A stretch of DNA of 64,000 nucleotides from a candidate division TA06 bacterium (GTDB lineage Bacteria; Edwardsbacteria; AC1; EtOH8). The translations under genes were made by a program, and so were the position numbers. The DNA lies in assembly GCA_016235665.1 (NCBI GenBank), contig JACRJI010000010.1, forward strand, positions 124,001 to 188,000, read 5' to 3'. This document shows positions 1-64,000 of this stretch, in pieces; the stretch's first letter is position 1; the number at the start of each line of letters is the position of its first letter. The notes under the pieces were generated by a model that saw only the letters and a program-made list of their open reading frames with translations, ran no database searches and had not been told where the DNA came from.

Positions 1-818
1 GGCTCTACGAATGGGAGGTGCTGGTGACCCGGGCCAGTTTCGCCGACATCGTCAAACGCTACAAATATCTCCGGCTGTTCTCGCTTCAGGACCGGAGGCT
101 TTACGACGCCATCAAGGAGGAACGGACCCAGATTTCCCGGGACAAGGCCGACCGCCAGGAACGGCTGATCACCCTGGCCCAGGTCAAGGGCGAGACTGAG
201 CTGGAGATGGCCAACCTGAAGGAGGACGAGCAGCAGCAGAAAAAACTGCTGGACAAGGTCCGCCAGGAGAAAGCCTCCAAGGAAGCTTTGGTAAAAGAGC
301 TGGCGGCGGCCGCCAAAAAACTGCAAAGCCTGATAGACGATCTGGAACGGCAGCGCAAGGCCGAGCTCCAGAAACGCCGGAAGACGGTCCCGGCCCCCGG
401 CACTACCGTGCTGGAACGCAAGCAGGGCGGCCTGTTATGGCCGGCCGAGGGAAAGCTTTATTCCAGTTTCGGGCTGAAGAAGCACTCCAAGTACAACACC
501 TACATCCAGAACAACGGCATCGACATCTATTCCTCCTACGGCTCGGCGGTGGTGGCGGTGGCCGCGGGCAAGGTGGTCTACGCCGAGCGGTTTCTGGGTT
601 ACGGCAACGTCATCCTGGTGGACCACGACGGCGGATATTACACCTTATACGGCAACCTGACCGACATGCTGGTCTTCACCGGCTCTTCCGTGGCCGAGGG
701 CCAGGTGATAGCCAAGGTGGGCGGCAGCGTGGACGGACCGATCATGCACTTCGAGGTCCGCAAGGGCGGCAAACCGGTGGACCCGGTCCAATGGCTTAAA
801 AGAAAAAAGGGGAGCTAA
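1..818 (+). CDS. EnvC-like murein hydrolase activator (5' end outside window)
   Basis: The frame is already open at base 3, before the first GTG at 18, so the N-terminus is cut by the window edge. The visible protein has a long charged coiled coil (about residues 25-125) followed by a LytM/M23-type domain ending in VDPVQWLKRKKGS. The M23 metal ligands are degenerate: the usual HxGxD is NNGID, and HLHFE is IMHFE. EnvC-type amidase activators are catalytically dead in the same way, so I infer a periplasmic activator of cell-wall amidases in division rather than a peptidase. The next gene's GTG follows the TAA directly, which suggests co-transcription. Confidence 0.8.
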   Translation, partial: LYEWEVLVTRASFADIVKRYKYLRLFSLQDRRLYDAIKEERTQISRDKADRQERLITLAQVKGETELEMANLKEDEQQQKKLLDKVRQEKASKEALVKELAAAAKKLQSLIDDLERQRKAELQKRRKTVPAPGTTVLERKQGGLLWPAEGKLYSSFGLKKHSKYNTYIQNNGIDIYSSYGSAVVAVAAGKVVYAERFLGYGNVILVDHDGGYYTLYGNLTDMLVFTGSSVAEGQVIAKVGGSVDGPIMHFEVRKGGKPVDPVQWLKRKKGS

Positions 819-3800
819 GTGAACAAGTGCCGGAAATGCGGGTTTGAGAACCCGGATAACATGAAATTCTGCGGGGACTGCGGGACCCGGCTGGAACAGG
901 AGTCCTCCCAGCTGCAGGCCGAGCGCCGGACGGTGGTGATCCTGTTCGGGGACATCGCCGGCTATACCGCCATGTCGGAAAAGATGGACCCTGAGCAGGT
1001 CCGGGACATTTTGAACAAGTGTTTTTCCCGGGTGGCCGGCATCGTCAAAAAATACGAGGGGACCATTGACAAATACGTGGGCGACGAGGTGATGGCCCTG
1101 TTCGGCGTACCGGTGGCCCACGAGAACGACGCCGAGCGAGCCCTGCGCTCGGCCCTGGAGATCAAGGAGGCCTTTAAGGACCTGAGCCGGCAGACGGGGC
1201 TGGAGCTGGCCATGCGCCAGGGCCTGAACATCGGGGAGGTGGTCACCGGCTCGGTGGGCGGCGACAAGCAGTCCGCCCACACCGTGATCGGGGACGCTGT
1301 TAACGTGGCCTCCCGGCTGGAGAGCCTGGCCAAGCCCGGAGAGATAGCTGTTTCCGAGGAACTGGCCTGGATGGGTAAGCACGTCTTTGACTTCAGCGAT
1401 CTGGGCGAGCACCAGATGAAGGGCAAGGCCGAGACCGTCCACGCTTACCGGCTGGAAAAAGTGCTGGCCGAAAGGGGCAAGGTCCGGGGCATCGGCGGCC
1501 TGTGGTCGCCGATGGTGGGCCGGGACCGGGAGCTGAAGGTCCTGATGGACGCCTACGACACCGCCATCCGGGAGAAGAAGCCCCGGGCGGTCTTCGTGAT
1601 CGCCGATCCGGGCGGCGGGAAATCACGACTGTTGCAGGAGTTCACCGCTTCGCTCAAGGAGCGGGCCGTCCGGCAGAAGGCTGATTTCGGGCTGGCCTTC
1701 GGGCGCTGCCTGCCTTTCGGCGGGGCCAGCTTGGGCCCGGTGATAGAGATGTTGCGGGGGGTATTTGGAATAAAGGAGAACGAGGAGCCCCAGGCCATGA
1801 GGGAAAAGATCAGCACCGTAACGGCCCGTCACTTCGGGGACCGGCAGGTGGGGCTGTTCGGTCCGGCCCGGGTCTTTAACGTGATGCTGGGCCTGGACCC
1901 CGAAGGGTCCCTGGGACAGAACCTCAGCGCCGAGCAGCTGCAGAAGCAGATCAAGCTGGTGCTGGTGGAATTTTGCGGGCTGATGGCCGCCCAGGCCCCG
2001 CTGGTGGTGGTGGTGGAGGACCTGCACTGGGCCGACGAGCTTTCACTGGAAGTTTTGGAATATATCATCAATTATCACCGCGACCTGCCCATCCTGTTCC
2101 TGGGGCTGACCAGGCCGCCCACCCAGGAAGGGGCCCGGGCCGCAGCCATGGCCCAGCGCCTGGTGGCCCACGGGACGGGGATCAACCTGCATTTGGCCGA
2201 ACTGAAGCCGGAGGATGTCCGCCAGATAATCCACTCCATGCTGGAGATAGAGGAGCTGCCGGCGGCGGTCAAGGAAAAGATAGTGGAATACGCCGGGGGC
2301 AACCCGCTGTTTGTGGAGGAGATTATCCGTTACCTGATAGACCAGGGCCTGCTGCTGCCGGCCGAAGGCTACTGGAAGGCCGCCGGCGGGATCGGCGAGG
2401 CGGTGATCCCCAACACCCTGCAGGGTCTGCTGCTCTCACGGATAGACCAGCTGCCCTCGGCCCAGAAATCCATCATTCAGCACGCGGCGGTGGTGGGCAA
2501 GATCTTCTGGGAGCAGCTGGTGTCCGAGCTGATGGACAAGGAGATCTCGGGCGGCCTGGCCGACCTGACCCTGAGGGACATGATCCGGCGCAGCCTGCAG
2601 TCCAGCCTGAGCGACGACATCGAATACATCTTCAAGCACATCCTGGTCCAGGAGGCGGCCTACAACACCATCCTCAAGAAATTCCGGATCAACCTCCACG
2701 CCAAGGTGGTCAGGCTGATCGAGGAAAAATACCCGGCACTGATAGACCAGTATGCCGACCTGCTGGCCTACCACGCCGAGCGGTCAGAGGACCGGGAAAA
2801 GAACATCCAGTACTCCATCCTGGCCGGGGACAAGAACCGCAAGCTTCACGCCAATTTGCAGGCCCGTGATTTCTACCGCCGGGCGCTTAAGCTGATGGAG
2901 GGCGACCCGGCCCTGAAGACCAAGTGCTTCGAGACAGGTATAAAGCTGGCCGACATCTGCTCCTCGCTGGGGGACAATGACGAGGCCATAGGCCTGCTAA
3001 ACGGTTACCTGGCCTGCGCCGGGGGCCCGGAGCAGGAGGCCATGCTGTTCCGCAAGATCGGCGAGAACTACCAGCGCAAGAGCAAATACGACCAGTCACT
3101 GCAGCACCTGGAGCGGGCGGTGGCCAAGCTCAGCGCCGATCCCAATTCGCTGGAGATGTTCAACATCTTCCGGGAGATGGCCTGGGTCTATTATCTTAAA
3201 GGACAGCTGGACCGGGCCAACCATTTTGTGTCCGGGGCGGTCAGGATACTGGACAGCCTCAAGGGGCTGGAACCGGCCAGGTCGGAACGGGCCCGTTCGG
3301 CGGCCTGCAATCTGCTGGCCATCTTTGAAGCCCGGGAAGGCAAATACGAACAGGCCATCGGCCACCACCTGCAGCAGATCGAGATCCTTAAAAAACATGA
3401 AAGCAATGCCAGCCTGGGGGCGCCTTATAATAATTTGGGCACTGTCTACTGGTCCCAGGGCGACATCCCCAGGGCCCTGGAATATCTGGAGAAATCTATG
3501 GAGATGGCCGAGAAGACCGGAGAGCTCCTGTCCGTAGCCATCTCCTGCAACAACCTGGGCGGGATCTACCTGGACCTCAATTACCCGGAGAAAGCCCGGA
3601 AATATTTCGAGCGTTACCTGGACATCAACGCCCGGATCGCCAACCGGCTGGGCGACGCCTACGGCCACTCGGGGATGGGGCGGCTGTACAAGGCGCAGGG
3701 CGACCTGCAAAAAGCGGTGGAGGAATTCCAGGTCTCGCTGGAAGTGGCACGCGAGGTGCAGAGCCGGACACTGGAGGCCAGCGCTTTGTACAACTTAAGC

Positions 3801-4238
3801 GATGCCTACTGCCTGCTGAATGACCTGGACCGTTCTCTGGATCTGTTCGGCCAGGCCCAGGAAGTGATGAAGCAGACCGGGGCCAAAGGATCGGACGGTA
3901 ACCCGTTGTTGGAAAGCCGGCTGCTGCTGGCCCAGGCCGGAAAGGCTGAAGGCGGAAGCAGAGCGGAGCTTTTGCAAAAAGCCAGGCAGATCCTGCTGGG
4001 ACAGTTACAGGGCGGCGGCTTCTCCGACGATGAGGAAAAACCGTTTGAGGCCCACCACCTGCTGGCGGTGGTCGAGATGCTCCTGGGCGAAAGAAGCGAA
4101 GCCGCCCAACACTCTCAAAAAGCCACCGATCTGATCTGCAAGTTCTGCGGACAATTGGACGAGGAAATGCAGGCTAATTACAAGGCCAAGGCGGAGATCT
4201 GTGAGATCCTGAATTTCGGGAAGAAGCTGGGGACATGA
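819..4238 (+). CDS. Class III adenylate/guanylate cyclase fused to AAA ATPase and TPR domains
   Basis: GTG start immediately after the preceding stop. Order of domains: zinc ribbon (C4, C7, C18, C21), class III cyclase (about 37-215), an AAA_16-type ATPase with an ADPGGGKS P-loop and a VVVVEDLHWAD Walker B (about 228-600), then TPR repeats (about 650-1080). The cyclase keeps its metal aspartates in FGDIAGYT and KYVGDEVMALFG and has IGDAVNVASRLE, so it looks active; the lysine before YVGD fits ATP use. There is no signal peptide or membrane segment, so it is cytoplasmic. Such proteins are signalling hubs of unknown input. The TPR part is collinear with the protein encoded just downstream. Confidence 0.88.
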   Translation: MNKCRKCGFENPDNMKFCGDCGTRLEQESSQLQAERRTVVILFGDIAGYTAMSEKMDPEQVRDILNKCFSRVAGIVKKYEGTIDKYVGDEVMALFGVPVAHENDAERALRSALEIKEAFKDLSRQTGLELAMRQGLNIGEVVTGSVGGDKQSAHTVIGDAVNVASRLESLAKPGEIAVSEELAWMGKHVFDFSDLGEHQMKGKAETVHAYRLEKVLAERGKVRGIGGLWSPMVGRDRELKVLMDAYDTAIREKKPRAVFVIADPGGGKSRLLQEFTASLKERAVRQKADFGLAFGRCLPFGGASLGPVIEMLRGVFGIKENEEPQAMREKISTVTARHFGDRQVGLFGPARVFNVMLGLDPEGSLGQNLSAEQLQKQIKLVLVEFCGLMAAQAPLVVVVEDLHWADELSLEVLEYIINYHRDLPILFLGLTRPPTQEGARAAAMAQRLVAHGTGINLHLAELKPEDVRQIIHSMLEIEELPAAVKEKIVEYAGGNPLFVEEIIRYLIDQGLLLPAEGYWKAAGGIGEAVIPNTLQGLLLSRIDQLPSAQKSIIQHAAVVGKIFWEQLVSELMDKEISGGLADLTLRDMIRRSLQSSLSDDIEYIFKHILVQEAAYNTILKKFRINLHAKVVRLIEEKYPALIDQYADLLAYHAERSEDREKNIQYSILAGDKNRKLHANLQARDFYRRALKLMEGDPALKTKCFETGIKLADICSSLGDNDEAIGLLNGYLACAGGPEQEAMLFRKIGENYQRKSKYDQSLQHLERAVAKLSADPNSLEMFNIFREMAWVYYLKGQLDRANHFVSGAVRILDSLKGLEPARSERARSAACNLLAIFEAREGKYEQAIGHHLQQIEILKKHESNASLGAPYNNLGTVYWSQGDIPRALEYLEKSMEMAEKTGELLSVAISCNNLGGIYLDLNYPEKARKYFERYLDINARIANRLGDAYGHSGMGRLYKAQGDLQKAVEEFQVSLEVAREVQSRTLEASALYNLSDAYCLLNDLDRSLDLFGQAQEVMKQTGAKGSDGNPLLESRLLLAQAGKAEGGSRAELLQKARQILLGQLQGGGFSDDEEKPFEAHHLLAVVEMLLGERSEAAQHSQKATDLICKFCGQLDEEMQANYKAKAEICEILNFGKKLGT

Positions 4239-4274
4239 CGTTGCTTCGGAAAAAAGAAGTTCCTGTCAAAACCA

Positions 4275-5747
4275 ATGGTCCGAAAGCTCACGGAGATGGA
4301 AGTTCAGCTTGAAGAAAAGCAATCTCCCCTAAAATATAATTGCGGGAATACCATCATGATAATTGATGAAAACAGGACAGGAAAATATGAGGACGCTTTC
4401 AAAATAGCTGAAAAGCTAAGCGCCATGAACTGGGTGGACCTGGCGGTGGAAGTTCTGACCAGGGCCAAAGGCTTTACCGGCAATGAAGAGCAGGAAGCGT
4501 CGTTGTTCTCCAGGCTGGGAGAATATCATATAAAAAAGGGGGACTATGAACTGGCGGTGATCCAGCTGGAGAACGCCATGGGCCGGCTGCTGCACCGTCC
4601 GGATTCGCTGGAGTTGTTTTATGTTTACCGCAACATTGCCTGGACCTTCTGGCGGCAGGGATATCTGGAGCGGGCGGACAGTTACACCGAAGGAGCCAAA
4701 GCGGTTATTGAAAAAAGGGAGCAGCAGCATGACAACGATACCAACAAGGCCCGGGCCTGCCTCTTTCATTTGCAGGCACTGCTAGCCGGGGCCCGCGGGG
4801 ACAACAAGACGGCGATAGAGCATTACAAAAAGGAAACCGAGATCCTGGAGCTGTATAACTTTACCGACAAGCTGGGGGCGGTCTACGGGAATCTGTGCGG
4901 GATCTACCGCACCCTTGGCAATTATGCCCAGGCCATAGACTACCAGCTAAAATCAATAGAGATTGCAGAAAAGCAGGAGGATCTGCTGACAGTCGGCATC
5001 GGCTGCAATAACCTGGGAGAGATCTATCAGAACCTGGGGAACTTCCAAAAAGCGGAATTATATTTCAACCGCTATCTGGAGATCAACAGCCGCATTGACA
5101 ACTCCCTGGGCGATTCCTTTGCCCTGGCCGGCATGGCCAGGTTACATGTGGAATGGAAGGACTATACCAGGGCCGAGGCTCTGTACCGGCGGGCTTTGGT
5201 GAAAGCCATGTCGGTAAAAAGCAAGGTGCGGGAGGCCGGCATCATGGCCAATATGGCTTTATTATACGGTATTGTGGGAAAAGTGGACCAGGCTTTAAAA
5301 CAAGTGGATCAGGCCATTGCTATCTATGAGCAAACAGGCAGACTGTCCTCCCAATGGCATCAGATCATCAGGGCCAAGGTCTGGTACCAAATGGCGGAGC
5401 AGGAGCCGGATCGGAGGGATGATGCTTTTTATCTTCTGGAGCAAACGGTGTCCCAGCCGATAATTACCGACGATGAACAGGACCTGTCATCCCAGGAAAT
5501 CGCTCTGGAAGCCTACACCCTGCTGGCCCGGATCGGTTTTGACAAGAACGATGCCAGTCTGGCGGAGGAATATTTGAAAAAAGCCAGGTTCTTCATAGAT
5601 CAGCTGATGCAGAACATTCCGGCCGAACTACAGGCGGGGTTCCTGTCAAAAGCACTGATAAAAAATGTCAATGAGCTGGAGGATAAAGTGAAGGAACTTT
5701 TACACCATGATACGGCCACAGCAGGTTCCAATCAGGCAACGTTGTGA
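4275..5747 (+). CDS. TPR-repeat protein, paralogue of the cyclase C-terminus
   Basis: About 490 residues made almost entirely of tetratricopeptide repeats with no signal peptide. It aligns end to end with the TPR part of the preceding cyclase protein: NNLGEIYQNLGNFQKAELYF here against NNLGGIYLDLNYPEKARKYF there, and both continue with YL-(E/D)-IN-(S/A)-RI and LGD. It looks like a partial duplication that lost the cyclase and ATPase. The start is uncertain: ATG 4275 has a weak ribosome binding site and later ATGs exist. Probably a protein-interaction scaffold in the same operon; the partner is unknown. Confidence 0.75.
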   Translation: MVRKLTEMEVQLEEKQSPLKYNCGNTIMIIDENRTGKYEDAFKIAEKLSAMNWVDLAVEVLTRAKGFTGNEEQEASLFSRLGEYHIKKGDYELAVIQLENAMGRLLHRPDSLELFYVYRNIAWTFWRQGYLERADSYTEGAKAVIEKREQQHDNDTNKARACLFHLQALLAGARGDNKTAIEHYKKETEILELYNFTDKLGAVYGNLCGIYRTLGNYAQAIDYQLKSIEIAEKQEDLLTVGIGCNNLGEIYQNLGNFQKAELYFNRYLEINSRIDNSLGDSFALAGMARLHVEWKDYTRAEALYRRALVKAMSVKSKVREAGIMANMALLYGIVGKVDQALKQVDQAIAIYEQTGRLSSQWHQIIRAKVWYQMAEQEPDRRDDAFYLLEQTVSQPIITDDEQDLSSQEIALEAYTLLARIGFDKNDASLAEEYLKKARFFIDQLMQNIPAELQAGFLSKALIKNVNELEDKVKELLHHDTATAGSNQATL

Positions 5748-5784
5748 CCGGAAAAGAATGGCCTGGAAAAGGCTGAACGAAAGT

Positions 5785-5834
5785 AAAGCCCCCGCCGCAC
5801 TTCGACCAAGCGCAGTGTCCGGCGGGGGCTTTTA
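5785..5834. terminator. Bidirectional terminator hairpin with repeat-family loop
   Basis: AAAGCCCCCGCC pairs with GGCGGGGGCTTT between two convergent genes. The loop carries a CACTTCGAC...GCGCAGTG core shared with hairpins near 7571, 20553 and 29363. Confidence 0.85.
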
Positions 5835-5852
5835 CCATTAACTGGGTCATTC

Positions 5853-7511
5853 TTAAAGGGCTGAAATATCGCCGATCATCTTAGTATATTCGTAGGTGGG
5901 AGCTCCTTTGTGGAGCTTATCAAGCAAGTCTTTGGTTTGTTCCCGGTATTTCCTGGCTGCACCGGCAAAACACAGATGGTAGCCGGCGTAGGCCTTTTCC
6001 CGGTCGGTTCCGGCCTGGTCAAATAAACTGGCCAGCTCCTTGATCCCGTCTTCACTGGTTTTCGATTCGGCCATGGCCAGGTGCAAACGGCAGCGCCAGA
6101 CCAGCAAAGGTTGGTTGTTCTTCAGCGTGAGACCCAAAGCCCGGTGAAAACAAACTGCGGCCAAGTCCTTTTGCCCGGCTTGGAGATGAAGCTCGCCCCG
6201 CAGAAACAACTGCGGCCCCAAAAGGTCTCCGGCATTGATTCCTTGGCTGGAGGCGATGGCCTCTTCGATCATTTTTACGGCTTTATCATGATCGCCCAAA
6301 CGCTTAAAAGCTTTTGCCATTTCTTCCGACAGGGAAGCTGCCAGTTCTATGTCTCCCATTTTGGAGACTTGGGCCAGGCTTTCCTCCAGCAGTGACAGGG
6401 CTTCCTGATGCCGCTTTGTGTCGTTCAGGATGATTCCAAGTTTGAGTTCGGTATAAACCGCTGATTTTTTTAAACCGTAACGCTTACTGATGTCCAGTTT
6501 CTGTTCTAAATATTTGCGGGCCAGCTTATATTTGCCCCGTTGTAGAAATATCTGTCCAATTCCACCAAGGGTTACGGCCTCCATTCTGGTCAGCCCCAGA
6601 CGGCGGTTGATTTTAAGGCTTTGGTGAAGATGCCTTAAACCGCTGAGGTAATTTTCACGGTCGCCGTCAACGATCCCCAGGTTGCAAAGGGCCATGGCTT
6701 CTCCCGGCCGGTCGCCCAACCGGCGGTAAATTAACAAAGCCTTCCGGTAATTATCTTCAGCCTCTTTAAACCGGGAACGGTTTATGTAGGCCGTTCCGCG
6801 ATTGACATAGCCTTGGGCCACGCTTCGCTGATTGCCGCAGAGAGCGGCTATTTCTATGCTCTTTCTATGGTAATCAAGGGACTTCTCCCAGTGGCCCTGA
6901 TTTTGAAAGACCAATGCCAGATTACTGGTGGCGAGGTCAAGGTAATACAGTTCCTGGTGTTGTTCGGCCAAAGCCAATTCTTTTCCGAAATATTCCTCAG
7001 CTTGTTTAAGGTCTCCCCGGACAAGGCAGGTGTGCCCCAGGCCGTTGTACGCTTTCATCAGGTCGCTGGGCAGTCCGGTCTCCCCGGAAATGTCCAGGCA
7101 ACGCTGAAAATTGGCCCAGGCATTTTGATGGTCAGCGCGTTTGATGCAGATATTACCCAGGTCGGTCAGCGCCTTGATCAGAAGCACCGGTTGCTTGGTC
7201 CGGACAAACACCTCAGAAACCTGCTCCAGCCTGGACTGGGCTTCTTCCATGTCGCCTCTTATGATCATCAGCGAAGCTATGTTCAGGGAGGATTCCGCCT
7301 TTTCCAATTCTTTGCCGGTCTGTTCCGCCCATTCCAGGCATTTCCGGAAGGCAATGTCGGCTTCCTGCCACCGGCCTATATGCTGCAGCATCTTCCCCTT
7401 GGCTCTCATCAATGCCACGGGAAAGAACCGCTTTCCCTGGGATTCTCCGGCTGACAGCCAGGCCATCACAGGTCTGTAGCGGTAACGTTTATTAAAGTAG
7501 GGACTCATCAC
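5853..7511 (-). CDS. TPR-repeat protein
   Basis: About 552 residues of tandem TPR units (e.g. AMALCNLGIVDG, AVTLGGIGQIFLQRGKYKLA) with no signal peptide and no catalytic domain. It is transcribed towards the other TPR gene and shares the hairpin at 5785-5834. The frame opens GTG-ATG; either codon (7511 or 7508) could initiate. A strong promoter sits so close upstream that the message would begin at or next to the start codon. I recognise no specific family; a scaffold or adaptor is likely. Confidence 0.7.
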   Translation of the reverse strand: MMSPYFNKRYRYRPVMAWLSAGESQGKRFFPVALMRAKGKMLQHIGRWQEADIAFRKCLEWAEQTGKELEKAESSLNIASLMIIRGDMEEAQSRLEQVSEVFVRTKQPVLLIKALTDLGNICIKRADHQNAWANFQRCLDISGETGLPSDLMKAYNGLGHTCLVRGDLKQAEEYFGKELALAEQHQELYYLDLATSNLALVFQNQGHWEKSLDYHRKSIEIAALCGNQRSVAQGYVNRGTAYINRSRFKEAEDNYRKALLIYRRLGDRPGEAMALCNLGIVDGDRENYLSGLRHLHQSLKINRRLGLTRMEAVTLGGIGQIFLQRGKYKLARKYLEQKLDISKRYGLKKSAVYTELKLGIILNDTKRHQEALSLLEESLAQVSKMGDIELAASLSEEMAKAFKRLGDHDKAVKMIEEAIASSQGINAGDLLGPQLFLRGELHLQAGQKDLAAVCFHRALGLTLKNNQPLLVWRCRLHLAMAESKTSEDGIKELASLFDQAGTDREKAYAGYHLCFAGAARKYREQTKDLLDKLHKGAPTYEYTKMIGDISAL

Positions 7512-7518
7512 AATTCAA

Positions 7519-7547
7519 AGTTTACCTCGTATTAAAACGCTTGTCAA
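7519..7547 (-). promoter_or_regulatory. Sigma70-type promoter of TPR gene, probably leaderless
   Basis: On the minus strand TTGACA (7542-7547), a 17-bp spacer, then TAAACT (7519-7524). The predicted start point falls about 7 bp later, at the GTG/ATG of the gene, leaving no room for a Shine-Dalgarno. Confidence 0.6.
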
Positions 7548-7570
7548 GAAATAACTGAACGCACATCAGA

Positions 7571-7618
7571 AAGCCCCCCGCCACACTTCGGTTAAGCTCA
7601 GTGTCCGGCGGGGGGCTT
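7571..7618 (-). terminator. Terminator of the leuD-end operon
   Basis: AAGCCCCCCGCC pairs with GGCGGGGGGCTT. It lies 55 bp beyond the leuD stop. The loop holds CACTTCGG...GCTCAGTG, the same core as the hairpin at 5785. Confidence 0.8.
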
Positions 7619-7672
7619 TAAATTGCCAAAATGTTTTCGCGACTTTTAGTGCCTTTTAGTGGGAAAGCTGTC

Positions 7673-8167
7673 CTATTTTTTACCGTCCATGATCATCTTC
7701 TTGGTATAAGGTATCAGCCCTCCGGCATCGATGATGGCCTGGCGGGCTTTGGGCAGGGGGACGATGTCAAAGCTCTTGCCGGTGGTCTTGTTGACCACCT
7801 TGCCGTTCTCGATCTCCAGTTCGTCGCCCTCGCCGGCCTCGATGCCGGGGCAGATCACCATGTACAGCCCGACGTTGATGGAGTTCTGCAAAAATATCCG
7901 GGAGAAATTCTTGGCGATCACCTTCAGGCCCCAACCCACCAGGCAGGAGGCGGCCTGTTCCCGGGAGGAGCCGCAGCCGAAGTTCTTGTCGGCCACGATG
8001 AAGCTGCCGGGCTCAATCTGCTTGGCCTTGAGCTTTTTGTTGAACTCCACATCGTCCACGAAGGCGAACTGGGGGGTCTCGGTGGGGAGCACCGTGGCCA
8101 TGAATCGGCCGGGATAGATGATATCGGTGGAGATATCGGAGCCTAATTTCAATACGACTTTACCCAT
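7673..8167 (-). CDS. leuD: 3-isopropylmalate dehydratase small subunit / aconitase swivel domain
   Basis: 164 residues, the usual length for archaeal-type LeuD/HacB small subunits. Typical motifs: DISTDIIYPGRF near the start, NFGCGSSREQA (the substrate-binding loop), then SINVGLYMVICPGI. It forms the swivel half of an aconitase-fold hydro-lyase with the LeuC-like subunit, whose gene ends only 2 bp upstream. Family membership is clear. The substrate (isopropylmalate, citrate, citramalate or a homologue) cannot be read from the sequence, and the neighbouring genes do not include a LeuA. Confidence 0.88.
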   Translation of the reverse strand: MGKVVLKLGSDISTDIIYPGRFMATVLPTETPQFAFVDDVEFNKKLKAKQIEPGSFIVADKNFGCGSSREQAASCLVGWGLKVIAKNFSRIFLQNSINVGLYMVICPGIEAGEGDELEIENGKVVNKTTGKSFDIVPLPKARQAIIDAGGLIPYTKKMIMDGKK

Positions 8168-8169
8168 GA

Positions 8170-9588
8170 TTATTTCCTCCCTTTTTTGGTGATACCCCGA
8201 GCTTGTCGAGGGGCGGCTTTTTTCACGGACTTCTTGACAGCAACTATTTTCTTTGCTTTAGCCTTTTTCGGTTTCGCACCCTGAGCTTGTCGAAGGGTGC
8301 CCACTACCGTGCGGGGGTCGGTGATCTCCCCTGTGATAGCCGAAGCCGCGGCGGTGGCCGCCGAGCAGAGGTAAACCTCGGAGTTGGGATTGCCCATCCG
8401 TCCCTTGAAGTTACGGTTGGTGGTGGCCAAAGCCTTGTCGCCGTCGGCCAAAGCGCCCTGGTGCACTCCCAGGCAGGGGCCGCAGCCGGAGTTCATCACC
8501 ACCGCGCCGGACTGCATGAAGGTCTCCACATAGCCCTTCTTCAGGGCCTGCTGATAGATCCTGGTGGAAGCCGGGAACACCAGCATCCGGACGCTGCGGG
8601 CCACTTTCTTGCCTTTCAGTATCCCGGCCGCGATGGCCAGGTCGTCCAGACGGCCGTTGGTGCAGGAGCCGATCACGATCTGCTGGATCTTGATGCCGAG
8701 GGCGGCGCCCACCGGCTTGACGTTGTCCACGGTGTGGGGGAAGGCGATCTGGGGTTCCAGCTTGGAGGCGTCGATCTCCACCACCTGTTCGTAGACCGCA
8801 TCGGCATCCGGCCCGAACAATTCGGGTATATTCTTGACCCCGGCTTCCTGTTTCAGGTAGCGCACGGTCTCGGCGTCCGGCGGAACGATGCCGCCGGTGG
8901 CGCCGGCCTCCACCGTCATGTTGCACAGCACCAGGCGGCCGGAGGTGGACATCTTCTTGATGGTCTCGCCGTGGAACTCGATCACCTTGAAATTGGCGCC
9001 CTCGGCGGACAGTTTGCCGATCAGGTTCAAAATTATGTCCTTGGGCTCGACGTATTTGGGAAGCGTTCCGTTGACCACCACCTTGATGGTCCCCGGCACT
9101 TCCACATTAAGGATCTTTCCCAGCGCCCAGACCGCTGCCATTTCGGTGGCCCCGATGCCGAAGGAGAAGGCTCCCAGCGACCCGTGTGACGTGGTGTGGC
9201 TGTCGGTGCCCACCAGGACCGAACCCGGAAGCACGTAGCCGTTCTCGGGCAGTATCTGGTGGCAGATCCCGCCCTCGTCGCCCCGGATGTCGTGGAATTT
9301 GGTGATGCCCTGCTTGGCCACGAACTCGCGGATCTTCTTCTGGTTCCCGGCGGTCTTGGAGCTCTCGGCCGGCACCCGGTGGTCAAAAATGATGGCGATG
9401 CGGGAAGGATCCCACACTTTGGCCTCGATCCCGGTGCCCTGGTAGATGTCCGAGAACTGGTTGATCACCAGCGCGCCGTTCTCGTGGGACATGGCCAGGC
9501 TGACCTTGGGCTCGACCACGTCGTTCACCTTGACTGATGCCTGGCCGGTGGCCTTGGCCAGGATCTTTTGGACCATTGTCATTCCCAT
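8170..9588 (-). CDS. leuC: 3-isopropylmalate dehydratase large subunit / aconitase family
   Basis: Aconitase-fold large subunit with the three [4Fe-4S] ligands C309 (IGSCTNGR), C369 and C372 (SGCGPCLG), and conserved GTDSHTTSHGSLGAFSFGIG. The family normally ends near the ITDPRTVVG position (about 430). This protein continues for about 42 residues of lysine-rich tail that includes two translated copies of a palindromic dispersed repeat (LRQAQG and PRQARG). The tail is probably neutral read-through of repeat DNA. Product acts with LeuD; the aconitase, isopropylmalate or citramalate reaction remains open. The precise start among M1, M3 and M5 is uncertain. Confidence 0.88.
   Translation of the reverse strand: MGMTMVQKILAKATGQASVKVNDVVEPKVSLAMSHENGALVINQFSDIYQGTGIEAKVWDPSRIAIIFDHRVPAESSKTAGNQKKIREFVAKQGITKFHDIRGDEGGICHQILPENGYVLPGSVLVGTDSHTTSHGSLGAFSFGIGATEMAAVWALGKILNVEVPGTIKVVVNGTLPKYVEPKDIILNLIGKLSAEGANFKVIEFHGETIKKMSTSGRLVLCNMTVEAGATGGIVPPDAETVRYLKQEAGVKNIPELFGPDADAVYEQVVEIDASKLEPQIAFPHTVDNVKPVGAALGIKIQQIVIGSCTNGRLDDLAIAAGILKGKKVARSVRMLVFPASTRIYQQALKKGYVETFMQSGAVVMNSGCGPCLGVHQGALADGDKALATTNRNFKGRMGNPNSEVYLCSAATAAASAITGEITDPRTVVGTLRQAQGAKPKKAKAKKIVAVKKSVKKAAPRQARGITKKGRK
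8195..8213. repeat. Palindromic dispersed repeat inside leuC tail, copy 1
   Basis: CCCCGAGCTTGTCGAGGGG, a near-perfect palindrome, read in frame as part of the leuC C-terminal tail. Confidence 0.75.
8279..8297. repeat. Palindromic dispersed repeat inside leuC tail, copy 2
   Basis: CCCTGAGCTTGTCGAAGGG, the same element as at 8195, about 84 bp away and translated as LRQAQG on the minus strand. Confidence 0.75.
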
Positions 9589-9717
9589 TCGGGCTCTCCT
9601 TATATTACCGTTTATGATGAAATATTTTATCCGCAGACGGCGTAGCGGGCGATGGCAGAACTATTACGCAGATTATATTATAATACTCTTTGTGCCTCTG
9701 TGTCTCTGTGGCTAATC
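9589..9717. repeat. Intergenic dispersed repeats upstream of leuC
   Basis: Contains the CACAGAGACACAGAGGCACA element (reverse of 9691-9712) also seen at 19760 and, diverged, at 19297, and an ATCCGCAG...ACGCAGATTATA text like that at 21481. No gene. Confidence 0.55.
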
Positions 9718-10344
9718 TTAGATCTCCCGCGCCGGGGTCAGCACCTGCTCAAAGTAAAACTTGATGGCGCTCATGGCCTGGTTCCTATAGCTTCCGGAAA
9801 CGCCCTTCTCTCCGCTCAGGTATTCCAGGTAAGCCTTTATCTCCGCCGGGCCCAGTTCCCGGGGCGGCCGGTGGCCGGTATGGGCCAGCAACAGGTTAAA
9901 ATGAGACACATAGACCCGGATGGTGGCCTCGCTGTAATTGCGCTGGCGGAGATGTTCTAGGTATTCCGGCGGCAGGGCCGGGCTTTGGGACGATGAACGC
10001 CTTCTTTTCCGCCCGTCCGTCCGGGGGCCGTCAGCGCTCCGTTTGGTCCGCCGGCCGGGCTGGGGCGCGTCGCTGACTTCGGCCAGGCCGTTCAGCTTGG
10101 CCTGCAAATGGGCCAGCCAGTTCTCCCGCCAGGGCATCAGCCCCTCATGGGATCCGGCCCGCCAGTGCAGGCTGGGCAGCCTTGTTTTGATCTCGGCCAC
10201 CGGGATCTCATCAGCGATGTCCAGCTTGATCCATTTCCGGCCCAAATGTGTAACGGGTTCGCAGTAGATGGTCGTCCGGTTCACCGGTTGGTCTGGTTGG
10301 GTCCCGGGGATGTCGTGAGTTCCGTCAATCATTATAATCTTCAA
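9718..10344 (-). pseudogene. Tyrosine recombinase remnant: N-terminal core-binding domain only
   Basis: 208 residues. The first 75 or so (THLGRKWIKLDIAD...) are unrecognised, then a basic low-complexity linker. Residues about 125-208 look like the SAM-like N-terminal DNA-binding domain of phage integrases (YLEHLRQRNYSEATIRVYVS...). The frame stops where the catalytic domain should begin, and no R-H-R-Y domain follows in the 130 bp before leuC, where only dispersed repeats lie. So it is a truncated integrase or a stand-alone DNA-binding domain. It sits in an otherwise metabolic minus-strand run, 11 bp downstream of the lyase/CoA-transferase gene. Confidence 0.6.
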
Positions 10345-10355
10345 TCCGTCATTAA

Positions 10356-12461
10356 TTAAATTGCCGCTTTGTCCTTCATGGCCTTGATCTCTTCCTCGGT
10401 GTAACCCAGCTGGGTCAGGATCTCGTTCTGGTGCTGGCCCAAAGTTGGGGGCGGGGCGTCGATGCTGGCCGGGGTGGCCGAGAACTTGGCCGACAGGTTG
10501 AACAGCTTCAGCTCGCCCAGGTCCGGGTCCTTGATGATCTCGATGGTTTTGCGGTACTTGACCTGCTCGGCGTTGAGCGCCTTCTCCAGAGTGTAGATGT
10601 CGCCCGAGGGTACGCCCTTGGCGTTGAGAACCTCTACCCAGTGCTCGGTGGTCTGGGTCTTCAGTTTATCCTCCAGCAGCGGGGTCAACTGCTTGCGGTT
10701 CTTCTTGCGGGTGTCCCGCTCCTGGAAACGGGGATCGGTCAAGAGCTCCGGCACGCCCAGCACATTGGCCAGGTCCTCCCACTGCTTTTGCTGGTTGGCC
10801 GCGATGTTGATGTAGCCGTCCTTGGTGACGAAGGTGCCCGAGGGGGCGGCGGTGAAGTTGTCGTTGCCCATCACCACCGGCTGCTGGCCGCCGATCAGCA
10901 GATTGGCGGCCACCCAGCCCATCAGCGGCATGATGGAATCCAATAAGGCGATGTCGATGAACTGGCCCTCGCCGGTCTTCTCCCGGTAATACAGGGCGGC
11001 CATGATGGCGAAGGCGGCGTTGAGGCCGCCCACGGTGTCGCAGACCGGGAAGCCGGCCCGAAGCGGGTGCAGCCGCTCGTCGCCGTTGACGTCCATCTCG
11101 CCCGACAGGCCCTGGATGATCTGGTCGTAGGCCGGCTTAAAGGCGTCGGGACCGGCCTGGCCGAACCCGGAGATGGCGCAGTAGACTATCTTGGGGTTGA
11201 TCTTCCTGATCTCGGCGTAGGAGAAGCCCAGCCGGTCCATCACGCCGGGACGGAAATTCTCCACCACCACGTCGGCGGTCTTCAGCAGTTTGCGGAAGAT
11301 CTCCTTGGCCTCCTCGGCCTTCAGATTTAAGGTGATGGATTTCTTGTTGGCGTTCTGGGCCAGAAAGGAGGTGCCCATCAGCTTCTGATTCAGGGCCGGG
11401 ACCGCCCCCAGCTTGCGGGCCAGGTCGCCGCCCTCGGGGTTCTCGATCTTGATCACCTCGGCCCCCAGCAGGGCCAGGTGCATGGTGGAAAAGGGCCCGG
11501 ACAGGACGTTGGTCATATCCAGCACCCGGATGTTCTGCATCATTTTTTTCGGCCTCGGTTTGATTAATGGTCCCGATTTGAGGATGGAACCCGGAAGCTC
11601 ACGGCCCAGGAAATCCTGAACCTCTTTTGATATCTCCAGCAGCCTGAAGAGGTCAATGTCGGTCCGCCGGCCCTCCCGCTGCAGCGCGTGGACGAAGTCC
11701 TCGGTGGCCACGTTGCCGGCCGCCACCTTGGTGAAGGGGCAGCCGCCCAGCCCGCCGAAGGCGGTCTCGATGTAGGTGACCCCGGCCTGCATGGCGGCGA
11801 AGATGTTGGCCATCCCCAGCCCGTAGGTGTTGTGGAAGTGGCAGGCCAGCTCGACCTTGGGGTCTAGTTTCTTGATTGCTCCGAACAATCTGATGACCTG
11901 CTGGGGGTCGGCGTGGCCGGCGGTGTCGGCCAGGCTGATGTTCTTTATGCCGGCCTCCAGATACTTTTTGACCATGGCCAGCACCTTGTCCTCCGGTATC
12001 GGGCCGTCGAAGCCGCAGCCGAAGGCCGACTGGACAGAGGCCTGGACCTTCTTGCCCGCATCCTGTGCCTTTTTGGCCATGGACAGGATCTGGCCCATGG
12101 CCTTCTCAGGTGTCATCCCGGTGTTCTTCTGGCTGTGGGTCTCGCTGGCCGAAACCCCCATGCAGAACATCTCCACCCCGCAGGCCATCCCGCGCTCAAA
12201 ACCCTTTTCGTTAAGCACCAGGCCGGAGAGAATGGTTTTGGGATTCTTCTTGCCGTTCTTGGCGTAATGGGCGAACAGGTCGTCGGTGTCGGCCATCTGG
12301 GGCACTTTTTCCTGGTGGACGAAAGATCCCACCTGGATGATGTCCACTCCGGAATCCATCAGGGCATCGATCCACTGGATCTTCTGCCCGGTGGGGACGG
12401 TCTTCTTTTCTATCTGAAAACCGTCCCGCAGGCCTACCTCGTGAATGAAGATTTCTGGCAT
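10356..12461 (-). CDS. HMG-CoA-lyase-family / CaiB-BaiF CoA-transferase fusion
   Basis: Two enzymes in one 701-residue chain. Residues 1-300 are a DRE-TIM metallolyase of the HMG-CoA lyase family: EVGLRDG (R12, D13), CHFHNTYG (H208, H210), and the catalytic-loop cysteine C241 in GGLGGCPFTK. From about 305 follows a family III CoA-transferase (VLSGPFSTMHLALLGAEVIKIE, ALLDS catalytic Asp). A substrate acid could be activated by CoA transfer and then cleaved to acetyl-CoA plus an oxoacid in one protein. Which acid is unknown; HMG, citramalate and citrate are candidates. The frame extends to a TTG at 12494 through a palindromic repeat, so I chose ATG 12461. Confidence 0.8.
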   Translation of the reverse strand: MPEIFIHEVGLRDGFQIEKKTVPTGQKIQWIDALMDSGVDIIQVGSFVHQEKVPQMADTDDLFAHYAKNGKKNPKTILSGLVLNEKGFERGMACGVEMFCMGVSASETHSQKNTGMTPEKAMGQILSMAKKAQDAGKKVQASVQSAFGCGFDGPIPEDKVLAMVKKYLEAGIKNISLADTAGHADPQQVIRLFGAIKKLDPKVELACHFHNTYGLGMANIFAAMQAGVTYIETAFGGLGGCPFTKVAAGNVATEDFVHALQREGRRTDIDLFRLLEISKEVQDFLGRELPGSILKSGPLIKPRPKKMMQNIRVLDMTNVLSGPFSTMHLALLGAEVIKIENPEGGDLARKLGAVPALNQKLMGTSFLAQNANKKSITLNLKAEEAKEIFRKLLKTADVVVENFRPGVMDRLGFSYAEIRKINPKIVYCAISGFGQAGPDAFKPAYDQIIQGLSGEMDVNGDERLHPLRAGFPVCDTVGGLNAAFAIMAALYYREKTGEGQFIDIALLDSIMPLMGWVAANLLIGGQQPVVMGNDNFTAAPSGTFVTKDGYINIAANQQKQWEDLANVLGVPELLTDPRFQERDTRKKNRKQLTPLLEDKLKTQTTEHWVEVLNAKGVPSGDIYTLEKALNAEQVKYRKTIEIIKDPDLGELKLFNLSAKFSATPASIDAPPPTLGQHQNEILTQLGYTEEEIKAMKDKAAI

Positions 12462-12480
12462 ATTGATTCTTATTATTGTT

Positions 12481-12502
12481 GGGACAGGTTTCAAACCTGT
12501 CC
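12481..12502. repeat. Palindromic dispersed element (GGACAGGTTT/AAACCTGTCC)
   Basis: Ten-base perfect arms with a one-base loop, just upstream of the lyase/CoA-transferase start. Confidence 0.7.
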
Positions 12503-12532
12503 TTACTATTTACTGTCGGGGCAATTCAATTG

Positions 12533-12558
12533 TAGGGGCGATTCGTGAATCGCCCCTA
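12533..12558. repeat. Palindromic dispersed element (TAGGGGCGATTC/GAATCGCCCCTA)
   Basis: Twelve-base perfect arms with a two-base loop, in the gap between the dehydrogenase and lyase genes. Elements of this text are widely dispersed in bacterial genomes; it could also be a processing or attenuation hairpin. Confidence 0.7.
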
Positions 12559-12566
12559 TAGGATCG

Positions 12567-13685
12567 TTATAATTTCCCGGCGACGGCCTGGCCCATTTCC
12601 AGGGTCTTGGTATCGCCGCCCATGTCGTAGGTCCGGGCCTTGCCCTCCTTGATCACCGCAGCCACCGCGGCCTCGATCTTGTCGGCCTTCTCGGTCTCGC
12701 CCAGCCAGGTCAGCATCATCTTAGCGGCCAAAATGGTGGCGATGGGATTGGTCTTGTACATGCCGGCGTATTTTGGGGCCGAGCCGTGGGTGGGCTCGAA
12801 AACCGCCAGCTTGTCGCCGATGTTGCCGGAGCAGCCAAAGCCCAGGCCGCCCACCATCTGGGCGCAGAGGTCGCTGATGATATCACCGAACAGGTTGGTG
12901 GCCACCAGCACCGAGTAGTTCATGGGGTTCTTTAAAAGCCACATGCAGATGGCGTCCACGTTGGCATCGTCGCACTGGATGCCGGGGTAGTCCTTGGCCA
13001 CTTCCTTGCCGATCTCCAGGAACAGGCCCTCGGTGGCCCGCACCACGTTGGCCTTGTGGACGATGGTCACCTTTTTCTTGCCGTACTTCTTGGCGTACTC
13101 GAAGGCCGCCCGGATTATCCGTTCCGAGCCTTTTTTCGTATTTATCTTGCAGGTGATGGCGTACTGGTCCAGCGGCACGTCCTTGAAGGCGGCGAAGGGC
13201 TTGGAGACCTTGGTCAGCACGTCCTTCAATTCCTGGTTCATGGGATTGAACTCGACGCCCGAATACAGCCCTTCGGTGTTTTCCCGGAAAACGGTCAGGT
13301 CTATCTCATTCTTGAAATTCAGGGGGTTTCCGGGGTAGGCTTTGCAGGGTCTTAAGCAGGTGTACAGGTCGAACAGCTGGCGCATCCGCACTATCGGCGA
13401 GCGGTAGACCATGCCCTTGCCCTGAAGCTCCGGCACCAGTTCCTTCTCGGCGGCCTTGACCGGCTTGGAGGTGATAGCGCCGAACATGGCGGCGTCAACC
13501 TTGCCCAAAAGATCTATGGTCCGCTGGGGGAAGGCCTCGCCCTCCTTGCACCAGAATTCCCAGCCAATGTCCCCGTGGGTGTATTCAGCGTCGAACTTGA
13601 CCGCGTCCAGCACTATCTTGGCGGCTTCCATAACTTCGATTCCGATGCCGTCTCCCGGCAGCCAGGCTATCTTGTACTTGGCCAT
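12567..13685 (-). CDS. Isocitrate/isopropylmalate-family NAD-dependent dehydrogenase
   Basis: 372 residues with the beta-decarboxylating dehydrogenase fold: WLPGDGIGIEV near the start, RMRQLFDLYTCLRP substrate loop, FRENTEGLYSG, IVHKANVVRATEG and LFGDIISDLCAQMVGGLG. The KAN and ENTEGLYSG motifs and the SPIVRMR loop favour isocitrate or homoisocitrate over isopropylmalate, but the loop is not diagnostic. First gene of a five-gene minus-strand run that also encodes aconitase-like subunits, so consecutive steps on one tricarboxylic acid are plausible. A good AAGGAG site precedes the ATG. Confidence 0.85.
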   Translation of the reverse strand: MAKYKIAWLPGDGIGIEVMEAAKIVLDAVKFDAEYTHGDIGWEFWCKEGEAFPQRTIDLLGKVDAAMFGAITSKPVKAAEKELVPELQGKGMVYRSPIVRMRQLFDLYTCLRPCKAYPGNPLNFKNEIDLTVFRENTEGLYSGVEFNPMNQELKDVLTKVSKPFAAFKDVPLDQYAITCKINTKKGSERIIRAAFEYAKKYGKKKVTIVHKANVVRATEGLFLEIGKEVAKDYPGIQCDDANVDAICMWLLKNPMNYSVLVATNLFGDIISDLCAQMVGGLGFGCSGNIGDKLAVFEPTHGSAPKYAGMYKTNPIATILAAKMMLTWLGETEKADKIEAAVAAVIKEGKARTYDMGGDTKTLEMGQAVAGKL

Positions 13686-13719
13686 GAGGGTCTCCTTGTG
13701 GATATTGTTAATTGTTTAA

Positions 13720-13738
13720 TAATCTTATGGTAAGATTA
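13720..13738. promoter_or_regulatory. Candidate operator: TAATCTTA-TGG-TAAGATTA palindrome
   Basis: Eight-base perfect inverted repeat with a three-base spacer, just downstream of the -10 of the dehydrogenase operon promoter, where a repressor would block transcription. The adjacent ArsR-type regulator is the obvious candidate. Confidence 0.5.
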
Positions 13739-13740
13739 TC

Positions 13741-13770
13741 ATTTTACCTTAAATAAATGCATTATGTCAA
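13741..13770 (-). promoter_or_regulatory. Sigma70-type promoter of the dehydrogenase-leuD operon
   Basis: Minus strand TTGACA (13765-13770), 18-bp spacer, TAAAAT (13741-13746). Confidence 0.65.
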
Positions 13771-13793
13771 GTGAAACGGGGCAAGGGAAACTA

Positions 13794-13822
13794 CCGCCGG
13801 GGGCTGGTTCCCAGCCCGGCGG
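13794..13822 (-). terminator. Hairpin directly after the ArsR gene stop
   Basis: CCGCCGGG...CTGG pairs with CCAGCCCGGCGG. There is no U-run, so it may be a weak or factor-assisted terminator. Confidence 0.5.
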
Positions 13823-14170
13823 TCACCGCGATCTCTTTATCTTTCGGCGGTCCGCTTTTTTCATTTTTTTATGGTCATCGCTGACCATGCTGTCCTGGTT
13901 GGCCCACTGGGTGATGTGCTTCAGCAGGATCGGCACATACTCGTTGGCGGCCGCCGAGGAAAGACGGTAGTTAACCCACAGAGCGTCCCGTTTATCCTCA
14001 ACCAGCCCGGCGTTCTTGAGCTGGTGGAGGTGCCGGGAGACGCAGGGCTGGGAAATGCCCAGCACCGAGGTCAGCCCGTTCACGCTCATGGGCTTCTCCT
14101 GCAGCATCTTCAGTATCCGGATCCGGTTCTGGTCCCCCAGGGCCTTGAACACTTTTACCAAGTTCTTCAT
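13823..14170 (-). CDS. ArsR/SmtB-family transcriptional repressor
   Basis: 115 residues with a winged helix: FKALGDQNRIRILKML opening helix, ISQPCVSRHLHQLKNAGLV recognition helix, then the KRDALWVNYRLS wing. The classical ELCVCDL metal-binding cysteines are absent (the region reads KPMSVNGLTSVLG), so arsenic or soft-metal sensing by that site is unlikely. The C-terminus is basic (KKMKKADRRKIKRSR). It has its own strong promoter with a palindrome over the start point, as in autorepressed ArsR genes, and lies directly upstream of the dehydrogenase operon on the same strand. Confidence 0.85.
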   Translation of the reverse strand: MKNLVKVFKALGDQNRIRILKMLQEKPMSVNGLTSVLGISQPCVSRHLHQLKNAGLVEDKRDALWVNYRLSSAAANEYVPILLKHITQWANQDSMVSDDHKKMKKADRRKIKRSR

Positions 14171-14180
14171 ATGTTCCGTT

Positions 14181-14213
14181 TCAATATGCTTATATAGCTA
14201 TATGGATATATGA
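14181..14213. promoter_or_regulatory. Candidate autoregulatory operator of the ArsR gene
   Basis: An imperfect dyad centred on ATATAGCTATAT (14192-14203), flanked by TCAATAT and ATATATGA, covering the predicted transcription start. Its sequence differs from the palindrome at 13720. Confidence 0.45.
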
Positions 14214-14242
14214 ATGATATCAAAATATCGTCCGGTTGTCAA
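14214..14242 (-). promoter_or_regulatory. Sigma70-type promoter of the ArsR gene
   Basis: Minus strand TTGACA (14237-14242), 17-bp spacer, TATCAT (14214-14219). Confidence 0.65.
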
Positions 14243-14482
14243 ACATTTTCAAACGGACACTTTGTTTTTATCTGTGATCCTCCCCAACCATCTCATCAAT
14301 TACTTTGACACAATAATCGTGAAGGATGAAATATATTAATATTTCTCTTGACTTTTAAAATATTAGATGTACAATAATATAATATGAGGGGGTATGATTG
14401 TGGAACTTCGTTGAGCAGTTGATTTACAAGGCCAGGAAAAATCTGACAAGATAATTTTATTTATTTTTTAAAGGAGACCGCC
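14243..14482. other. AT-rich intergenic region, no gene seen
   Basis: With the ArsR promoter region this makes a gap of about 310 bp. It holds a weak plus-strand promoter candidate (TTGACT near 14348, AT-rich -10 around 14370) and the AAAGGAG site of the next gene. Confidence 0.4.
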
Positions 14483-16417
14483 ATGTCAGCAAAAAAAATG
14501 TTAGTATTACTGGCCGGGCTTGCTTTATTTGTGCAACCGGTTTCCGCCGGGCAGTGGGTCGAGACCACCCAGACCGATTTTGCCGACGGTGTATTCAACG
14601 TCAATGTGATTGCAGATCATTCAGGAATATTGAAAGTGCACCAAGACGCAATTTACGACTTGAATGAGGACGGAAATCCCGACATTATCATCAGCAACAT
14701 GCAGGATACTCTATGGGGAGACGATTTTGATGTGCCGTCGTATATTTACTGGGGCACCGACTCCGGCTATACAATAAGCCAACGTACTGCCATTTACACA
14801 CACGGCGCGACCGGAAACAGTGTGGCTGACCTGAATAATGACGGATATTGGGATATAGTATTTAGCAGTTATGACCGTTCAGGATCTCAATATGGCAGGA
14901 TATACTGGGGCAGCGACCAGGGTTATACCGAGACCAACACAGATTCCCTGCCTGTTCAAGGATCACATTACAATTATGTTGCCGATCTTGATGGCGATCA
15001 CTACCTAGATATCATTTTCACCAATTATGGAAAGAATTATGCACATGATGTCCCTTCATATATTTACTGGGGAGGTGCATCTGGGTACAGCAGTTCTAAC
15101 CGGACGGAACTGCAAACCCACGGTGCCACGGGTTGTTCGGTATCGGACCTGAACAGGGACGGGTATTTGGACATTGTAATCAGTAATACGATCAGTGGCA
15201 TAGACGATGTTTGTATAAACTCTTATATCTTCTGGGGCGATTCAAGCGGATACAGTGATAACCGTAAGGATTCATTACCGACCAAGGCCGGTTACGGCAA
15301 TGCCGTATGCGATCTCAATAAAGATGGCTACCTGGATATTGTATTTTCTAACCACCGCGACGGTTCGGACCCCAATTATCAATATGAGTGCAATTCGGTG
15401 ATATATTGGGGAGATTCCACCGGACATTTTTCTTCAACGCGGATCACTGAACTTCCCACGCTGGGGGCGATTTCTGTTTCAATTGGAGACCTCAATCTTG
15501 ACCAATGGCCGGATGTGGTCTTTGCGAACTGGCGAAGCGGTACAACATGGAATGTTTCGTCTTATATATATTGGGGGTCGTCATCCGGATATCAAGCCAC
15601 TAATCGTACAGAATTGCCGGTATTTGCTTGCACCGGAGTAATGATAGGAAAAGTAGCCAACAACGGCACTCCTGGCGGCGGGCAGTACCCGGATATCGTC
15701 TTCACTGGACAAACTAATTCATTCATTTACTTTAACGGCACAGATGGTTTCTCTACAAGCAATCGGACGTCACTGAGTTGCAGTTACGGGAGCATGTCAA
15801 CGAAGAATGCAGGCAATTTGTGCGATAGAAGCAAAATTGAAACCTACTTTTCATCGGTTTTCGGGAACGAGGTTGATACCAAAGAATGGGGATCTTGTTC
15901 CTGGAACGAGCAAATGCCAGCCGGGGCCAGTGCCCAGGTTTCTTTAAGAACCGGTAACACAGCCGATCCCGATGATGGGAGCTGGAGCTCCTGGTCCCAG
16001 GTTGCCAAATCGGGACTGCCGGGTAAGGCTTCGCCGTCGAAATACATACAGTATCAATATACGGCCACGGCCAATGAACTTTACCAGGGTCCGGTATTGA
16101 ATGATATCACCATTGACTACATTGTACCAGCCGGGATCAACGGAGAGCCCAAGGAAGCCTTGAAAACAGACTTTTCCGTGCAAATACAGGGTTCCCAGGC
16201 CAGGATCAAATATACCATAGCCGAACCGGGCAAGGTCTCGATCAAAGCCTATAATCTGCTGGGTCAGCAAGTCGGGGTGCTGGAGGAGGGAACGAAGGCG
16301 GCCGGCAGTTATCAGTTTAACTGGGGAAAACAGGGAACGCTGTCCAACGGAATATACATTGTCCGCGCCCAACTGGGCCGGGAGTGGTTCACCAAGCGGC
16401 TGGTGCTGGTCGAGTGA
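14483..16417 (+). CDS. Secreted VCBS/FG-GAP repeat protein with C-terminal sorting domain
   Basis: 644 residues. A signal peptide (MSAKKMLVLLAGLALFVQPVSA) is followed by seven or so FG-GAP/VCBS-like repeats, each with a calcium-type DLNxDGYxDIVF motif and a SYIYWG strand, probably a beta-propeller. The C-terminus (about 560-644) is a FlgD-Ig/type A sorting domain (KVSIKAYNLLGQQVG...GIYIVRA...KRLVLVE), so the protein is likely exported by a type IX-like system and surface attached. The ligand is unknown. AAAGGAG ribosome site and a terminator downstream make it a single-gene unit. Confidence 0.85.
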   Translation: MSAKKMLVLLAGLALFVQPVSAGQWVETTQTDFADGVFNVNVIADHSGILKVHQDAIYDLNEDGNPDIIISNMQDTLWGDDFDVPSYIYWGTDSGYTISQRTAIYTHGATGNSVADLNNDGYWDIVFSSYDRSGSQYGRIYWGSDQGYTETNTDSLPVQGSHYNYVADLDGDHYLDIIFTNYGKNYAHDVPSYIYWGGASGYSSSNRTELQTHGATGCSVSDLNRDGYLDIVISNTISGIDDVCINSYIFWGDSSGYSDNRKDSLPTKAGYGNAVCDLNKDGYLDIVFSNHRDGSDPNYQYECNSVIYWGDSTGHFSSTRITELPTLGAISVSIGDLNLDQWPDVVFANWRSGTTWNVSSYIYWGSSSGYQATNRTELPVFACTGVMIGKVANNGTPGGGQYPDIVFTGQTNSFIYFNGTDGFSTSNRTSLSCSYGSMSTKNAGNLCDRSKIETYFSSVFGNEVDTKEWGSCSWNEQMPAGASAQVSLRTGNTADPDDGSWSSWSQVAKSGLPGKASPSKYIQYQYTATANELYQGPVLNDITIDYIVPAGINGEPKEALKTDFSVQIQGSQARIKYTIAEPGKVSIKAYNLLGQQVGVLEEGTKAAGSYQFNWGKQGTLSNGIYIVRAQLGREWFTKRLVLVE

Positions 16418-16449
16418 CGGCCGATGGTCCGTGCGGACCTGTTACAGGA

Positions 16450-16482
16450 GAAAAGACGCAGTATTCACTGCGTCTTTTCTGT
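16450..16482 (+). terminator. Rho-independent terminator
   Basis: AAAAGACGCAG, six-base loop, CTGCGTCTTTT, 33 bp after the VCBS gene. Confidence 0.85.
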
Positions 16483-16549
16483 TTCCCGGCGGCATGCCGC
16501 ACCGGATATCCTGAGTGTGTTAACAAAGCCTTGAAAACAGTATTTCATA

Positions 16550-16579
16550 TTGCACAAACGGGCATATTTGTGATATTAT
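16550..16579 (+). promoter_or_regulatory. Promoter candidate of the amidotransferase gene
   Basis: TTGCAC (16550-16555), 18-bp spacer, TATTAT (16574-16579). Confidence 0.5.
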
Positions 16580-16622
16580 AATAGGTTGAACTATAAAGCT
16601 AACCCAAACTCCGGTATTGGTT

Positions 16623-17360
16623 ATGAGCAAAGATATCAAATTCCCGATCATAGGGATGACCGCCCTGCGCAGCCCGGACCAAACCAGCTATCACCACATC
16701 CTGACCGGGCCCTATGTCCGGTGTATCACGGCGGCCGGGGGTTACCCCATCCTTCTGCCTTCGATCCCGGAGCGGTGCGAGGAGGCGCTATCATTGGTGG
16801 ACGGACTTCTGCTGATCGGCGGCGGTGACATAGAAGCCAAACATCTTGGAGCGGAGAACCATCCCAAGGCAAAATTCTTCAATCCTTTGCGGGACGAGTT
16901 CGAGCTGGCCATCATCAAACTGGCTGCCCAAAGGAAGATGCCGATGCTGGGCATCTGCCGGGGAATGCAGATGATGAACGTGGCCCTGGGCGGTTCGCTT
17001 TACCAGGACATTAACGACGAACAGGGCACGGACTTTGACCACCAGCGGGAGAAGACCCCGGACCTGCCGGTGCATGCGATCAGCATCGCGGCCGAAAGCT
17101 GTCTGGCCTCCATCCTGGGGACCACCTCGGTCTCGGTCAACAGCGTCCATCACCAGGCGATAAAGGATGTTTCCTCCAAACTCAAAGCGGTGGCCTGGGC
17201 CCCGGACGGGGTGATAGAGGCGGCCGAGTCCTGCGGGGATCAAGGATTCATGCTTGGTGTGCAGTGGCACCCGGAGCGGATAACGGAAAAACAGCCGGAG
17301 CAGCTGAGGTTGTTTGAAAGATTTATCGGGGCGGCGGGAAACTATGCGCAAAGAAAATAG
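16623..17360 (+). CDS. Class I glutamine amidotransferase-like hydrolase (peptidase C26, PuuD-like)
   Basis: 245 residues from ATG 16623; a TTG two codons earlier is less likely. It has the catalytic triad of the gamma-glutamyl-GABA hydrolase family: nucleophile in LGICRGMQMMNVALGG, and His/Glu in GVQWHPERI. The N-terminal IPxxGxTAL-like strand and the GLLLIGGGDI loop are also typical. Family members cleave gamma-glutamyl amides in the cytoplasm, for example in polyamine breakdown. No polyamine genes lie nearby, so the substrate is open. Confidence 0.87.
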   Translation: MSKDIKFPIIGMTALRSPDQTSYHHILTGPYVRCITAAGGYPILLPSIPERCEEALSLVDGLLLIGGGDIEAKHLGAENHPKAKFFNPLRDEFELAIIKLAAQRKMPMLGICRGMQMMNVALGGSLYQDINDEQGTDFDHQREKTPDLPVHAISIAAESCLASILGTTSVSVNSVHHQAIKDVSSKLKAVAWAPDGVIEAAESCGDQGFMLGVQWHPERITEKQPEQLRLFERFIGAAGNYAQRK

Positions 17361-17391
17361 TGACTACTGGATACTGACTACTGACTACCGC
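17361..17391. repeat. TACTGACTAC-type intergenic repeat
   Basis: Repeated ACTACTGGATACTGACTACT text between genes; a reverse-type relative (TATTCAGTATTCGGCATTCAG) occurs at 52201. Confidence 0.45.
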
Positions 17392-17471
17392 ATACACTAT
17401 CCAGCAGCCACTATACAGTATGATATAAATTAGTCATAAGTTTTAAGACATCATAAAAGGAGCTGGTTTAA

Positions 17472-19283
17472 TTGTCACAGGATCACATCCGTAATTTCTG
17501 CATCATCGCCCATATAGACCACGGGAAATCCACCCTGGCCGACCGTCTGCTGGAGGTCACCGGCACCATCATGAAGAAGGACATGCAGGAGCAGGTGCTG
17601 GACAGCATGGACCTGGAGCGGGAGAGGGGCATCACCATCAAGATGCACCCCATCCGGATGAACTACAAGGCTCGGTCCGGCCAGGAATACGTCTTCAACC
17701 TGATAGACACACCGGGCCACGTGGACTTCGGCTACGAGGTTTCCCGGTCTTTAGCCGCCTGCGAGGGCGCCATCTTAGTCGTTGACGCCACCCAGGGGGT
17801 GGAGGCCCAGACCGTGGCCAACCTTTACCAGGCAGTCAACCACGACCTGACCATCATCCCGGTGATCAACAAGGTGGACCTGCCCTCGGCCGAGGTGGAA
17901 AGATGCCGTTCGCAGATCGTGGAGCTGTTGGGCTGCGATCCTTCCGAGATAATTCTGGCCAGCGCCAAGACGGGCCTGGGGATTCAGGAACTGCTGGAGG
18001 AGGTCATCGTCCGGGTGCCGGCCCCCAAAGGCGACGGACAGGCCCCGCTGAAGGCCCTGATCTTCGACTGCATATTCGACGTCTACCGGGGCGCGGTGCC
18101 CTACATCCGGATCGTGGACGGCCGGCTGGAGAAGGGGATGAGGATCAGGCTTTTCTCCAACCAGAAGGAATTCGAGGTCACCGAGGTGGGCACTTTGGGA
18201 ATGGGTATGCACCCAAAATCTTCGCTGGAACAGGGCGAGGTGGGCTACGTGGTGGGCGGGATCAAGACCGTCTCCGAAGCCCGGGTGGGCGACACCGTCA
18301 CCGACGCCCGGAACCCGGCCCCGGAGGCCCTGCCGGGCTACAAGCAGGTGAAGCCCATGGTCTACGCCGGGCTGTATCCCACCGAGAACCAGCAGTATCC
18401 CGACCTGCGGGTGGCTTTGGAAAAACTGGTCCTGAACGATTCCGCTTTGCATTACCAGCCCGAGACCTCCAGCGCTTTGGGCTTCGGTTTCCGTTGCGGG
18501 TTTTTGGGCATGCTCCACATGGAGATCGTCCAGGAGCGGCTGGAGCGGGAATATAACCTGTCGCTGATCAACACCGTGCCCAACGTGGAATACCGGGTGA
18601 TCCAGACCGACGGCCAGGTGCTGGTGATAGACAACCCCTCCGACCTGCCCAACGAGGTCAAGGTGGAGAAGATCGAGGAGCCGTTCGTCAACGCCGAGAT
18701 AGTGGTGCCGGCCGAGTTCATCGGCAACATCATGAAGCTGGGGCAGGACCGGCGGGGCATCTACCAGAAGCTGGAATACCTGGATCCCACCCGGGCCCTG
18801 TTGTTCTACCAGTTCCCGCTGTCCGAGATCATCTTCGACTTCTACGACAAGCTGAAGAGCCTGTCCAAGGGCTACGCCTCTCTGGATTACGAGTTCCTGG
18901 AGTACCGGCAGTCCGACCTGGTGAAGCTGGACATCCTGATCAACGGCGACCCGCTGGATGCTCTGTCGGCCATCATCCACAAGGACCATGCCCAGGAATG
19001 GGGCAAGCGGCTGGCGGTCAAGCTGCGCAAGATCATCCCCCGCCAGCAGTACGAGGTGGCCATCCAGGCGGCCATCGGCAGCCGGATCATCGCCCGGGAG
19101 AGCGTCAAGCCCTACCGCAAGAACGTGATCGCCAAGTGCTACGGCGGCGACATCAGCCGCAAGCGGAAGCTGTTGGAGAAGCAGAAGGAGGGCAAGAAGC
19201 GGATGAAGCAGGTGGGCAACGTGGAGATCCCGCAGGAGGCGTTTTTGGCGGTGCTGAAGGTAGGGGACGAGGAGAGCGAGTAG
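17472..19283 (+). CDS. lepA: Elongation factor 4 (LepA), ribosome-associated GTPase
   Basis: 603 residues, full length for LepA. Starts at TTG 17472 behind AAAGGAG. G1 (HIDHGKSTL), G3 (DTPGH) and G4 (NKVD) GTPase motifs are intact, followed by domains II, III and V and the LepA-specific C-terminal domain ([20 protein letters not shown]). It back-translocates or remodels ribosomes under stress. In many bacteria it is encoded next to signal peptidase I, and here lepB follows two genes later. Confidence 0.97.
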
Positions 19284-19426
19284 ACCGGGGTTCGTTAAAC
19301 CACAAAGACACCAAGGCACGAAACATCCAAGGCCCCTATAAATAAAACTTAGCGTTCACTTCGGTATTGCTCAGTGCATGCTTCGCGTCTTTGCGGTAAA
19401 ATAGTTAGAAAGCAAAGGGTGTACTT
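19284..19426. repeat. Repeat-bearing spacer after lepA
   Basis: AACCACAAAGACACCAAGGCAC (19297-19319) is a diverged CACAGAGACAC-type repeat, and 19357-19378 carries CACTTCGG...GCTCAGTG, the core of the hairpin family at 5785, here without GC arms. Confidence 0.5.
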
Positions 19427-19720
19427 ATGTTCCAAAACCTGTTCTCCGATAAGTTCAAGCTGGCCTTTCTTGCGGCCGCAGTACTGCTGGCCTGGGCGGC
19501 GGTGCTGGAGTTCATGTTCATCACCCAGCAGTCGCAGGACCTGGAAAGACTGAAAGCCAGGAACGGTGAACTGGAATCCGACCTGGCCGGGCTGGCGGCC
19601 CTGGTGCCCAATAAACTGACCAAGGCCGAAGCCGAAAAGCAGGGATTCAAGAACATCTTCATCATGTACAACGACGAGGGCCGGGCGGTGGAAGTGAAGT
19701 TTGACAGGAACAAGTTTTAG
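19427..19720 (+). CDS. Small membrane protein with coiled coil
   Basis: 97 residues: a short N-terminal stretch, one membrane helix (LAFLAAAVLLAWAAVLEFMFI, about 14-33), then a coiled coil (QDLERLKARNGELESDLAGL) and a short C-terminal domain. The layout recalls FtsB/FtsL-type division proteins, but no diagnostic motif is present, so I assign no function. It lies between lepA and lepB on the same strand. Confidence 0.6.
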   Translation: MFQNLFSDKFKLAFLAAAVLLAWAAVLEFMFITQQSQDLERLKARNGELESDLAGLAALVPNKLTKAEAEKQGFKNIFIMYNDEGRAVEVKFDRNKF

Positions 19721-19759
19721 GGAACAAAATTAAGAATCCTCTCGTAGTCTTATTCATTG

Positions 19760-19784
19760 CCACAGAGACACTGAGGCACAGAGG
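19760..19784. repeat. CACAGAGACAC dispersed repeat
   Basis: CCACAGAGACACTGAGGCAC, the inverse of the text at 9691-9712. Confidence 0.6.
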
Positions 19785-19815
19785 ACTTATAAATATTGTG
19801 AGAAGATAAAGGCGA

Positions 19816-20523
19816 ATGAAAGAAAAATACACCTTCAAAAAGCTCTGGCACGACTGGCTGTGGCCCCTGATCTGGGCGGTGCTGGTGGTCAAACTGGTGA
19901 TCAACCCCTTCATCCTGGAAGCCTACCAGGTGCCCACCGGTTCCATGGAGAGCACCATCCTGCCGGGAGACTGGCTGATCGCCGAAAAATTCAGCTACGG
20001 CCTGCATATTCCCTTCACCAAGATATCCATCCTGCCCATGACCTCGCCCCGGTCCGGCCAGGTGGTGGTCTTTAAAAGCCCGGTGGACGGGATCAACCTG
20101 GTCAAGCGCTGCATAGCTTCCGGCGGGGATACGGTGGAGGTCCGGAACAAGGTACTTTACGTCAATGGCATAAAAAGAAACGAGAAATTTGCCATTCACC
20201 GGGATAGCTTTGCGGTGCCGGTGATGAACCCGCCCCTGACCCAGGGGCAGTTCCAGCAGGAATGGGAGAACCGGCATCTGCTGCAGACCTACGCAGTGCG
20301 GGACAATTTCGGCCCGATAGTGGTGCCCAAGGACTGTTTCTTTATGATGGGCGACAACCGCGACGAGTCCTTCGACTCCCGTTTCTGGGGGCCGCTGCCG
20401 CGACAGCTGATCCGGGGCAGGGCTTTGTTCGTCTACTGGTCGTTTGACAAGCTGTCGGAGATGCCGCTGTCCAGCCTGTGGCGCCGTTTCCGGCTGCAGC
20501 GCATCGGCCGGAAGCTCTGGTAG
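19816..20523 (+). CDS. lepB: Signal peptidase I, copy 1
   Basis: 235 residues. One N-terminal membrane helix (about 15-35), catalytic Ser43 in PTGSMESTI and catalytic Lys97 in LVKRCIASGGD, plus box E (MGDNRDESFDSRFWG). It removes signal peptides from exported proteins on the outer face of the inner membrane. The second copy follows after a 220-bp gap and is about as close to it as paralogues within one genome usually are. The many signal-peptide proteins in this window are plausible clients. Confidence 0.93.
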   Translation: MKEKYTFKKLWHDWLWPLIWAVLVVKLVINPFILEAYQVPTGSMESTILPGDWLIAEKFSYGLHIPFTKISILPMTSPRSGQVVVFKSPVDGINLVKRCIASGGDTVEVRNKVLYVNGIKRNEKFAIHRDSFAVPVMNPPLTQGQFQQEWENRHLLQTYAVRDNFGPIVVPKDCFFMMGDNRDESFDSRFWGPLPRQLIRGRALFVYWSFDKLSEMPLSSLWRRFRLQRIGRKLW

Positions 20524-20743
20524 GCTGACCGTAAAACCTTACCACGCTTTCGCCCCGCTGGACACTGAGCAATGTCGAAGTGTAGCGGGGCTACAGCGTG
20601 CAGGCACGGAAGCGCGGAATATCCGAATCACGGAACTATAACCAAATACTCTATGTTTATTTAATCTTCATCTTTCCGTGTTTCGGTGGTTAGCTCTGGT
20701 AAAATCATTTTCACCATTAAACAACTCCTTCTAAGGAAACAAT
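20524..20743. repeat. Spacer with CACTTCGAC-family hairpin
   Basis: CCCCGCT (20553-20559) pairs with AGCGGGG (20584-20590); inside lie ACACTGAGC and GTCGAAGTGT, the reverse of the repeat core in the terminators at 5785, 7571 and 29363. No gene. Confidence 0.6.
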
Positions 20744-21466
20744 ATGGCCGTTCGGCAGAACAACGTCAAAAAATCATGGTACCGGGACTGGGGCGAGTCC
20801 TTGATCTGGGCGGTGGTGATGGCCCTGATCATCCGGGCCCTGGTCATCCAGGCCTTCAAGATCCCCTCCGGCTCCATGGAGGACACCCTGCTGGTGGGCG
20901 ATTTTCTGATGGTCAACAAATTTGTCTACGGGGTCAAGATCCCTTTCACCGGGAAGACCCTTTTGCCCGGGCTGCGCCAGACCAAGGCCGGGGACATCAT
21001 CGTCTTCAAGTATCCTTTGGACAAGCGGGATTTCATCAAGCGCTGCGTGGCGGTGGAGGGCGATACGGTGGAGGTGCGGAACAAGAAACTCTACGTCAAC
21101 GGCCAGCGCCCGGAGGAGCCGTACGCTGTGAACAAAGCCTGGGGGGAAAGCATCATCCTTCCCCAGATGCTGTCGGCGGAGCTTTGGCGCAATGATTACC
21201 AGCGGGACTGGGAGCAGCGCAAGTTTTTGAACCTGCCGGTGCGGGATAATTTCGGGCCGGTGGTGGTGCCCAAGGACTGCGTCTTTGCCATGGGCGACAA
21301 CCGGGACAACTCGCTGGACTCCCGCTTCTGGGGGCCTCTGCCCAAGAGCCTGATCCTGGGCAAGGCGGTTTTCATCTACTGGTCCTGGGATTCCGAGAAC
21401 GGCGAGCCGTTCTGGAAGGTTTGGGAGAATATCCGGTTCAACCGGCTGGGAGACATGATCAGGTAA
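20744..21466 (+). CDS. lepB: Signal peptidase I, copy 2
   Basis: 240 residues with an N-terminal membrane helix, Ser44 in PSGSMEDTLL, Lys99 in FIKRCVAVEGD and the box MGDNRDNSLDSRFWGPLP. Both catalytic residues are present, so both copies should be active. Differences are concentrated in the substrate-facing inserts and the C-terminus. Two peptidases may split housekeeping and special cargo, which is inference. Confidence 0.93.
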   Translation: MAVRQNNVKKSWYRDWGESLIWAVVMALIIRALVIQAFKIPSGSMEDTLLVGDFLMVNKFVYGVKIPFTGKTLLPGLRQTKAGDIIVFKYPLDKRDFIKRCVAVEGDTVEVRNKKLYVNGQRPEEPYAVNKAWGESIILPQMLSAELWRNDYQRDWEQRKFLNLPVRDNFGPVVVPKDCVFAMGDNRDNSLDSRFWGPLPKSLILGKAVFIYWSWDSENGEPFWKVWENIRFNRLGDMIR

Positions 21467-21480
21467 AAGACACCGAACCC

Positions 21481-21514
21481 ATCCGCAGATTTCGCAGATG
21501 GACGCAGATTAATC
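21481..21514. repeat. CGCAGATT-type intergenic repeat
   Basis: ATCCGCAGATTTCGCAGATG followed by GACGCAGATTAATC; similar text lies at about 9630-9675. Confidence 0.5.
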
Positions 21515-21562
21515 TATTACACTGCTAATCCGAGAAAACGCAGCAACTGATGGAGACAACCG

Positions 21563-22678
21563 ATGTCCGATATTCTGATCAAGGCCGTGGAATCGAAAAA
21601 AGAACTGGAACAATTCATAAAACTGCCCTGGACGATCTACCATAACAATCCCAGCTGGGTGCCGCCGCTGATAGCCGAACAGAAGAAAATGCTGGATGCC
21701 GGGCACAACCCGTTCTTTCAGCACGCCCGGGCCGCCTATTTCCTGGCCAGCCGGAACGGAGAAGTATTGGGGCGGATCAGCGCCCACATAGACGACAACA
21801 GCAACAAGTTCCACCACGAGAAATGCTGCTTCTTCGGTTTCTTTGAATCGGCGGACGATCCCAATGCGGCCCAAGCCCTGTTTGCCGCAGCGGAAAAATG
21901 GGCCCGGGAGAACGGCATGGACACGGTGCGGGGGCCGTTCAATTTCACCACCAACGACACCGCCGGCCTGCTGATAGACGCCTTCGACCGCCCCCCGGTG
22001 ATAGAGATGACCTACAACCCGCCCTACTATCCGTCCCAGGTCGAAGCCTGCGGATACACCAAGGCCATGGACCTGTTGGCCTATTTCCTGGATGTCCAGC
22101 ACATAGACCGCGACCGGATCAAAATGCTGTCCCGGCGGTGCGAACAAAAGGGGATCACCTTCCGCAGCATCAACAAAAGACGGTTTGAGCAAGAGGTCAA
22201 GATATTCAAGGAGGTCTACAACCAGGCCTGGAACCAGAACTGGGGCTTCGTCCCGCTAACCGAGGCCGAGATAGACCACTATGCCAAAAGCTTCAAGGAC
22301 ATCGTGGAGCCGGATTACGTGATCTTTGCCTTTGACGGGGAAAAGCCGGTGGGATCGTTGTGGGCTTTGCCGGATTACAATTATTCCATCAAGCGGCTCA
22401 ACGGTAAAATGGGCCTGTTGGAAATAATGAACTTCCTCTGGCACAACCGCAACATCACCCATACCCGGGTAATGACCGCCGGGGTGATAAAGGATTACCA
22501 GAAAAGGGGGATTGAGGCCGGGCTGGTCAGCCGTGTGATCGAGAACGCAGTCAAAAAGGGCACCAAGACCGGGGAGCTTTCCTGGGTGCTGGAAAACAAC
22601 CTGATGATGAACCGGCTGGGCGAGGCGGTTGGGGCCAAGGTCTACAAGACCTACCGGGTGTACGAGAAGAAGATCTGA
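21563..22678 (+). CDS. GNAT-superfamily N-acetyltransferase-like protein (YghO type)
   Basis: 371 residues. The N-terminal part (LPWTIYHNNPSWVPPL, NPFFQHARAAYFLASRNGEVLGRISAHID, GFFES, GPFNFTTNDTAGLLIDAF) matches a widespread but uncharacterised family annotated as acetyltransferase. The C-terminal half carries a second GNAT-like fold. Cytoplasmic; substrate unknown. A bidirectional terminator separates it from the convergent PAP2 gene. Confidence 0.75.
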   Translation: MSDILIKAVESKKELEQFIKLPWTIYHNNPSWVPPLIAEQKKMLDAGHNPFFQHARAAYFLASRNGEVLGRISAHIDDNSNKFHHEKCCFFGFFESADDPNAAQALFAAAEKWARENGMDTVRGPFNFTTNDTAGLLIDAFDRPPVIEMTYNPPYYPSQVEACGYTKAMDLLAYFLDVQHIDRDRIKMLSRRCEQKGITFRSINKRRFEQEVKIFKEVYNQAWNQNWGFVPLTEAEIDHYAKSFKDIVEPDYVIFAFDGEKPVGSLWALPDYNYSIKRLNGKMGLLEIMNFLWHNRNITHTRVMTAGVIKDYQKRGIEAGLVSRVIENAVKKGTKTGELSWVLENNLMMNRLGEAVGAKVYKTYRVYEKKI

Positions 22679-22683
22679 AAATA

Positions 22684-22714
22684 AAAAAGCCGCCCTGAAT
22701 CCGGGCGGCTTTCT
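22684..22714. terminator. Bidirectional terminator
   Basis: AAAGCCGCCC, seven-base loop, GGGCGGCTTT between convergent genes. Confidence 0.85.
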
Positions 22715-22724
22715 CAAAACCAGA

Positions 22725-23591
22725 TTATTTCTTGTCCCTTAAAAACCGGGGATTCCAGATCTCGGCGGTCAGAATGGCCAGGGCCGCCAGTACAAATCCA
22801 AAGATGACATCTATCACATAATGCAGCCGCAGGAATACCGTGGCCATTATCAGCAGGATCCCCACCGGCAGCATTACCGCGAAAAGTTTTTTGTGATGGG
22901 CGTGGGCATAATAGAGCACGATCAGGGTTATCCCGGTGTGGCCCGACGGGAAGCAGTCCCGCTTGTTGAATTCATTGGCGGTCAGAAAATCAAGGATCTG
23001 ATTTCCCCAGAACAATCCCTTGACCGGGGCGGCCTGCAGACCGGTCAGGGTGAAACGGGGCCCGATGGCCGGCACCAGCAGGTATCCGACGTAGGAAATG
23101 AAGAACCCGATGGTCACCGCCAGGAACATGTGCTCCAGCTCGTGCTGCTTCCGGTCAAAATGCAGGAACAGGGCCAGGACCACCGGCAGGAAGTAATAGC
23201 TGGAATAGGCCAGGGCCAGCACATCCACCATCCAGGGCGCGGTCAGGCTCTCCAGCCAGACGGTGGGATGGACCCCGAACATGGCGTAGTCGATCCTGAT
23301 CAGATAGCCGTCCAGGTCCGGCCGGATATACTGAATGATGTATCCCAGGCTCTGAAATACCGGGAGGATGCCGGCGAATGGCGCCCAGCGCCGCAGCAGT
23401 TCAAAGAACTTGCAGGGCCGGCGGGTGTCCAGCCAGATCACTATTCCGTAAACCCCTAAGGTCAGCCCGTATATCACGAATATCCAGGGCCAGCCCTTGA
23501 GCCGGGGCAGGTTCAGCAGGGTCAGCAGGCTCAACCCGGAAATAAACCATAGGTAGAGCCATTCCACTTTTTTCAGTTTTAATTTAGGCAT
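22725..23591 (-). CDS. PAP2-superfamily membrane phosphatase/phosphotransferase
   Basis: 288 residues with about six to seven membrane helices. The PAP2 signature is split as CFPSGHTGITLIVLYYAH and LRLHYVIDVIFGF, giving both catalytic histidines. The layout matches the PAP2_3 group that includes inositol-phosphorylceramide synthases (AUR1-like), so it may act on a lipid phosphate or move a phospho-headgroup. It is alone on the minus strand. The promoter leaves almost no leader before the ATG. Confidence 0.8.
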   Translation of the reverse strand: MPKLKLKKVEWLYLWFISGLSLLTLLNLPRLKGWPWIFVIYGLTLGVYGIVIWLDTRRPCKFFELLRRWAPFAGILPVFQSLGYIIQYIRPDLDGYLIRIDYAMFGVHPTVWLESLTAPWMVDVLALAYSSYYFLPVVLALFLHFDRKQHELEHMFLAVTIGFFISYVGYLLVPAIGPRFTLTGLQAAPVKGLFWGNQILDFLTANEFNKRDCFPSGHTGITLIVLYYAHAHHKKLFAVMLPVGILLIMATVFLRLHYVIDVIFGFVLAALAILTAEIWNPRFLRDKK

Positions 23592-23597
23592 AGACCA

Positions 23598-23626
23598 ATT
23601 TTAGCATCCGGAAAAGGTTAAGTCAA
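23598..23626 (-). promoter_or_regulatory. Sigma70-type promoter of PAP2 gene, probably leaderless
   Basis: Minus strand TTGACT (23621-23626), 17-bp spacer, TAAAAT (23598-23603); predicted start within a base or two of the ATG at 23591. Confidence 0.55.
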
Positions 23627-23691
23627 TTGAATATATTACGGGAATGTTGAAAATATAAAATCAATGAAATAATTAACAGCACTAAATCAAG

Positions 23692-24525
23692 ATGAAAAAG
23701 ATTTATCTTCTCGTCACTTTGCTGGCTCTGCAAACGCCTGTCTTTTGCCAGGACACGCTTTCTACGTCAACCTTCGGTCCGCGCTGGGCGGGTTGGGCCA
23801 TACTGGGAGCGGAATACATCGGAGGCCCGGTAGTGGCCTCCCAGTACTGGTGGCAGAACGGATTCGGGCGGAATCCCCTGGCCAATATCGGCGAGCAGGA
23901 ACCCTATGCCGAGGACAAGATATGGCATTTTTGGAACGGCGAGAACCTGACCGACCTGCACTATTGGACCCTGAAGAAATATCTGGGGGAGGATTCCCCA
24001 GGCCTGGCAATGGGTTTGACCTTCACCACCCTTACCGGGATAGAACTGCTGGATGGTTCGGATTCCGATGGAAAGTGGAAATTCTCTCTTTGGGATGAAG
24101 CCGCAGATATCGGCGGGATAGCCCTGTGGTATCTAAAGCATAAATACCCGGGCCGGATTCCGCTGGAGGTCCGGGTGGGTATCAGGCGCTGGGACAAATT
24201 TTTCCTGCTTTTCAAACGGGCGGCGCAGTTCTCCTCGACCTTCAATACCGCCCAATACGGGTGGTCGCATATGGACAATTACTCGATCTTCAAGACCGAG
24301 GTCATCATCCGGCCCAAGAGTTATTGGTACGGAGGCTTGGCCATTTCATGTAAGACAGATTCCAACGGCGTGGGCATCCCCGAGAACCTTTTCGGAGCTA
24401 CGGCCGGGTTTGATGTGATGCGTTATTATGCCAATAAAAAGCCTGGAAAATTAACTCCGTGGGTGAACACCTTTGGCAGGTATCTCTCGCTTTCTTTTTC
24501 TTATACCCATTGGTTCGAGAAGTAA
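23692..24525 (+). CDS. Secreted YfiM/DUF2279-like protein
   Basis: 277 residues. Signal peptide MKKIYLLVTLLALQTPVFCQ, then a region with DKIWHFWNGENLTDLHYWTLKKY, a second helix and FSLWDEAADIGGIALWY. That spacing of D-K-x-x-H and a later D-x-x-A-D is like the YfiM/DUF2279 family. The C-terminal half is rich in aromatic beta strands and ends in SLSFSYTHWFEK, like an outer-membrane strand. Function unknown; a shorter relative lies at 35265. Confidence 0.6.
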   Translation: MKKIYLLVTLLALQTPVFCQDTLSTSTFGPRWAGWAILGAEYIGGPVVASQYWWQNGFGRNPLANIGEQEPYAEDKIWHFWNGENLTDLHYWTLKKYLGEDSPGLAMGLTFTTLTGIELLDGSDSDGKWKFSLWDEAADIGGIALWYLKHKYPGRIPLEVRVGIRRWDKFFLLFKRAAQFSSTFNTAQYGWSHMDNYSIFKTEVIIRPKSYWYGGLAISCKTDSNGVGIPENLFGATAGFDVMRYYANKKPGKLTPWVNTFGRYLSLSFSYTHWFEK

Positions 24526-24550
24526 CGCCAGCCCGCCCCGATTGCCGGTA

Positions 24551-24579
24551 TTGACAAAAGCAAGGGAAGGGCGTATACT
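24551..24579 (+). promoter_or_regulatory. Sigma70-type promoter of the thi operon
   Basis: TTGACA (24551-24556), 17-bp spacer, TATACT (24574-24579). The leader is about 22 nt, too short for a TPP riboswitch. Confidence 0.7.
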
Positions 24580-24607
24580 CAAAATCATGATGAAGTGACT
24601 ATATTAT

Positions 24608-24799
24608 ATGAAGATAAAACTTAACGGCAAAGAGGCCGAAGCCGGCAGTTTACCGGGGTTGCTGGAAAGATACGGGCTTAAGGGCAGGGCCTTGGTGGTG
24701 GAGCATAATGGCATAATCATCAAGAGCGGTTGTTATGATGATGTCCGGCTTAGCGATGGCGATGTGCTGGAGATAGTGCGCCTGGTGGGCGGGGGATAA
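24608..24799 (+). CDS. thiS: Thiamine biosynthesis sulfur carrier protein ThiS
   Basis: 63 residues with a beta-grasp fold and the C-terminal GG tail (EIVRLVGGG) needed for adenylation and thiocarboxylation. It carries sulfur to ThiG for the thiazole of thiamine. First gene of thiS-thiG-thiH. No thiF adenylating enzyme is encoded in the window. Confidence 0.92.
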   Translation: MKIKLNGKEAEAGSLPGLLERYGLKGRALVVEHNGIIIKSGCYDDVRLSDGDVLEIVRLVGGG

Positions 24800-24832
24800 A
24801 CTGGAAACAAAAATCAAAAATAAAACATCAGT

Positions 24833-25603
24833 ATGCTCAAACCATTAATCATAGCCGGACGCGAGATAAGGTCGCGCCTCTTCCTGGGCACAGGCAAGTT
24901 CTCCAGTTCCGCCGTCATGGCCCAAGCCCTGGAAGCTTCGGGGGCCGAGATCGTGACAGTGGCATTGCGGCGGGTGGAATTTGACAATCCCCAGGACGAC
25001 ATCATCGCCCGCATCGACCAGAAAAAATACCTGCTGCTTCCCAACACCTCCGGGGCCCGCGACGCCGAAGAGGCGGTCCGTATTGCCCGGCTGGCCCGGG
25101 CGGCTTCCGGTTGGAACTGGCTGAAGCTGGAGGTCACCCCCGAGCCCAATTATCTCCTGCCCGATCCGGTGGAGACGCTGAAGGCGGCGGAGATCCTGAT
25201 CAAGGAAGGTTTCATCGTGCTTCCCTACATCAATGCCGACCCGGTGCTGGCCAAGCGCCTGCAGGAGGTGGGTTGCGCGGCGGTGATGCCACTGGGCTCG
25301 CCCATCGGCTCGGGGCGGGGGATCAAGACCGCCGACCAGATCCGGATCATTGTCCAGCAGGCCACGGTGCCGGTGGTGGTGGACGCCGGTCTGGGCCTGC
25401 CCTCCCACATCTGCAAGGCCTTTGAGCTGGGGGCCGCTGCGGTGCTGTTGAATACCGCGGTGGCGGCGGCCCGGGATCCAGTGCAGATGGCCAGATCGTT
25501 CAAACTGGCGGTGGATTCATCCCTGGCTGGACTTGAAGCCGGACCCATGTCAGAGAGCGAGACGGCCTCCGCCTCCAGTCCGTTGACCGGATTTTTAAGA
25601 TGA
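24833..25603 (+). CDS. thiG: Thiazole synthase ThiG
   Basis: 256 residues, TIM barrel. Lys98 in WLKLEV forms the Schiff base with deoxyxylulose phosphate. Other motifs: FLGTGKF, ITVGL-like VTVALRR, PLGSPIGSGRGI and AVLLNTAVAAARDP. It condenses DXP, the ThiS sulfur and dehydroglycine. The stop overlaps the thiH start (ATGA), so translation is probably coupled. Confidence 0.96.
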   Translation: MLKPLIIAGREIRSRLFLGTGKFSSSAVMAQALEASGAEIVTVALRRVEFDNPQDDIIARIDQKKYLLLPNTSGARDAEEAVRIARLARAASGWNWLKLEVTPEPNYLLPDPVETLKAAEILIKEGFIVLPYINADPVLAKRLQEVGCAAVMPLGSPIGSGRGIKTADQIRIIVQQATVPVVVDAGLGLPSHICKAFELGAAAVLLNTAVAAARDPVQMARSFKLAVDSSLAGLEAGPMSESETASASSPLTGFLR

Positions 25604-26781
25604 TCCCGTTCCAGGAAATCATAAATTCCCTGGATCCCGCCCGGATAAGAACAACCATCCGGAACGCCACCACCGGTCAGGTCAAGGCGCTTATGGAATC
25701 AATAAGTTCCGGATCCGTTCCCAGTCCAGAAGACATCTCCATTCTGGTGTCTCCGGCGGCCGGCGAACTGTTGGAGCCGATGGCTCAATTGGCCAAGAAC
25801 AGCACTCTACGGCGGTTCGGCAAGACCATTCAGATGTACGCCCCGCTGTATATCTCCAACCACTGCAGTAACTCCTGCGTTTACTGCGGGTTCAACGTCC
25901 ACAACAAGGTCAACCGCCGGACCTCGAGCCGCGAAGAGATCTTGTCCGAGGCCCGGCTGATAAACAACCAGCACATCTCGCAGTTATTGCTGGTGAGCGG
26001 CGAATGTCCGGCAGAGGTCAGCCTGGATCTGCTGGAGGCCACTGCCCGCGACCTGAAGGGAATGTTCCCCTCCCTGTCCATAGAAGTATACCCCATGGAT
26101 ACTCCGGACTACGAGCGGCTTTACCAGGCGGGAATAGACGGCCTGGCCATTTACCAGGAGACTTACGACCGGGAAATCTATTCCGCGGTCCATCCAGCCG
26201 GGCCCAAGCGCGATTACCAATACCGGCTGGGGGCACCGGAGAGAGGCGCGGCGGCAGGTTTCCGGCAAATTGGCCTGGGATCCCTGCTGGGGTTGAACGA
26301 TTGGCGGGTGGAATCGCATTACCTTATGCACCACGCCGCCTATCTGATGAAGCATCACTGGAAGAGCCAGGTCTCGGTCTCCTTTCCCCGTTTAAGGCCG
26401 GCGGCCGGGGGATTCAGCCCGGAGTTCCCCGTCAGCGACCGGGAACTGGTCCAGATGATTTGCGCCTTCAGGCTGATGCTGCCCGACGCCGGACTGGTGC
26501 TTTCCACCCGGGAGCCGACGGAACTGCGGGACAACCTGATCGGACTGGGCATCACCAAAATGAGCGCCGGGTCCAAGACCGCCCCGGGAGGTTATCTCGA
26601 CAAGCTCGATAACAATCTCGACAGGCTCGGTAATAATCTTGACGAGCAGGGCCAGCCAGCCGAAGGTCAGTTTAACGTGTGCGACGGCCGGACGGTGGAG
26701 GAGGTGGCCCGGGCAATTCAGTCAAGGGGATACGATACGGTGTGGAAGGATTGGGACCAGGGGTTCGAGAGGGATCTATGA
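25600..26781 (+). CDS. thiH: 2-iminoacetate synthase ThiH (radical SAM)
   Basis: 393 residues. The radical SAM cluster is C89-x3-C93-x2-C96 (CSNSCVYC). It cleaves tyrosine to give dehydroglycine for ThiG. Conserved blocks include LLVSGECP, GLAIYQETYD and the KMSAGSKTAPGGY loop. Just after PGGY the usual short linker is replaced by about 20 extra residues (DKLDNNLDRLGNNLDEQ), encoded by three tandem 21-bp units related to the CTCGACAAGCTCG repeat. The ending VWKDWDQGFERDL is normal, so the enzyme is probably functional. Confidence 0.95.
   Translation: MIPFQEIINSLDPARIRTTIRNATTGQVKALMESISSGSVPSPEDISILVSPAAGELLEPMAQLAKNSTLRRFGKTIQMYAPLYISNHCSNSCVYCGFNVHNKVNRRTSSREEILSEARLINNQHISQLLLVSGECPAEVSLDLLEATARDLKGMFPSLSIEVYPMDTPDYERLYQAGIDGLAIYQETYDREIYSAVHPAGPKRDYQYRLGAPERGAAAGFRQIGLGSLLGLNDWRVESHYLMHHAAYLMKHHWKSQVSVSFPRLRPAAGGFSPEFPVSDRELVQMICAFRLMLPDAGLVLSTREPTELRDNLIGLGITKMSAGSKTAPGGYLDKLDNNLDRLGNNLDEQGQPAEGQFNVCDGRTVEEVARAIQSRGYDTVWKDWDQGFERDL
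26597..26655 (+). repeat. Tandem 21-bp repeat inside thiH
   Basis: Three diverged units of TATCTCGACAAGCTCGATAAC type, in frame with thiH. Confidence 0.7.
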
Positions 26782-28160
26782 AAAACATGTTAATTGCAGG
26801 ACTATTACTGATAAGCCCGCTGATTATGACCATTGTTGACGGGTTGTATGCCGAGACATTTTTTGCAGGTGTCGCCCCGGATCTAATAGCAAAGGCCGAT
26901 GTTTTGACAAAGTGCACCGAAAGCGAAATTAATATGAAAAACAAAGCGATTAGCATTTCCAGTCTCCAGCGTCTGGTGGATCAAAAAAACTATTTCGGAC
27001 TCAGAGATTCTTTAAGTCATAATAAAACCGCTTGGGACAAAGCAACATACCTTTTTTATCAGGCCTTGGTGAAAAATGCCTTTTTGAATCCCTGCAAATC
27101 GAATGATGCCATCAAACATTTGTTACGTGACCATAGGATGGAACTATCGGATACAATGATGGCAAAAATCCTGCAGGTCAAGGAAGACAATCATGTCAAA
27201 TTGTTCCAATATAAACAGGCCGGGGAAACAGCCGAATCGCTGGTCAGGTCATACGCTCACGTTTTGGATGGAGGCCAGGTAGCTGACGAAGAAAACAACA
27301 TTAATATATGGACTCCTTTGGCCAACACTCCGGGCCAAACAACCAATATTGGAGGAACATCGCAAATACCCATTTCCAAGGACAAAGCCGGTTTGGCGAA
27401 TATTCCAGTCTCGGTGCAAGGCAATGAATTCAGTTTTATTGTCGATACCGGGGCCGATCTTTGCGTTCTAAGAAAAGGTTTGGCGGAAAAATTAAAACTC
27501 AGGAAGATCGAGACTTCGGTTTCCGTCAAGGGATCGACCGGGAAAGAGAACAAAACCGAACTGATGGTTGCCGATAGCATCAAAATTGGCAAGATCACAG
27601 TTAAAAATGTTGTATTTCTTGTTATGCCCGACGACAAGCTGTCTTTCCCCCAGATAAATTATGAGATCAACGGGATAATAGGGTTTCCTGTCATACAGCA
27701 ACTGAAAGAATTGCATTTTTCAAAAAACGGCATTCTGACAATACCCAAGGTGACACAAAAAAGAAAGTTGAAAAATTTAGCGCTGTGCGGGGCAAAATCT
27801 CTTTTAAAAATCACCGCCGGCAAGGACACTATTTATTGCCTTTTGGATACCGGTGCGAACGCCTCGGAATTATATAAAAAATATTATTGCGAACATGATA
27901 AAGATGTTGAAAAAAACGGGGCGCCGGATTCCCTGAAGTATTCGGCCCTGGGTGAAACGAAAACGCGGAAAACATATAAGTTAAAGGAGTTTCCCATTTC
28001 TGTAGGAGGCAAAACGGCAATTTTGCCGTCAATAGATGTGTATACGGAAGATCTGCGGCCTGACCGTAATATGTTCTATGGTTCCATCGGGCAAGATTAT
28101 ATAGGTTTATTCGATGAGATGATCATCAATTACGAAAGCATGTATATCGAATTTAATTGA
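26778..28160 (+). CDS. Two-lobed retropepsin-like aspartic protease, secreted
   Basis: 460 residues from ATG 26778, whose ATGA overlaps the thiH stop. Signal peptide MKNMLIAGLLLISPLIMTIV, a helical N-terminal domain (about 45-190), then two retropepsin-type lobes: FIVDTGADLCVL (about 219-230) with INGIIGFPVI, and YCLLDTGANASEL (about 354-366) with GSIGQDYIGLF. Both lobes keep the D-T-G-A catalytic triplet, so an active site can form within one chain as in pepsin. It is more AT-rich than the thi genes on both sides, which suggests insertion by transfer. Envelope location is inferred; substrate unknown. Confidence 0.78.
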   Translation: MKNMLIAGLLLISPLIMTIVDGLYAETFFAGVAPDLIAKADVLTKCTESEINMKNKAISISSLQRLVDQKNYFGLRDSLSHNKTAWDKATYLFYQALVKNAFLNPCKSNDAIKHLLRDHRMELSDTMMAKILQVKEDNHVKLFQYKQAGETAESLVRSYAHVLDGGQVADEENNINIWTPLANTPGQTTNIGGTSQIPISKDKAGLANIPVSVQGNEFSFIVDTGADLCVLRKGLAEKLKLRKIETSVSVKGSTGKENKTELMVADSIKIGKITVKNVVFLVMPDDKLSFPQINYEINGIIGFPVIQQLKELHFSKNGILTIPKVTQKRKLKNLALCGAKSLLKITAGKDTIYCLLDTGANASELYKKYYCEHDKDVEKNGAPDSLKYSALGETKTRKTYKLKEFPISVGGKTAILPSIDVYTEDLRPDRNMFYGSIGQDYIGLFDEMIINYESMYIEFN

Positions 28161-28188
28161 GTGTAAACATATTTCACAGATTAAAATA

Positions 28189-28845
28189 ATGAAAAATAAA
28201 AGCCAAAGGATAAAAGATTTTAACCAAATAGACCTCTACCCGGTCACCGACCAGGGGCTGTCCCTGGGGCGCACCGACCTGGAGGTCCTTGACGGCCTGA
28301 TCTCCGGGGGAGCTAGGATAGTCCAGCTGCGGGAAAAACACATTGCCAAAAAAGATTTTTACCATCTGGCCCAGGCCTTCAGGGAAAGGACGGCCAAGGC
28401 CGGGATGCTGCTGATCATCAACGACCACCTGGACGTGGCGCTGGCTTGCGGGGCCGACGGAGTGCACCTGGGGCAGGACGATCTGCCGCCGGCGGCCGCA
28501 AAAGAACTGGCCCCCGAACTGATAATAGGCGTTTCCACCCACAACCTGGAAGAGGCTTTGGAAGCCCAGGAGCAGGGAGCGGACTATGTCAACATCGGGC
28601 CCATCTTTGCCACCCAGACCAAGGAACTTTCCATGAAACCGCTGGGGCCGGAGGCCATCAAAGAAATTGCTCCGCAACTGAAGATACCATTCACGGTGAT
28701 GGGAGGGATCAACCAAACCAACATCGGACAGATCCTTCAGGCCGGAGCCGGGAAGATAGCAGTGGTCACCGCCGTCACCAAGGCCGGGAACATAGGACTG
28801 GCGGTTCAGGAACTGCGGAGGACGATCATCGGATTTTCAGCCTGA
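28189..28845 (+). CDS. thiE: Thiamine-phosphate synthase ThiE
   Basis: 218 residues, TIM barrel. Motifs: LYPVTDQGLSLGR, IVQLREKH, LLIINDHLDVALACGADGVHLGQDDL, ADYVNIGPIFATQTK and FTVMGGINQTNI. It joins HMP-diphosphate and thiazole phosphate to give thiamine phosphate, so it completes the thiS-thiG-thiH pathway. Its start is 28 bp after the protease stop. Confidence 0.95.
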   Translation: MKNKSQRIKDFNQIDLYPVTDQGLSLGRTDLEVLDGLISGGARIVQLREKHIAKKDFYHLAQAFRERTAKAGMLLIINDHLDVALACGADGVHLGQDDLPPAAAKELAPELIIGVSTHNLEEALEAQEQGADYVNIGPIFATQTKELSMKPLGPEAIKEIAPQLKIPFTVMGGINQTNIGQILQAGAGKIAVVTAVTKAGNIGLAVQELRRTIIGFSA

Positions 28846-28854
28846 ATCCTAACG

Positions 28855-28883
28855 TTGACTTTTGGCATCAAATGTAATAGAAT
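28855..28883 (+). promoter_or_regulatory. Sigma70-type promoter of the Fe-S scaffold gene
   Basis: TTGACT (28855-28860), 17-bp spacer, TAGAAT (28878-28883). Confidence 0.65.
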
Positions 28884-28915
28884 GCAGGGCACATTAATAA
28901 GGAACGGAGATACAG

Positions 28916-29350
28916 ATGTACAGTGAAAAGGTGATGGACCATTTCATGAATCCCCGCAACATGGGCGAGATCGAGAACCCCGACGGGGTGGGAATGGTGG
29001 GCAATCCGGTCTGCGGGGACATGATGAAGATCATGCTGAAGATAGACAAAGACGTGGTGACCGACGTCAAGTTCAAGACCTTCGGCTGCGGGGCGGCCAT
29101 AGCCACCTCCAGCATGGCTACCGAGCTGGTGAAGGGAAAGACCATCGAAGAGGCCCTGCAGGTCACAAATAAAGCGGTGACCGAGGCCTTGGACGGCCTG
29201 CCCCCGGTCAAGACCCACTGTTCGGTGCTGGCCGAGGACGGGATCCGGGCGGCCGTCAACGATTACCTGGTCAAGCAGGGGAGGCCGGGGCTGAAGCTGG
29301 CCGAGGCATCTCATGAACATGGCCACGAACATCAGGAGGAAAACAAGTAG
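28916..29350 (+). CDS. IscU/NifU-type Fe-S cluster scaffold protein
   Basis: 144 residues. Three cluster cysteines C33 (NPVCGD), C58 (FGCGAAIATSS) and C102 (KTHCSVLAED), with the stabilising Asp35. The end is His-rich (HEHGHEHQEENK). It assembles [2Fe-2S]/[4Fe-4S] clusters, probably for ThiH and LeuC, both of which need them. No IscS is encoded in the window. Own promoter and a downstream terminator mark it as a single unit. Confidence 0.93.
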   Translation: MYSEKVMDHFMNPRNMGEIENPDGVGMVGNPVCGDMMKIMLKIDKDVVTDVKFKTFGCGAAIATSSMATELVKGKTIEEALQVTNKAVTEALDGLPPVKTHCSVLAEDGIRAAVNDYLVKQGRPGLKLAEASHEHGHEHQEENK

Positions 29351-29362
29351 ATACTGGAAATG

Positions 29363-29416
29363 AAAAGCCCCCGCCACACTTCGACTTTGCTTAGTGTCAG
29401 GCGGGGGCTTTTTTTG
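29363..29416. terminator. Bidirectional terminator with repeat-family loop
   Basis: AAAAGCCCCCGCC pairs with GGCGGGGGCTTTTTTT. The loop carries CACTTCGAC...GCTTAGTG. Lies between convergent genes. Confidence 0.88.
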
Positions 29417-29430
29417 TTCCGGGGTTCCGG

Positions 29431-32400
29431 TTATCTTATCATCACCAGTTTTTTAGTAAATCTTGTTTCTCCGGCTTCTAACCTATACAGATAGATCCCG
29501 GCCGCCAGCTTGCGTTGCCCATCGTCCCGGCCGTCCCATTTTACTGCATAGCTTCCGGCAGGCTGCTTGGAGTTCACCAGTGTCCGAACCAATTGCCCAG
29601 CCACGTTGTACACTTTAAGGGCGACCTTGGTCTCGGACGGCAGTTGGTAAGTTATGGTGGTGCCCGACCCGAAGGGATTGGGGTTGTTCTGGTTAAGGGC
29701 CAACACCAATGGTTTCATGGTTTCTGGTTTGTCCCCGGTTATTCCCAGCAATGGTTGGACCTTAACATAGATGTCATCAAGCACCCACCCGTAGGCATTA
29801 GTGGTGGCATCGGATGTCAATCTGAACCTGATCAGGATGCTGTCATTGATTCCCTTGGCGAACAGTGGATTGATTTCAGTGCTGTCAATAAGCCACCCGG
29901 AGGTAAGCGTGATCCGTTTTTTCAGGCTAACCCAGTCAACGCCATTGGCGCTGCCTTCCACCCTGATGGTATCCCCCGCTGCCAGGTTGAGGCCTTTTTG
30001 ATACCAGAATAATTTTACGCTATTGCCGTTTTCTGCATAGGCTTTAAGGTTAAGCGCTTGTTGTGGCCGTAGGCTAAGCTGGACATCCGAATTCGACAGG
30101 TAGGTTGTCGGTCCGCTGCGCATACAGTTGGGGGCTGAACGATAACCGGTTGTCACCGTTCTCCAGGAAGGATGCGTTCCGTATAACGTATCAAATTCTG
30201 CATAAGCGCTGCTCTGGTCAAAATTAGATATCAACATGGAGTCAACGCCAACGAAGCTATAATACCCGCTGGCAGGCCCCCGGCCCAGGTTTTGCTGGCT
30301 GGAATTGTCCACCGCGGTCACATAGTAATTGACGGTGTCCCAGGTGTTGATGTGGGCCGGCAGGGTGATGGTCCCGCTATAGGTCCCGCTCCCGGTCATC
30401 TTTACCGGCGGGTATTCCGCCCCGGAATTGATCCGGTAATAAAGGTAGGTGGAATCCTGCAGCCCGATGTTGTCGGTGACCATGGCGCTGACGGCGTACG
30501 GCCCGCTGAGGTTGATGGTGTTTTTGGGCGGGGTGCTGGAGATCACCGGGTCGACCGTGTCGGCCCCGGCGTAAAACCCGTAGCTGGAGAAGGGGGCGTC
30601 GAGCGGCCGGGCGGTCTTAAGGTCCTTGCTGTTCCGGGCCACGATGTAGTACTGCACCGCCTGGTCGGTCTGGGCCGGGATGAAACACTCGAAGGTGTCG
30701 GTGGCTCCTACCCGGCTCATGGCCAGCTTTTGGTCAAAGGGGGCTGAGCCGTCCAGGTTGTAATAGAGAACTGCCTCCTGTATTCCGACGCTGGAGCTTA
30801 TCATGGCTGTCACCCGGTAGGGAGTGGAGGTGTTTTCAGTATCGGTCAGCGGTACATGGGAAATGCTGATGTCGCCCAGAAACCAGCGGATGATCCGGTC
30901 CATGAAGGCCTGCCTGACCGAAGCCGTGGAAATTGCCTCGAAGCCGAAACCGGTGTAAACCACCTTGGTGCCGGTGCCTCCGTCTTCCCAGTGCAGCCCG
31001 GCCCGGTTGGCAGTGGCCCCGTAGTTGAAGCAGAACACCGCGCTGCCGTTGGGGTTGAAATAATCGGGAAATTGCTCGTCCGAGGCCCGGCCCGGCTGAT
31101 AGACGGCGGAGGACAGGCCGTCGGTCAGGGTGTCCCCGGTTATCCCGGAGGCCGAGCTGCCGCCATCGTCGCCCAAGTAAACGGCTTTGATATAGTTCTG
31201 GTAAAAATCGGTGCAGCCGGCGGGATCCAGCAGGTACTCGTGGGAAGCCCCGGTCATGGTGTCCTGAAGATCCCAGCCCAAGTCCTGTCCCGACACATAA
31301 AGCTTGCCGCCCTGGCCGATGTAGTGCCTTAGAGCCATGCGGTCCAGGGAATCCAGGGAGGGGAAGGCCCATTCGCAGGACCAGATCACCGCCGGGAACA
31401 TGTCCAACAGGGCGGAGTCAGGCGAGCCCTGGGCGGTGCGGTCGTAATAATTGTAGTAGACACCGGCGGCCGAAAGAGCGTCCCGGTAGTAGCTTTCCAC
31501 CGACATCCCGCCGTCGTCGTCCACCAGCAGCACAGGGGCCTGCTCTATCTGGACGTAAAAGGTGTCGGTATGCAGGTCGCCGTCGGTGTTGATCTGGACG
31601 GCGAAGGCCGCCAGGTGGGGCAGGGCGGTGCTGTCCACTGTAAAGCTGTAGGTGGATATGCTGGCGGTGTCTCCCGATCCCAGGGCCCCGTAGTTCCCGC
31701 TGGCGGACACCATCTGGACCGCGTAATCCGCAGAGCTGATCACGGCGGTCACCGAGGCCGCATCGGCCCAGCCGTTGCGCAGGGCCAGGCTAAGGTTCAC
31801 GGTCTCCCCGGCCTGGGGGATGTTGTTGTTGCCGTCGGTCACCCGGCTGGAGTAATAGCGGGTCCAGGAAGTGATGGAGGTGGTCAGTGCCTTATAGGCA
31901 TTCACCCGTCCGGCTCCCAACAGTCCTACATATCCTGGATTTTGGACGTCGATGTTGTCAGAGGAATACATCAGCAGAGTGGCCAGCATGGCATTGGTAT
32001 AGGAGGGATAATAGGACTTGACCAATGCCGCCACTCCGGCGCAGACCGGGCTGGCCATCGAGGTGCCATCCCAGGAGAGATAGGTGTTGGGATAGCCGGT
32101 ACTGTATATGGAGGAGCCGGGCGAAGCGATGTCCACCGTGGTCCCATAGTTGGAGAAGGACGACTTCACATCCCCGCTGGCGGTGGCCGCTACCGAGAAG
32201 GCATTCTCGCAGGACGAGGGATAGTGGGGAGTGGCCACATTGTCATTGCCGGCGGCGCAGACCACCAGCGAGCCCTGGTCGTTGGCGTAATTGATAATGT
32301 CCTGTTCGTACTGGCTGAAACCGCCTCCGCCCCAGGAGCAGTTTATGATTTGGGCCCCGTTGTCGGCCCCGTAGACTATTCCCTCGTAGCCGAAATAGAT

Positions 32401-33246
32401 GTAGGATTTGCTGCCCGGTGCGGTGTAGTCATTGTCATAACTGCATTTTATGGCCATCACTTTACAGTTGTAGCCGATCCCGGCCACCCCCACTCCGTTG
32501 TTGGTCACAGCCGAAGCGTCCCCGGCCACATGAGTGCCGTGGTCGTTGTTGTCGTCGTAAACGTTGGGATCGTTGTCACCAGCCGGCGAGGGAATGGCGA
32601 TGTCCGGCCCAGCAAAATCCCAGCCCCGGTAATCGTCGATGAAACCGTTGCCGTCGTCGTCCACTCCGTCGTTGCTGTCGGCCCCGGCCTCGCCCGGATT
32701 ATACCAGAGGTTGGCGGCCAGGTCGGGATGGGTTATCTGCACCCCGCAGTCCACTATTCCCACCGTTACCGCGGTGGAGCCGGTGGAAACGTCCCAGGCC
32801 GATGTGGCCTGGATGGTGGTCAGGAACCACTGGCTTCCGATATTGGGATCATTGGGCGTTAACTCGGCACGCCTGCCGTAACGGGGTTCGGCGTATTCCA
32901 CCTGCCCGGTGTTTTTCAACTGGGCGCAAAGGGCCTTGATGTCGGCGGCCTCCGAAACATTGGCCTGGCATATCTTTGAAAGGTTTTGTTCGGATTTACC
33001 CTTGGCCAGGCGCTTATGGGGATAGAGCATCCTGATCTCAGTCAGGCCCTGTTGCTGCAGTGCTGCATCCACCCGGGGCGAGCCGCAGGAAAAGCCTTTG
33101 GCGTCCATGACCGGAAAAGCTTTCAGCTTGAAGATCACCACGCCTTTCATATGCGGCGAGGGAGCCATTCCTCCGCTTTCGGCCAGGGCCGATCCGGCCA
33201 GCGCCAAAAGGCAGAAGGCAGTGATAATGAACAGCATTCTTTTCAT
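29431..33246 (-). CDS. Secreted subtilisin-like protease with C-terminal sorting domain
   Basis: 1271 residues. Signal peptide (MKRMLFIITAFCLLALAGSALA), a pro-region (about 30-128), an S8 catalytic domain (about 140-455) with Asp166 (GIVDCGV), His236 (DHGTHVAG), Asn334 and Ser396 (DGTSMASPV), then several beta-sandwich domains, a MAM/discoidin-like module near 1050-1180 and a type A sorting domain (NPNPFGSGTTITYQL...KLVMIR). Likely exported through a type IX-like system and anchored at the surface, degrading extracellular protein. Its promoter and AAGGAG site are strong. Confidence 0.92.
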   Translation of the reverse strand: MKRMLFIITAFCLLALAGSALAESGGMAPSPHMKGVVIFKLKAFPVMDAKGFSCGSPRVDAALQQQGLTEIRMLYPHKRLAKGKSEQNLSKICQANVSEAADIKALCAQLKNTGQVEYAEPRYGRRAELTPNDPNIGSQWFLTTIQATSAWDVSTGSTAVTVGIVDCGVQITHPDLAANLWYNPGEAGADSNDGVDDDGNGFIDDYRGWDFAGPDIAIPSPAGDNDPNVYDDNNDHGTHVAGDASAVTNNGVGVAGIGYNCKVMAIKCSYDNDYTAPGSKSYIYFGYEGIVYGADNGAQIINCSWGGGGFSQYEQDIINYANDQGSLVVCAAGNDNVATPHYPSSCENAFSVAATASGDVKSSFSNYGTTVDIASPGSSIYSTGYPNTYLSWDGTSMASPVCAGVAALVKSYYPSYTNAMLATLLMYSSDNIDVQNPGYVGLLGAGRVNAYKALTTSITSWTRYYSSRVTDGNNNIPQAGETVNLSLALRNGWADAASVTAVISSADYAVQMVSASGNYGALGSGDTASISTYSFTVDSTALPHLAAFAVQINTDGDLHTDTFYVQIEQAPVLLVDDDGGMSVESYYRDALSAAGVYYNYYDRTAQGSPDSALLDMFPAVIWSCEWAFPSLDSLDRMALRHYIGQGGKLYVSGQDLGWDLQDTMTGASHEYLLDPAGCTDFYQNYIKAVYLGDDGGSSASGITGDTLTDGLSSAVYQPGRASDEQFPDYFNPNGSAVFCFNYGATANRAGLHWEDGGTGTKVVYTGFGFEAISTASVRQAFMDRIIRWFLGDISISHVPLTDTENTSTPYRVTAMISSSVGIQEAVLYYNLDGSAPFDQKLAMSRVGATDTFECFIPAQTDQAVQYYIVARNSKDLKTARPLDAPFSSYGFYAGADTVDPVISSTPPKNTINLSGPYAVSAMVTDNIGLQDSTYLYYRINSGAEYPPVKMTGSGTYSGTITLPAHINTWDTVNYYVTAVDNSSQQNLGRGPASGYYSFVGVDSMLISNFDQSSAYAEFDTLYGTHPSWRTVTTGYRSAPNCMRSGPTTYLSNSDVQLSLRPQQALNLKAYAENGNSVKLFWYQKGLNLAAGDTIRVEGSANGVDWVSLKKRITLTSGWLIDSTEINPLFAKGINDSILIRFRLTSDATTNAYGWVLDDIYVKVQPLLGITGDKPETMKPLVLALNQNNPNPFGSGTTITYQLPSETKVALKVYNVAGQLVRTLVNSKQPAGSYAVKWDGRDDGQRKLAAGIYLYRLEAGETRFTKKLVMIR

Positions 33247-33295
33247 CGGGGACTCCTTATTTGGGTGTTGAAAAATACTTTAAAACCAACTATTT

Positions 33296-33324
33296 ATGAT
33301 ACTCCCATAACTGACGCTTGTCAA
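33296..33324 (-). promoter_or_regulatory. Sigma70-type promoter of the subtilase gene
   Basis: Minus strand TTGACA (33319-33324), 17-bp spacer, TATCAT (33296-33301). Confidence 0.7.
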
Positions 33325-33428
33325 GATGCAATGATGTAAAAATACCATCTTCCATTTTCAAGACTTGTATTAAGGAGAAAATAGTGGTATATTAATGTAT
33401 TAATGGAGGCCGAAAATCTCCAATTATA

Positions 33429-33457
33429 TTGACATAAGCACTTGTTAATAGTATACT
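33429..33457 (+). promoter_or_regulatory. Sigma70-type promoter of the FmdB-like gene
   Basis: TTGACA (33429-33434), 17-bp spacer, TATACT (33452-33457). Confidence 0.7.
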
Positions 33458-33479
33458 TATTATTTTAGGACACAAAGCA

Positions 33480-33767
33480 ATGCCGACCTACGAATACCAA
33501 TGCGCAAAATGCAGCCACCGGTTTGAAAAACTCCAGTCAATCAAAGACCTGCCGCTGAAATCCTGCCCGGTGTGCAGCGGCCCGGTGGAGCGCCTTTTCA
33601 GCATGGGGTCAGGATTTATTTTTAAAGGGGCCGGGTTCTATGCCACGGAATACCGCAGTTCCGATTACCAGAAAAGCGCCCAGGCCGATTCCGATAAAAT
33701 AGCCGCCATACCTGCACCGGCGCCTTCCCCAGCCGTCAATAAAAGCTCTGAAGGAGATAAAAAATGA
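33480..33767 (+). CDS. FmdB-family zinc-ribbon protein
   Basis: 95 residues. Opens with MPTYEYQCAKCSHRFEKLQS and a second CPVCSGP pair, the zinc-ribbon signature of the FmdB/CxxC_CxxC_SSSS family, then GSGFIFKGAGFYATEYR. The tail is Ala/Pro-rich. Members are small regulators of unknown target. The TGA overlaps the ATG of the next gene (ATGA), so the two are probably translated together. Confidence 0.87.
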   Translation: MPTYEYQCAKCSHRFEKLQSIKDLPLKSCPVCSGPVERLFSMGSGFIFKGAGFYATEYRSSDYQKSAQADSDKIAAIPAPAPSPAVNKSSEGDKK

Positions 33768-34201
33768 AACAGATCAAATTATTTCTTTTGGTTTCTATGT
33801 TCCTGGCCTCACTGGCCGCAGCCCAGACCGGCCCGTTGGATTTCAGCGGCGTCAACAATCTGAACACCGGATTGGGGAAATTGTTCGACCCTTCCCGGTT
33901 CACCATGCAGCAAAGCTTTTCGGTGGGTTATGCCGCTTCAGGCAAGTACAGCCTGTTTTCCAACACCTACCGGAATTCCATGAATTATAAACTTTCTCAA
34001 AAGCTGGAACTAAAACTGGATCTGGCATACAGCTATATGCCTGCAGCCTTCAATAAATCGGTTTATCAACTGAACAACCGCAGCCAGGGTATGTTCCAGC
34101 CATCGTTCGGGCTTAAGTACCAGCCATCCCGGAATTTCGTCATTCAGTTCGAATACAATAATCCGGGGAATTACGGGTCAAATTACCTGTTGCAGCGCTG
34201 A
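33764..34201 (+). CDS. Small secreted protein, probable beta-strand-rich envelope protein
   Basis: 145 residues with a clear signal peptide (MKQIKLFLLVSMFLASLAAA). The mature part has alternating aromatic strands (FTMQQSFSVGYAASGKYSLF, LELKLDLAYSYMPAAF, NFVIQFEYNNPG) like outer-membrane barrel pieces, but it is short for a full barrel. Unknown function; coupled to the FmdB-like gene. Confidence 0.65.
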   Translation: MKQIKLFLLVSMFLASLAAAQTGPLDFSGVNNLNTGLGKLFDPSRFTMQQSFSVGYAASGKYSLFSNTYRNSMNYKLSQKLELKLDLAYSYMPAAFNKSVYQLNNRSQGMFQPSFGLKYQPSRNFVIQFEYNNPGNYGSNYLLQR

Positions 34202-34303
34202 GATCGTCCGGTGCCGGTTTAGGCCATTCGGGCCTCAATAAAAAACAAACCCTAAACAATAGCATTAGGAGAAAATATAGCATTTTAAGTAGGCGCATAC
34301 TTT

Positions 34304-34332
34304 TTGACAGCTTTGCGGCAACCTATTATCAA
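34304..34332 (+). promoter_or_regulatory. Promoter candidate of the PorV-like gene
   Basis: TTGACA (34304-34309), 17-bp spacer, TATCAA (34327-34332). Confidence 0.5.
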
Positions 34333-34353
34333 TGCTATTGCAGGGGAGATGTT

Positions 34354-35268
34354 ATGATCAAACCAACCGCTATACTTTTCACCATCGCGTTACTCGCCAT
34401 CACAACCGCTTCGGCTGAGACTGCCGGCAATACAGCGCTGTCATTCTTAAAGATCGGGGCCGGAGCCAGGGCGGCCGGAATGGCCGATGCCGGTATCGCC
34501 GTGGTCACGGATGCCTCGGCTTGTTACTGGAACCCCGCCCGGCTGACGGACATTCCCACCAAGCACAGCCTGCATTTTCAGCATAACCAGTGGATAGCCG
34601 AGACATCGGTGGATGAGATCTATTACGCCTACAGTTTCGGCCGCCACCGGCTGGGGGCCGCGGTCCGGATGCTGTCCATCGGCGATATCCCCTTGAGGGA
34701 GGAACTGCCGTCCGAGGATCCCATAGCCCAGTACCAGGCCTATGATCTTTTTGCCGGTCTCTCCTACGCTTTTTCACCAGTTCCGGAACTGGCCCTGGGG
34801 CTTTCCTACCGGAGGCTCTACGAAAAAATTTATCTGGACACTGGTTACGGTTACAATCTGCAGGCGGGCATTGACATCAAGATCAAGAAATTGGGTTTGG
34901 ACCTGGCCGGCACCATAGACAATTTGGGTCCGCGTTTCAAACTCGTCAAAGTACTCTACAAGCAACCCACCACCTTCAAGGTCGGCGCCGGGTACAGCCC
35001 GGATAAGATTGTATTCAACGGACGGACCCTGCTGGCGTTAGATGCGGTCAAAGCCATAGACGCCGATTGGCAGATCCGGACCGGGCTGGAATATCTCTGG
35101 CGGGACCAGGCGGCCTTAAGGCTGGGGTACAAGACCGGCCATTCCAGCGAAAGTTTCAGCGCCGGGCTGGGACTTAAGTGGCGGGGCCATTCCTTCGATT
35201 ATGCCTTTGTGCCCCACGATTATGATCTGGGCACCAGCCACAGGTTCTCTCTGGGCCTGGGATTTTGA
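34354..35268 (+). CDS. PorV/PorQ-family outer-membrane barrel
   Basis: 304 residues. Signal peptide, then the hallmark LSFLKIGAGARAAGMADAGIAVVTDASACYWNPA, followed by about fourteen amphipathic strands and a terminal HRFSLGLGF that suits outer-membrane insertion. In Bacteroidetes the PorV/PorQ group receives type IX cargo at the cell surface. Three proteins with type IX-like tails are encoded within 20 kb, so this is a plausible partner; whether it is PorV, PorQ or another UPF0164-like paralogue is open. Confidence 0.83.
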   Translation: MIKPTAILFTIALLAITTASAETAGNTALSFLKIGAGARAAGMADAGIAVVTDASACYWNPARLTDIPTKHSLHFQHNQWIAETSVDEIYYAYSFGRHRLGAAVRMLSIGDIPLREELPSEDPIAQYQAYDLFAGLSYAFSPVPELALGLSYRRLYEKIYLDTGYGYNLQAGIDIKIKKLGLDLAGTIDNLGPRFKLVKVLYKQPTTFKVGAGYSPDKIVFNGRTLLALDAVKAIDADWQIRTGLEYLWRDQAALRLGYKTGHSSESFSAGLGLKWRGHSFDYAFVPHDYDLGTSHRFSLGLGF

Positions 35269-35621
35269 AAGTCCCGGCAGCCATGATGGCCCTGGCCATC
35301 CTGTTGCTGGCCGGGGTTGGAAACCTTCAGGGGCAGGGAACTGAAGAAGAGTTGCACCATGACCGCTGGTTGGCCCGGGACAAGGTTTCCCATCTGGCGT
35401 TGAGCGCCGCCCTGGCGGGTTTCAGTTATCACCTGCTGCGCTACGAACAGCGGGAAACAGGAGCAGCATCCAGGAACCTGGCGGCGGGAATAAGCCTGGG
35501 CTGGGGGCTGGCCAAGGAAACCCGCGATGCTTCCCGCCCCGGCAATCATTTTTGTTTCCGGGATCTGGCAGCCGACCTGCTGGGGGCGGGTCTGGGAATA
35601 CTAATCTTCACCATCAAATAA
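35265..35621 (+). CDS. YfiM/DUF2279-like small secreted protein
   Basis: 118 residues from a TTG that overlaps the PorV-like TGA; ATG 35283 is an alternative. Hydrophobic N-terminus (MMALAILLLAGVGNLQG), then DKVSHLALSAALAGFSYHLL, GWGLAKETRDASRPGNHFCFRDLAADLLGAGLGI. The DKxxH, GxxKExxD and DxxAxxxGxxxG pattern matches the YfiM-type family. Function unknown, probably an envelope lipoprotein or membrane protein. Confidence 0.68.
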   Translation: MKVPAAMMALAILLLAGVGNLQGQGTEEELHHDRWLARDKVSHLALSAALAGFSYHLLRYEQRETGAASRNLAAGISLGWGLAKETRDASRPGNHFCFRDLAADLLGAGLGILIFTIK

Positions 35622-35638
35622 AAAATAATCTGGCAGCA

Positions 35639-36325
35639 ATGGGACTAGAAGGCAATTTAAAAGATTTTGATCTGGCCGACATCCTGCAGCTTATCAGCCT
35701 GGGCAAGAAGACCGGGGTTTTGAACGTGTCCACCGAAAGCGACAAGGGGGCTATATTCTTTGAGGAAGGCACCGGAGTGTTCGCCTCGGCCGGCGACATT
35801 CTGGGAGACAGCGCAATTACCAGGATCCTGCGCTGGCGCAAGGGCTCGTTCATCTTCAAGCCCGACGAGACGGTGGACCACCATAATGTCCAGGCCCCCA
35901 TCATGCACCTGGTGCTGGAGGCGGCCCGTCAGATAGACGAATGGGATGACATCCAGAAACTGATCCCCTCGCTGGATATGATCCTGACCATCGAGGAAAA
36001 GCCTCCGGCCGGCACCGAGGACATCCAGCTGCAGCCCCTGGAATGGAAGGTACTGGCCACGGTGGACGGCTCCCGGCCCATTACCCAGATCATCAAAGAT
36101 TCCCATTTGGGCGACTTTGAAACCTGCAAGGTTCTCTACGGACTGTTGTCTTCGGGCCTGATCAAAGTATTGCCGGCCGTAAAATCGGCCCCGTCCGAGG
36201 AAAAACCCCTGCCACCGGCTCCACCCTCTCCTGCGCCAGTGCCCAAGCCGGTTCCTGCCGGAATCCCTAAACCCGAACCGGAAAAGAAAGGGGTCTTGGG
36301 GGGGTTGTTCGGCAAAAAGAAATAA
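35639..36325 (+). CDS. DUF4388 (PATAN-like) domain protein
   Basis: 228 residues from ATG 35639; the frame is open upstream but overlaps the YfiM-like gene. Residues 1-100 (GNLKDFDLADILQLISLGKKTGVLNV, then GAIFFEEGTGVFASAGDILG) are the DUF4388 domain found with two-component and GTPase proteins. Then a winged-helix-like part (LATVDGSRPITQIIKDS) and a Pro-rich tail ending KKGVLGGLFGKKK. Likely a signalling adaptor. Confidence 0.8.
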   Translation: MGLEGNLKDFDLADILQLISLGKKTGVLNVSTESDKGAIFFEEGTGVFASAGDILGDSAITRILRWRKGSFIFKPDETVDHHNVQAPIMHLVLEAARQIDEWDDIQKLIPSLDMILTIEEKPPAGTEDIQLQPLEWKVLATVDGSRPITQIIKDSHLGDFETCKVLYGLLSSGLIKVLPAVKSAPSEEKPLPPAPPSPAPVPKPVPAGIPKPEPEKKGVLGGLFGKKK

Positions 36326-36357
36326 CACCGAAGAAATATTTTAGTCTTCGGTGTTTT
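36324..36357 (+). terminator. Rho-independent terminator
   Basis: AACACCGAAGA, ten-base loop, TCTTCGGTGTTTT. Confidence 0.85.
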
Positions 36358-36420
36358 GCCGTTTAACCGGGGATGGTTTTCCATTAACAATAAGATCAAT
36401 CGAATTACGATCGGTGCCGA

Positions 36421-38433
36421 ATGAAAACCGCAAAAAATCAGATGCTGATACTGGCAGGTATTTTAGCCCTGCTGTCCATTCCTCCGGCCTGGGCCCAGAA
36501 ACTATCCCCGTCCCTGCAGCAGGCCATAATCCGGGGCGCCAAGGGAACAGAATATGTCTGCTGGGTAAAGCTGGCCGACAAAGCCGGAGGGAGCGACAAG
36601 AACATCCTCGATAAAAGATCCATGGACCGCCGCCAAAAAGTTGGCCGGGCCTTAAGTTATGGCGATCTGCCGGTGTCGGAAAAATACATTGCGGCCATCA
36701 AAAAATCAGGTGCCAAGCTGAGGGTGGCAAGCCCCTGGCTGAACGCCGTAAGCATTTCGGCCAGCGCCGACCAGATCGCCCAGCTTGCCCAGCTTTCGTA
36801 TGTCACCCGACTTGACCTGGTGGCCCGGTTTAAGGCCGAAGACGAATTTAAAACAGCCAAGCCGGTCAGTTCAAAAACACTGCCCGCGCTGGATTATAAT
36901 TATTCCGAAGCCCAGATAAAACTGTTAAACATAGACCAGCTACACGCCAAGGGCTACAGCGGCAGCGGCGTTCGCATCCTGATCATAGACACCGGCTTTG
37001 ACCGCCAGCATGAAGCGCTGGTAAGGACCAGCATAGTGGCTGAACGGGATTTTCAGAGGACGGTCCCTGCGCGTGACCAGTACGGCGACACCTTGTCATA
37101 TCACAGACCGGACAGCATAACTTCCTTTGAGTTTGAGCAGGATACCTCCAGGCTGCAGACCCAACACGGCACAGCCATGCTCTCCATCGCCGGAGGCTAT
37201 AAGAGCGGATCCCTGATCGGTAGCGCGTATAATGCCGACTTTGTGCTGGCCAAAACCGAGAGGCTGACCGGAGGTGATTTTTCCCTGGAAGAGGACTGGT
37301 TTGTGGCTGCTTTGCAATGGGGCGACAGTCTGGGAGTGGATATTGCCACCAGTTCCCTGGGTTACAGGCAGTGGGCCGACACCACGGTCAGAGCCTCCTA
37401 TACCTACAGCCAGATGAACGGCGATGTGGCCTTATGCAGTCAGGCCGCCGACAGCGCGGTCTCCCGGGGAATAGTAGTGCTGAACTCCAACGGCAACGTC
37501 AGCAACAACACCAGACCGGACACCTGCATAGTGGTCCCGGCCGACGGGGACAGCGTCATAGCGGTGGGCGGGGTCTGGCCAGGTACCGGATTGTGGGCCA
37601 ATCCTTCGATTGGAAGCGGGGCCTCCACCGGTCCGGCGGCCGACAGTCTGGTAATGCCCGGCGGCACCACCATGATCCGCAGGATAAAACCCGATGTAGC
37701 TGCAGCCTGGCAGACAGCCTTTGCTGATAATATGGACACAGTAAATTACAGCCGGATAATGAACGGAACCGGCACCTCGGGAGCAGCAGCGCTTACCGCA
37801 GGCCTGTGCGCCCTGTTGCTGGAATCTCACCCAACCTGGGGGCCCAAACAGGTGATGGACGCCCTGAAATACAGCGGCAGCAACCGCTATACCGTGGAAA
37901 CTTATCTGGCCCACCCCGAAAGCATCGGAACCGACCAGAGCCAGTTTGCCGCTATCGCGTCAGGCCACCGTTACTATATTGACAACTCCGGAACGGTGTT
38001 GGACCTGTATGATACCTATCGCGTCGGCTGGGGTATTCCGGATGGGCTGGCGGCGCTGAATTACACCGCGCCCGAAGTGGTGCTGCCGGAGAGCGACCAG
38101 CTGCTGGATCCCTATCCCAATCCCGCCAAACCGGGCGTTGCCGGAATCTACCTGCCGTATTTTCTGGCCCGGGATTCCTACAACGTTAGCATCCGGGTCT
38201 ACACCCTGGATGGCAGGATGCTGAGGCAGCTGGATTATGGCACCCAGCTGGCCGGGGAATATCCGGGCCAGCGCCAGCCCCGCCAGTCATCGCTGCCGGT
38301 AAGCGGCGGCCGCCCAGGGGGGTACTGGGATCTGAAGGACGACAAGGGCCAGCCTGCGCCTTCGGGGCTTTACCTGGTGATACTCTCCACAGGGTGGAAC
38401 CAGTCGGTCAAGAAAGTGGTGGTGGTCCGGTAA
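36421..38433 (+). CDS. Second secreted subtilisin-like protease with sorting domain
   Basis: 670 residues. Signal peptide to about residue 25 (PPAWAQ), pro-domain, S8 domain with Asp190 (ILIIDTGFD), His249 (QHGTAML) and Ser453 (GTGTSGAAALTAG), then a type A sorting domain (LLDPYPNPAKPGVAGIYLPYF...KKVVVVR, about 585-670). Compared with the subtilase at 29431 it is short, with no extra beta domains. Likely a type IX-like cargo. Terminators on both sides make it monocistronic. Confidence 0.9.
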   Translation: MKTAKNQMLILAGILALLSIPPAWAQKLSPSLQQAIIRGAKGTEYVCWVKLADKAGGSDKNILDKRSMDRRQKVGRALSYGDLPVSEKYIAAIKKSGAKLRVASPWLNAVSISASADQIAQLAQLSYVTRLDLVARFKAEDEFKTAKPVSSKTLPALDYNYSEAQIKLLNIDQLHAKGYSGSGVRILIIDTGFDRQHEALVRTSIVAERDFQRTVPARDQYGDTLSYHRPDSITSFEFEQDTSRLQTQHGTAMLSIAGGYKSGSLIGSAYNADFVLAKTERLTGGDFSLEEDWFVAALQWGDSLGVDIATSSLGYRQWADTTVRASYTYSQMNGDVALCSQAADSAVSRGIVVLNSNGNVSNNTRPDTCIVVPADGDSVIAVGGVWPGTGLWANPSIGSGASTGPAADSLVMPGGTTMIRRIKPDVAAAWQTAFADNMDTVNYSRIMNGTGTSGAAALTAGLCALLLESHPTWGPKQVMDALKYSGSNRYTVETYLAHPESIGTDQSQFAAIASGHRYYIDNSGTVLDLYDTYRVGWGIPDGLAALNYTAPEVVLPESDQLLDPYPNPAKPGVAGIYLPYFLARDSYNVSIRVYTLDGRMLRQLDYGTQLAGEYPGQRQPRQSSLPVSGGRPGGYWDLKDDKGQPAPSGLYLVILSTGWNQSVKKVVVVR

Positions 38434-38460
38434 TCCTGTTTTGAAATGCCAAAGAAACAG

Positions 38461-38494
38461 AAGCCTTTAGCTTATAGCTGAAGGCTTTCTTTTA
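38461..38494 (+). terminator. Rho-independent terminator
   Basis: AAGCCTTTAGCT, TAT loop, AGCTGAAGGCTTTCTTTT. Confidence 0.8.
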
Positions 38495-38517
38495 ACTGAA
38501 GTCCAGCAAACAACGCG

Positions 38518-41500
38518 ATGAAAAAAGAAATACACATACAATCGGCCGCCGAAAATAATCTCAAAGGCATCTCCCTGCGCATACCGCATCACCGGCTGGT
38601 GGTGGTCACCGGAGTTTCCGGCAGCGGGAAATCCTCCCTGGTCTACGGCGTCATCGGACGGGAGGGCCAGAGGCTGTTTTTGGAGAACTTCCTGGAGGGC
38701 CATCCCCTGGCCGGGAAAAAGCTGAGGCGGCCTCAGGGCTCGGTTTCCGGCTTGTACCCGGTGCTGACCGTCAACCAGAGGGCGGTCTTCCGCAGCCCCC
38801 GTTCCACGGTGGGGACCATGACAGAACTGTACGATTATTTAAGGCTGCTGTTTGCCCGGCTGGGGACCAGCCACCAGACCCTGTCAAGACAGGACCGCAG
38901 CCTGTTCTCCTTTAACACGCCAGCCGGGCAATGCCCGGCCTGCCAAGGATTGGGGGTGGCAGACCGCATCGATCCTGAGCTGCTGATCTCTGACAAGACC
39001 AAGACCCTGCGCCAGGGAGCGCTGGCCCTGACCACGCCCAACGGTTACATCATCTACTCCCAAGTCACCATGGAGGTGCTGGACCAGGTCTGCCGGTCCG
39101 AGGGCTTTTCCGCCGACATCCCCTGGCAGGATCTGACCGGCGGACAGCAGAAGATAGTGCTCTTCGGCTCGGACAAGCTGCTGATCCCGTTCGGCAAACA
39201 CCCGCTGGAGTCCCGGATGAAATGGAGCGGCATCACCGCCCGGCCCCGCCAGGAGGGCCATTACAAGGGGATCATTCCGGTGATGGAGGAGATCCTGAAG
39301 CGAGACCGCAACCCCAACATCCTGCGTTTCGCCCGTTCCTTTTCCTGCCCGGCCTGCCGCGGGAAGAGGTTAAATCCGGAGGCTCTGTCCGTAAGCCTTT
39401 GGGGAATGGACATCGCCGGTTTTGCGGCCATGAGCATCAGGCAGCTGGCGGAATATTTTGAGCGGCTTGAACCCGGGCCGTCCCAGTCGGCGGTGGCGGC
39501 CCCGGTGCGGGAGCTGGTGCTCCGGCGCTGCGGCCTTCTGGCGGAACTGGGACTGGCTTATCTTACGGTGGACCGGGGGTCCGCCACCCTCTCGGGCGGC
39601 GAGGCCCAGCGCATCAAGCTGGCCAACCAGGCGGCCGCGGGCCTGCGCAACGTGCTCTATGTGCTGGACGAGCCCAGCGCCGGACTGCATCCGGCCGACC
39701 ACGCAAGGCTGCTGGGGGTGGTGCGAACCCTGGTGGACAACGGCAACAGCGTGATAGCGGTGGAACACGACGAGCAGACCATCCGGGCCGCTGACTGGAT
39801 CATCGACCTGGGGCCGGGGCCGGGGCTGGCCGGCGGGGAGCTGCTGTTCAACGGGCCCTGCCAGGATTTCATAAAGGCAAATCTGCCGGCCAGCCGCACC
39901 TGGTCCTGCCTGAAGGGAATAGAATCTTTCGATCATCATGTTCAACCGGCCGACGGCGGGGAGTTCTTTGGGATGGATAAAGCGGCCAGGAACAATCTGA
40001 AGGGGTTTGAGGCCCGGTTCAAGTCGGGGCGCTTCAATGTGGTCACCGGAGTGTCCGGCAGCGGCAAGTCCTCGCTGGCCGAGGACCTGCTGGAGACCTT
40101 GGCCGGGCAAAAAGCCGGCGGCCCGGACATCTTCAAGCGGATCATACACGTAGACCAGTCTCCGATAGGCCGCACCCCCAACAGCAATCCGGCCACTTAC
40201 ACCGGGATGTCCGACCACATCCGGGACCTGTTCTCCTCGCTGCCGGAATCAAGGCGCCGGGGTTACGCCAAGGGGCAGTTCTCCTTCGTGGTCAAAGGCG
40301 GAAGGTGCGAGGCCTGCCAGGGGGCCGGGGTGCAGGAGATCGGGATGCATTTTTTGGGAAACGTCGAGATAGTATGCGAGGCCTGCGGAGGAAAAAGGTT
40401 TTCGGACCAGACCCTGCAGGTGGCCCACCAAGGGAAAAATATCTCCGAAGTGCTGCAGATGTCGATCGATGAAGCCCATTGCTTCTTTGAGGCAGAGCCC
40501 AAGATCACAACCATCACCCGGACCTTGATAGGCCTGGGGCTGGGCTACCTGAAACTGGGACAACCCAGCAACACCCTGTCGGGAGGGGAGGCCCAGCGGG
40601 TGAAACTGGCCGCCCATCTGGCCAAACCATCAGCCGGAAAGGCGCTGTATATATTAGATGAGCCCACCACCGGCCTGCACCTGGCGGATGTCAAAGTTTT
40701 GGCCGCAGCCCTGAGGGGCTTGACGGACAAGGGCCACACCGTGCTGGCCATAGAACACCATCCCGATTTCATCCTTTCGGCCGACTGGGTATTAGACCTG
40801 GGCCCTGGCAGCGGGGAAGAGGGAGGGGAACTGATCTATTCCGGCCCGGTGTCGGGGCTGGCCGGATGCCGGGAGAGCATCACCGGGCGGGAATTGAAAA
40901 GACATCTCGCCAGGCCGCCTCTTTCCTCCGCCTCCCGCGAACCGGAAAGAACAACCGTCCTGCCGGATGAGATGAGGCTGCGGGGCGTTACCACCAATAA
41001 CCTCAAGTCTGTTGACCTGACCGTTCCGCTGGGACAGATCACCGCGGTCACCGGCGTCTCGGGCAGCGGAAAATCGTCGCTGGTGTTCGATACTTTTTAC
41101 GCCGAAAGCCAGCGCCGTTTCAACGAGGGACTTTCCCCCGCCATCCGCCAGCTGATGGGCAAGACCGGCGACGCCCGGATGGAAACGGCCTCCGGCCTGA
41201 CGCCCTCGATCGCGGTCCGGCGCAGACGGGCGGCCTCCAACCCGCGTTCCACCGTCGGCACCTACACCGGACTGCATGACCTGCTGCGCCTGCTGTACAG
41301 CCGGGCCGGCGGGACGGCATTGCTTTCTTCGGCATTTTCGTTCAATCACGAGGAAGGCGCCTGCCAGGAGTGCCGGGGTCTGGGCACCATCACGGCCTGC
41401 GATCCGGAGCGGCTGGTCACGAACCCTGCGCTGCCGCTGACCGCCGGCGCCATGGACGGCACCAAGACCGGAAAATTCTACGGCGAGCCCGGCGGCCAGC

Positions 41501-43320
41501 ATACCGCCGCCCTGCGGGCTGCCGGCCGGGCCTTGAATATCGACTTTGATGCACCCTGGAACGCCCTCTCCGCCGAGGCCCGCAGCATCGCAATGCACGG
41601 GCTTCCCGTCCGGGAATTGGAGGTCAAATGGAATTACCAGCGGGGCAGGCGCACCGGGGTGCACCATTTCAAGGGCCTTTGGAAGGGATTCGCCGGCCTG
41701 GTGGACATCGAGTACCAGCGCAAGCACGCCGACCGCCGGGGCGCAGCCATGCTGGGTTTGATGTCGCAGCAAACCTGTCCGGCCTGCGCGGGCAAGCGCC
41801 TGAAGGCGGAGCCGCTGGCGGTGAAACTGGCGGGCCGGGACATCGCTGAAATGACCGCCCTGCCCATTGACAGCCTGCTCCGGATGTTCTGCCAAGAATT
41901 GCCCGCCCTTCCCCCTTTTCTCCAGCCAAAGGAAAAAGGGATCCTGAATTCCATCGGCGGAGAGATCATCGCCAGGCTGCGGCCGATGGCCGGGGCCGGC
42001 CTGGGCTATATCGCGGCCGACCGCCTGGTTTCGACCCTGTCCGGAGGGGAGTTTCAGCGGCTGCAGCTGTCGTCGCAGATCCGCTCCGGCTTGACAGGCG
42101 TTACCTACGTGCTGGACGAACCGTCGTTCGGGCTCCATCCGGCGGACGCCGCCCGCATTTCCGGTTTGGTTACGGGTCTTAAGGATGACGGCAACACCAT
42201 CCTGCTGGTGGAGCAGTCGAAAGCGATGCTGGCGGTCTCCGACCAGGTGATCGAGCTGGGGCCGGCGGCGGGCCGGGAGGGCGGACGGATCGTGTTCCAG
42301 GGCGGCCCCGAACTGCTTGAGGCCTTCCGCGGCAAGGCTCCTTCAGTTCAGCGCACCGCCCGCGGGCTGCTGCCGGGACTGAAGATCACCGGAGCCTGCG
42401 CCAACAACCTGGACAATGTCTGTCTGAATATTCCCTCCGGCGGGATGATCGCGGTGACCGGGGTCAGCGGCAGCGGAAAGACCAGCCTGATCTCGGATGT
42501 TCTGTGGCGATCATATTCTGAGAAACAGCCGGTGAATTGCAAGCACATCGAATGGGGCCGGCAGTTTGACCAGCTGGTGATGGTGGAGCAGGATGCCCCG
42601 CCCCAGCCCCAAACGTCCGTCCCGGCGGCCTTTTTAGGAATCTTCGATGCGTTCAGGAGCCTTTTTGCCGGCAGCAATATGGCCAAGGAGGCGGGGCTCA
42701 AGGCCAGCCATTTTTCGTTCCTTTCCAGGGACGGCCGGTGCCCGGAGTGCGGCGGGGCGGGATCGATTCCGGTGTCGCTGGATTACTGGGCCGATGCCCG
42801 GGTGACATGTCACAGCTGCCGCGGGCAGCGCTATCTGCCGGAGATCCTGAATATCCGCATCGGCGGGCTGTCAATAGCTGACATCCTGGGGCAGTCACTT
42901 TCCTCGGCGCGGGAGTTTGCCTCAGGGCAGATCGCCTCCAAAGAACGGGCCGGACTGTTGCAGACGCTGGATCTGGCCGTAAAGGCGGGGCTGGGCTATC
43001 TGCCGCTGGGACAGCCGCTGTCCACCCTTTCCACCGGGGAAATGCAGAGGTTAAAGCTGGCTGCCGGCCTGGCTGGGGCCTCTTCCCGGCGCTGCCTGTT
43101 TCTGCTGGACGAGCCGACCGGAGGGCTCCATCCCAGGGACATTGCCGGACTGCTGAAATTGTTTGATGAACTGACTGCAGCCGGAGGAACGGTGCTCTGC
43201 ATCACCCACGAGCCGATGGTGGTAAGCTGCGCCGACTGGCTGATAGGGCTGGGCCCGGGGGCGGGGAAGAGCGGGGGAAAGGTTGTGTATGCCGGAAAGC
43301 CGCAGGATAAAGCAGATTGA
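38518..43320 (+). CDS. Tandem UvrA-like ABC protein lacking UvrB-binding domains
   Basis: 1600 residues with four ABC units: P-loops GVSGSGK(S/T) near residues 32, 510, 845 and 1314, and signatures LSGGEAQR (about 358 and 687), LSGGEFQR (about 1173) and LSTGEMQR (about 1503). It is two UvrA halves joined head to tail. Zinc CxxC pairs (CPACQGLG, CEACGGKR, CQECRGLG, CHSCRGQR) remain. In both halves the sequence runs from the DYLRLL(F)AR segment straight to the SFN zinc module, so the UvrB-binding insert (about 131-245 in E. coli UvrA) is missing. Likely a UvrA2-type tolerance or resistance protein, not the repair enzyme. Comparable double-length UvrA exists in Chlamydia. Confidence 0.88.
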   Translation: MKKEIHIQSAAENNLKGISLRIPHHRLVVVTGVSGSGKSSLVYGVIGREGQRLFLENFLEGHPLAGKKLRRPQGSVSGLYPVLTVNQRAVFRSPRSTVGTMTELYDYLRLLFARLGTSHQTLSRQDRSLFSFNTPAGQCPACQGLGVADRIDPELLISDKTKTLRQGALALTTPNGYIIYSQVTMEVLDQVCRSEGFSADIPWQDLTGGQQKIVLFGSDKLLIPFGKHPLESRMKWSGITARPRQEGHYKGIIPVMEEILKRDRNPNILRFARSFSCPACRGKRLNPEALSVSLWGMDIAGFAAMSIRQLAEYFERLEPGPSQSAVAAPVRELVLRRCGLLAELGLAYLTVDRGSATLSGGEAQRIKLANQAAAGLRNVLYVLDEPSAGLHPADHARLLGVVRTLVDNGNSVIAVEHDEQTIRAADWIIDLGPGPGLAGGELLFNGPCQDFIKANLPASRTWSCLKGIESFDHHVQPADGGEFFGMDKAARNNLKGFEARFKSGRFNVVTGVSGSGKSSLAEDLLETLAGQKAGGPDIFKRIIHVDQSPIGRTPNSNPATYTGMSDHIRDLFSSLPESRRRGYAKGQFSFVVKGGRCEACQGAGVQEIGMHFLGNVEIVCEACGGKRFSDQTLQVAHQGKNISEVLQMSIDEAHCFFEAEPKITTITRTLIGLGLGYLKLGQPSNTLSGGEAQRVKLAAHLAKPSAGKALYILDEPTTGLHLADVKVLAAALRGLTDKGHTVLAIEHHPDFILSADWVLDLGPGSGEEGGELIYSGPVSGLAGCRESITGRELKRHLARPPLSSASREPERTTVLPDEMRLRGVTTNNLKSVDLTVPLGQITAVTGVSGSGKSSLVFDTFYAESQRRFNEGLSPAIRQLMGKTGDARMETASGLTPSIAVRRRRAASNPRSTVGTYTGLHDLLRLLYSRAGGTALLSSAFSFNHEEGACQECRGLGTITACDPERLVTNPALPLTAGAMDGTKTGKFYGEPGGQHTAALRAAGRALNIDFDAPWNALSAEARSIAMHGLPVRELEVKWNYQRGRRTGVHHFKGLWKGFAGLVDIEYQRKHADRRGAAMLGLMSQQTCPACAGKRLKAEPLAVKLAGRDIAEMTALPIDSLLRMFCQELPALPPFLQPKEKGILNSIGGEIIARLRPMAGAGLGYIAADRLVSTLSGGEFQRLQLSSQIRSGLTGVTYVLDEPSFGLHPADAARISGLVTGLKDDGNTILLVEQSKAMLAVSDQVIELGPAAGREGGRIVFQGGPELLEAFRGKAPSVQRTARGLLPGLKITGACANNLDNVCLNIPSGGMIAVTGVSGSGKTSLISDVLWRSYSEKQPVNCKHIEWGRQFDQLVMVEQDAPPQPQTSVPAAFLGIFDAFRSLFAGSNMAKEAGLKASHFSFLSRDGRCPECGGAGSIPVSLDYWADARVTCHSCRGQRYLPEILNIRIGGLSIADILGQSLSSAREFASGQIASKERAGLLQTLDLAVKAGLGYLPLGQPLSTLSTGEMQRLKLAAGLAGASSRRCLFLLDEPTGGLHPRDIAGLLKLFDELTAAGGTVLCITHEPMVVSCADWLIGLGPGAGKSGGKVVYAGKPQDKAD

Positions 43321-43642
43321 TTCACAAAAGGGAGTGATATTATTTGTTCCGGTTCAAAGTAAATAGTTTATGACATTTACGGGATAAAATCTAATGAAAA
43401 AGCCCACCGGCGCAGTGCCGATGGGCTTTGGGGTTTTAAAGAGTATACTGATATAAATCTGGCTCCCAGGGTTGGTGCCACAGAGCTTGCTTTTTGTTGG
43501 TTGAAGCCAGGATGGAGGTGCGGCGGACGGCCAAGGTCCCCGCAAAAATCATAGATCACATAAGGGAGTTGGAGCATTCTATATAGTTTGGTAAATCAGA
43601 CAGTTGTTCGATCGTATTAATCAGCCAATTATTGTATTTTGC
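43321..43642. other. Intergenic region with repeated element A, no gene seen
   Basis: A hairpin (AGCCCACCGGC/GCCGATGGGCT, 43401-43427), and about 85 bases (roughly 43456-43540) closely similar to 49365-49445. The hairpin has a U-run in the minus direction (AAAA before it) and can also end the UvrA-like transcript. I cannot tell whether the element is a small RNA, a degenerate mobile remnant or noncoding repeat. Confidence 0.5.
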
Positions 43643-43670
43643 TTGACAACTATAATAATAGTGCTATAAT
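43643..43670 (+). promoter_or_regulatory. Consensus sigma70 promoter of the kinase-regulator operon
   Basis: TTGACA (43643-43648), 16-bp spacer, TATAAT (43665-43670). A leader of about 190 nt precedes ATG 43868. Confidence 0.8.
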
Positions 43671-43867
43671 CCAACATATTTAAGCCTGTCTCACAAAGAG
43701 AGGCCTTATTGCCATGCCCCCGTTAGTTGTAGCACTGCAAAAGTTACCATTATTTCACTAAATAATGGATTGGCCGTTCATTTAATCAATTTGTGCCATG
43801 TGTGTAACTGGTGATATGGCCTAATAGCCAATGTTCCGGTCCGAACCTTTCATTTATCACAGATCCA

Positions 43868-46552
43868 ATGAAAAAAGAATCCCATATCAGAAAACATGAG
43901 GTGTCCAGACCACTGGTGAAAAAAAAGCCAGGGGAGAGAGGCGGTACGGCCATTCGAAAAGGACACAAGCGGCGGGCCGGACCCGTTCTTGAAACCCTGC
44001 ATAATGGCGAAAAGCTGTATCGGACACTATTGGAGATGTCACCTGATGCGGTCTATCTTAGTCAGAAAGGAATAATCATCGAGGCCAACCAAGCGGCGGC
44101 GGTGTTGTTCGGACTGAAAGACCCGGGCCAGCTGGCCGGTCGGCCGCTGATGGATTTCGCCCATCCCGACTCCCGGCCCTTGATAGGCGAACGCGAAAAA
44201 ATACTTTTTTCCGGGGAATCCGAGATCCCGATGGCAGAGGAGAAGCTGGTCCACCCCGATGGAAGCATCATCCATGTCGAGGTAAAATCCCGCTCCTTTC
44301 TCCACCGCGGCCAGCTTCTGGTGCAAAGCGTGGCCCGGGACATCACCGATCGCAGGAAGGTGGAGCAGGAACTGGTCCGGTTCAAGCGGCAGATGGAATA
44401 CATGCTGGGTGCAACCAGGACGGCGGTAGCGGTCATCAACTCAGAACTGGATATCACCTACCTGAGTCCCAGTTGGGAAAGTAAGTTCGGTCCGGTTTCT
44501 GGGCAGAAATGCCACCAGTATTTTGAGAGAAAGGAAAGGCCATGCCGGCCGTGTCGGATAATGGCCGCCATCGAGAGTGGGAAGACCGTGGTGATCGAGG
44601 AGCCGCAGGCCGGGGACCCCGGTCGGATCGTCCAAGTGCACATAGTCCCGTTCCAGGACGAATCCGGCCAGTGGATGGCTGCCGAGTTCACAATCGACAT
44701 CACCGACCTCAAGCAGGTCCAGACCGAATTGGCCCGGCGCCAGTTGGAGCTTTTGACACTACTGGACAACATCCCGGCCGGAGTGTTCTTCAAGGACAGC
44801 CGGGGCCGTTACATACTGGCCAACCGCAATTTCTGCCAGACAGCCGGGATCGCCCAGGAAAAACTTCCGGGCAGGACCGATGAGGACATCTTTCCCAAGG
44901 AGACCGCACGGCGTAACCGCGAGAACGAAGCCTGGGTGCTTTCCTGCGACCATCCGCAGTTGCTGGGCGAGAGCGAGGCGGTCCAGGACGGGCGGCAGGT
45001 TACCCTGGAGATGATGATGGTCCCGGTACGGGACGAGCGGGGCGTGGCCCAGGGTATCATAGGCATCCAATACAATATCACTGAGCGCAAGCAGGCAGAG
45101 GAGCAGGTCCGGATGTCGGCCCTGCAATGGCAGACGACATTCGACGCCATGAACGAGGGCATCGCCCTGGTCGACGACCTGGGCGTGGTCCAGCGCTGCA
45201 ACCGGGCCCTGGCAAAGATCCTGGGCCGCCCCGAGGGCGAGATCGCGGGGGCACTGTCACGGGAACTGCTCTCTGAAGGAGAGGTCCAGGCCGGGCCGAA
45301 TTCTATGGATGACCTGCCGGCAGGGCGGGAACGGGTACGCCGGGAGATCAGGTTCGGTGAGAGATGGCTGAGCCTGACCATAGATCCCATCCTGGACCGG
45401 GAAGGCGAGCCGGCCGGTTCGGTTTTCATCCTCAGGGACGTCACCGAGGTCCGTCAGGCCCAGGAGACCACCAGGCTGATGGTGCAGGCCATCGAGCAGA
45501 TGGAGGAGGGAGTGATGATCTACGACACCTCCGACCGGATTGTCTATGTCAATCCGGCGATGGAAAGGATCACCGGTTATGCCCGGGATGAGATGATCGG
45601 CCGGAGCGAGGTCGTTCCCCAACAGCACCTGACCCCGGAATTTCTGGAGTACTGGCGAAAGGTCTGGGAGCAGGTGGCGGCCAACCGTTTCTGGCGGGGA
45701 TCCAAGCGCTCTGTCCGCAAGGATGGAACTGCCTACGAACAGGAGCTGGTGGCCTCGGTGGTCAGGAATCAGAACTCAGAAATCATCAGCTATCTGGTGG
45801 TGGTCCGGGATGTCACCGAGCAGAAGAGGCTGGTGACCATAGCCGAGGCGGTCAACAACATGAACAACATCGGCGTCATCTTCTCCGGGGTCCGCCACGA
45901 GCTGGGGAACCCGGTCAACTCTATCAAAACCGCCACCAGCATTCTCCGGGATGGCTTCGACACAATGAAAGACGGAGCCAAACGGGAGTACCTGGAGCGG
46001 ATAATCTCAGATGTGCAACGGCTGGAGGCCCTGCTGAAAGTGCTGCACAGCTTCAGCATGTTCGAGGACCTGTCGCTGGGGCCGGTGGAGCTGTGCGCCT
46101 TCATCCGCGACCTGATGCCCACGGTGGAGCCGGACTTCGAAAAGGCCGGCATCAGGTTCGATTACCAATTCCCGGGGAACGCCTGTCCGGTGCTGGCCGA
46201 CCGCCGGGCCCTGTACCAAATAGTAGTCAACCTGCTGACCAACGCTTTCAATGCCCTGCGGGGGCGGGAAAATCCCGGCATCAGTATCCGGGTGGTCTGC
46301 GGGAGCGAGGCCCACCGGATAGAATTGGAGGACAACGGGACCGGTATGTCGGACGAGGTCAAGGACAACATTTTCAAACCATTCTATACCAACAGGCCGG
46401 GCGGCACCGGACTGGGCATGGTGATCTGCCAGAAGCTGGTGCTGGCCATGAAAGGGTACATAGAGGTAGAGAGCGTCCAGGGCCGGGGAACAAGGGTCTC
46501 GGTAACTTTGCCCCGGGCCGGGAGCACCGAAGCAACCGAAGATAAAGGATGA
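43868..46552 (+). CDS. Multi-PAS hybrid-free sensor histidine kinase
   Basis: 894 residues from ATG 43868; the frame is open to 43811 but that stretch is leader. No membrane segment, so it is cytoplasmic. Four to five PAS domains in a row (about 50-150, 175-290, 300-410, 425-530, 540-650), each ending in a PAC-like DITxxK block. The second has a cysteine set (KCHQ...CRPC) that may bind metal or a cofactor. HisKA His677 (FSGVRHELGNPVNS) and an HATPase domain (N: LLTNAFNAL; G: DNGTGMSD, GGTGLGMVI). It ends 7 bp before its regulator, the usual kinase-regulator pair. Confidence 0.92.
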   Translation: MKKESHIRKHEVSRPLVKKKPGERGGTAIRKGHKRRAGPVLETLHNGEKLYRTLLEMSPDAVYLSQKGIIIEANQAAAVLFGLKDPGQLAGRPLMDFAHPDSRPLIGEREKILFSGESEIPMAEEKLVHPDGSIIHVEVKSRSFLHRGQLLVQSVARDITDRRKVEQELVRFKRQMEYMLGATRTAVAVINSELDITYLSPSWESKFGPVSGQKCHQYFERKERPCRPCRIMAAIESGKTVVIEEPQAGDPGRIVQVHIVPFQDESGQWMAAEFTIDITDLKQVQTELARRQLELLTLLDNIPAGVFFKDSRGRYILANRNFCQTAGIAQEKLPGRTDEDIFPKETARRNRENEAWVLSCDHPQLLGESEAVQDGRQVTLEMMMVPVRDERGVAQGIIGIQYNITERKQAEEQVRMSALQWQTTFDAMNEGIALVDDLGVVQRCNRALAKILGRPEGEIAGALSRELLSEGEVQAGPNSMDDLPAGRERVRREIRFGERWLSLTIDPILDREGEPAGSVFILRDVTEVRQAQETTRLMVQAIEQMEEGVMIYDTSDRIVYVNPAMERITGYARDEMIGRSEVVPQQHLTPEFLEYWRKVWEQVAANRFWRGSKRSVRKDGTAYEQELVASVVRNQNSEIISYLVVVRDVTEQKRLVTIAEAVNNMNNIGVIFSGVRHELGNPVNSIKTATSILRDGFDTMKDGAKREYLERIISDVQRLEALLKVLHSFSMFEDLSLGPVELCAFIRDLMPTVEPDFEKAGIRFDYQFPGNACPVLADRRALYQIVVNLLTNAFNALRGRENPGISIRVVCGSEAHRIELEDNGTGMSDEVKDNIFKPFYTNRPGGTGLGMVICQKLVLAMKGYIEVESVQGRGTRVSVTLPRAGSTEATEDKG

Positions 46553-46559
46553 GCCGAAA

Positions 46560-47900
46560 ATGTCCCAGCTGAGCGTTTTGATCATCGACGACGACCGGAA
46601 TTTCTCGCTGTCGATCCGCGACTACCTGTCGGGCAGGAACTACAAGGTAGAGGTGGCCAACACTGGAAGCGAGGGGCTGAGGTTGGCCCGGGAGCAGTGG
46701 TTCCACCTAGCCCTGCTGGACGAGAACCTGCCCGACGCCAAGGGCCACCTTCTTTGCTCCGAGCTCTTAAAGTGCAACGCCGACCTCAAGATAGTCTTCA
46801 TTACCGCCCATCCCAGCTTCAACCACGCCCTGCAGGCCATCAGGGCCGGGGCCTTCGACTACCTGTCAAAGCCCTTCGAGCTGGGGGAACTAGACCTGTC
46901 GCTGGCCAACGCCGCCCGCACCCTGGAGCTGGAGCAGGAGGCCGATATCGGCCGTTATGCCGCCTCCCGGGACCAACTTGGCAACCAATTGGTCTGGGCT
47001 TCACCGGCCATGGCCAAGCTTAAGGGCGAGGCCGAGATGATCACCGACAGCGGATCCCCTGTGATGATCACCGGCGAGACCGGGACCGGCAAGAACCTGC
47101 TGGCCCGGCACATTCACCAGCGAAGCAGCCGGCACGACGGGCCGTTCATAGTAATCAATTGCTCGGCCATACCTGAGAACCTGGCCGAGGCTGAACTGTT
47201 CGGCCACGAGAAGGGGGCTTTTACCGGGGCCGTGCGCACCAAGAAGGGGGTGTTCGAACTGGCCAGCGGCGGCACCCTGGTCCTGGACGAGATCGGCGAC
47301 ATGCCACTCTTGTTGCAGACCCGGCTTCTAACGGTGCTTGATAGCAGCGTCATCCGCAGGGTGGGCGGAGAGGTTACCATCCCAATCGACATCAGGTTGA
47401 TGGCTACCACCAATGCCGATCTGGAACAGGCCGTGGCCGCCAAGCGATTTCGCGCAGATCTGTATTACCGGCTGTCAGTCATCCGCTTCCTGGTACCGCC
47501 GCTCCGCAAGAGGGCGGAAGACATACCTTTGCTGGTGGGACATTTCCTAAAAAGCTTCAACCGCGGGGACACTACTGTCGACCTGTCGGAATGGGAGGCC
47601 TTGGTCAGTTACGATTGGCCAGGCAACATACGCGAGCTCCGCAACATCATAGAGCGGTCACTGTTGCTGCACCGGGACGGCCGGTTCCGGCCATCGGAGC
47701 TGATAGCTTTGAACGGGCAGAACGAACCAGGTCCGGAGCAGGCGAGCGTCAAATCGGATGGAGAACTAAAAACGCTGGATGAGGTGGAACGGCAGTGCAT
47801 AACGGCAGCATTGAAGAGATTCGGGGGCAACAAGAGCCAGGCGGCCAAGGCGCTTGGAATATCACTTTCAACCTTGAAACGCAAGGTCAACGAGACATAA
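46560..47900 (+). CDS. NtrC-family sigma54-dependent response regulator
   Basis: 446 residues: receiver (phosphoacceptor Asp54 in LALLDENLPD), AAA+ domain with GETGTGKN Walker A, the sigma54-contacting GAFTGA loop, LVLDEIGDM Walker B and a Fis-type helix-turn-helix (GGNKSQAAKALGISLSTLKRKV). It should activate sigma54 promoters from an upstream enhancer. A palindrome and a sigma54 promoter lie right downstream, which suggests the target is local. Confidence 0.95.
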   Translation: MSQLSVLIIDDDRNFSLSIRDYLSGRNYKVEVANTGSEGLRLAREQWFHLALLDENLPDAKGHLLCSELLKCNADLKIVFITAHPSFNHALQAIRAGAFDYLSKPFELGELDLSLANAARTLELEQEADIGRYAASRDQLGNQLVWASPAMAKLKGEAEMITDSGSPVMITGETGTGKNLLARHIHQRSSRHDGPFIVINCSAIPENLAEAELFGHEKGAFTGAVRTKKGVFELASGGTLVLDEIGDMPLLLQTRLLTVLDSSVIRRVGGEVTIPIDIRLMATTNADLEQAVAAKRFRADLYYRLSVIRFLVPPLRKRAEDIPLLVGHFLKSFNRGDTTVDLSEWEALVSYDWPGNIRELRNIIERSLLLHRDGRFRPSELIALNGQNEPGPEQASVKSDGELKTLDEVERQCITAALKRFGGNKSQAAKALGISLSTLKRKVNET

Positions 47901-47916
47901 ATAGCTCCAGAATATC

Positions 47917-47948
47917 AACCCCCGGAAGAAGACTTCCGGGGGTTTTTC
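47917..47948 (+). terminator. Rho-independent terminator
   Basis: AACCCCCGGAAG, AAGA loop, CTTCCGGGGGTTTTTC, ending the kinase-regulator operon. Confidence 0.9.
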
Positions 47949-47966
47949 GTTCCCAAATGGATGGGT

Positions 47967-47993
47967 CAAAATGAACCGGACCGGGTCATTTTG
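47967..47993. promoter_or_regulatory. Candidate enhancer (UAS) for the NtrC-type regulator
   Basis: CAAAATGAACC-ggacc-GGGTCATTTTG, ten of eleven arm positions complementary, centred about 125 bp upstream of the sigma54 -12 element, the usual distance for an enhancer-binding protein. Confidence 0.55.
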
Positions 47994-48091
47994 GCCAAAA
48001 TAGTTCTCCGGTTCCCGGGATCTTAAAAATGACGACTCCACAACTGCAGCAAGAACAATGAGTAACAGAAACAGTGTTTTTTATCGTTTTA

Positions 48092-48107
48092 TGGCACAGC
48101 TTTTGCT
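48092..48107 (+). promoter_or_regulatory. Sigma54 promoter
   Basis: TGGCACAGCTTTTGCT: -24 GG at 48093-48094 and -12 GC at 48105-48106, TGGCAC-N5-TTGC, matching the consensus. It would drive the small ORF at 48196 and the TPR gene at 48343. Confidence 0.75.
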
Positions 48108-48195
48108 TTCTATTTAGAAGTGAAGACATGGCAATGACCAGAAAAGAAATAAATATTGCTGCAACCTGCAGAAACATCAAAGTGGAGGTAGAACG

Positions 48196-48285
48196 ATGAA
48201 GAACAAAGACATACCAAAAAAGAGCAAATCTGTTGAGTTGGCTTCGCAATATGTCATCGCTTCCCAGTTCTTGTACAGCATTTGA
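48196..48285 (+). CDS. Small peptide ORF (29 residues) behind the sigma54 promoter
   Basis: ATG at 48196 has a clear GGAGGT site (48184-48189). The product starts MKNKDIPKKSKSVELASQYV and ends IASQFLYSI: a lysine-rich N-terminus and a more hydrophobic C-terminus, with no recognisable domain. It is about 100 nt downstream of the sigma54 promoter and 57 nt before the secreted TPR gene. It could be a signalling peptide, a leader peptide or a chance ORF. Confidence 0.5.
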   Translation: MKNKDIPKKSKSVELASQYVIASQFLYSI

Positions 48286-48342
48286 ACCGATTGGGATATC
48301 CTAAAAAGAAAAAATCAAACCATCAAAATAAGGAATACTTCA

Positions 48343-48813
48343 ATGAAAACGGTACTTCTCTCAATACTCATTGCTGCCCTGTTCGCGGGCACGATCTTCG
48401 GCGCCCCCGCCGCTATCCGGACCCCAGAAGATCCCAGAGGCTACGATGCCCATAACTGTTTCAGGGTGCCGCCTTTCTGGCGGATGGCGAGCCAGATCAC
48501 CGGGGATCTGGACCTCCAGGCCAAGAGCGCATTTTGGCTGGGCAACTATAAACTGGCTGTCGAACTTTTCCAGAGGCTGTTGAAATCGGGCTGCAAGGAT
48601 TGTTATAATATTTACAACCTGGCCTGTTGCTACGGTCAACTGGGAGATGCCGAAGAGGCTGCCCGGTATCTGAGGCTGTCGGTGGAAAGAGGCTTCAGCA
48701 ACATTGAACATATCAGGAACGATCCCGATTTTCAGAAGGTCAGAGAATCACCATATTTTCAGATGACGATTGACTGGATAGGGAAAGAGCTAAGCCGGAA
48801 GAATGGCGAATGA
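48343..48813 (+). CDS. Small secreted TPR-type protein
   Basis: 156 residues. Signal peptide MKTVLLSILIAALFAGTIFG, then at least two TPR-like helix pairs (WLGNYKLAVELFQRLLKSGC, IYNLACCYGQLGDAEEAARYL) and an ending (DPDFQKVRESPYFQ) like the TPR end-of-group motif. Paired cysteines in the repeats could form disulfides outside the cytoplasm. Partner and role are unknown; it sits in the sigma54-controlled unit downstream of the small ORF. AAGGA site. Confidence 0.75.
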   Translation: MKTVLLSILIAALFAGTIFGAPAAIRTPEDPRGYDAHNCFRVPPFWRMASQITGDLDLQAKSAFWLGNYKLAVELFQRLLKSGCKDCYNIYNLACCYGQLGDAEEAARYLRLSVERGFSNIEHIRNDPDFQKVRESPYFQMTIDWIGKELSRKNGE

Positions 48814-48854
48814 ATCAGGCATGGGGCTGTGATATATCTGAACGACAAGATTCG

Positions 48855-48992
48855 GAGGTTGGGGGACTTGGCCTGTGGAATATGGTTTATATGCCCTCGT
48901 TGCCAGGCAGCCAAGTTCCCCAGGCCAGTCCGGTCGAGGGATGAAGATGATCAGTTACCCGTTAAAGTGGCAGCCTCAGGGCTGCTTTTTTA
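48855..48992 (+). ncRNA. Structured RNA leader with possible pseudoknot and terminator
   Basis: A 12-bp stem (GGGGGACTTGGC 48861-48872 with GCCAAGTTCCCC 48910-48921) encloses a loop whose CCCTCG (48894-48899) is complementary to CGAGGG (48935-48940), allowing a pseudoknot. A terminator (GGCAGCC-TCA-GGGCTGC-TTTTTT, 48969-48991) follows 33 bp before the next ATG. This layout suits a riboswitch, attenuator or 3'-end small RNA. I cannot match it to a known class. Confidence 0.5.
48969..48991 (+). terminator. Terminator within the structured leader
   Basis: GGCAGCC, TCA loop, GGGCTGC, T6. Confidence 0.8.
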
Positions 48993-49023
48993 AAGGCGGG
49001 ATAAAAGAAAGAAAGGAAGATAG

Positions 49024-49260
49024 ATGAATATTGTAATATCTGAAGAAGTTAAGAAAGCAACGGCAAATTGCAGGAAAAAGTTCTGTTGTTTATCCGGTGA
49101 TCGCGAAAAGATATGTGAAGTTAAAGAATGCATTAATAATGTAGTTTATTTTATCGCCTCCAGAAAAGGCGGCGATTGTCCATATAAAATGTCTTTTGGC
49201 AATGGTTATGTATGTAACTGCCCAGTCCGAAAAGATCTTTATAGAAAATATAAAATATAG
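49024..49260 (+). CDS. Small cysteine-rich protein
   Basis: 78 residues with eight cysteines (C16, C21, C22, C31, C36, C52, C64, C66), including CC, CxxxxC and CNC arrangements, and the segment MSFGNGYVCNCPVRKDLY. No signal peptide, so metal or Fe-S binding in the cytoplasm is more likely than disulfides. Well-placed GAAAGGAAG site. I know of no characterised family. It is the first gene after the structured leader. Confidence 0.65.
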   Translation: MNIVISEEVKKATANCRKKFCCLSGDREKICEVKECINNVVYFIASRKGGDCPYKMSFGNGYVCNCPVRKDLYRKYKI

Positions 49261-49610
49261 TTGAAGCGCTCCGCCAGTATCCCGGCGTAAATGTTACTCT
49301 AACGAAAAAACCCATAAGCAAGGGCCTATGGGTTTTAGTATTTTGGCGGGTCTATTATTGCAAATCATGGCTCCCCGGATTGGTGTCACAAAGCATGCTT
49401 TTATGGGATAAGACCAGAACAGAGATGAAGCGGGTGGCCAAGGGCCATACCAAGCTATCTCTTGCAATCAATAGATAGGCAGCCTTCAGTATCTCGAAAT
49501 TTGGGACCTAATAGGTCAGCGGCTAAATCATATCGGCATATTAGTTGATAAAATAACTTGCTTTTCAATGCGCTTTCATTGTATCCTTTACTTGTAAAAC
49601 ACAATATTTT
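49261..49610. other. Intergenic region with repeated element B, no gene seen
   Basis: A hairpin (AAACCCATA/TATGGGTTT, 49305-49336) and about 80 bases (49365-49445) matching element A at 43456-43540 at roughly 75-80% by eye. The rest is AT-rich leader to the pseudopilin gene. Confidence 0.5.
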
Positions 49611-50162
49611 ATGAAGTTGAAACGAACATACAATCAAAAAGCATTTACCCGCCTACGCAGTTGGCTATTAGAAATACCCTTTACTGAATGTGCGAGGCGG
49701 ATTGTCCATCGGAGCTATAGTATAGGCGGGTACGCTTCGGCGGGTTTCGCTCGTCGTAAGCAGGGAGCTGTTGCCAATGTTTTTACTGTGGTGGGCTTCA
49801 CCATGGTGGAAATGCTGGTGGCGGTAACAATAATTGCCATATTGATACTGCCTTTGGCCGGGTTTTTGTCGGGTCATCTTAAGCGCGATGAGAGAACGAT
49901 CGAAACCAGGCTGGCTTTAAGCGTGGCCCGGCAGACCATGGACCGGCTGTTGGCGGCGGAAGTCTCCCCTTACAATATTAAGGATGATTCCTTGGCCGTA
50001 AATGTCAATGGAAAACAGTGGGTGGTGGTGATTGATCCCATTGACGGACATGAACTGGGAGAGCCGGCCAACGGCACCGATCCCCTGGAGATAAGGGTCA
50101 GGGTATATTCCCTGAACAATAAAAGGCTTATGGCCCGGCTGACCGCTTTGAAAGGCCAGTGA
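49611..50162 (+). CDS. Prepilin-like (pseudopilin) protein, start uncertain
   Basis: The part from about residue 60 is a type IV prepilin/pseudopilin: GFTMVEMLVAVTIIAILILP with the conserved Glu5 and hydrophobic helix. The long frame before it (...CARRIVHRSYSIGG...) reads through text that looks like dispersed repeat, so the true start is nearer, perhaps the GTGs at 49788-49793. Size and neighbours suit a minor pseudopilin (GspI/PilV-like). The stop overlaps the next start. Confidence 0.65.
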   Translation: MKLKRTYNQKAFTRLRSWLLEIPFTECARRIVHRSYSIGGYASAGFARRKQGAVANVFTVVGFTMVEMLVAVTIIAILILPLAGFLSGHLKRDERTIETRLALSVARQTMDRLLAAEVSPYNIKDDSLAVNVNGKQWVVVIDPIDGHELGEPANGTDPLEIRVRVYSLNNKRLMARLTALKGQ

Positions 50163-50737
50163 TGACGAGTTCCCGGCAAAAAGGATTTTCGCTGATAGAA
50201 CTGATGCAGACTCTGGTCATCTTCAGTTTAGTGATGGCCATGGTCTTCGGTTTGTTCGTGAAGATCAAGCGGACCATGGACCAGCGGGAGCGCCGGTACG
50301 AGCTGTTCAATGCATCCCAGAAAATGGCGGCCGAGGTCGAATCGGCGCTTAAAAACGCTTCCGGCTGGAGCTGGGGCAAGCCCAATGGCATCTGTTTCAC
50401 CGGCAGCGATGACGACACAGTCAAGATCGTCTGGCAGGCCAGGGACAGCATGCTTTATTGGAATGATAAAAAATGCTTTGAAGGAAACGCCAGGGTAACG
50501 GGTTTTCAGCTCAGCTTTGCGCCGGGCCCGGATTCGCTCGGTCTGTATACAGCCCGGGAATGGTTCGAAGAATTGGACGACGACCGCAGCGGCGTGCTTT
50601 GGGGCCGGGAACTGAACCGGGTAAAATGGATCAAACTGGAGATGACCGTGGCAAAAGACGCTCAGCAATTTAAAGTTGAACGGGATTTCCGGGCGCCGCC
50701 TCCTTTGATCGATAACACGGATTATATTGAACCATGA
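50159..50737 (+). CDS. Pseudopilin of GspJ/PilW type
   Basis: 192 residues; GTG 50159 or ATG 50162, overlapping the previous stop. Leader MMTSSRQKG followed by FSLIELMQTLVIFSLVMAMV, so a prepilin peptidase cut after G is expected. The C-terminal domain has DSLGLYTAREWFEELDDDRS-type loops. A minor pilin of a type II secretion or type IV pilus machine; no other core components lie close by except the secretin. Confidence 0.8.
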   Translation: MMTSSRQKGFSLIELMQTLVIFSLVMAMVFGLFVKIKRTMDQRERRYELFNASQKMAAEVESALKNASGWSWGKPNGICFTGSDDDTVKIVWQARDSMLYWNDKKCFEGNARVTGFQLSFAPGPDSLGLYTAREWFEELDDDRSGVLWGRELNRVKWIKLEMTVAKDAQQFKVERDFRAPPPLIDNTDYIEP

Positions 50738-51369
50738 AAAATCTTGGGATCATAATTAGTTTGTTCATTAGCGCCATGGCTTATGGCCAGGTGTACACCA
50801 GTACTATGGAAGACGGCCTGGTGCTTTCCAATATTCCCAGGGCAAACTTTGCCTGCGTCAGGCAGCTTAAAAAGAACAACCGGGCCTTGTACCAGAATCT
50901 GATAAATGCCGCCTCGGTAAAATATTCCCTGGACCCCAAGGTGCTGGAGGCGGTGATAGACGCCGAGTCACAGTACAACCCCAGGGCGCTCTCCTGCAAG
51001 GGGGCCCAGGGTTTGATGCAGTTGATGCCCCAGACGGCCTGGCAGTTGGGGGTAAGCAACCCTTTTGATCCGGAGCAGAACATAGACGCCGGGGCCAGGT
51101 ATTTGAAGCAGATGCTGGACAAGTTTGGGGCTTTAGAGCTGGCATTGGCGGCTTATAACGCCGGGCCTGGGGCGGTGGAGAAGCATGGCGGTATTCCGCC
51201 GTACCAGGAAACTAAAGAATATGTGAAAAAGATATGCTCCAGGGTTTCAAAAACAAGGCAGGAAAGTGATGTTGTTAAAAATGGCCAGGTGAGTGGGATA
51301 CAGCAAAAGGTTGTGAAAAAGGTAAAGGTAAAAAAAGATAAAACAGGGACTATTATTATTACTAATTAA
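50734..51369 (+). CDS. Lytic transglycosylase (SLT family)
   Basis: 211 residues. Signal-type N-terminus (MKNLGIIISLFISAMAYG), then an SLT domain with catalytic Glu78 in VIDAESQYNP, GAQGLMQLMPQTA, and ALAAYNAGPGAVEKHGGIPPY. It cleaves peptidoglycan, probably to let the pilus or secretion apparatus through. The C-terminus is Lys-rich (VVKKVKVKKDKTG). Its ATGA overlaps the preceding pseudopilin stop. Confidence 0.88.
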   Translation: MKNLGIIISLFISAMAYGQVYTSTMEDGLVLSNIPRANFACVRQLKKNNRALYQNLINAASVKYSLDPKVLEAVIDAESQYNPRALSCKGAQGLMQLMPQTAWQLGVSNPFDPEQNIDAGARYLKQMLDKFGALELALAAYNAGPGAVEKHGGIPPYQETKEYVKKICSRVSKTRQESDVVKNGQVSGIQQKVVKKVKVKKDKTGTIIITN

Positions 51370-51434
51370 GTGATCATTACTTTAATATATATACAGGTCA
51401 TTATGTTAGGATAGGGTATTACTAATTGATGCAC

Positions 51435-51466
51435 AAAAGCCCCGCTTTACAGCGGGGCTTTTGTTG
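51435..51466. terminator. Bidirectional terminator
   Basis: AAAAGCCCCGCT, TTAC loop, AGCGGGGCTTTT between convergent genes. Confidence 0.9.
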
Positions 51467-51485
51467 CTTCTAACAAGTAATATGT

Positions 51486-52187
51486 TTACTTTATCCTCTC
51501 AACCATCTTCTTTCCCAGCTTCTCGGCCGCACCATTAGCCATATCCTGAACGTCCCCGTTCTGTTTAACCTTCACCACATCCATTCCGCAAAGCTCGCCG
51601 TTGCTGCCCCACAGTATCTTGCCCATCAGCTCCAGTTTGTGCTTTTTGAACTCTATATCCCCCTCGCGGTAATCAGTTATCAGGCCGGTTATTATGTAAT
51701 CGGCCTTCAGCTTTTGGGCCAAAAGCACCAGTTGTTCCCGGCCGGCCGAGTCGGGCCGGGCTACTCCTAGCTCGGCTATGGCCGTGCCGGTCTCGCCGCC
51801 GTCCACCACTTGGCATTTACCGGAATTAAGCAGGTAAAAGCGCATCCGCTCGGCTATGTTTTTGCCCAGCCTGGCCGGGGCCCCGCCGGCATTTACGAAG
51901 TCCAGCACCGCCACCCGGGGCAGGGGCTTTGTTTGCTTGGCGGCCACCGGCTTTTCCTCCGGGGGCAGGATCTTCTTCTCGGCCGGGGGCTTGGGCTTGG
52001 CGCTTTCCGGTATTTTCCGTGCGTCCGGAGTCTTTAAACCTGCGGAATCAGCGCTGGTCCTAAGAATCTGAAGGTTGCGTTCGACCGGGGGCTGGGGCTC
52101 GGTCTGCCGGGAGCTGTCCGGCAGTGTTTGGGCCAGCAGGGGCAGGCCGGCCATCAACAGGATCAAAGTAAGAAGAGATTTCTTCAT
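51486..52187 (-). CDS. CsgG/LpoB-like periplasmic protein
   Basis: 233 residues. Signal peptide MKKSLLTLILLMAGLPLLAQ, a Pro/Lys-rich linker (about 20-88), then RVAVLDFVNAGG and DYIITGLITDY, the core strands of the CsgG/LpoB-type fold. Downstream of the secretin gene on the same strand, 50 bp apart. It may be an assembly or accessory factor for the secretin; not proven. Confidence 0.65.
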   Translation of the reverse strand: MKKSLLTLILLMAGLPLLAQTLPDSSRQTEPQPPVERNLQILRTSADSAGLKTPDARKIPESAKPKPPAEKKILPPEEKPVAAKQTKPLPRVAVLDFVNAGGAPARLGKNIAERMRFYLLNSGKCQVVDGGETGTAIAELGVARPDSAGREQLVLLAQKLKADYIITGLITDYREGDIEFKKHKLELMGKILWGSNGELCGMDVVKVKQNGDVQDMANGAAEKLGKKMVERIK

Positions 52188-52199
52188 GTATTTTATCTT

Positions 52200-52231
52200 C
52201 TATATTCAGTATTCGGCATTCAGTCTTCAGC
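52200..52231. repeat. TATTCAGTATTC-type intergenic repeat
   Basis: Reads CTATATTCAGTATTCGGCAT followed by TCAGTCTTCAGC. No gene between the CsgG-like and secretin genes. Confidence 0.4.
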
Positions 52232-52237
52232 GGAAAG

Positions 52238-54040
52238 TTACTCCCCGCTGGGCAAAATATGCGGCGTGATGTATATCACCAGTTCGCTCTCGTCCGAGGT
52301 ACTGGCGTGCTTGGAGAACAACACTCCCAAGAAGGGGATATCGCCCAGGAAGGGGATCTTATCCCGGGTTGAAGCCGAGCTCTTCTGGATCAGCCCGCCG
52401 ATGACGATGGTCTCGCCGTCCTTCAGCCGGATGGTGGTGTTTACGCTCCTGCGGCTAATTTCCGGAAGCCCCCCAGCGCTGATGCCGGAAAGGTTGGAGA
52501 CGGTGGGCCGGATCTCGGTGGTGATCTCGCCCGAGGCCGCCACCCAGGGCACTATTTCCAAAGTGATGCCGGCGTCAATGGAATGCAGCTGGGTGATGGT
52601 GCCGGTGGTGGTCTGCTGGGAGGTCTGGTAATAGCGGACCCAGCCCACGTTGATGCTGGCCTGGTTGCCGTTCAGGGTCGTTATCCGGGGCCGGGCCCTC
52701 ACCTTGGCTTTTCCGGCTGTTTCCAGGGCCTCGATGGTCATTAAAAAGTCAGACGGCAGCTTGCCCAGAGAGCCCAGGCTGAGCTTTCCGGTGATCTCAT
52801 CCAGCAGGTCGTTCAGCTTGTCGCCGCTGTAGTACTGGTAGACCTTGGGAAAGGCCAGCCGGCTGCTGTCAGCGGTAAAATAACCGCCCTTGACCCCCAG
52901 GTTAAGCGAGGAGCGTTTGGAAAGCTCCACCACCAGGCACTCTATCATCACCTGGGGCGACACCAGGTCCAGCTGGCCTATGAACTCGCGCAGCATCTGG
53001 ATCTGGTCCTCGGTGCCGGTCATCAGCAGGGCGTTCTGCTCCTTGATCACCTTGATGTTGGTCTGGGAGATGGAGGCCGGCAGCAGCCCCTGGATCCCCT
53101 CGGCCTTGATGTGCCGGAGCTTTATCAGCTCGGTCTTGGTCAGGGCCTGGGCCGCGGCCGAATTGGGGCTTTTGTCGCCCACCATAAAGATGGGCTTTTT
53201 GCCGGGATAAGACTGGTCGTCCAGTTTTTTGTAGGTGTAGTTGGTGCCCTGAAAGACCAGCTTAAGGGCATCCTCCAGCGGGATCTTGTCGAACTTGGCG
53301 TTGACGCTGCCCCGGATGTCGCCGTAGGTGACCATGTTGTACCCGGTCTGGGAGGAGATCTCCTGCATCAGGTTGCCCAGGTCGGCGTCGTTGAGGTCCA
53401 TGGAGATGTTAAAGGCCGAAGGTTTGCCGGTGTCGGCGGAGGCGATGCGCTCCACGTTCACCGCCATGGATTTGCGGCGGCCGGGATCGCCCCCGGCCTT
53501 GGTCACCTCAAAAATTCCGGACCGTTTGCGCATCAGGTAGCCGTTGGCCGAAAGCAGGGAGTTGAGGCCGGTCTCCACCGGAATGTTGTGCAGCAGTCCG
53601 GACATCTCGCCCTTGACGCTCTGGTCGGTGACGATGTTGATCCGGCCCTGGGTGGATATCTCCCGCATCACTTCGTTGATGTCCTTGTTGCGCACGTCCA
53701 GGTCCAGCAGGCCGTTGTTCACCGTTATGTTCATGAAGCGGTTGGCGTCCTGCTTTTTCACATAATAGATCTGGCCCTTCTGCTCCAGGCTGAAACCGTT
53801 TGATTCCAGCATCATCTTCAGCCCTTCGGCCACCGGCACGTTGCTGAGGTGGATGGTGACATTGCCGGTGACGCTCTGGTCCACCACGATGTTTAGCTTG
53901 AACTGGGTGCCCACCGCCCGCAGGATGTCCCGGACGTCGGCGTCCTTGAAGTCCAAAGTAAGGGTCTGGGGCGGGACTGGAATGGCGTACAGCTGAAGGC
54001 TGAACGCCAGAATGGCTAGAAAAATGAACGCTTTTTTCAT
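52238..54040 (-). CDS. Secretin with three STN domains (type II/IV pilus type)
   Basis: 600 residues from ATG 54040, preceded by a GGAG site; the frame runs to 54076. Signal peptide (MKKAFIFLAILAFSLQLYA), three STN-like domains (about 25-90, 105-175, 200-275), an N3/NolW-like domain (about 300-370) and the secretin domain ending DKIPFLGDIPFLGVLFSKHAS. It forms the outer-membrane channel of a type II secretion or type IV pilus system. The pseudopilin genes nearby fit. Confidence 0.9.
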   Translation of the reverse strand: MKKAFIFLAILAFSLQLYAIPVPPQTLTLDFKDADVRDILRAVGTQFKLNIVVDQSVTGNVTIHLSNVPVAEGLKMMLESNGFSLEQKGQIYYVKKQDANRFMNITVNNGLLDLDVRNKDINEVMREISTQGRINIVTDQSVKGEMSGLLHNIPVETGLNSLLSANGYLMRKRSGIFEVTKAGGDPGRRKSMAVNVERIASADTGKPSAFNISMDLNDADLGNLMQEISSQTGYNMVTYGDIRGSVNAKFDKIPLEDALKLVFQGTNYTYKKLDDQSYPGKKPIFMVGDKSPNSAAAQALTKTELIKLRHIKAEGIQGLLPASISQTNIKVIKEQNALLMTGTEDQIQMLREFIGQLDLVSPQVMIECLVVELSKRSSLNLGVKGGYFTADSSRLAFPKVYQYYSGDKLNDLLDEITGKLSLGSLGKLPSDFLMTIEALETAGKAKVRARPRITTLNGNQASINVGWVRYYQTSQQTTTGTITQLHSIDAGITLEIVPWVAASGEITTEIRPTVSNLSGISAGGLPEISRRSVNTTIRLKDGETIVIGGLIQKSSASTRDKIPFLGDIPFLGVLFSKHASTSDESELVIYITPHILPSGE

Positions 54041-54077
54041 GTAACTCCAATTTATGGTATATGAGGGCAAGTGCATA

Positions 54078-54106
54078 ACTATATAACAAAAGGTAATTTA
54101 TTTCAA
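54078..54106 (-). promoter_or_regulatory. Sigma70-type promoter of the secretin gene
   Basis: Minus strand TTGAAA (54101-54106), 17-bp spacer, TATAGT (54078-54083). Confidence 0.6.
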
Positions 54107-54215
54107 GAGAAAAGTTTACGAATAACAAAATAATAATTGACTAAGGGGAACTAATATGTTAGATTTATAGCATTGATTTTGTTTACTCTTATATATAAAC
54201 AAACTATATCTGTAC

Positions 54216-54245
54216 TTGGCATGAAGATTGAAACAGTAATATATT
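54216..54245 (+). promoter_or_regulatory. Promoter candidate of the Rhs gene
   Basis: TTGGCA (54216-54221), 18-bp spacer, TATATT (54240-54245). Confidence 0.4.
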
Positions 54246-54278
54246 TAATAACACATTTAATAACTTTAGGAGTTTTGG

Positions 54279-57200
54279 ATGAAAAGGCAATATTTATTGG
54301 TGTTTTTCATTGCGACAATAATCGCTTCTGTTCGGCCGCTATTTGTATTTGCCCAATCAGAAAGCGACACATTAAAAGCCTTTAAAGCAACTTCTGCATA
54401 TGCAGGATACGAGGCTGGTGAAGACATTGATTTAACCAGCGGAGCATTGAAGTTGACGGCCGAAGACATATCACTGCCCGGCCGGGCAGGGCTTAATTTG
54501 TCCATAAAAAGATTTTATAAATCATTTGTGGATAGCAGGGATTTCGAAGGTCCATTAAAACACTGGTCTACATTGGGCATGGGGTGGCAATGTTTTGCTG
54601 CGGTCTACAGAAATACAGGAGGCTCGATAAATGAATTTCAAAGCGGGATTTTATATATGGGTGACGGTTCGGTATATACTTTTTGGGGCAATGCTGGGCA
54701 AGATTTATATTGCCATCAAAAACCACGTTGGAGAATTTCTCATTCAGATTTTGTATTGAAGTTTGAAGATGGTTCAAAATATTACTTCGGGCCTCAAATC
54801 AATGGCGGTTTGAAGCCGGTTGTAAAAAGCGAGGACGTACACGGCAATTATATAACATATACATATAAACCGGGAACGCTTGATATTGACTCCATTTTCG
54901 ATACGGCCGGCCGGATTGTAAAATTTAAATGGTCGGAAGCTGCCAGGGAAGGCACCCCCACTCAGTTTATAATAAATAAACTTGACTTTATAATGGTACG
55001 ATGGTCAAAAGATCGACAGGCTGTTGATTTACCATGGGCCGATTCCACGGGGTGGCCGGTAAAGAAAAATATGATAATGATTAAATACGATTATACCCCG
55101 GTGAGCTTTTATACATTAGAAAACGCATTTTTTAGCGGCCCAGCTTTGACCGGTGTAAAAAAAATCACCTATTCAAGCAGCGGTGACAGTGTAGTTAGCC
55201 CAATAGCCAACTATGAGTATTCACAAATCACTAAACAAGATGCAGCATGGTCGCGTGACTCGGCAGATGTGGGCCAGTTGGTAAAAATAATACAACCTTG
55301 GGGTGGTTTTATTAAATATCATTATCGAGCCGCTTATTATAAAACTTTAGAAAATGCTTGGGGCACTTGGGTTGTTTTAGGCTCAAAAGGCTTTTCAACC
55401 GAAGACGGTATTTTGCAGGATTCACTTTGGACCTATCAGTATGAAAATGAACCATCTACGGTTGCGTTCCCGCGCCTTAACGATAAGCGCTTTTGGTTTG
55501 TAATAAAAGTCACCAATAAAAAAGCGGGTGAGCACCAAACTCATACATACAGCGTTGGTAAGACAACTTGGCTTAAAGACAAGCCGATGCTGAAGACGAT
55601 AATTGATTCTTCAGCCAGAGGCGAAGAACTAAAAAGGCGTACTTTTGTTTGGGCGGAACCGTCAGATGAATTGTATCATGTCTTGTCCGTACCTCGGTTT
55701 CCGCGAATTTTGAACGAAGAAACCAAAGTCGGAAACAACTATAAGGTAACCTATTATAAAAATTACAGTTATATTGACAGCACAGACATTAACAAATATT
55801 GCAGGAATTACGGCTTAGATATTGCCACAGCCGAATACGCTAGTTTCAATCCGGCCAGAAAAAGAATAACCACCAAGAATTACCTGCATAATCAAAATAT
55901 TAATTATCTAAACGCAAATATTTTAAACAAAATAACATTTATAAAGGTCACGGAAATAAATACCGCAGCTTCGCCAAGCACCGTAATATTATCATCTGAT
56001 AGCAGCGAATATGATCAGTTGCCTCTTGAGCCTTACAACGATGTTTCGTACGAGCCGTGCAGTTGGATCACAACAAGTTCGGATTTACACGGAAACAAAA
56101 CGAGATACTTGCAACGAAAAAATGTTTCATTTATAGCCAGGGAATACCGTTATGACAAATACGGCAACATGGTAAAAAGCGCTGACCCCTTAGGCAATAT
56201 AACCACTTACAATTACGGGTATGTTCCGCTATACAGCTCTCTTTATTACGAAGGGGTCTACCTATGCGGTATTTTCAACCAGCAATACGGCCTCACCAAG
56301 GGATATTCCCACGATCCTTTGACCGGTAGAATTATTTCCACTTATAATTATACTGCAGACATTACGGAAGCCTCAAGCGGTACAAGCCTAAATACATTAA
56401 GTTCCGCTTACACCGGGGATGACAATGAGATCAATTATGCCCCGGCAACCGGCTGGGATGTCCTGCCGCCCCCGCCCGGTTGTATGGCAATGTACACCAG
56501 GTATTCATACGATGGCTTGGGCCGGATCAATAAAATATGGCAACCCGGCGACCGGTATTGCCCAAAGCTTCCGGATATTGACGAACCCTCCAATGTCTAT
56601 GAATATTACGACCGGGGAGATGCCGCCGGCCATCCTTATATAATTGAAAGGCAAAAACGCGGAAACGGCCAAGATAATGAGTATACTAAGATAGCGTATA
56701 TTTACGATAGCCGGGGGAACTTGATACAAACCCAAAGGTTGATTGATCCAAACGACACCAGGGCGGTCATAACCAGCTACAAATACGACAGCCATAACTT
56801 AAATACCCGCCAAACCAGGCCTTATAACGGGCAGTTGGCAAGACTGGGCACCTATGCCGCTCCAGCTTGGAGTTCGCTGGCCAGCGACAGTTTTGTTTAC
56901 GACGGCCTGCAGCGTCCGGTGAAAACCATTTACCCTGACGGCAATTTTGTTTCCAAGCAGTATGACGGCAATTATGAAATAAACACGGACGCCAACGGGC
57001 AAATTACCACTTTCCAATATGATCCCTTCGGAAATCTTGCTTCGGTGGTGGATGCCCAGGGGAGTGCTACGGCATATGAGTCCGACTGTTTGGGCCGCTT
57101 AAAAACCATTACTCCGCCGGCCGGCAATCCCAGCAGTTATTTTTATAACGGTCTGGGGCAGTTAACGGAAATGCAAACCCCGGACATGGGCGGCAAAAAA

Positions 57201-60200
57201 TTCGTATACGATGACGCCGGCAACCTGCGTTTTATGCAGGACGCCAACCGGATGGGCGATCCTAACGGTAACTGGGTTTACTACCGGTACGATAAGACGG
57301 GAAGGATGACCTCCAGCGGTTTGTATAAGTATACCGGTACCGGGGACCCGATATTCGTTCCGTCCGACACGGGAAGCATTGAATACCTGCAGCCAACCAC
57401 AATCAACATTTACGATGAATATTACGGGTACCGCGATACGACCATAGGCGCCGCTAATGCCAGCTGGTTCAGTGAGCCGAGCCAGCCGGACAGTTTTATC
57501 ATAAGTGGAAACGGAGTATCTAATATCATAGGCATAAATGCAACATATGTAAGAAGTAAAAATATATATGCCACTGATGGGACGCCAGGTTCTACAGGAA
57601 TAACAGAAGAAACCGAGCCCGTTGACTATGATACGGTTTGCTTTTGGGGTAAGCCTGAGTTATTCATTGGTAAAGCAGAAACCGATATCTTTTCAGATAG
57701 ATGGAGAACATATATTGAACCAATTGATTTATCCCAGTTTTATAAATCCGATGAAGATACGATATTAGGGATATATTTATGCTTGCATAACAGAAACATA
57801 AATCCAAGCGCCAATGTTGTTTTATATAGATTGCCATACTATTATTATAAATACTACGCTGATGGCTACCTTTATTGTTATGAAAATCCTTGGAAAATTA
57901 AAAGTACAACTTGGCTTGTACAACCGAGCTATGGCGGAACGGACAGTGATGTAAATTATGAAAATGTAGCGGAAGATACATTAAACAAGTACGATTCAAT
58001 GAGAACCGTTTGGCAAACAAGCGGTTGCGTGGATTCGGTGAATATTTCTGATTGGGCAAAAAGCTGGCTGAATGGAAGTTTGCTGCAAAACGGCATTATG
58101 ATAAGCGAGGAATCGGATATAAACTTTTATTATGCAACAGTTAGCACTTATCCGCCGTATTTGAATATCATTACATCGGATACCGTGCCATGCAACATTA
58201 CATTGAAACCCACCTACCCCGGTGCCGATTATTTCACCGTTTATTGGACAACCAGCGAACTGGCGAAATGCGAAGTCCAATATTCAACGGATGAAAGTTA
58301 TTCTAACGTAATCGTATCACAGGATGAATATTTTAATCACAGCATAACTATTTCCGGTTTAAACCAGAACACGGTTTATAATTACCGCATCAAGGCGGTG
58401 GACAAGAGCGGGAATTTAACATTCACGAGGGGTCTGCAGTTCAAAACCGGCGATTTGCCAGGCATAGCATATTACATGTTCTCCCGGGGCAGGCCCACCG
58501 TTTCCATGTCCGAGGGCGACACCGCCGTATTCAGCTATGACGAACGGGGCAGATTACTGGCAAAGAAGACCAAACGTTCCGGAAGGTCTTACCTTGAAAG
58601 GCGCCAATACGACAAACAGAATAACCTGATCGCCTTTGAAACCACCAGCAACGGAACAACGAATTATTTTTACAATGCCATGGGGCAGCTATCATCTATC
58701 GTCTGCGGCGACAACCAGCTGGCCTCCTACACCTACACCGCCGCCGGGGCCTGTTCCACCGAGGCCTTCGGCAACGGGGTGAGCTCAATTTACTCCTACC
58801 ACCCCCGGCAGTGGCTTAAGGCCGCCGCCATGACCGGAAACTCCGGAACCATGTTCAACCACGCCTACCAGTACGACGCCAACGGCAACCTGACCTTTGA
58901 CGAGGACAACACCGGGCTAAGTTCCAGCACCGACCGCTATTATGCCTACGATCCCCTTAACCGCCTGACCTACGAGGGCAGCCAGCCCGGGCCGAATGCC
59001 ATTGATGTCACATTGCCCGGGGTCGTCAATTACGGCCTGAGCTACCGCTACGATGCCCGGGGCAACCGCACTTCCGGGGCCGGAGCCTCCTACTCCTACT
59101 ACCCCGGCACCAACCGCCTGCAGGCCGTAACCAACCCCGACGGCTCCCAGACCCCCTACGATTACGACGGCAACGGCAACACGGTCTACGACGGGCGCTG
59201 GCAGTACGAGTACGACTTCCAAAACCGGCAGAGCCGGGTTCACAGCGAAGCCTCCACCAGCATCAACAACATCAACTACACCTACAACGCGGCGGGCTTA
59301 AGGACCGGGTCGGTTAACAGCCTGACCCAGTTCGGGGGGCAGGTGGCCTCCCTGGCCGCCACCTTCCCCGAGCCCTACGAGGACCTGGTGGAGAGCGCGC
59401 CCAGCGGGGACGGCCACGACGACGCCCGGGACATGGGAACGCTAAAGGTCCACGTCAACGACAATTTCCTGTTCTTTGAGATCACCCACAAGTATCTCTA
59501 CGGAACCTCCCAGGGGAACTACGAGAACATCTACATCGCCTTGGACACCGACCAGAAGTTCGGCTCGGGGGCTTCCTGGCTGCCGGATGACATCAAGGTG
59601 CGGGTCACCGCCGACAACGCCTGGGAGCGGTGCATAGTCATCTACGACGAGCAGAACTTTGGCATCTGCACCGCCGAGGGATTCAGACTGGAGAAACTGG
59701 AGACCGACGACGGCAAGAAGATGAAGGTGAACTACACCAACGGAAGGAACTCCAAGGCCATCATCAAAGTGCCGGTGGCGCTTTTGGGCAACCCGGAGAA
59801 GGTCCGGTTCGTGATAGTAAGCACCATGCCGGGGGCGGCCAGCTACAAGATCTCCACCGCCTGCGACGTTCTGCCGGGCGGCAAAAAGAGCATAGACAGC
59901 CAGCTGTTGACCGCCTATAACGAGTACACCATGCCGCTGGCTCCGGGGGCGGTGCGGAGCACCACCACCACCGAAGGCTATTTGTACGACAACGACGGGA
60001 ATTTGATGGCCGACCTGGACGGGGAGAAGAACATCACCAAGCGGTATGTGTATGGGTTAGGCGGCAAGCATTTGGCAATGCAGATCAACAACACCGGCTA
60101 CGGGCCGTACAGCAACGCCTGCGATGATACGGCCAACATCAGCATAGGAGGCGACTCCTCGCCCCTGACCTTTAACTTTACCACCGACAAGCAACAGGGG

Positions 60201-61448
60201 GCATTTGCCCTTCAGGTGAACGTGGGCAACCCCAGCGGAGTGGGCTGCAATGCCGGTAACTTTGGGCTTTACAACCAGGGTATAGAGGTGGAAAGCGCCA
60301 ACTACGGGTATGTGCATATCTGGGTGAAACCACTTACCGCAGGTTCCTGGATGACCTTCCACGTATGGGACGTAAAATATGGCGACTGGAAGACGCTTAA
60401 GGGCGACAAGGACGGGGATATGTATTACGAAGCGGACCAGGACATGGCGGTGGGGCAGTGGAACGAACTGTGGCTAAAGTTGGATAATAACGATAAGGAA
60501 TGGACCCAAACCAAAGTTCGTTCGTTTAGCATGCATGCCAGCAATAATGCTTCGTTCATAATTGACGGGGTGTATACTTGTTCCAGGGATTGGAAGACGT
60601 TTTATTATAGTTGTGACTACCTCAATAGCCCCAGAGTGATGACGGATGCTACCGGAGCAGTGGTGTGGAGACAGGATTATCTTGCTTTTGGCAGTGAGGC
60701 CGGGACAGTTGCAACGGGTAATACCCATAAGTTTACGGGGCACATAAAGGACGATGCTACGGGGCAGTATTATGCCAAGGCCAGGTATTTCACAACTGGC
60801 CTTGGGCGTTGGTCACAACCGGAGCCATTGTTGAAAGGAGTGCCAAGCAAAGGGTTCTTAATGAATTCGCAGATGTTGAACCCATATGTTTATTGCCACA
60901 ACAACCCAATTAAATATAGTGACCCTGATGGACATTTGCCATGGAATGAAATTGCGGCAGGTAAAAATGATATTAGATCAAGTTTTGGACCACGCACAGA
61001 TCCTGTTACTAAAGCGCCAGCAAGGCATGAAGGGATGGACGTTAGAATGCAAACAGGGACTAATTTGCGTTCAGCAGCAGCAGGCACCATAATAAATGTT
61101 GAAAATAAAACTACAGGCTATGGTACAAATATTACGATTCAACATGAAAATGGTTTTACTACACGGTATGGCCATATGAATTCTACTAGTGTTAGTGTGG
61201 GACAACAAGTTAATGAAGGACAAACAATAGGCACAAGTGGTAGTACTGGAAAATCTACAGGCCCTCATTTACATTTCGAAGTTAGACAAAATGGGGCAGC
61301 AATAGATCCAACTACTGTTAATTTAGGTGCTTATAATAGTTATCCATCGGATCCACAAGCACAACAAACAATAGAAAACCTTAAACCTTGGGGTGTTGAG
61401 TTTAATAAAGACCCTGCAAAAAGTAAACCAATACCTGAAGTGCAATAA
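54279..61448 (+). CDS. Rhs/YD-repeat protein with M23 metallopeptidase tip
   Basis: 2389 residues. Signal peptide, an AT-rich N-terminal domain, YD repeats (YDGLGRI, YDAAGNL-type), a Fn3-like insert (about 1310-1390), a DOMON/CBM9-like domain (about 1690-1850), a jelly-roll-like domain (about 1960-2105), then the Rhs core (DYLNSPRVMTDATGAVVWRQ to NPYVYCHNNPIKYSDPDG, about 2110-2215). The tip is a complete M23 peptidase: H2250/D2254 (HEGMD) and H2330/H2332 (HLHFEVR). Such tips act on peptidoglycan. Base composition changes along the gene, GC-rich in the core and AT-rich in the tip. Confidence 0.9.
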   Translation: MKRQYLLVFFIATIIASVRPLFVFAQSESDTLKAFKATSAYAGYEAGEDIDLTSGALKLTAEDISLPGRAGLNLSIKRFYKSFVDSRDFEGPLKHWSTLGMGWQCFAAVYRNTGGSINEFQSGILYMGDGSVYTFWGNAGQDLYCHQKPRWRISHSDFVLKFEDGSKYYFGPQINGGLKPVVKSEDVHGNYITYTYKPGTLDIDSIFDTAGRIVKFKWSEAAREGTPTQFIINKLDFIMVRWSKDRQAVDLPWADSTGWPVKKNMIMIKYDYTPVSFYTLENAFFSGPALTGVKKITYSSSGDSVVSPIANYEYSQITKQDAAWSRDSADVGQLVKIIQPWGGFIKYHYRAAYYKTLENAWGTWVVLGSKGFSTEDGILQDSLWTYQYENEPSTVAFPRLNDKRFWFVIKVTNKKAGEHQTHTYSVGKTTWLKDKPMLKTIIDSSARGEELKRRTFVWAEPSDELYHVLSVPRFPRILNEETKVGNNYKVTYYKNYSYIDSTDINKYCRNYGLDIATAEYASFNPARKRITTKNYLHNQNINYLNANILNKITFIKVTEINTAASPSTVILSSDSSEYDQLPLEPYNDVSYEPCSWITTSSDLHGNKTRYLQRKNVSFIAREYRYDKYGNMVKSADPLGNITTYNYGYVPLYSSLYYEGVYLCGIFNQQYGLTKGYSHDPLTGRIISTYNYTADITEASSGTSLNTLSSAYTGDDNEINYAPATGWDVLPPPPGCMAMYTRYSYDGLGRINKIWQPGDRYCPKLPDIDEPSNVYEYYDRGDAAGHPYIIERQKRGNGQDNEYTKIAYIYDSRGNLIQTQRLIDPNDTRAVITSYKYDSHNLNTRQTRPYNGQLARLGTYAAPAWSSLASDSFVYDGLQRPVKTIYPDGNFVSKQYDGNYEINTDANGQITTFQYDPFGNLASVVDAQGSATAYESDCLGRLKTITPPAGNPSSYFYNGLGQLTEMQTPDMGGKKFVYDDAGNLRFMQDANRMGDPNGNWVYYRYDKTGRMTSSGLYKYTGTGDPIFVPSDTGSIEYLQPTTINIYDEYYGYRDTTIGAANASWFSEPSQPDSFIISGNGVSNIIGINATYVRSKNIYATDGTPGSTGITEETEPVDYDTVCFWGKPELFIGKAETDIFSDRWRTYIEPIDLSQFYKSDEDTILGIYLCLHNRNINPSANVVLYRLPYYYYKYYADGYLYCYENPWKIKSTTWLVQPSYGGTDSDVNYENVAEDTLNKYDSMRTVWQTSGCVDSVNISDWAKSWLNGSLLQNGIMISEESDINFYYATVSTYPPYLNIITSDTVPCNITLKPTYPGADYFTVYWTTSELAKCEVQYSTDESYSNVIVSQDEYFNHSITISGLNQNTVYNYRIKAVDKSGNLTFTRGLQFKTGDLPGIAYYMFSRGRPTVSMSEGDTAVFSYDERGRLLAKKTKRSGRSYLERRQYDKQNNLIAFETTSNGTTNYFYNAMGQLSSIVCGDNQLASYTYTAAGACSTEAFGNGVSSIYSYHPRQWLKAAAMTGNSGTMFNHAYQYDANGNLTFDEDNTGLSSSTDRYYAYDPLNRLTYEGSQPGPNAIDVTLPGVVNYGLSYRYDARGNRTSGAGASYSYYPGTNRLQAVTNPDGSQTPYDYDGNGNTVYDGRWQYEYDFQNRQSRVHSEASTSINNINYTYNAAGLRTGSVNSLTQFGGQVASLAATFPEPYEDLVESAPSGDGHDDARDMGTLKVHVNDNFLFFEITHKYLYGTSQGNYENIYIALDTDQKFGSGASWLPDDIKVRVTADNAWERCIVIYDEQNFGICTAEGFRLEKLETDDGKKMKVNYTNGRNSKAIIKVPVALLGNPEKVRFVIVSTMPGAASYKISTACDVLPGGKKSIDSQLLTAYNEYTMPLAPGAVRSTTTTEGYLYDNDGNLMADLDGEKNITKRYVYGLGGKHLAMQINNTGYGPYSNACDDTANISIGGDSSPLTFNFTTDKQQGAFALQVNVGNPSGVGCNAGNFGLYNQGIEVESANYGYVHIWVKPLTAGSWMTFHVWDVKYGDWKTLKGDKDGDMYYEADQDMAVGQWNELWLKLDNNDKEWTQTKVRSFSMHASNNASFIIDGVYTCSRDWKTFYYSCDYLNSPRVMTDATGAVVWRQDYLAFGSEAGTVATGNTHKFTGHIKDDATGQYYAKARYFTTGLGRWSQPEPLLKGVPSKGFLMNSQMLNPYVYCHNNPIKYSDPDGHLPWNEIAAGKNDIRSSFGPRTDPVTKAPARHEGMDVRMQTGTNLRSAAAGTIINVENKTTGYGTNITIQHENGFTTRYGHMNSTSVSVGQQVNEGQTIGTSGSTGKSTGPHLHFEVRQNGAAIDPTTVNLGAYNSYPSDPQAQQTIENLKPWGVEFNKDPAKSKPIPEVQ

Positions 61449-61460
61449 AAGGAGGTGTAT

Positions 61461-62012
61461 ATGAAAAAAACATTATTTACCTTTCTAAGTATAATGGTGT
61501 TAACTTCATTGTTATATCCGTTGACATTGAAAGAATGTAATAAAATAGCAAACATGGGCATAGATAAAAAGAAACTGACAAATAAAACGCCATATAAAAT
61601 TGCCAGTTTTATTGAAGACAGGAGGGATAACAATTTAGATACATCGTTTTATGAGATAAAACTTAATAAATCATTTTGTGTGTATGATGCAAAAATATTT
61701 TATATGACCAAATACGGAATATATAAAATATATATCTGTACAACAGTTGTTGAACAGGGATCTAAAGCTGATTACGTAAAAGTAATCACTAACAATAAGA
61801 ATATTGTTATGGCAATTATTGCGTATAGATTTGATGACAACTTAGAAGGTTTTAGAGAGCACTATGATTGGAACAAGAAAGATTTTGGGCTGTCTATAGA
61901 ATATAAGAAAACAGGCATGGTTTATTGGAAGAAAAATGATATAATTGAATTTATGGGATTGTGGGGAGCAAACAAAAAGTACTATTATTCAGGCATAAGC
62001 GTAAGTAAATAA
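61461..62012 (+). CDS. Candidate immunity protein for the M23 Rhs tip
   Basis: About 183 residues from ATG 61461, which has an AAAGGAGG site overlapping the Rhs stop. Hydrophobic signal-type N-terminus (MKKTLFTFLSIMVLTSLL), then an AT-rich, Lys/Tyr-rich domain without a recognised fold (YKIASFIEDRRDN, VYWKKNDIIEFMGLW). Export to the periplasm would suit neutralising a peptidoglycan-cutting toxin. Assigned from position only. Confidence 0.55.
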   Translation: MKKTLFTFLSIMVLTSLLYPLTLKECNKIANMGIDKKKLTNKTPYKIASFIEDRRDNNLDTSFYEIKLNKSFCVYDAKIFYMTKYGIYKIYICTTVVEQGSKADYVKVITNNKNIVMAIIAYRFDDNLEGFREHYDWNKKDFGLSIEYKKTGMVYWKKNDIIEFMGLWGANKKYYYSGISVSK

Positions 62013-62015
62013 TTC

Positions 62016-62041
62016 AAAAGCCCCGCTACTTGCGGGGCTTT
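62016..62041 (+). terminator. Rho-independent terminator
   Basis: AAAGCCCCGC, short loop, GCGGGGCTTT after the immunity candidate. Confidence 0.8.
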
Positions 62042-62069
62042 CAATAATAATTTTATGAACCCATAGTTC

Positions 62070-63407
62070 TTGTTGACCAGCCTTAGCACAGACAAGATGC
62101 AGGGCGCGGCCTCGGTGCAGGTGAACGTGGACGCTTCGGGCTACGGCAACTTTGCCTTCCCGGACCAGGGAATAAACTTCTCGGCCGGCAACTACCGCTG
62201 GGTTCACATCTGGGTAAAGCCTCTTACCGAAGGCTCGTGGGTCAGCTTCCATTGCTGGGACAGCACCAAGGCCGGCTGGCGCGACATGAACGGCGACAAG
62301 AACGGAGACAAGCTGTTTGCCGCCAATGAAGACCTGGAGCTTAACCAGTGGAACGAGCTGTGGGTAGACCTGGATAGGAATACTCAGGGGTATGTAGGCG
62401 GCACGGTAAGGGGCGTGCACATGCACGCCAGCCCCGGGGCGATTCTTAGGTTTGACGGGATATATACCTGCTCCCGCAACTGGAGCACGTATTACTACCA
62501 TACGGATTATCTGAATAGCCCCAGAGCCATGACGGATGCGGATGGCAATGTTGTTTGGCGGCAGGATTATCTTGCATTTGGCTCCGAGGCCGGGACGGTT
62601 GCAACGGGTAATACCCATAAGTTTACTGGCCACATACAGGATGCAGCGACAGGTCAATATTACGCCAAGGCCCGTTTCTTCACAACAGCGTTGGGCCGTT
62701 TTAGTCAACCTGATCCAGCATTAAAGGGCCCGCCAGGCAATCCGCAATTGTGCAATCCCCAGTTATTGAATCCATATGTCTACTGTGTGAACAATCCTTT
62801 GAAGTTTAACGATCCTTCGGGGATGGTGCTGGAGTTGGCCGGTGATCTTGATGAGACCAAGAAAACGCTTGGTGAAATAGCCGGGAAGGATGCCAGCGCT
62901 TTAGGCTATAATAAAGACGGCACGGTTACAGTTACCGCAACTGCAGAACAGCTTGCCAACAACGAGGGCTTAAGAACGATTGCTAATATAGCTGGTGCGA
63001 CTGAGAAATACCAATTTGCTGTATCGGCGGAGGCGAACTCGAATTCGTTTGGTGCTATTAATGAAAGTGTAACTAAACGAATGGAGTTTAGTACTAAATG
63101 GGCTACGCCCCCAGCAGGTTATGCTGGCAGAACGGTTGTTGCCAGTAAAGGTAGTTGGAATGCCCTTGACGGTAGTGGTAAGGTCCCTAGGATGGCAATT
63201 GCTTTTCACGAATTGACAGAAGTATTTGCCAGATCAAATGGCAAAGGTATGTATTATGAAAATGTTGTTAAAAACAAGGATGGTGGCTACGGACCAACAA
63301 GTCCGAGAAGTGGTGCGCACCCATACGCCATAGAGAGAGAAAAAATATGGCAAACGCAAGGAGCAGTCGGTAACAACTTTAATGGAGCTGCCCAATATGT
63401 GCCGTAA
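62070..63407 (+). CDS. Orphan Rhs C-terminal cassette with HELTE-type tip
   Basis: The first about 250 codons repeat the end of the main Rhs protein (WVHIWVKPLTEGSWVSFHCW, DYLNSPRAMTDADGNVVWRQ, EAGTVATGNTHKFTGHI, NPYVYCVNNPLKFNDPSG). The following about 200 codons are unrelated to the M23 tip and carry AFHELTEVFARSNGK and GAHPYAIERE, which looks like a zincin-type HExxx motif with a later His. No convincing start codon, signal peptide or promoter (it opens on TTG after a terminator), so it is probably a silent donor cassette that can replace the active tip. Confidence 0.7.
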   Translation: MLTSLSTDKMQGAASVQVNVDASGYGNFAFPDQGINFSAGNYRWVHIWVKPLTEGSWVSFHCWDSTKAGWRDMNGDKNGDKLFAANEDLELNQWNELWVDLDRNTQGYVGGTVRGVHMHASPGAILRFDGIYTCSRNWSTYYYHTDYLNSPRAMTDADGNVVWRQDYLAFGSEAGTVATGNTHKFTGHIQDAATGQYYAKARFFTTALGRFSQPDPALKGPPGNPQLCNPQLLNPYVYCVNNPLKFNDPSGMVLELAGDLDETKKTLGEIAGKDASALGYNKDGTVTVTATAEQLANNEGLRTIANIAGATEKYQFAVSAEANSNSFGAINESVTKRMEFSTKWATPPAGYAGRTVVASKGSWNALDGSGKVPRMAIAFHELTEVFARSNGKGMYYENVVKNKDGGYGPTSPRSGAHPYAIEREKIWQTQGAVGNNFNGAAQYVP

Positions 63408-64000
63408 TTTATTATTTGCTATTTTGGCTGTTTTGTTCATGACAGCTGATAATAAAGCCCAAACAGGTGGTAACGATACCACAGCCGCTATAAAAAAGGC
63501 TCTAAAAACAGAAGCATCACAGAGCCTAATTTATAAATGCGATAATGTTTCTGTGAAAGTTGAGGTTAACGAATCTACAAAAGATTATGTTAAGCTTAAG
63601 ATTACTTATAGAAATGACAAGTCGCACGATATAGGTTTACTGCCATATGTAGAGAAAGAGAAACCAGGCCTACGACTTGAGGAAGATACACGTTGGGGGC
63701 CGTATGTGTCGTGGTTAGAATTTGGTCTTTGGGAGAACGATTTGTTGCCTAGAATTATAAAACTTAGAAAGTGTAAAACTTTAACAAAATATTATATCGT
63801 ACAAAGAAAGGATATACCCCATAAAGGCGATTTATCTAAGTGTATTGGCGTTCTATTTAGTTACTTGGATGATTTAAAAGGTTACGATTATTTAATTAAT
63901 AGTGAAAGGGACGTTGTCATACCTGCAAATCCTAACGATATGATAAATTTCCTTTATAAACTGAAAACATATAATTTAGGGTTTATAGATATCAGCTATT
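63397..64000 (+). CDS. Candidate immunity protein for the orphan tip (3' end outside window)
   Basis: ATG 63397 with GGAG (63384-63387) overlaps the cassette end by 11 bp, and the frame stays open for 201 codons to the window edge. Starts MCRNLLFAILAVLFMTADNK, a signal or lipoprotein-like N-terminus, then an AT-rich domain (YVSWLEFGLWENDL, CIGVLFSYLDDLKGYDY). No family recognised. Position behind a toxin tip suggests immunity. Confidence 0.6.
   Translation, partial: MCRNLLFAILAVLFMTADNKAQTGGNDTTAAIKKALKTEASQSLIYKCDNVSVKVEVNESTKDYVKLKITYRNDKSHDIGLLPYVEKEKPGLRLEEDTRWGPYVSWLEFGLWENDLLPRIIKLRKCKTLTKYYIVQRKDIPHKGDLSKCIGVLFSYLDDLKGYDYLINSERDVVIPANPNDMINFLYKLKTYNLGFIDISY

Follow-up and report, generated by a model that had tools for sequence, protein, structure and literature searches.

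How would an Rhs toxin with a signal-like N-terminus leave a cell with two membranes, and what would its exchangeable tip do once outside? These questions are raised by a giant Rhs gene in the window, the 64-kb stretch of DNA analyzed here (C10:124001-188000, from a 2.7-Mb genome of 16 contigs; C10 ends 6.9 kb past the window). Our preferred answer, which we consider likely from the sequence, is that the gene encodes a Sec-exported Rhs toxin with an M23 endopeptidase tip, followed by the gene for a periplasmic immunity protein and, further along, by four silent tip/immunity cassettes that serve as a reservoir.

Elsewhere in the window lie an HMG-CoA-lyase-like domain fused to a family III CoA-transferase (10356 to 12494, minus strand) and a UvrA-like protein of 1,600 amino acids that matches the UvrA DNA-binding domain twice (38518 to 43320, plus strand). 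Rfam and tRNA scans of the 64-kb window gave no matches.

The Rhs gene, its tip and the adjoining gene

The Rhs gene starts with ATG behind an AGGAG box and encodes 2,389 amino acids. It and the gene behind it comprise the following features.

54279 to 61448, plus strand: Rhs protein with signal-like N-terminus, DUF6531, YD repeats, RHS core and M23 tip
57372 to 58462 (aa ~1032 to 1392), plus strand: insert 1, DNRLRE-like plus fn3/Pur_ac_phosph_N domain, from profile matches
59341 to 59933, plus strand: insert 2, DOMON/CBM9-like, resembling a glucodextranase C-module (the orthologous segment in genome G009 matches PF09985)
60084 to 60605, plus strand: insert 3, jelly roll, CBM-like by a weak fold match, common to tip cassettes
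60606 to 60932, plus strand: RHS core up to the NPxxxxDPDG junction, with Glu for the first Asp of the protease motif (QPEPLLKG)
60933 to 61448, plus strand: variable tip with M23 metallopeptidase (motifs HEGMD, YGHM and HLH)
61455 to 62012, plus strand: candidate immunity gene 1, exported, 185 amino acids, GC content of 0.285
62017 to 62041, plus strand: terminator-like hairpin 3' of immunity gene 1 (fold z-score, -5.6)

The hydrophobic N-terminus precedes a DUF6531 domain (aa 47 to 105; Pfam/NCBIfam), a match to RHS_repeat (PF05593; E value, 2.9e-32; Pfam), and RHS and Rhs_assc_core matches at aa 2108 to 2219 (TIGR03696; E value, 4.5e-17; Pfam/NCBIfam). With both YD repeats and the RHS-associated core, the protein has the makeup of an Rhs polymorphic toxin. 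The core closes with the PxxxxDPxG(L) junction, which here reads NPIKYSDPDGH, lacking the L, and the variable tip follows. GC content declines toward the 3' end, being 0.59 over the YD and DOMON-like block, 0.39 over the tip and lowest in the partner gene.

Within the tip, a profile search places Peptidase_M23 at aa 2249 to 2344 (E value, 2.5e-31; 108 bits against a cutoff of 28.7; Pfam). The HxxxD and HxH metal motifs of M23 peptidases are complete (HEGMD at 2250, YGHM at 2297 and HLH at 2330), in contrast to the degenerate M23 protein at the start of the window, which has NNGID in place of HxxxD and IMH in place of HLH. The initial annotation had proposed an Rhs polymorphic toxin with a signal peptide and an intact M23 tip, set it against that degenerate protein, and suggested an HMM profile search; the domains, the motifs, the DPxG junction with cassette homology fading beyond it, and the four further tip cassettes described below all bear it out. 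Among the tip's best sequence matches are ShyA, MepM and DipM, and ShyA-type endopeptidases are its closest solved relatives. The tip looks like a cell-wall-cutting enzyme and is predicted to be a peptidoglycan endopeptidase.

The YD region contains three inserted domains. Insert 1 matches Pur_ac_phosph_N (E value, 7e-8) and fn3 (E value, 3e-4), together with a DNRLRE match that falls under its cutoff (E value, 2.3e-4). The DOMON-like second insert had no Pfam match in its window copy; its orthologue in G009 matches Glucodextran_C (24.1 bits against a cutoff of 22; E value, 3e-5). The third, a jelly roll without a profile match, sits inside the last YD strand ahead of the RHS core motif. An AlphaFold2 model of the insert block was too poor to interpret (pLDDT, 42.5), and its resemblance to CBM11/28/27/4 structures (Foldseek; E values of about 2e-4 to 1e-3) is a hint at most. 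Because the CBM likeness comes from this one low-confidence model, sugar binding by the inserts is a guess, and a carbohydrate-binding-like nature is plausible, with weak support. The DOMON and jelly-roll inserts of the initial annotation are real, their identification as glucodextranase-C/CBM-like is weak, and the DNRLRE/fn3 insert had been overlooked. A comparison of the jelly-roll/core block with genome contigs returned two distant Rhs proteins, in a Bacteroidales and a Peptococcaceae metagenome-assembled genome.

The 185-amino-acid neighbor starts with GTG, or with ATG at 61461. The initial annotation called it AT rich and exported and proposed it as the immunity partner. It has a signal-like hydrophobic N-terminus, and gene order, low GC content, export signal and the terminator behind it all agree with an immunity role. 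No credible homologues of it were found among 290 genomes, so the toxin-immunity pairing is one of position; by that it is the probable immunity gene of the M23 tip. Its AlphaFold2 model was too poor to interpret (pLDDT, 43).

Spare tip/immunity cassettes behind the Rhs gene

Both open reading frames of the originally annotated span, 54279 to 62012, are present, but the span ends too early: a further cassette begins at 62070. Four spare tip/immunity cassettes lie behind the main gene, of which one is in the window and three are on the adjoining contig C12.

62070 to 63407, plus strand: orphan tip cassette 2, a headless jelly roll, RHS core and HELTE-motif tip with no signal sequence
63382 to 64000, ending 2 to 3 bp past the window, plus strand: candidate immunity gene 2, signal-like start by inspection, GC content of 0.34

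Orphan 2 opens in mid-domain behind immunity gene 1 and its strong hairpin. The export signal of immunity gene 2 was judged from its hydrophobic start, which the 19-residue threshold did not flag. The last 141 bases of C10 are identical to the first 141 of C12; from this overlap, the mark of a shared assembly k-mer, we infer that the two contigs join. At the start of C12, orphan 3 has an NlpC/P60-CHAP-like tip (weak match) and a lipoprotein partner; it lacks a jelly roll, and its frame opens with a short signal-like sequence at the end of C10. Orphan 4 combines a CHAP-like tip (weak match) with a lipoprotein partner, and orphan 5 has a tip with a hydrophobic segment and a multipass membrane partner. 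The main gene and orphan 4 share 89.6% DNA identity over 1,436 alignment columns, with homology fading past DPDG, and orphans 2 and 5 share 89.2% over 574 columns. Headless, with core homology and a candidate immunity gene of their own, these cassettes have the form of an orphan rhs tip array.

All five candidate immunity genes are AT rich (GC content, 0.28 to 0.34) and carry signal, lipobox or membrane segments. Of the five tips, three resemble peptidoglycan hydrolases, another may be a metalloprotease and the remaining one may act on membranes. Tip types and the export, lipoprotein or membrane signals on all five partners both point to action outside the cytoplasm, and the array would be an envelope-acting arsenal held as silent cassettes.

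The stretch from orphan 2 to the contig join, within the tip array, contains genes for an XRE-like protein, a DnaG-type primase and two tyrosine recombinases (L008:10096-15976). The 3' end of the XRE gene is repeated directly (82.9%) before pilM (L008:10101-10275 and L009:6422-6595), as if a mobile element had delivered cassettes 3 to 5. Orphan 5 has a short frame-shifting insertion near its start (AGCCTGTCGAGGGG; L009:4440-4480), and a similar motif occurs at about position 15990 of L008. A smaller tip/partner array stands behind an Rhs gene in G005 (L050:10168-12723), a genome without the secretion cluster described below.

In Photorhabdus laumondii Rhs1, the catalytic Asp is that of the second DPxG motif (PMC8636562). 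This second motif is intact in the main gene, whose first motif reads EPLLKG, with Asp replaced by Glu. The first motif is EPLL(Q/K)G in orphans 4 and 5 and DP in orphan 2; orphan 3, read by eye, has SQPEPLLQG and a second motif of DRNG. With Glu for the first Asp, tip release may fail or be unnecessary.

M23 enzymes are commonly housekeeping hydrolases, as are the tip's best matches, and the tip might be a wall-remodeling or self-processing enzyme, not a toxin, with an unrelated gene behind it, as the lack of relatives of the 185-amino-acid neighbor would allow. This we judge quite improbable: the tip starts at the standard Rhs junction and has the low GC content of acquired tips, and five different tips occur on the same core, each with a small AT-rich gene after it. 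That the downstream cassettes are decaying, functionless pseudogenes is a somewhat better alternative, given the frame-shifting insertion in orphan 5 and the missing start signals of orphans 2, 4 and 5, but one that we still hold to be unlikely, since the tip and immunity frames are open in every cassette and functional orphan modules normally have no starts (PMC3150448).

The secretion cluster and the route of export

The array lies within an eight-gene cluster resembling a type II secretion system (T2SS) or type IV pilus, a gene location expected of T2SS cargo. This setting, the cassette array and the absence of a T6SS had escaped the initial annotation. The left part of the cluster falls in the window.

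49611 to 50737, plus strand: two pseudopilin-like proteins (N_methyl), from profile and orthologue comparison
50734 to 51369, plus strand: SLT lytic transglycosylase (PF01464; E value, 2.2e-30)
51486 to 52187, minus strand: TolB_N/LpoB-like exported protein, from profile and orthologue comparison
52238 to 54076, minus strand: secretin (PF00263; E value, 1.4e-47; 76% identity to the G009 and G008 orthologues)

The secretin gene flanks the array on the left, with the pseudopilin and SLT lytic transglycosylase genes beyond it, and genes for PilM-N, PilO-P and a PilX-like protein flank it on the right. No assembly ATPase, as a complete T2SS would have, was found among the open reading frames read around the cluster, and PF00437 matches occur elsewhere in the genome. 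Orthologues of all eight cluster proteins are present in G008; in G009, of a related genus, blastp found seven, and the eighth, pseudopilin A, was read directly there. On a 1.2-Mb contig of G009, the gene for a 2,431-amino-acid Rhs protein with the same DOMON-like and jelly-roll inserts occupies the PilO-PilX slot; another Rhs gene adjoins the SLT gene. In G008, the sister of G009, this PilO-PilX slot is taken by a protein of at least 1,210 amino acids that has a signal-like start and resembles GH39 weakly (L088:5873-9502 and the end of L070); its repeat end recurs just ahead of PilX on the other contig. With an Rhs protein in G009 and a giant glycosidase-like protein in G008, the slot seems to take exchangeable cargo.

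The T6SS sheath gene TssC was not found in any of the 10 family genomes, while the Escherichia coli control was positive. Export by a T6SS was ruled out on this ground; the protein, with its signal-like N-terminus and no PAAR match in its 2,389 amino acids (Pfam), also differs from a T6SS effector. The likeliest outer-membrane route is the T2SS/type-IV-pilus-like system whose gene cluster holds the array, a proposal to which we give just short of an even chance. The setting is informative, because signal-peptide polymorphic toxins are listed as T2SS/Sec dependent without neighborhood markers (PMC3482391), yet it is guilt by association.

Alternatively, the Rhs protein could be a Sec-exported surface protein that takes an unrelated path across the outer membrane, in which case its proximity to the cluster would be a coincidence or the result of an insertion hot spot. 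We take this as a substantial possibility, somewhat below even. The cluster is not tied exclusively to Rhs: in G001, G004 and G008 it is present, wholly or in part, and the search for RHS repeats there came up empty. Its lack of an ATPase also argues against a dedicated link. Rhs loci are found at three further places in this genome (C4, C6 and C14), away from the cluster, and the integrase genes in the array fit a hot spot. On the other hand, Rhs genes occupy three cluster positions across two genera, the slot in G008 holds a different giant exported protein and not an insertion element, and the chance of finding three of seven Rhs loci in the cluster is roughly 6e-6, a post hoc estimate for loci that are not independent. 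A more tentative proposal, which we consider less likely than not, is that the T2SS/type-IV-pilus-like machine has a single slot for exchangeable cargo and serves to export or display giant proteins with Sec signals, Rhs toxins included; the array would then be a toxin arsenal for this pilus-type system in place of a T6SS.

Directly 5' of two other giant Rhs genes are stand-alone NHLP-type C39 peptidase genes (L072:1052-1531, minus strand, with Rhs1 of L051/L072; L010:2727-3275, plus strand, with L010:3377-10150). At the N-termini of both these Rhs proteins, a double-glycine-like leader comes after a hydrophobic segment (LSDREMEGIVGGE; LDENEMKDVVGKA). Together, the peptidase genes and leaders suggest that Rhs proteins are trimmed in a second step. 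We found no paper on Rhs proteins with C39 peptidases.

Proposed mechanism and comparison with known systems

For toxicity, immunity, sugar binding and export, we infer the following course. The Rhs protein would be exported via Sec to the cell surface or the medium, where the CBM-like inserts may help it to bind the envelope of a target cell. The M23 tip would then cut peptidoglycan cross-links outside the cytoplasm, and the 185-amino-acid neighbor would block the tip in the producer cell. Tips could be swapped by homologous recombination in the repeated DOMON/jelly-roll/core block. How signal-peptide Rhs toxins exit two-membrane bacteria is the wider question, for which the conserved cluster offers a concrete machine to test. 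In our literature search, we found no report of an Rhs toxin in a secretion cluster with apparently exchangeable cargo, nor of Rhs proteins with pseudopilins.

The toxin is of a known kind, an Rhs toxin with spare tips; what is unusual is the apparently envelope-directed arsenal and the secretion-cluster setting. ShyA and MepM, the M23 DD-endopeptidases that are the tip's best sequence relatives, are housekeeping enzymes and not Rhs tips. The layout of a full-length gene, an immunity gene and headless tip/immunity cassettes with core sequence up to DPxG is shared with the displaced-tip rhs loci of enterobacteria (PMC2935791) and with orphan Rhs-CT/RhsI modules (PMC3150448). In contrast to them, most cassettes here also include a jelly roll of CBM-like appearance, the protein begins with a signal-like sequence, the recognizable tips appear wall directed and no T6SS was found. 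The array is tip displacement beyond the well-studied proteobacteria, with tips that appear to favor the cell envelope. Like Rhs4 and Rhs5 of Myxococcus xanthus (PMC10433427) and the Gram-positive WapA, the protein is very large, has a signal sequence and is T6SS independent; whereas an outer-membrane route is not given for the M. xanthus proteins, the gene described here lies in a T2SS/type-IV-pilus-like cluster. A signal peptide and RHS repeats also ally it with the "T2SS/Sec-dependent" polymorphic toxins of Zhang et al. (PMC3482391, Table 1), a class listed without signature neighborhood genes, whereas the toxin gene described here is bordered by genes for a secretin, PilM/N/O and pseudopilins.
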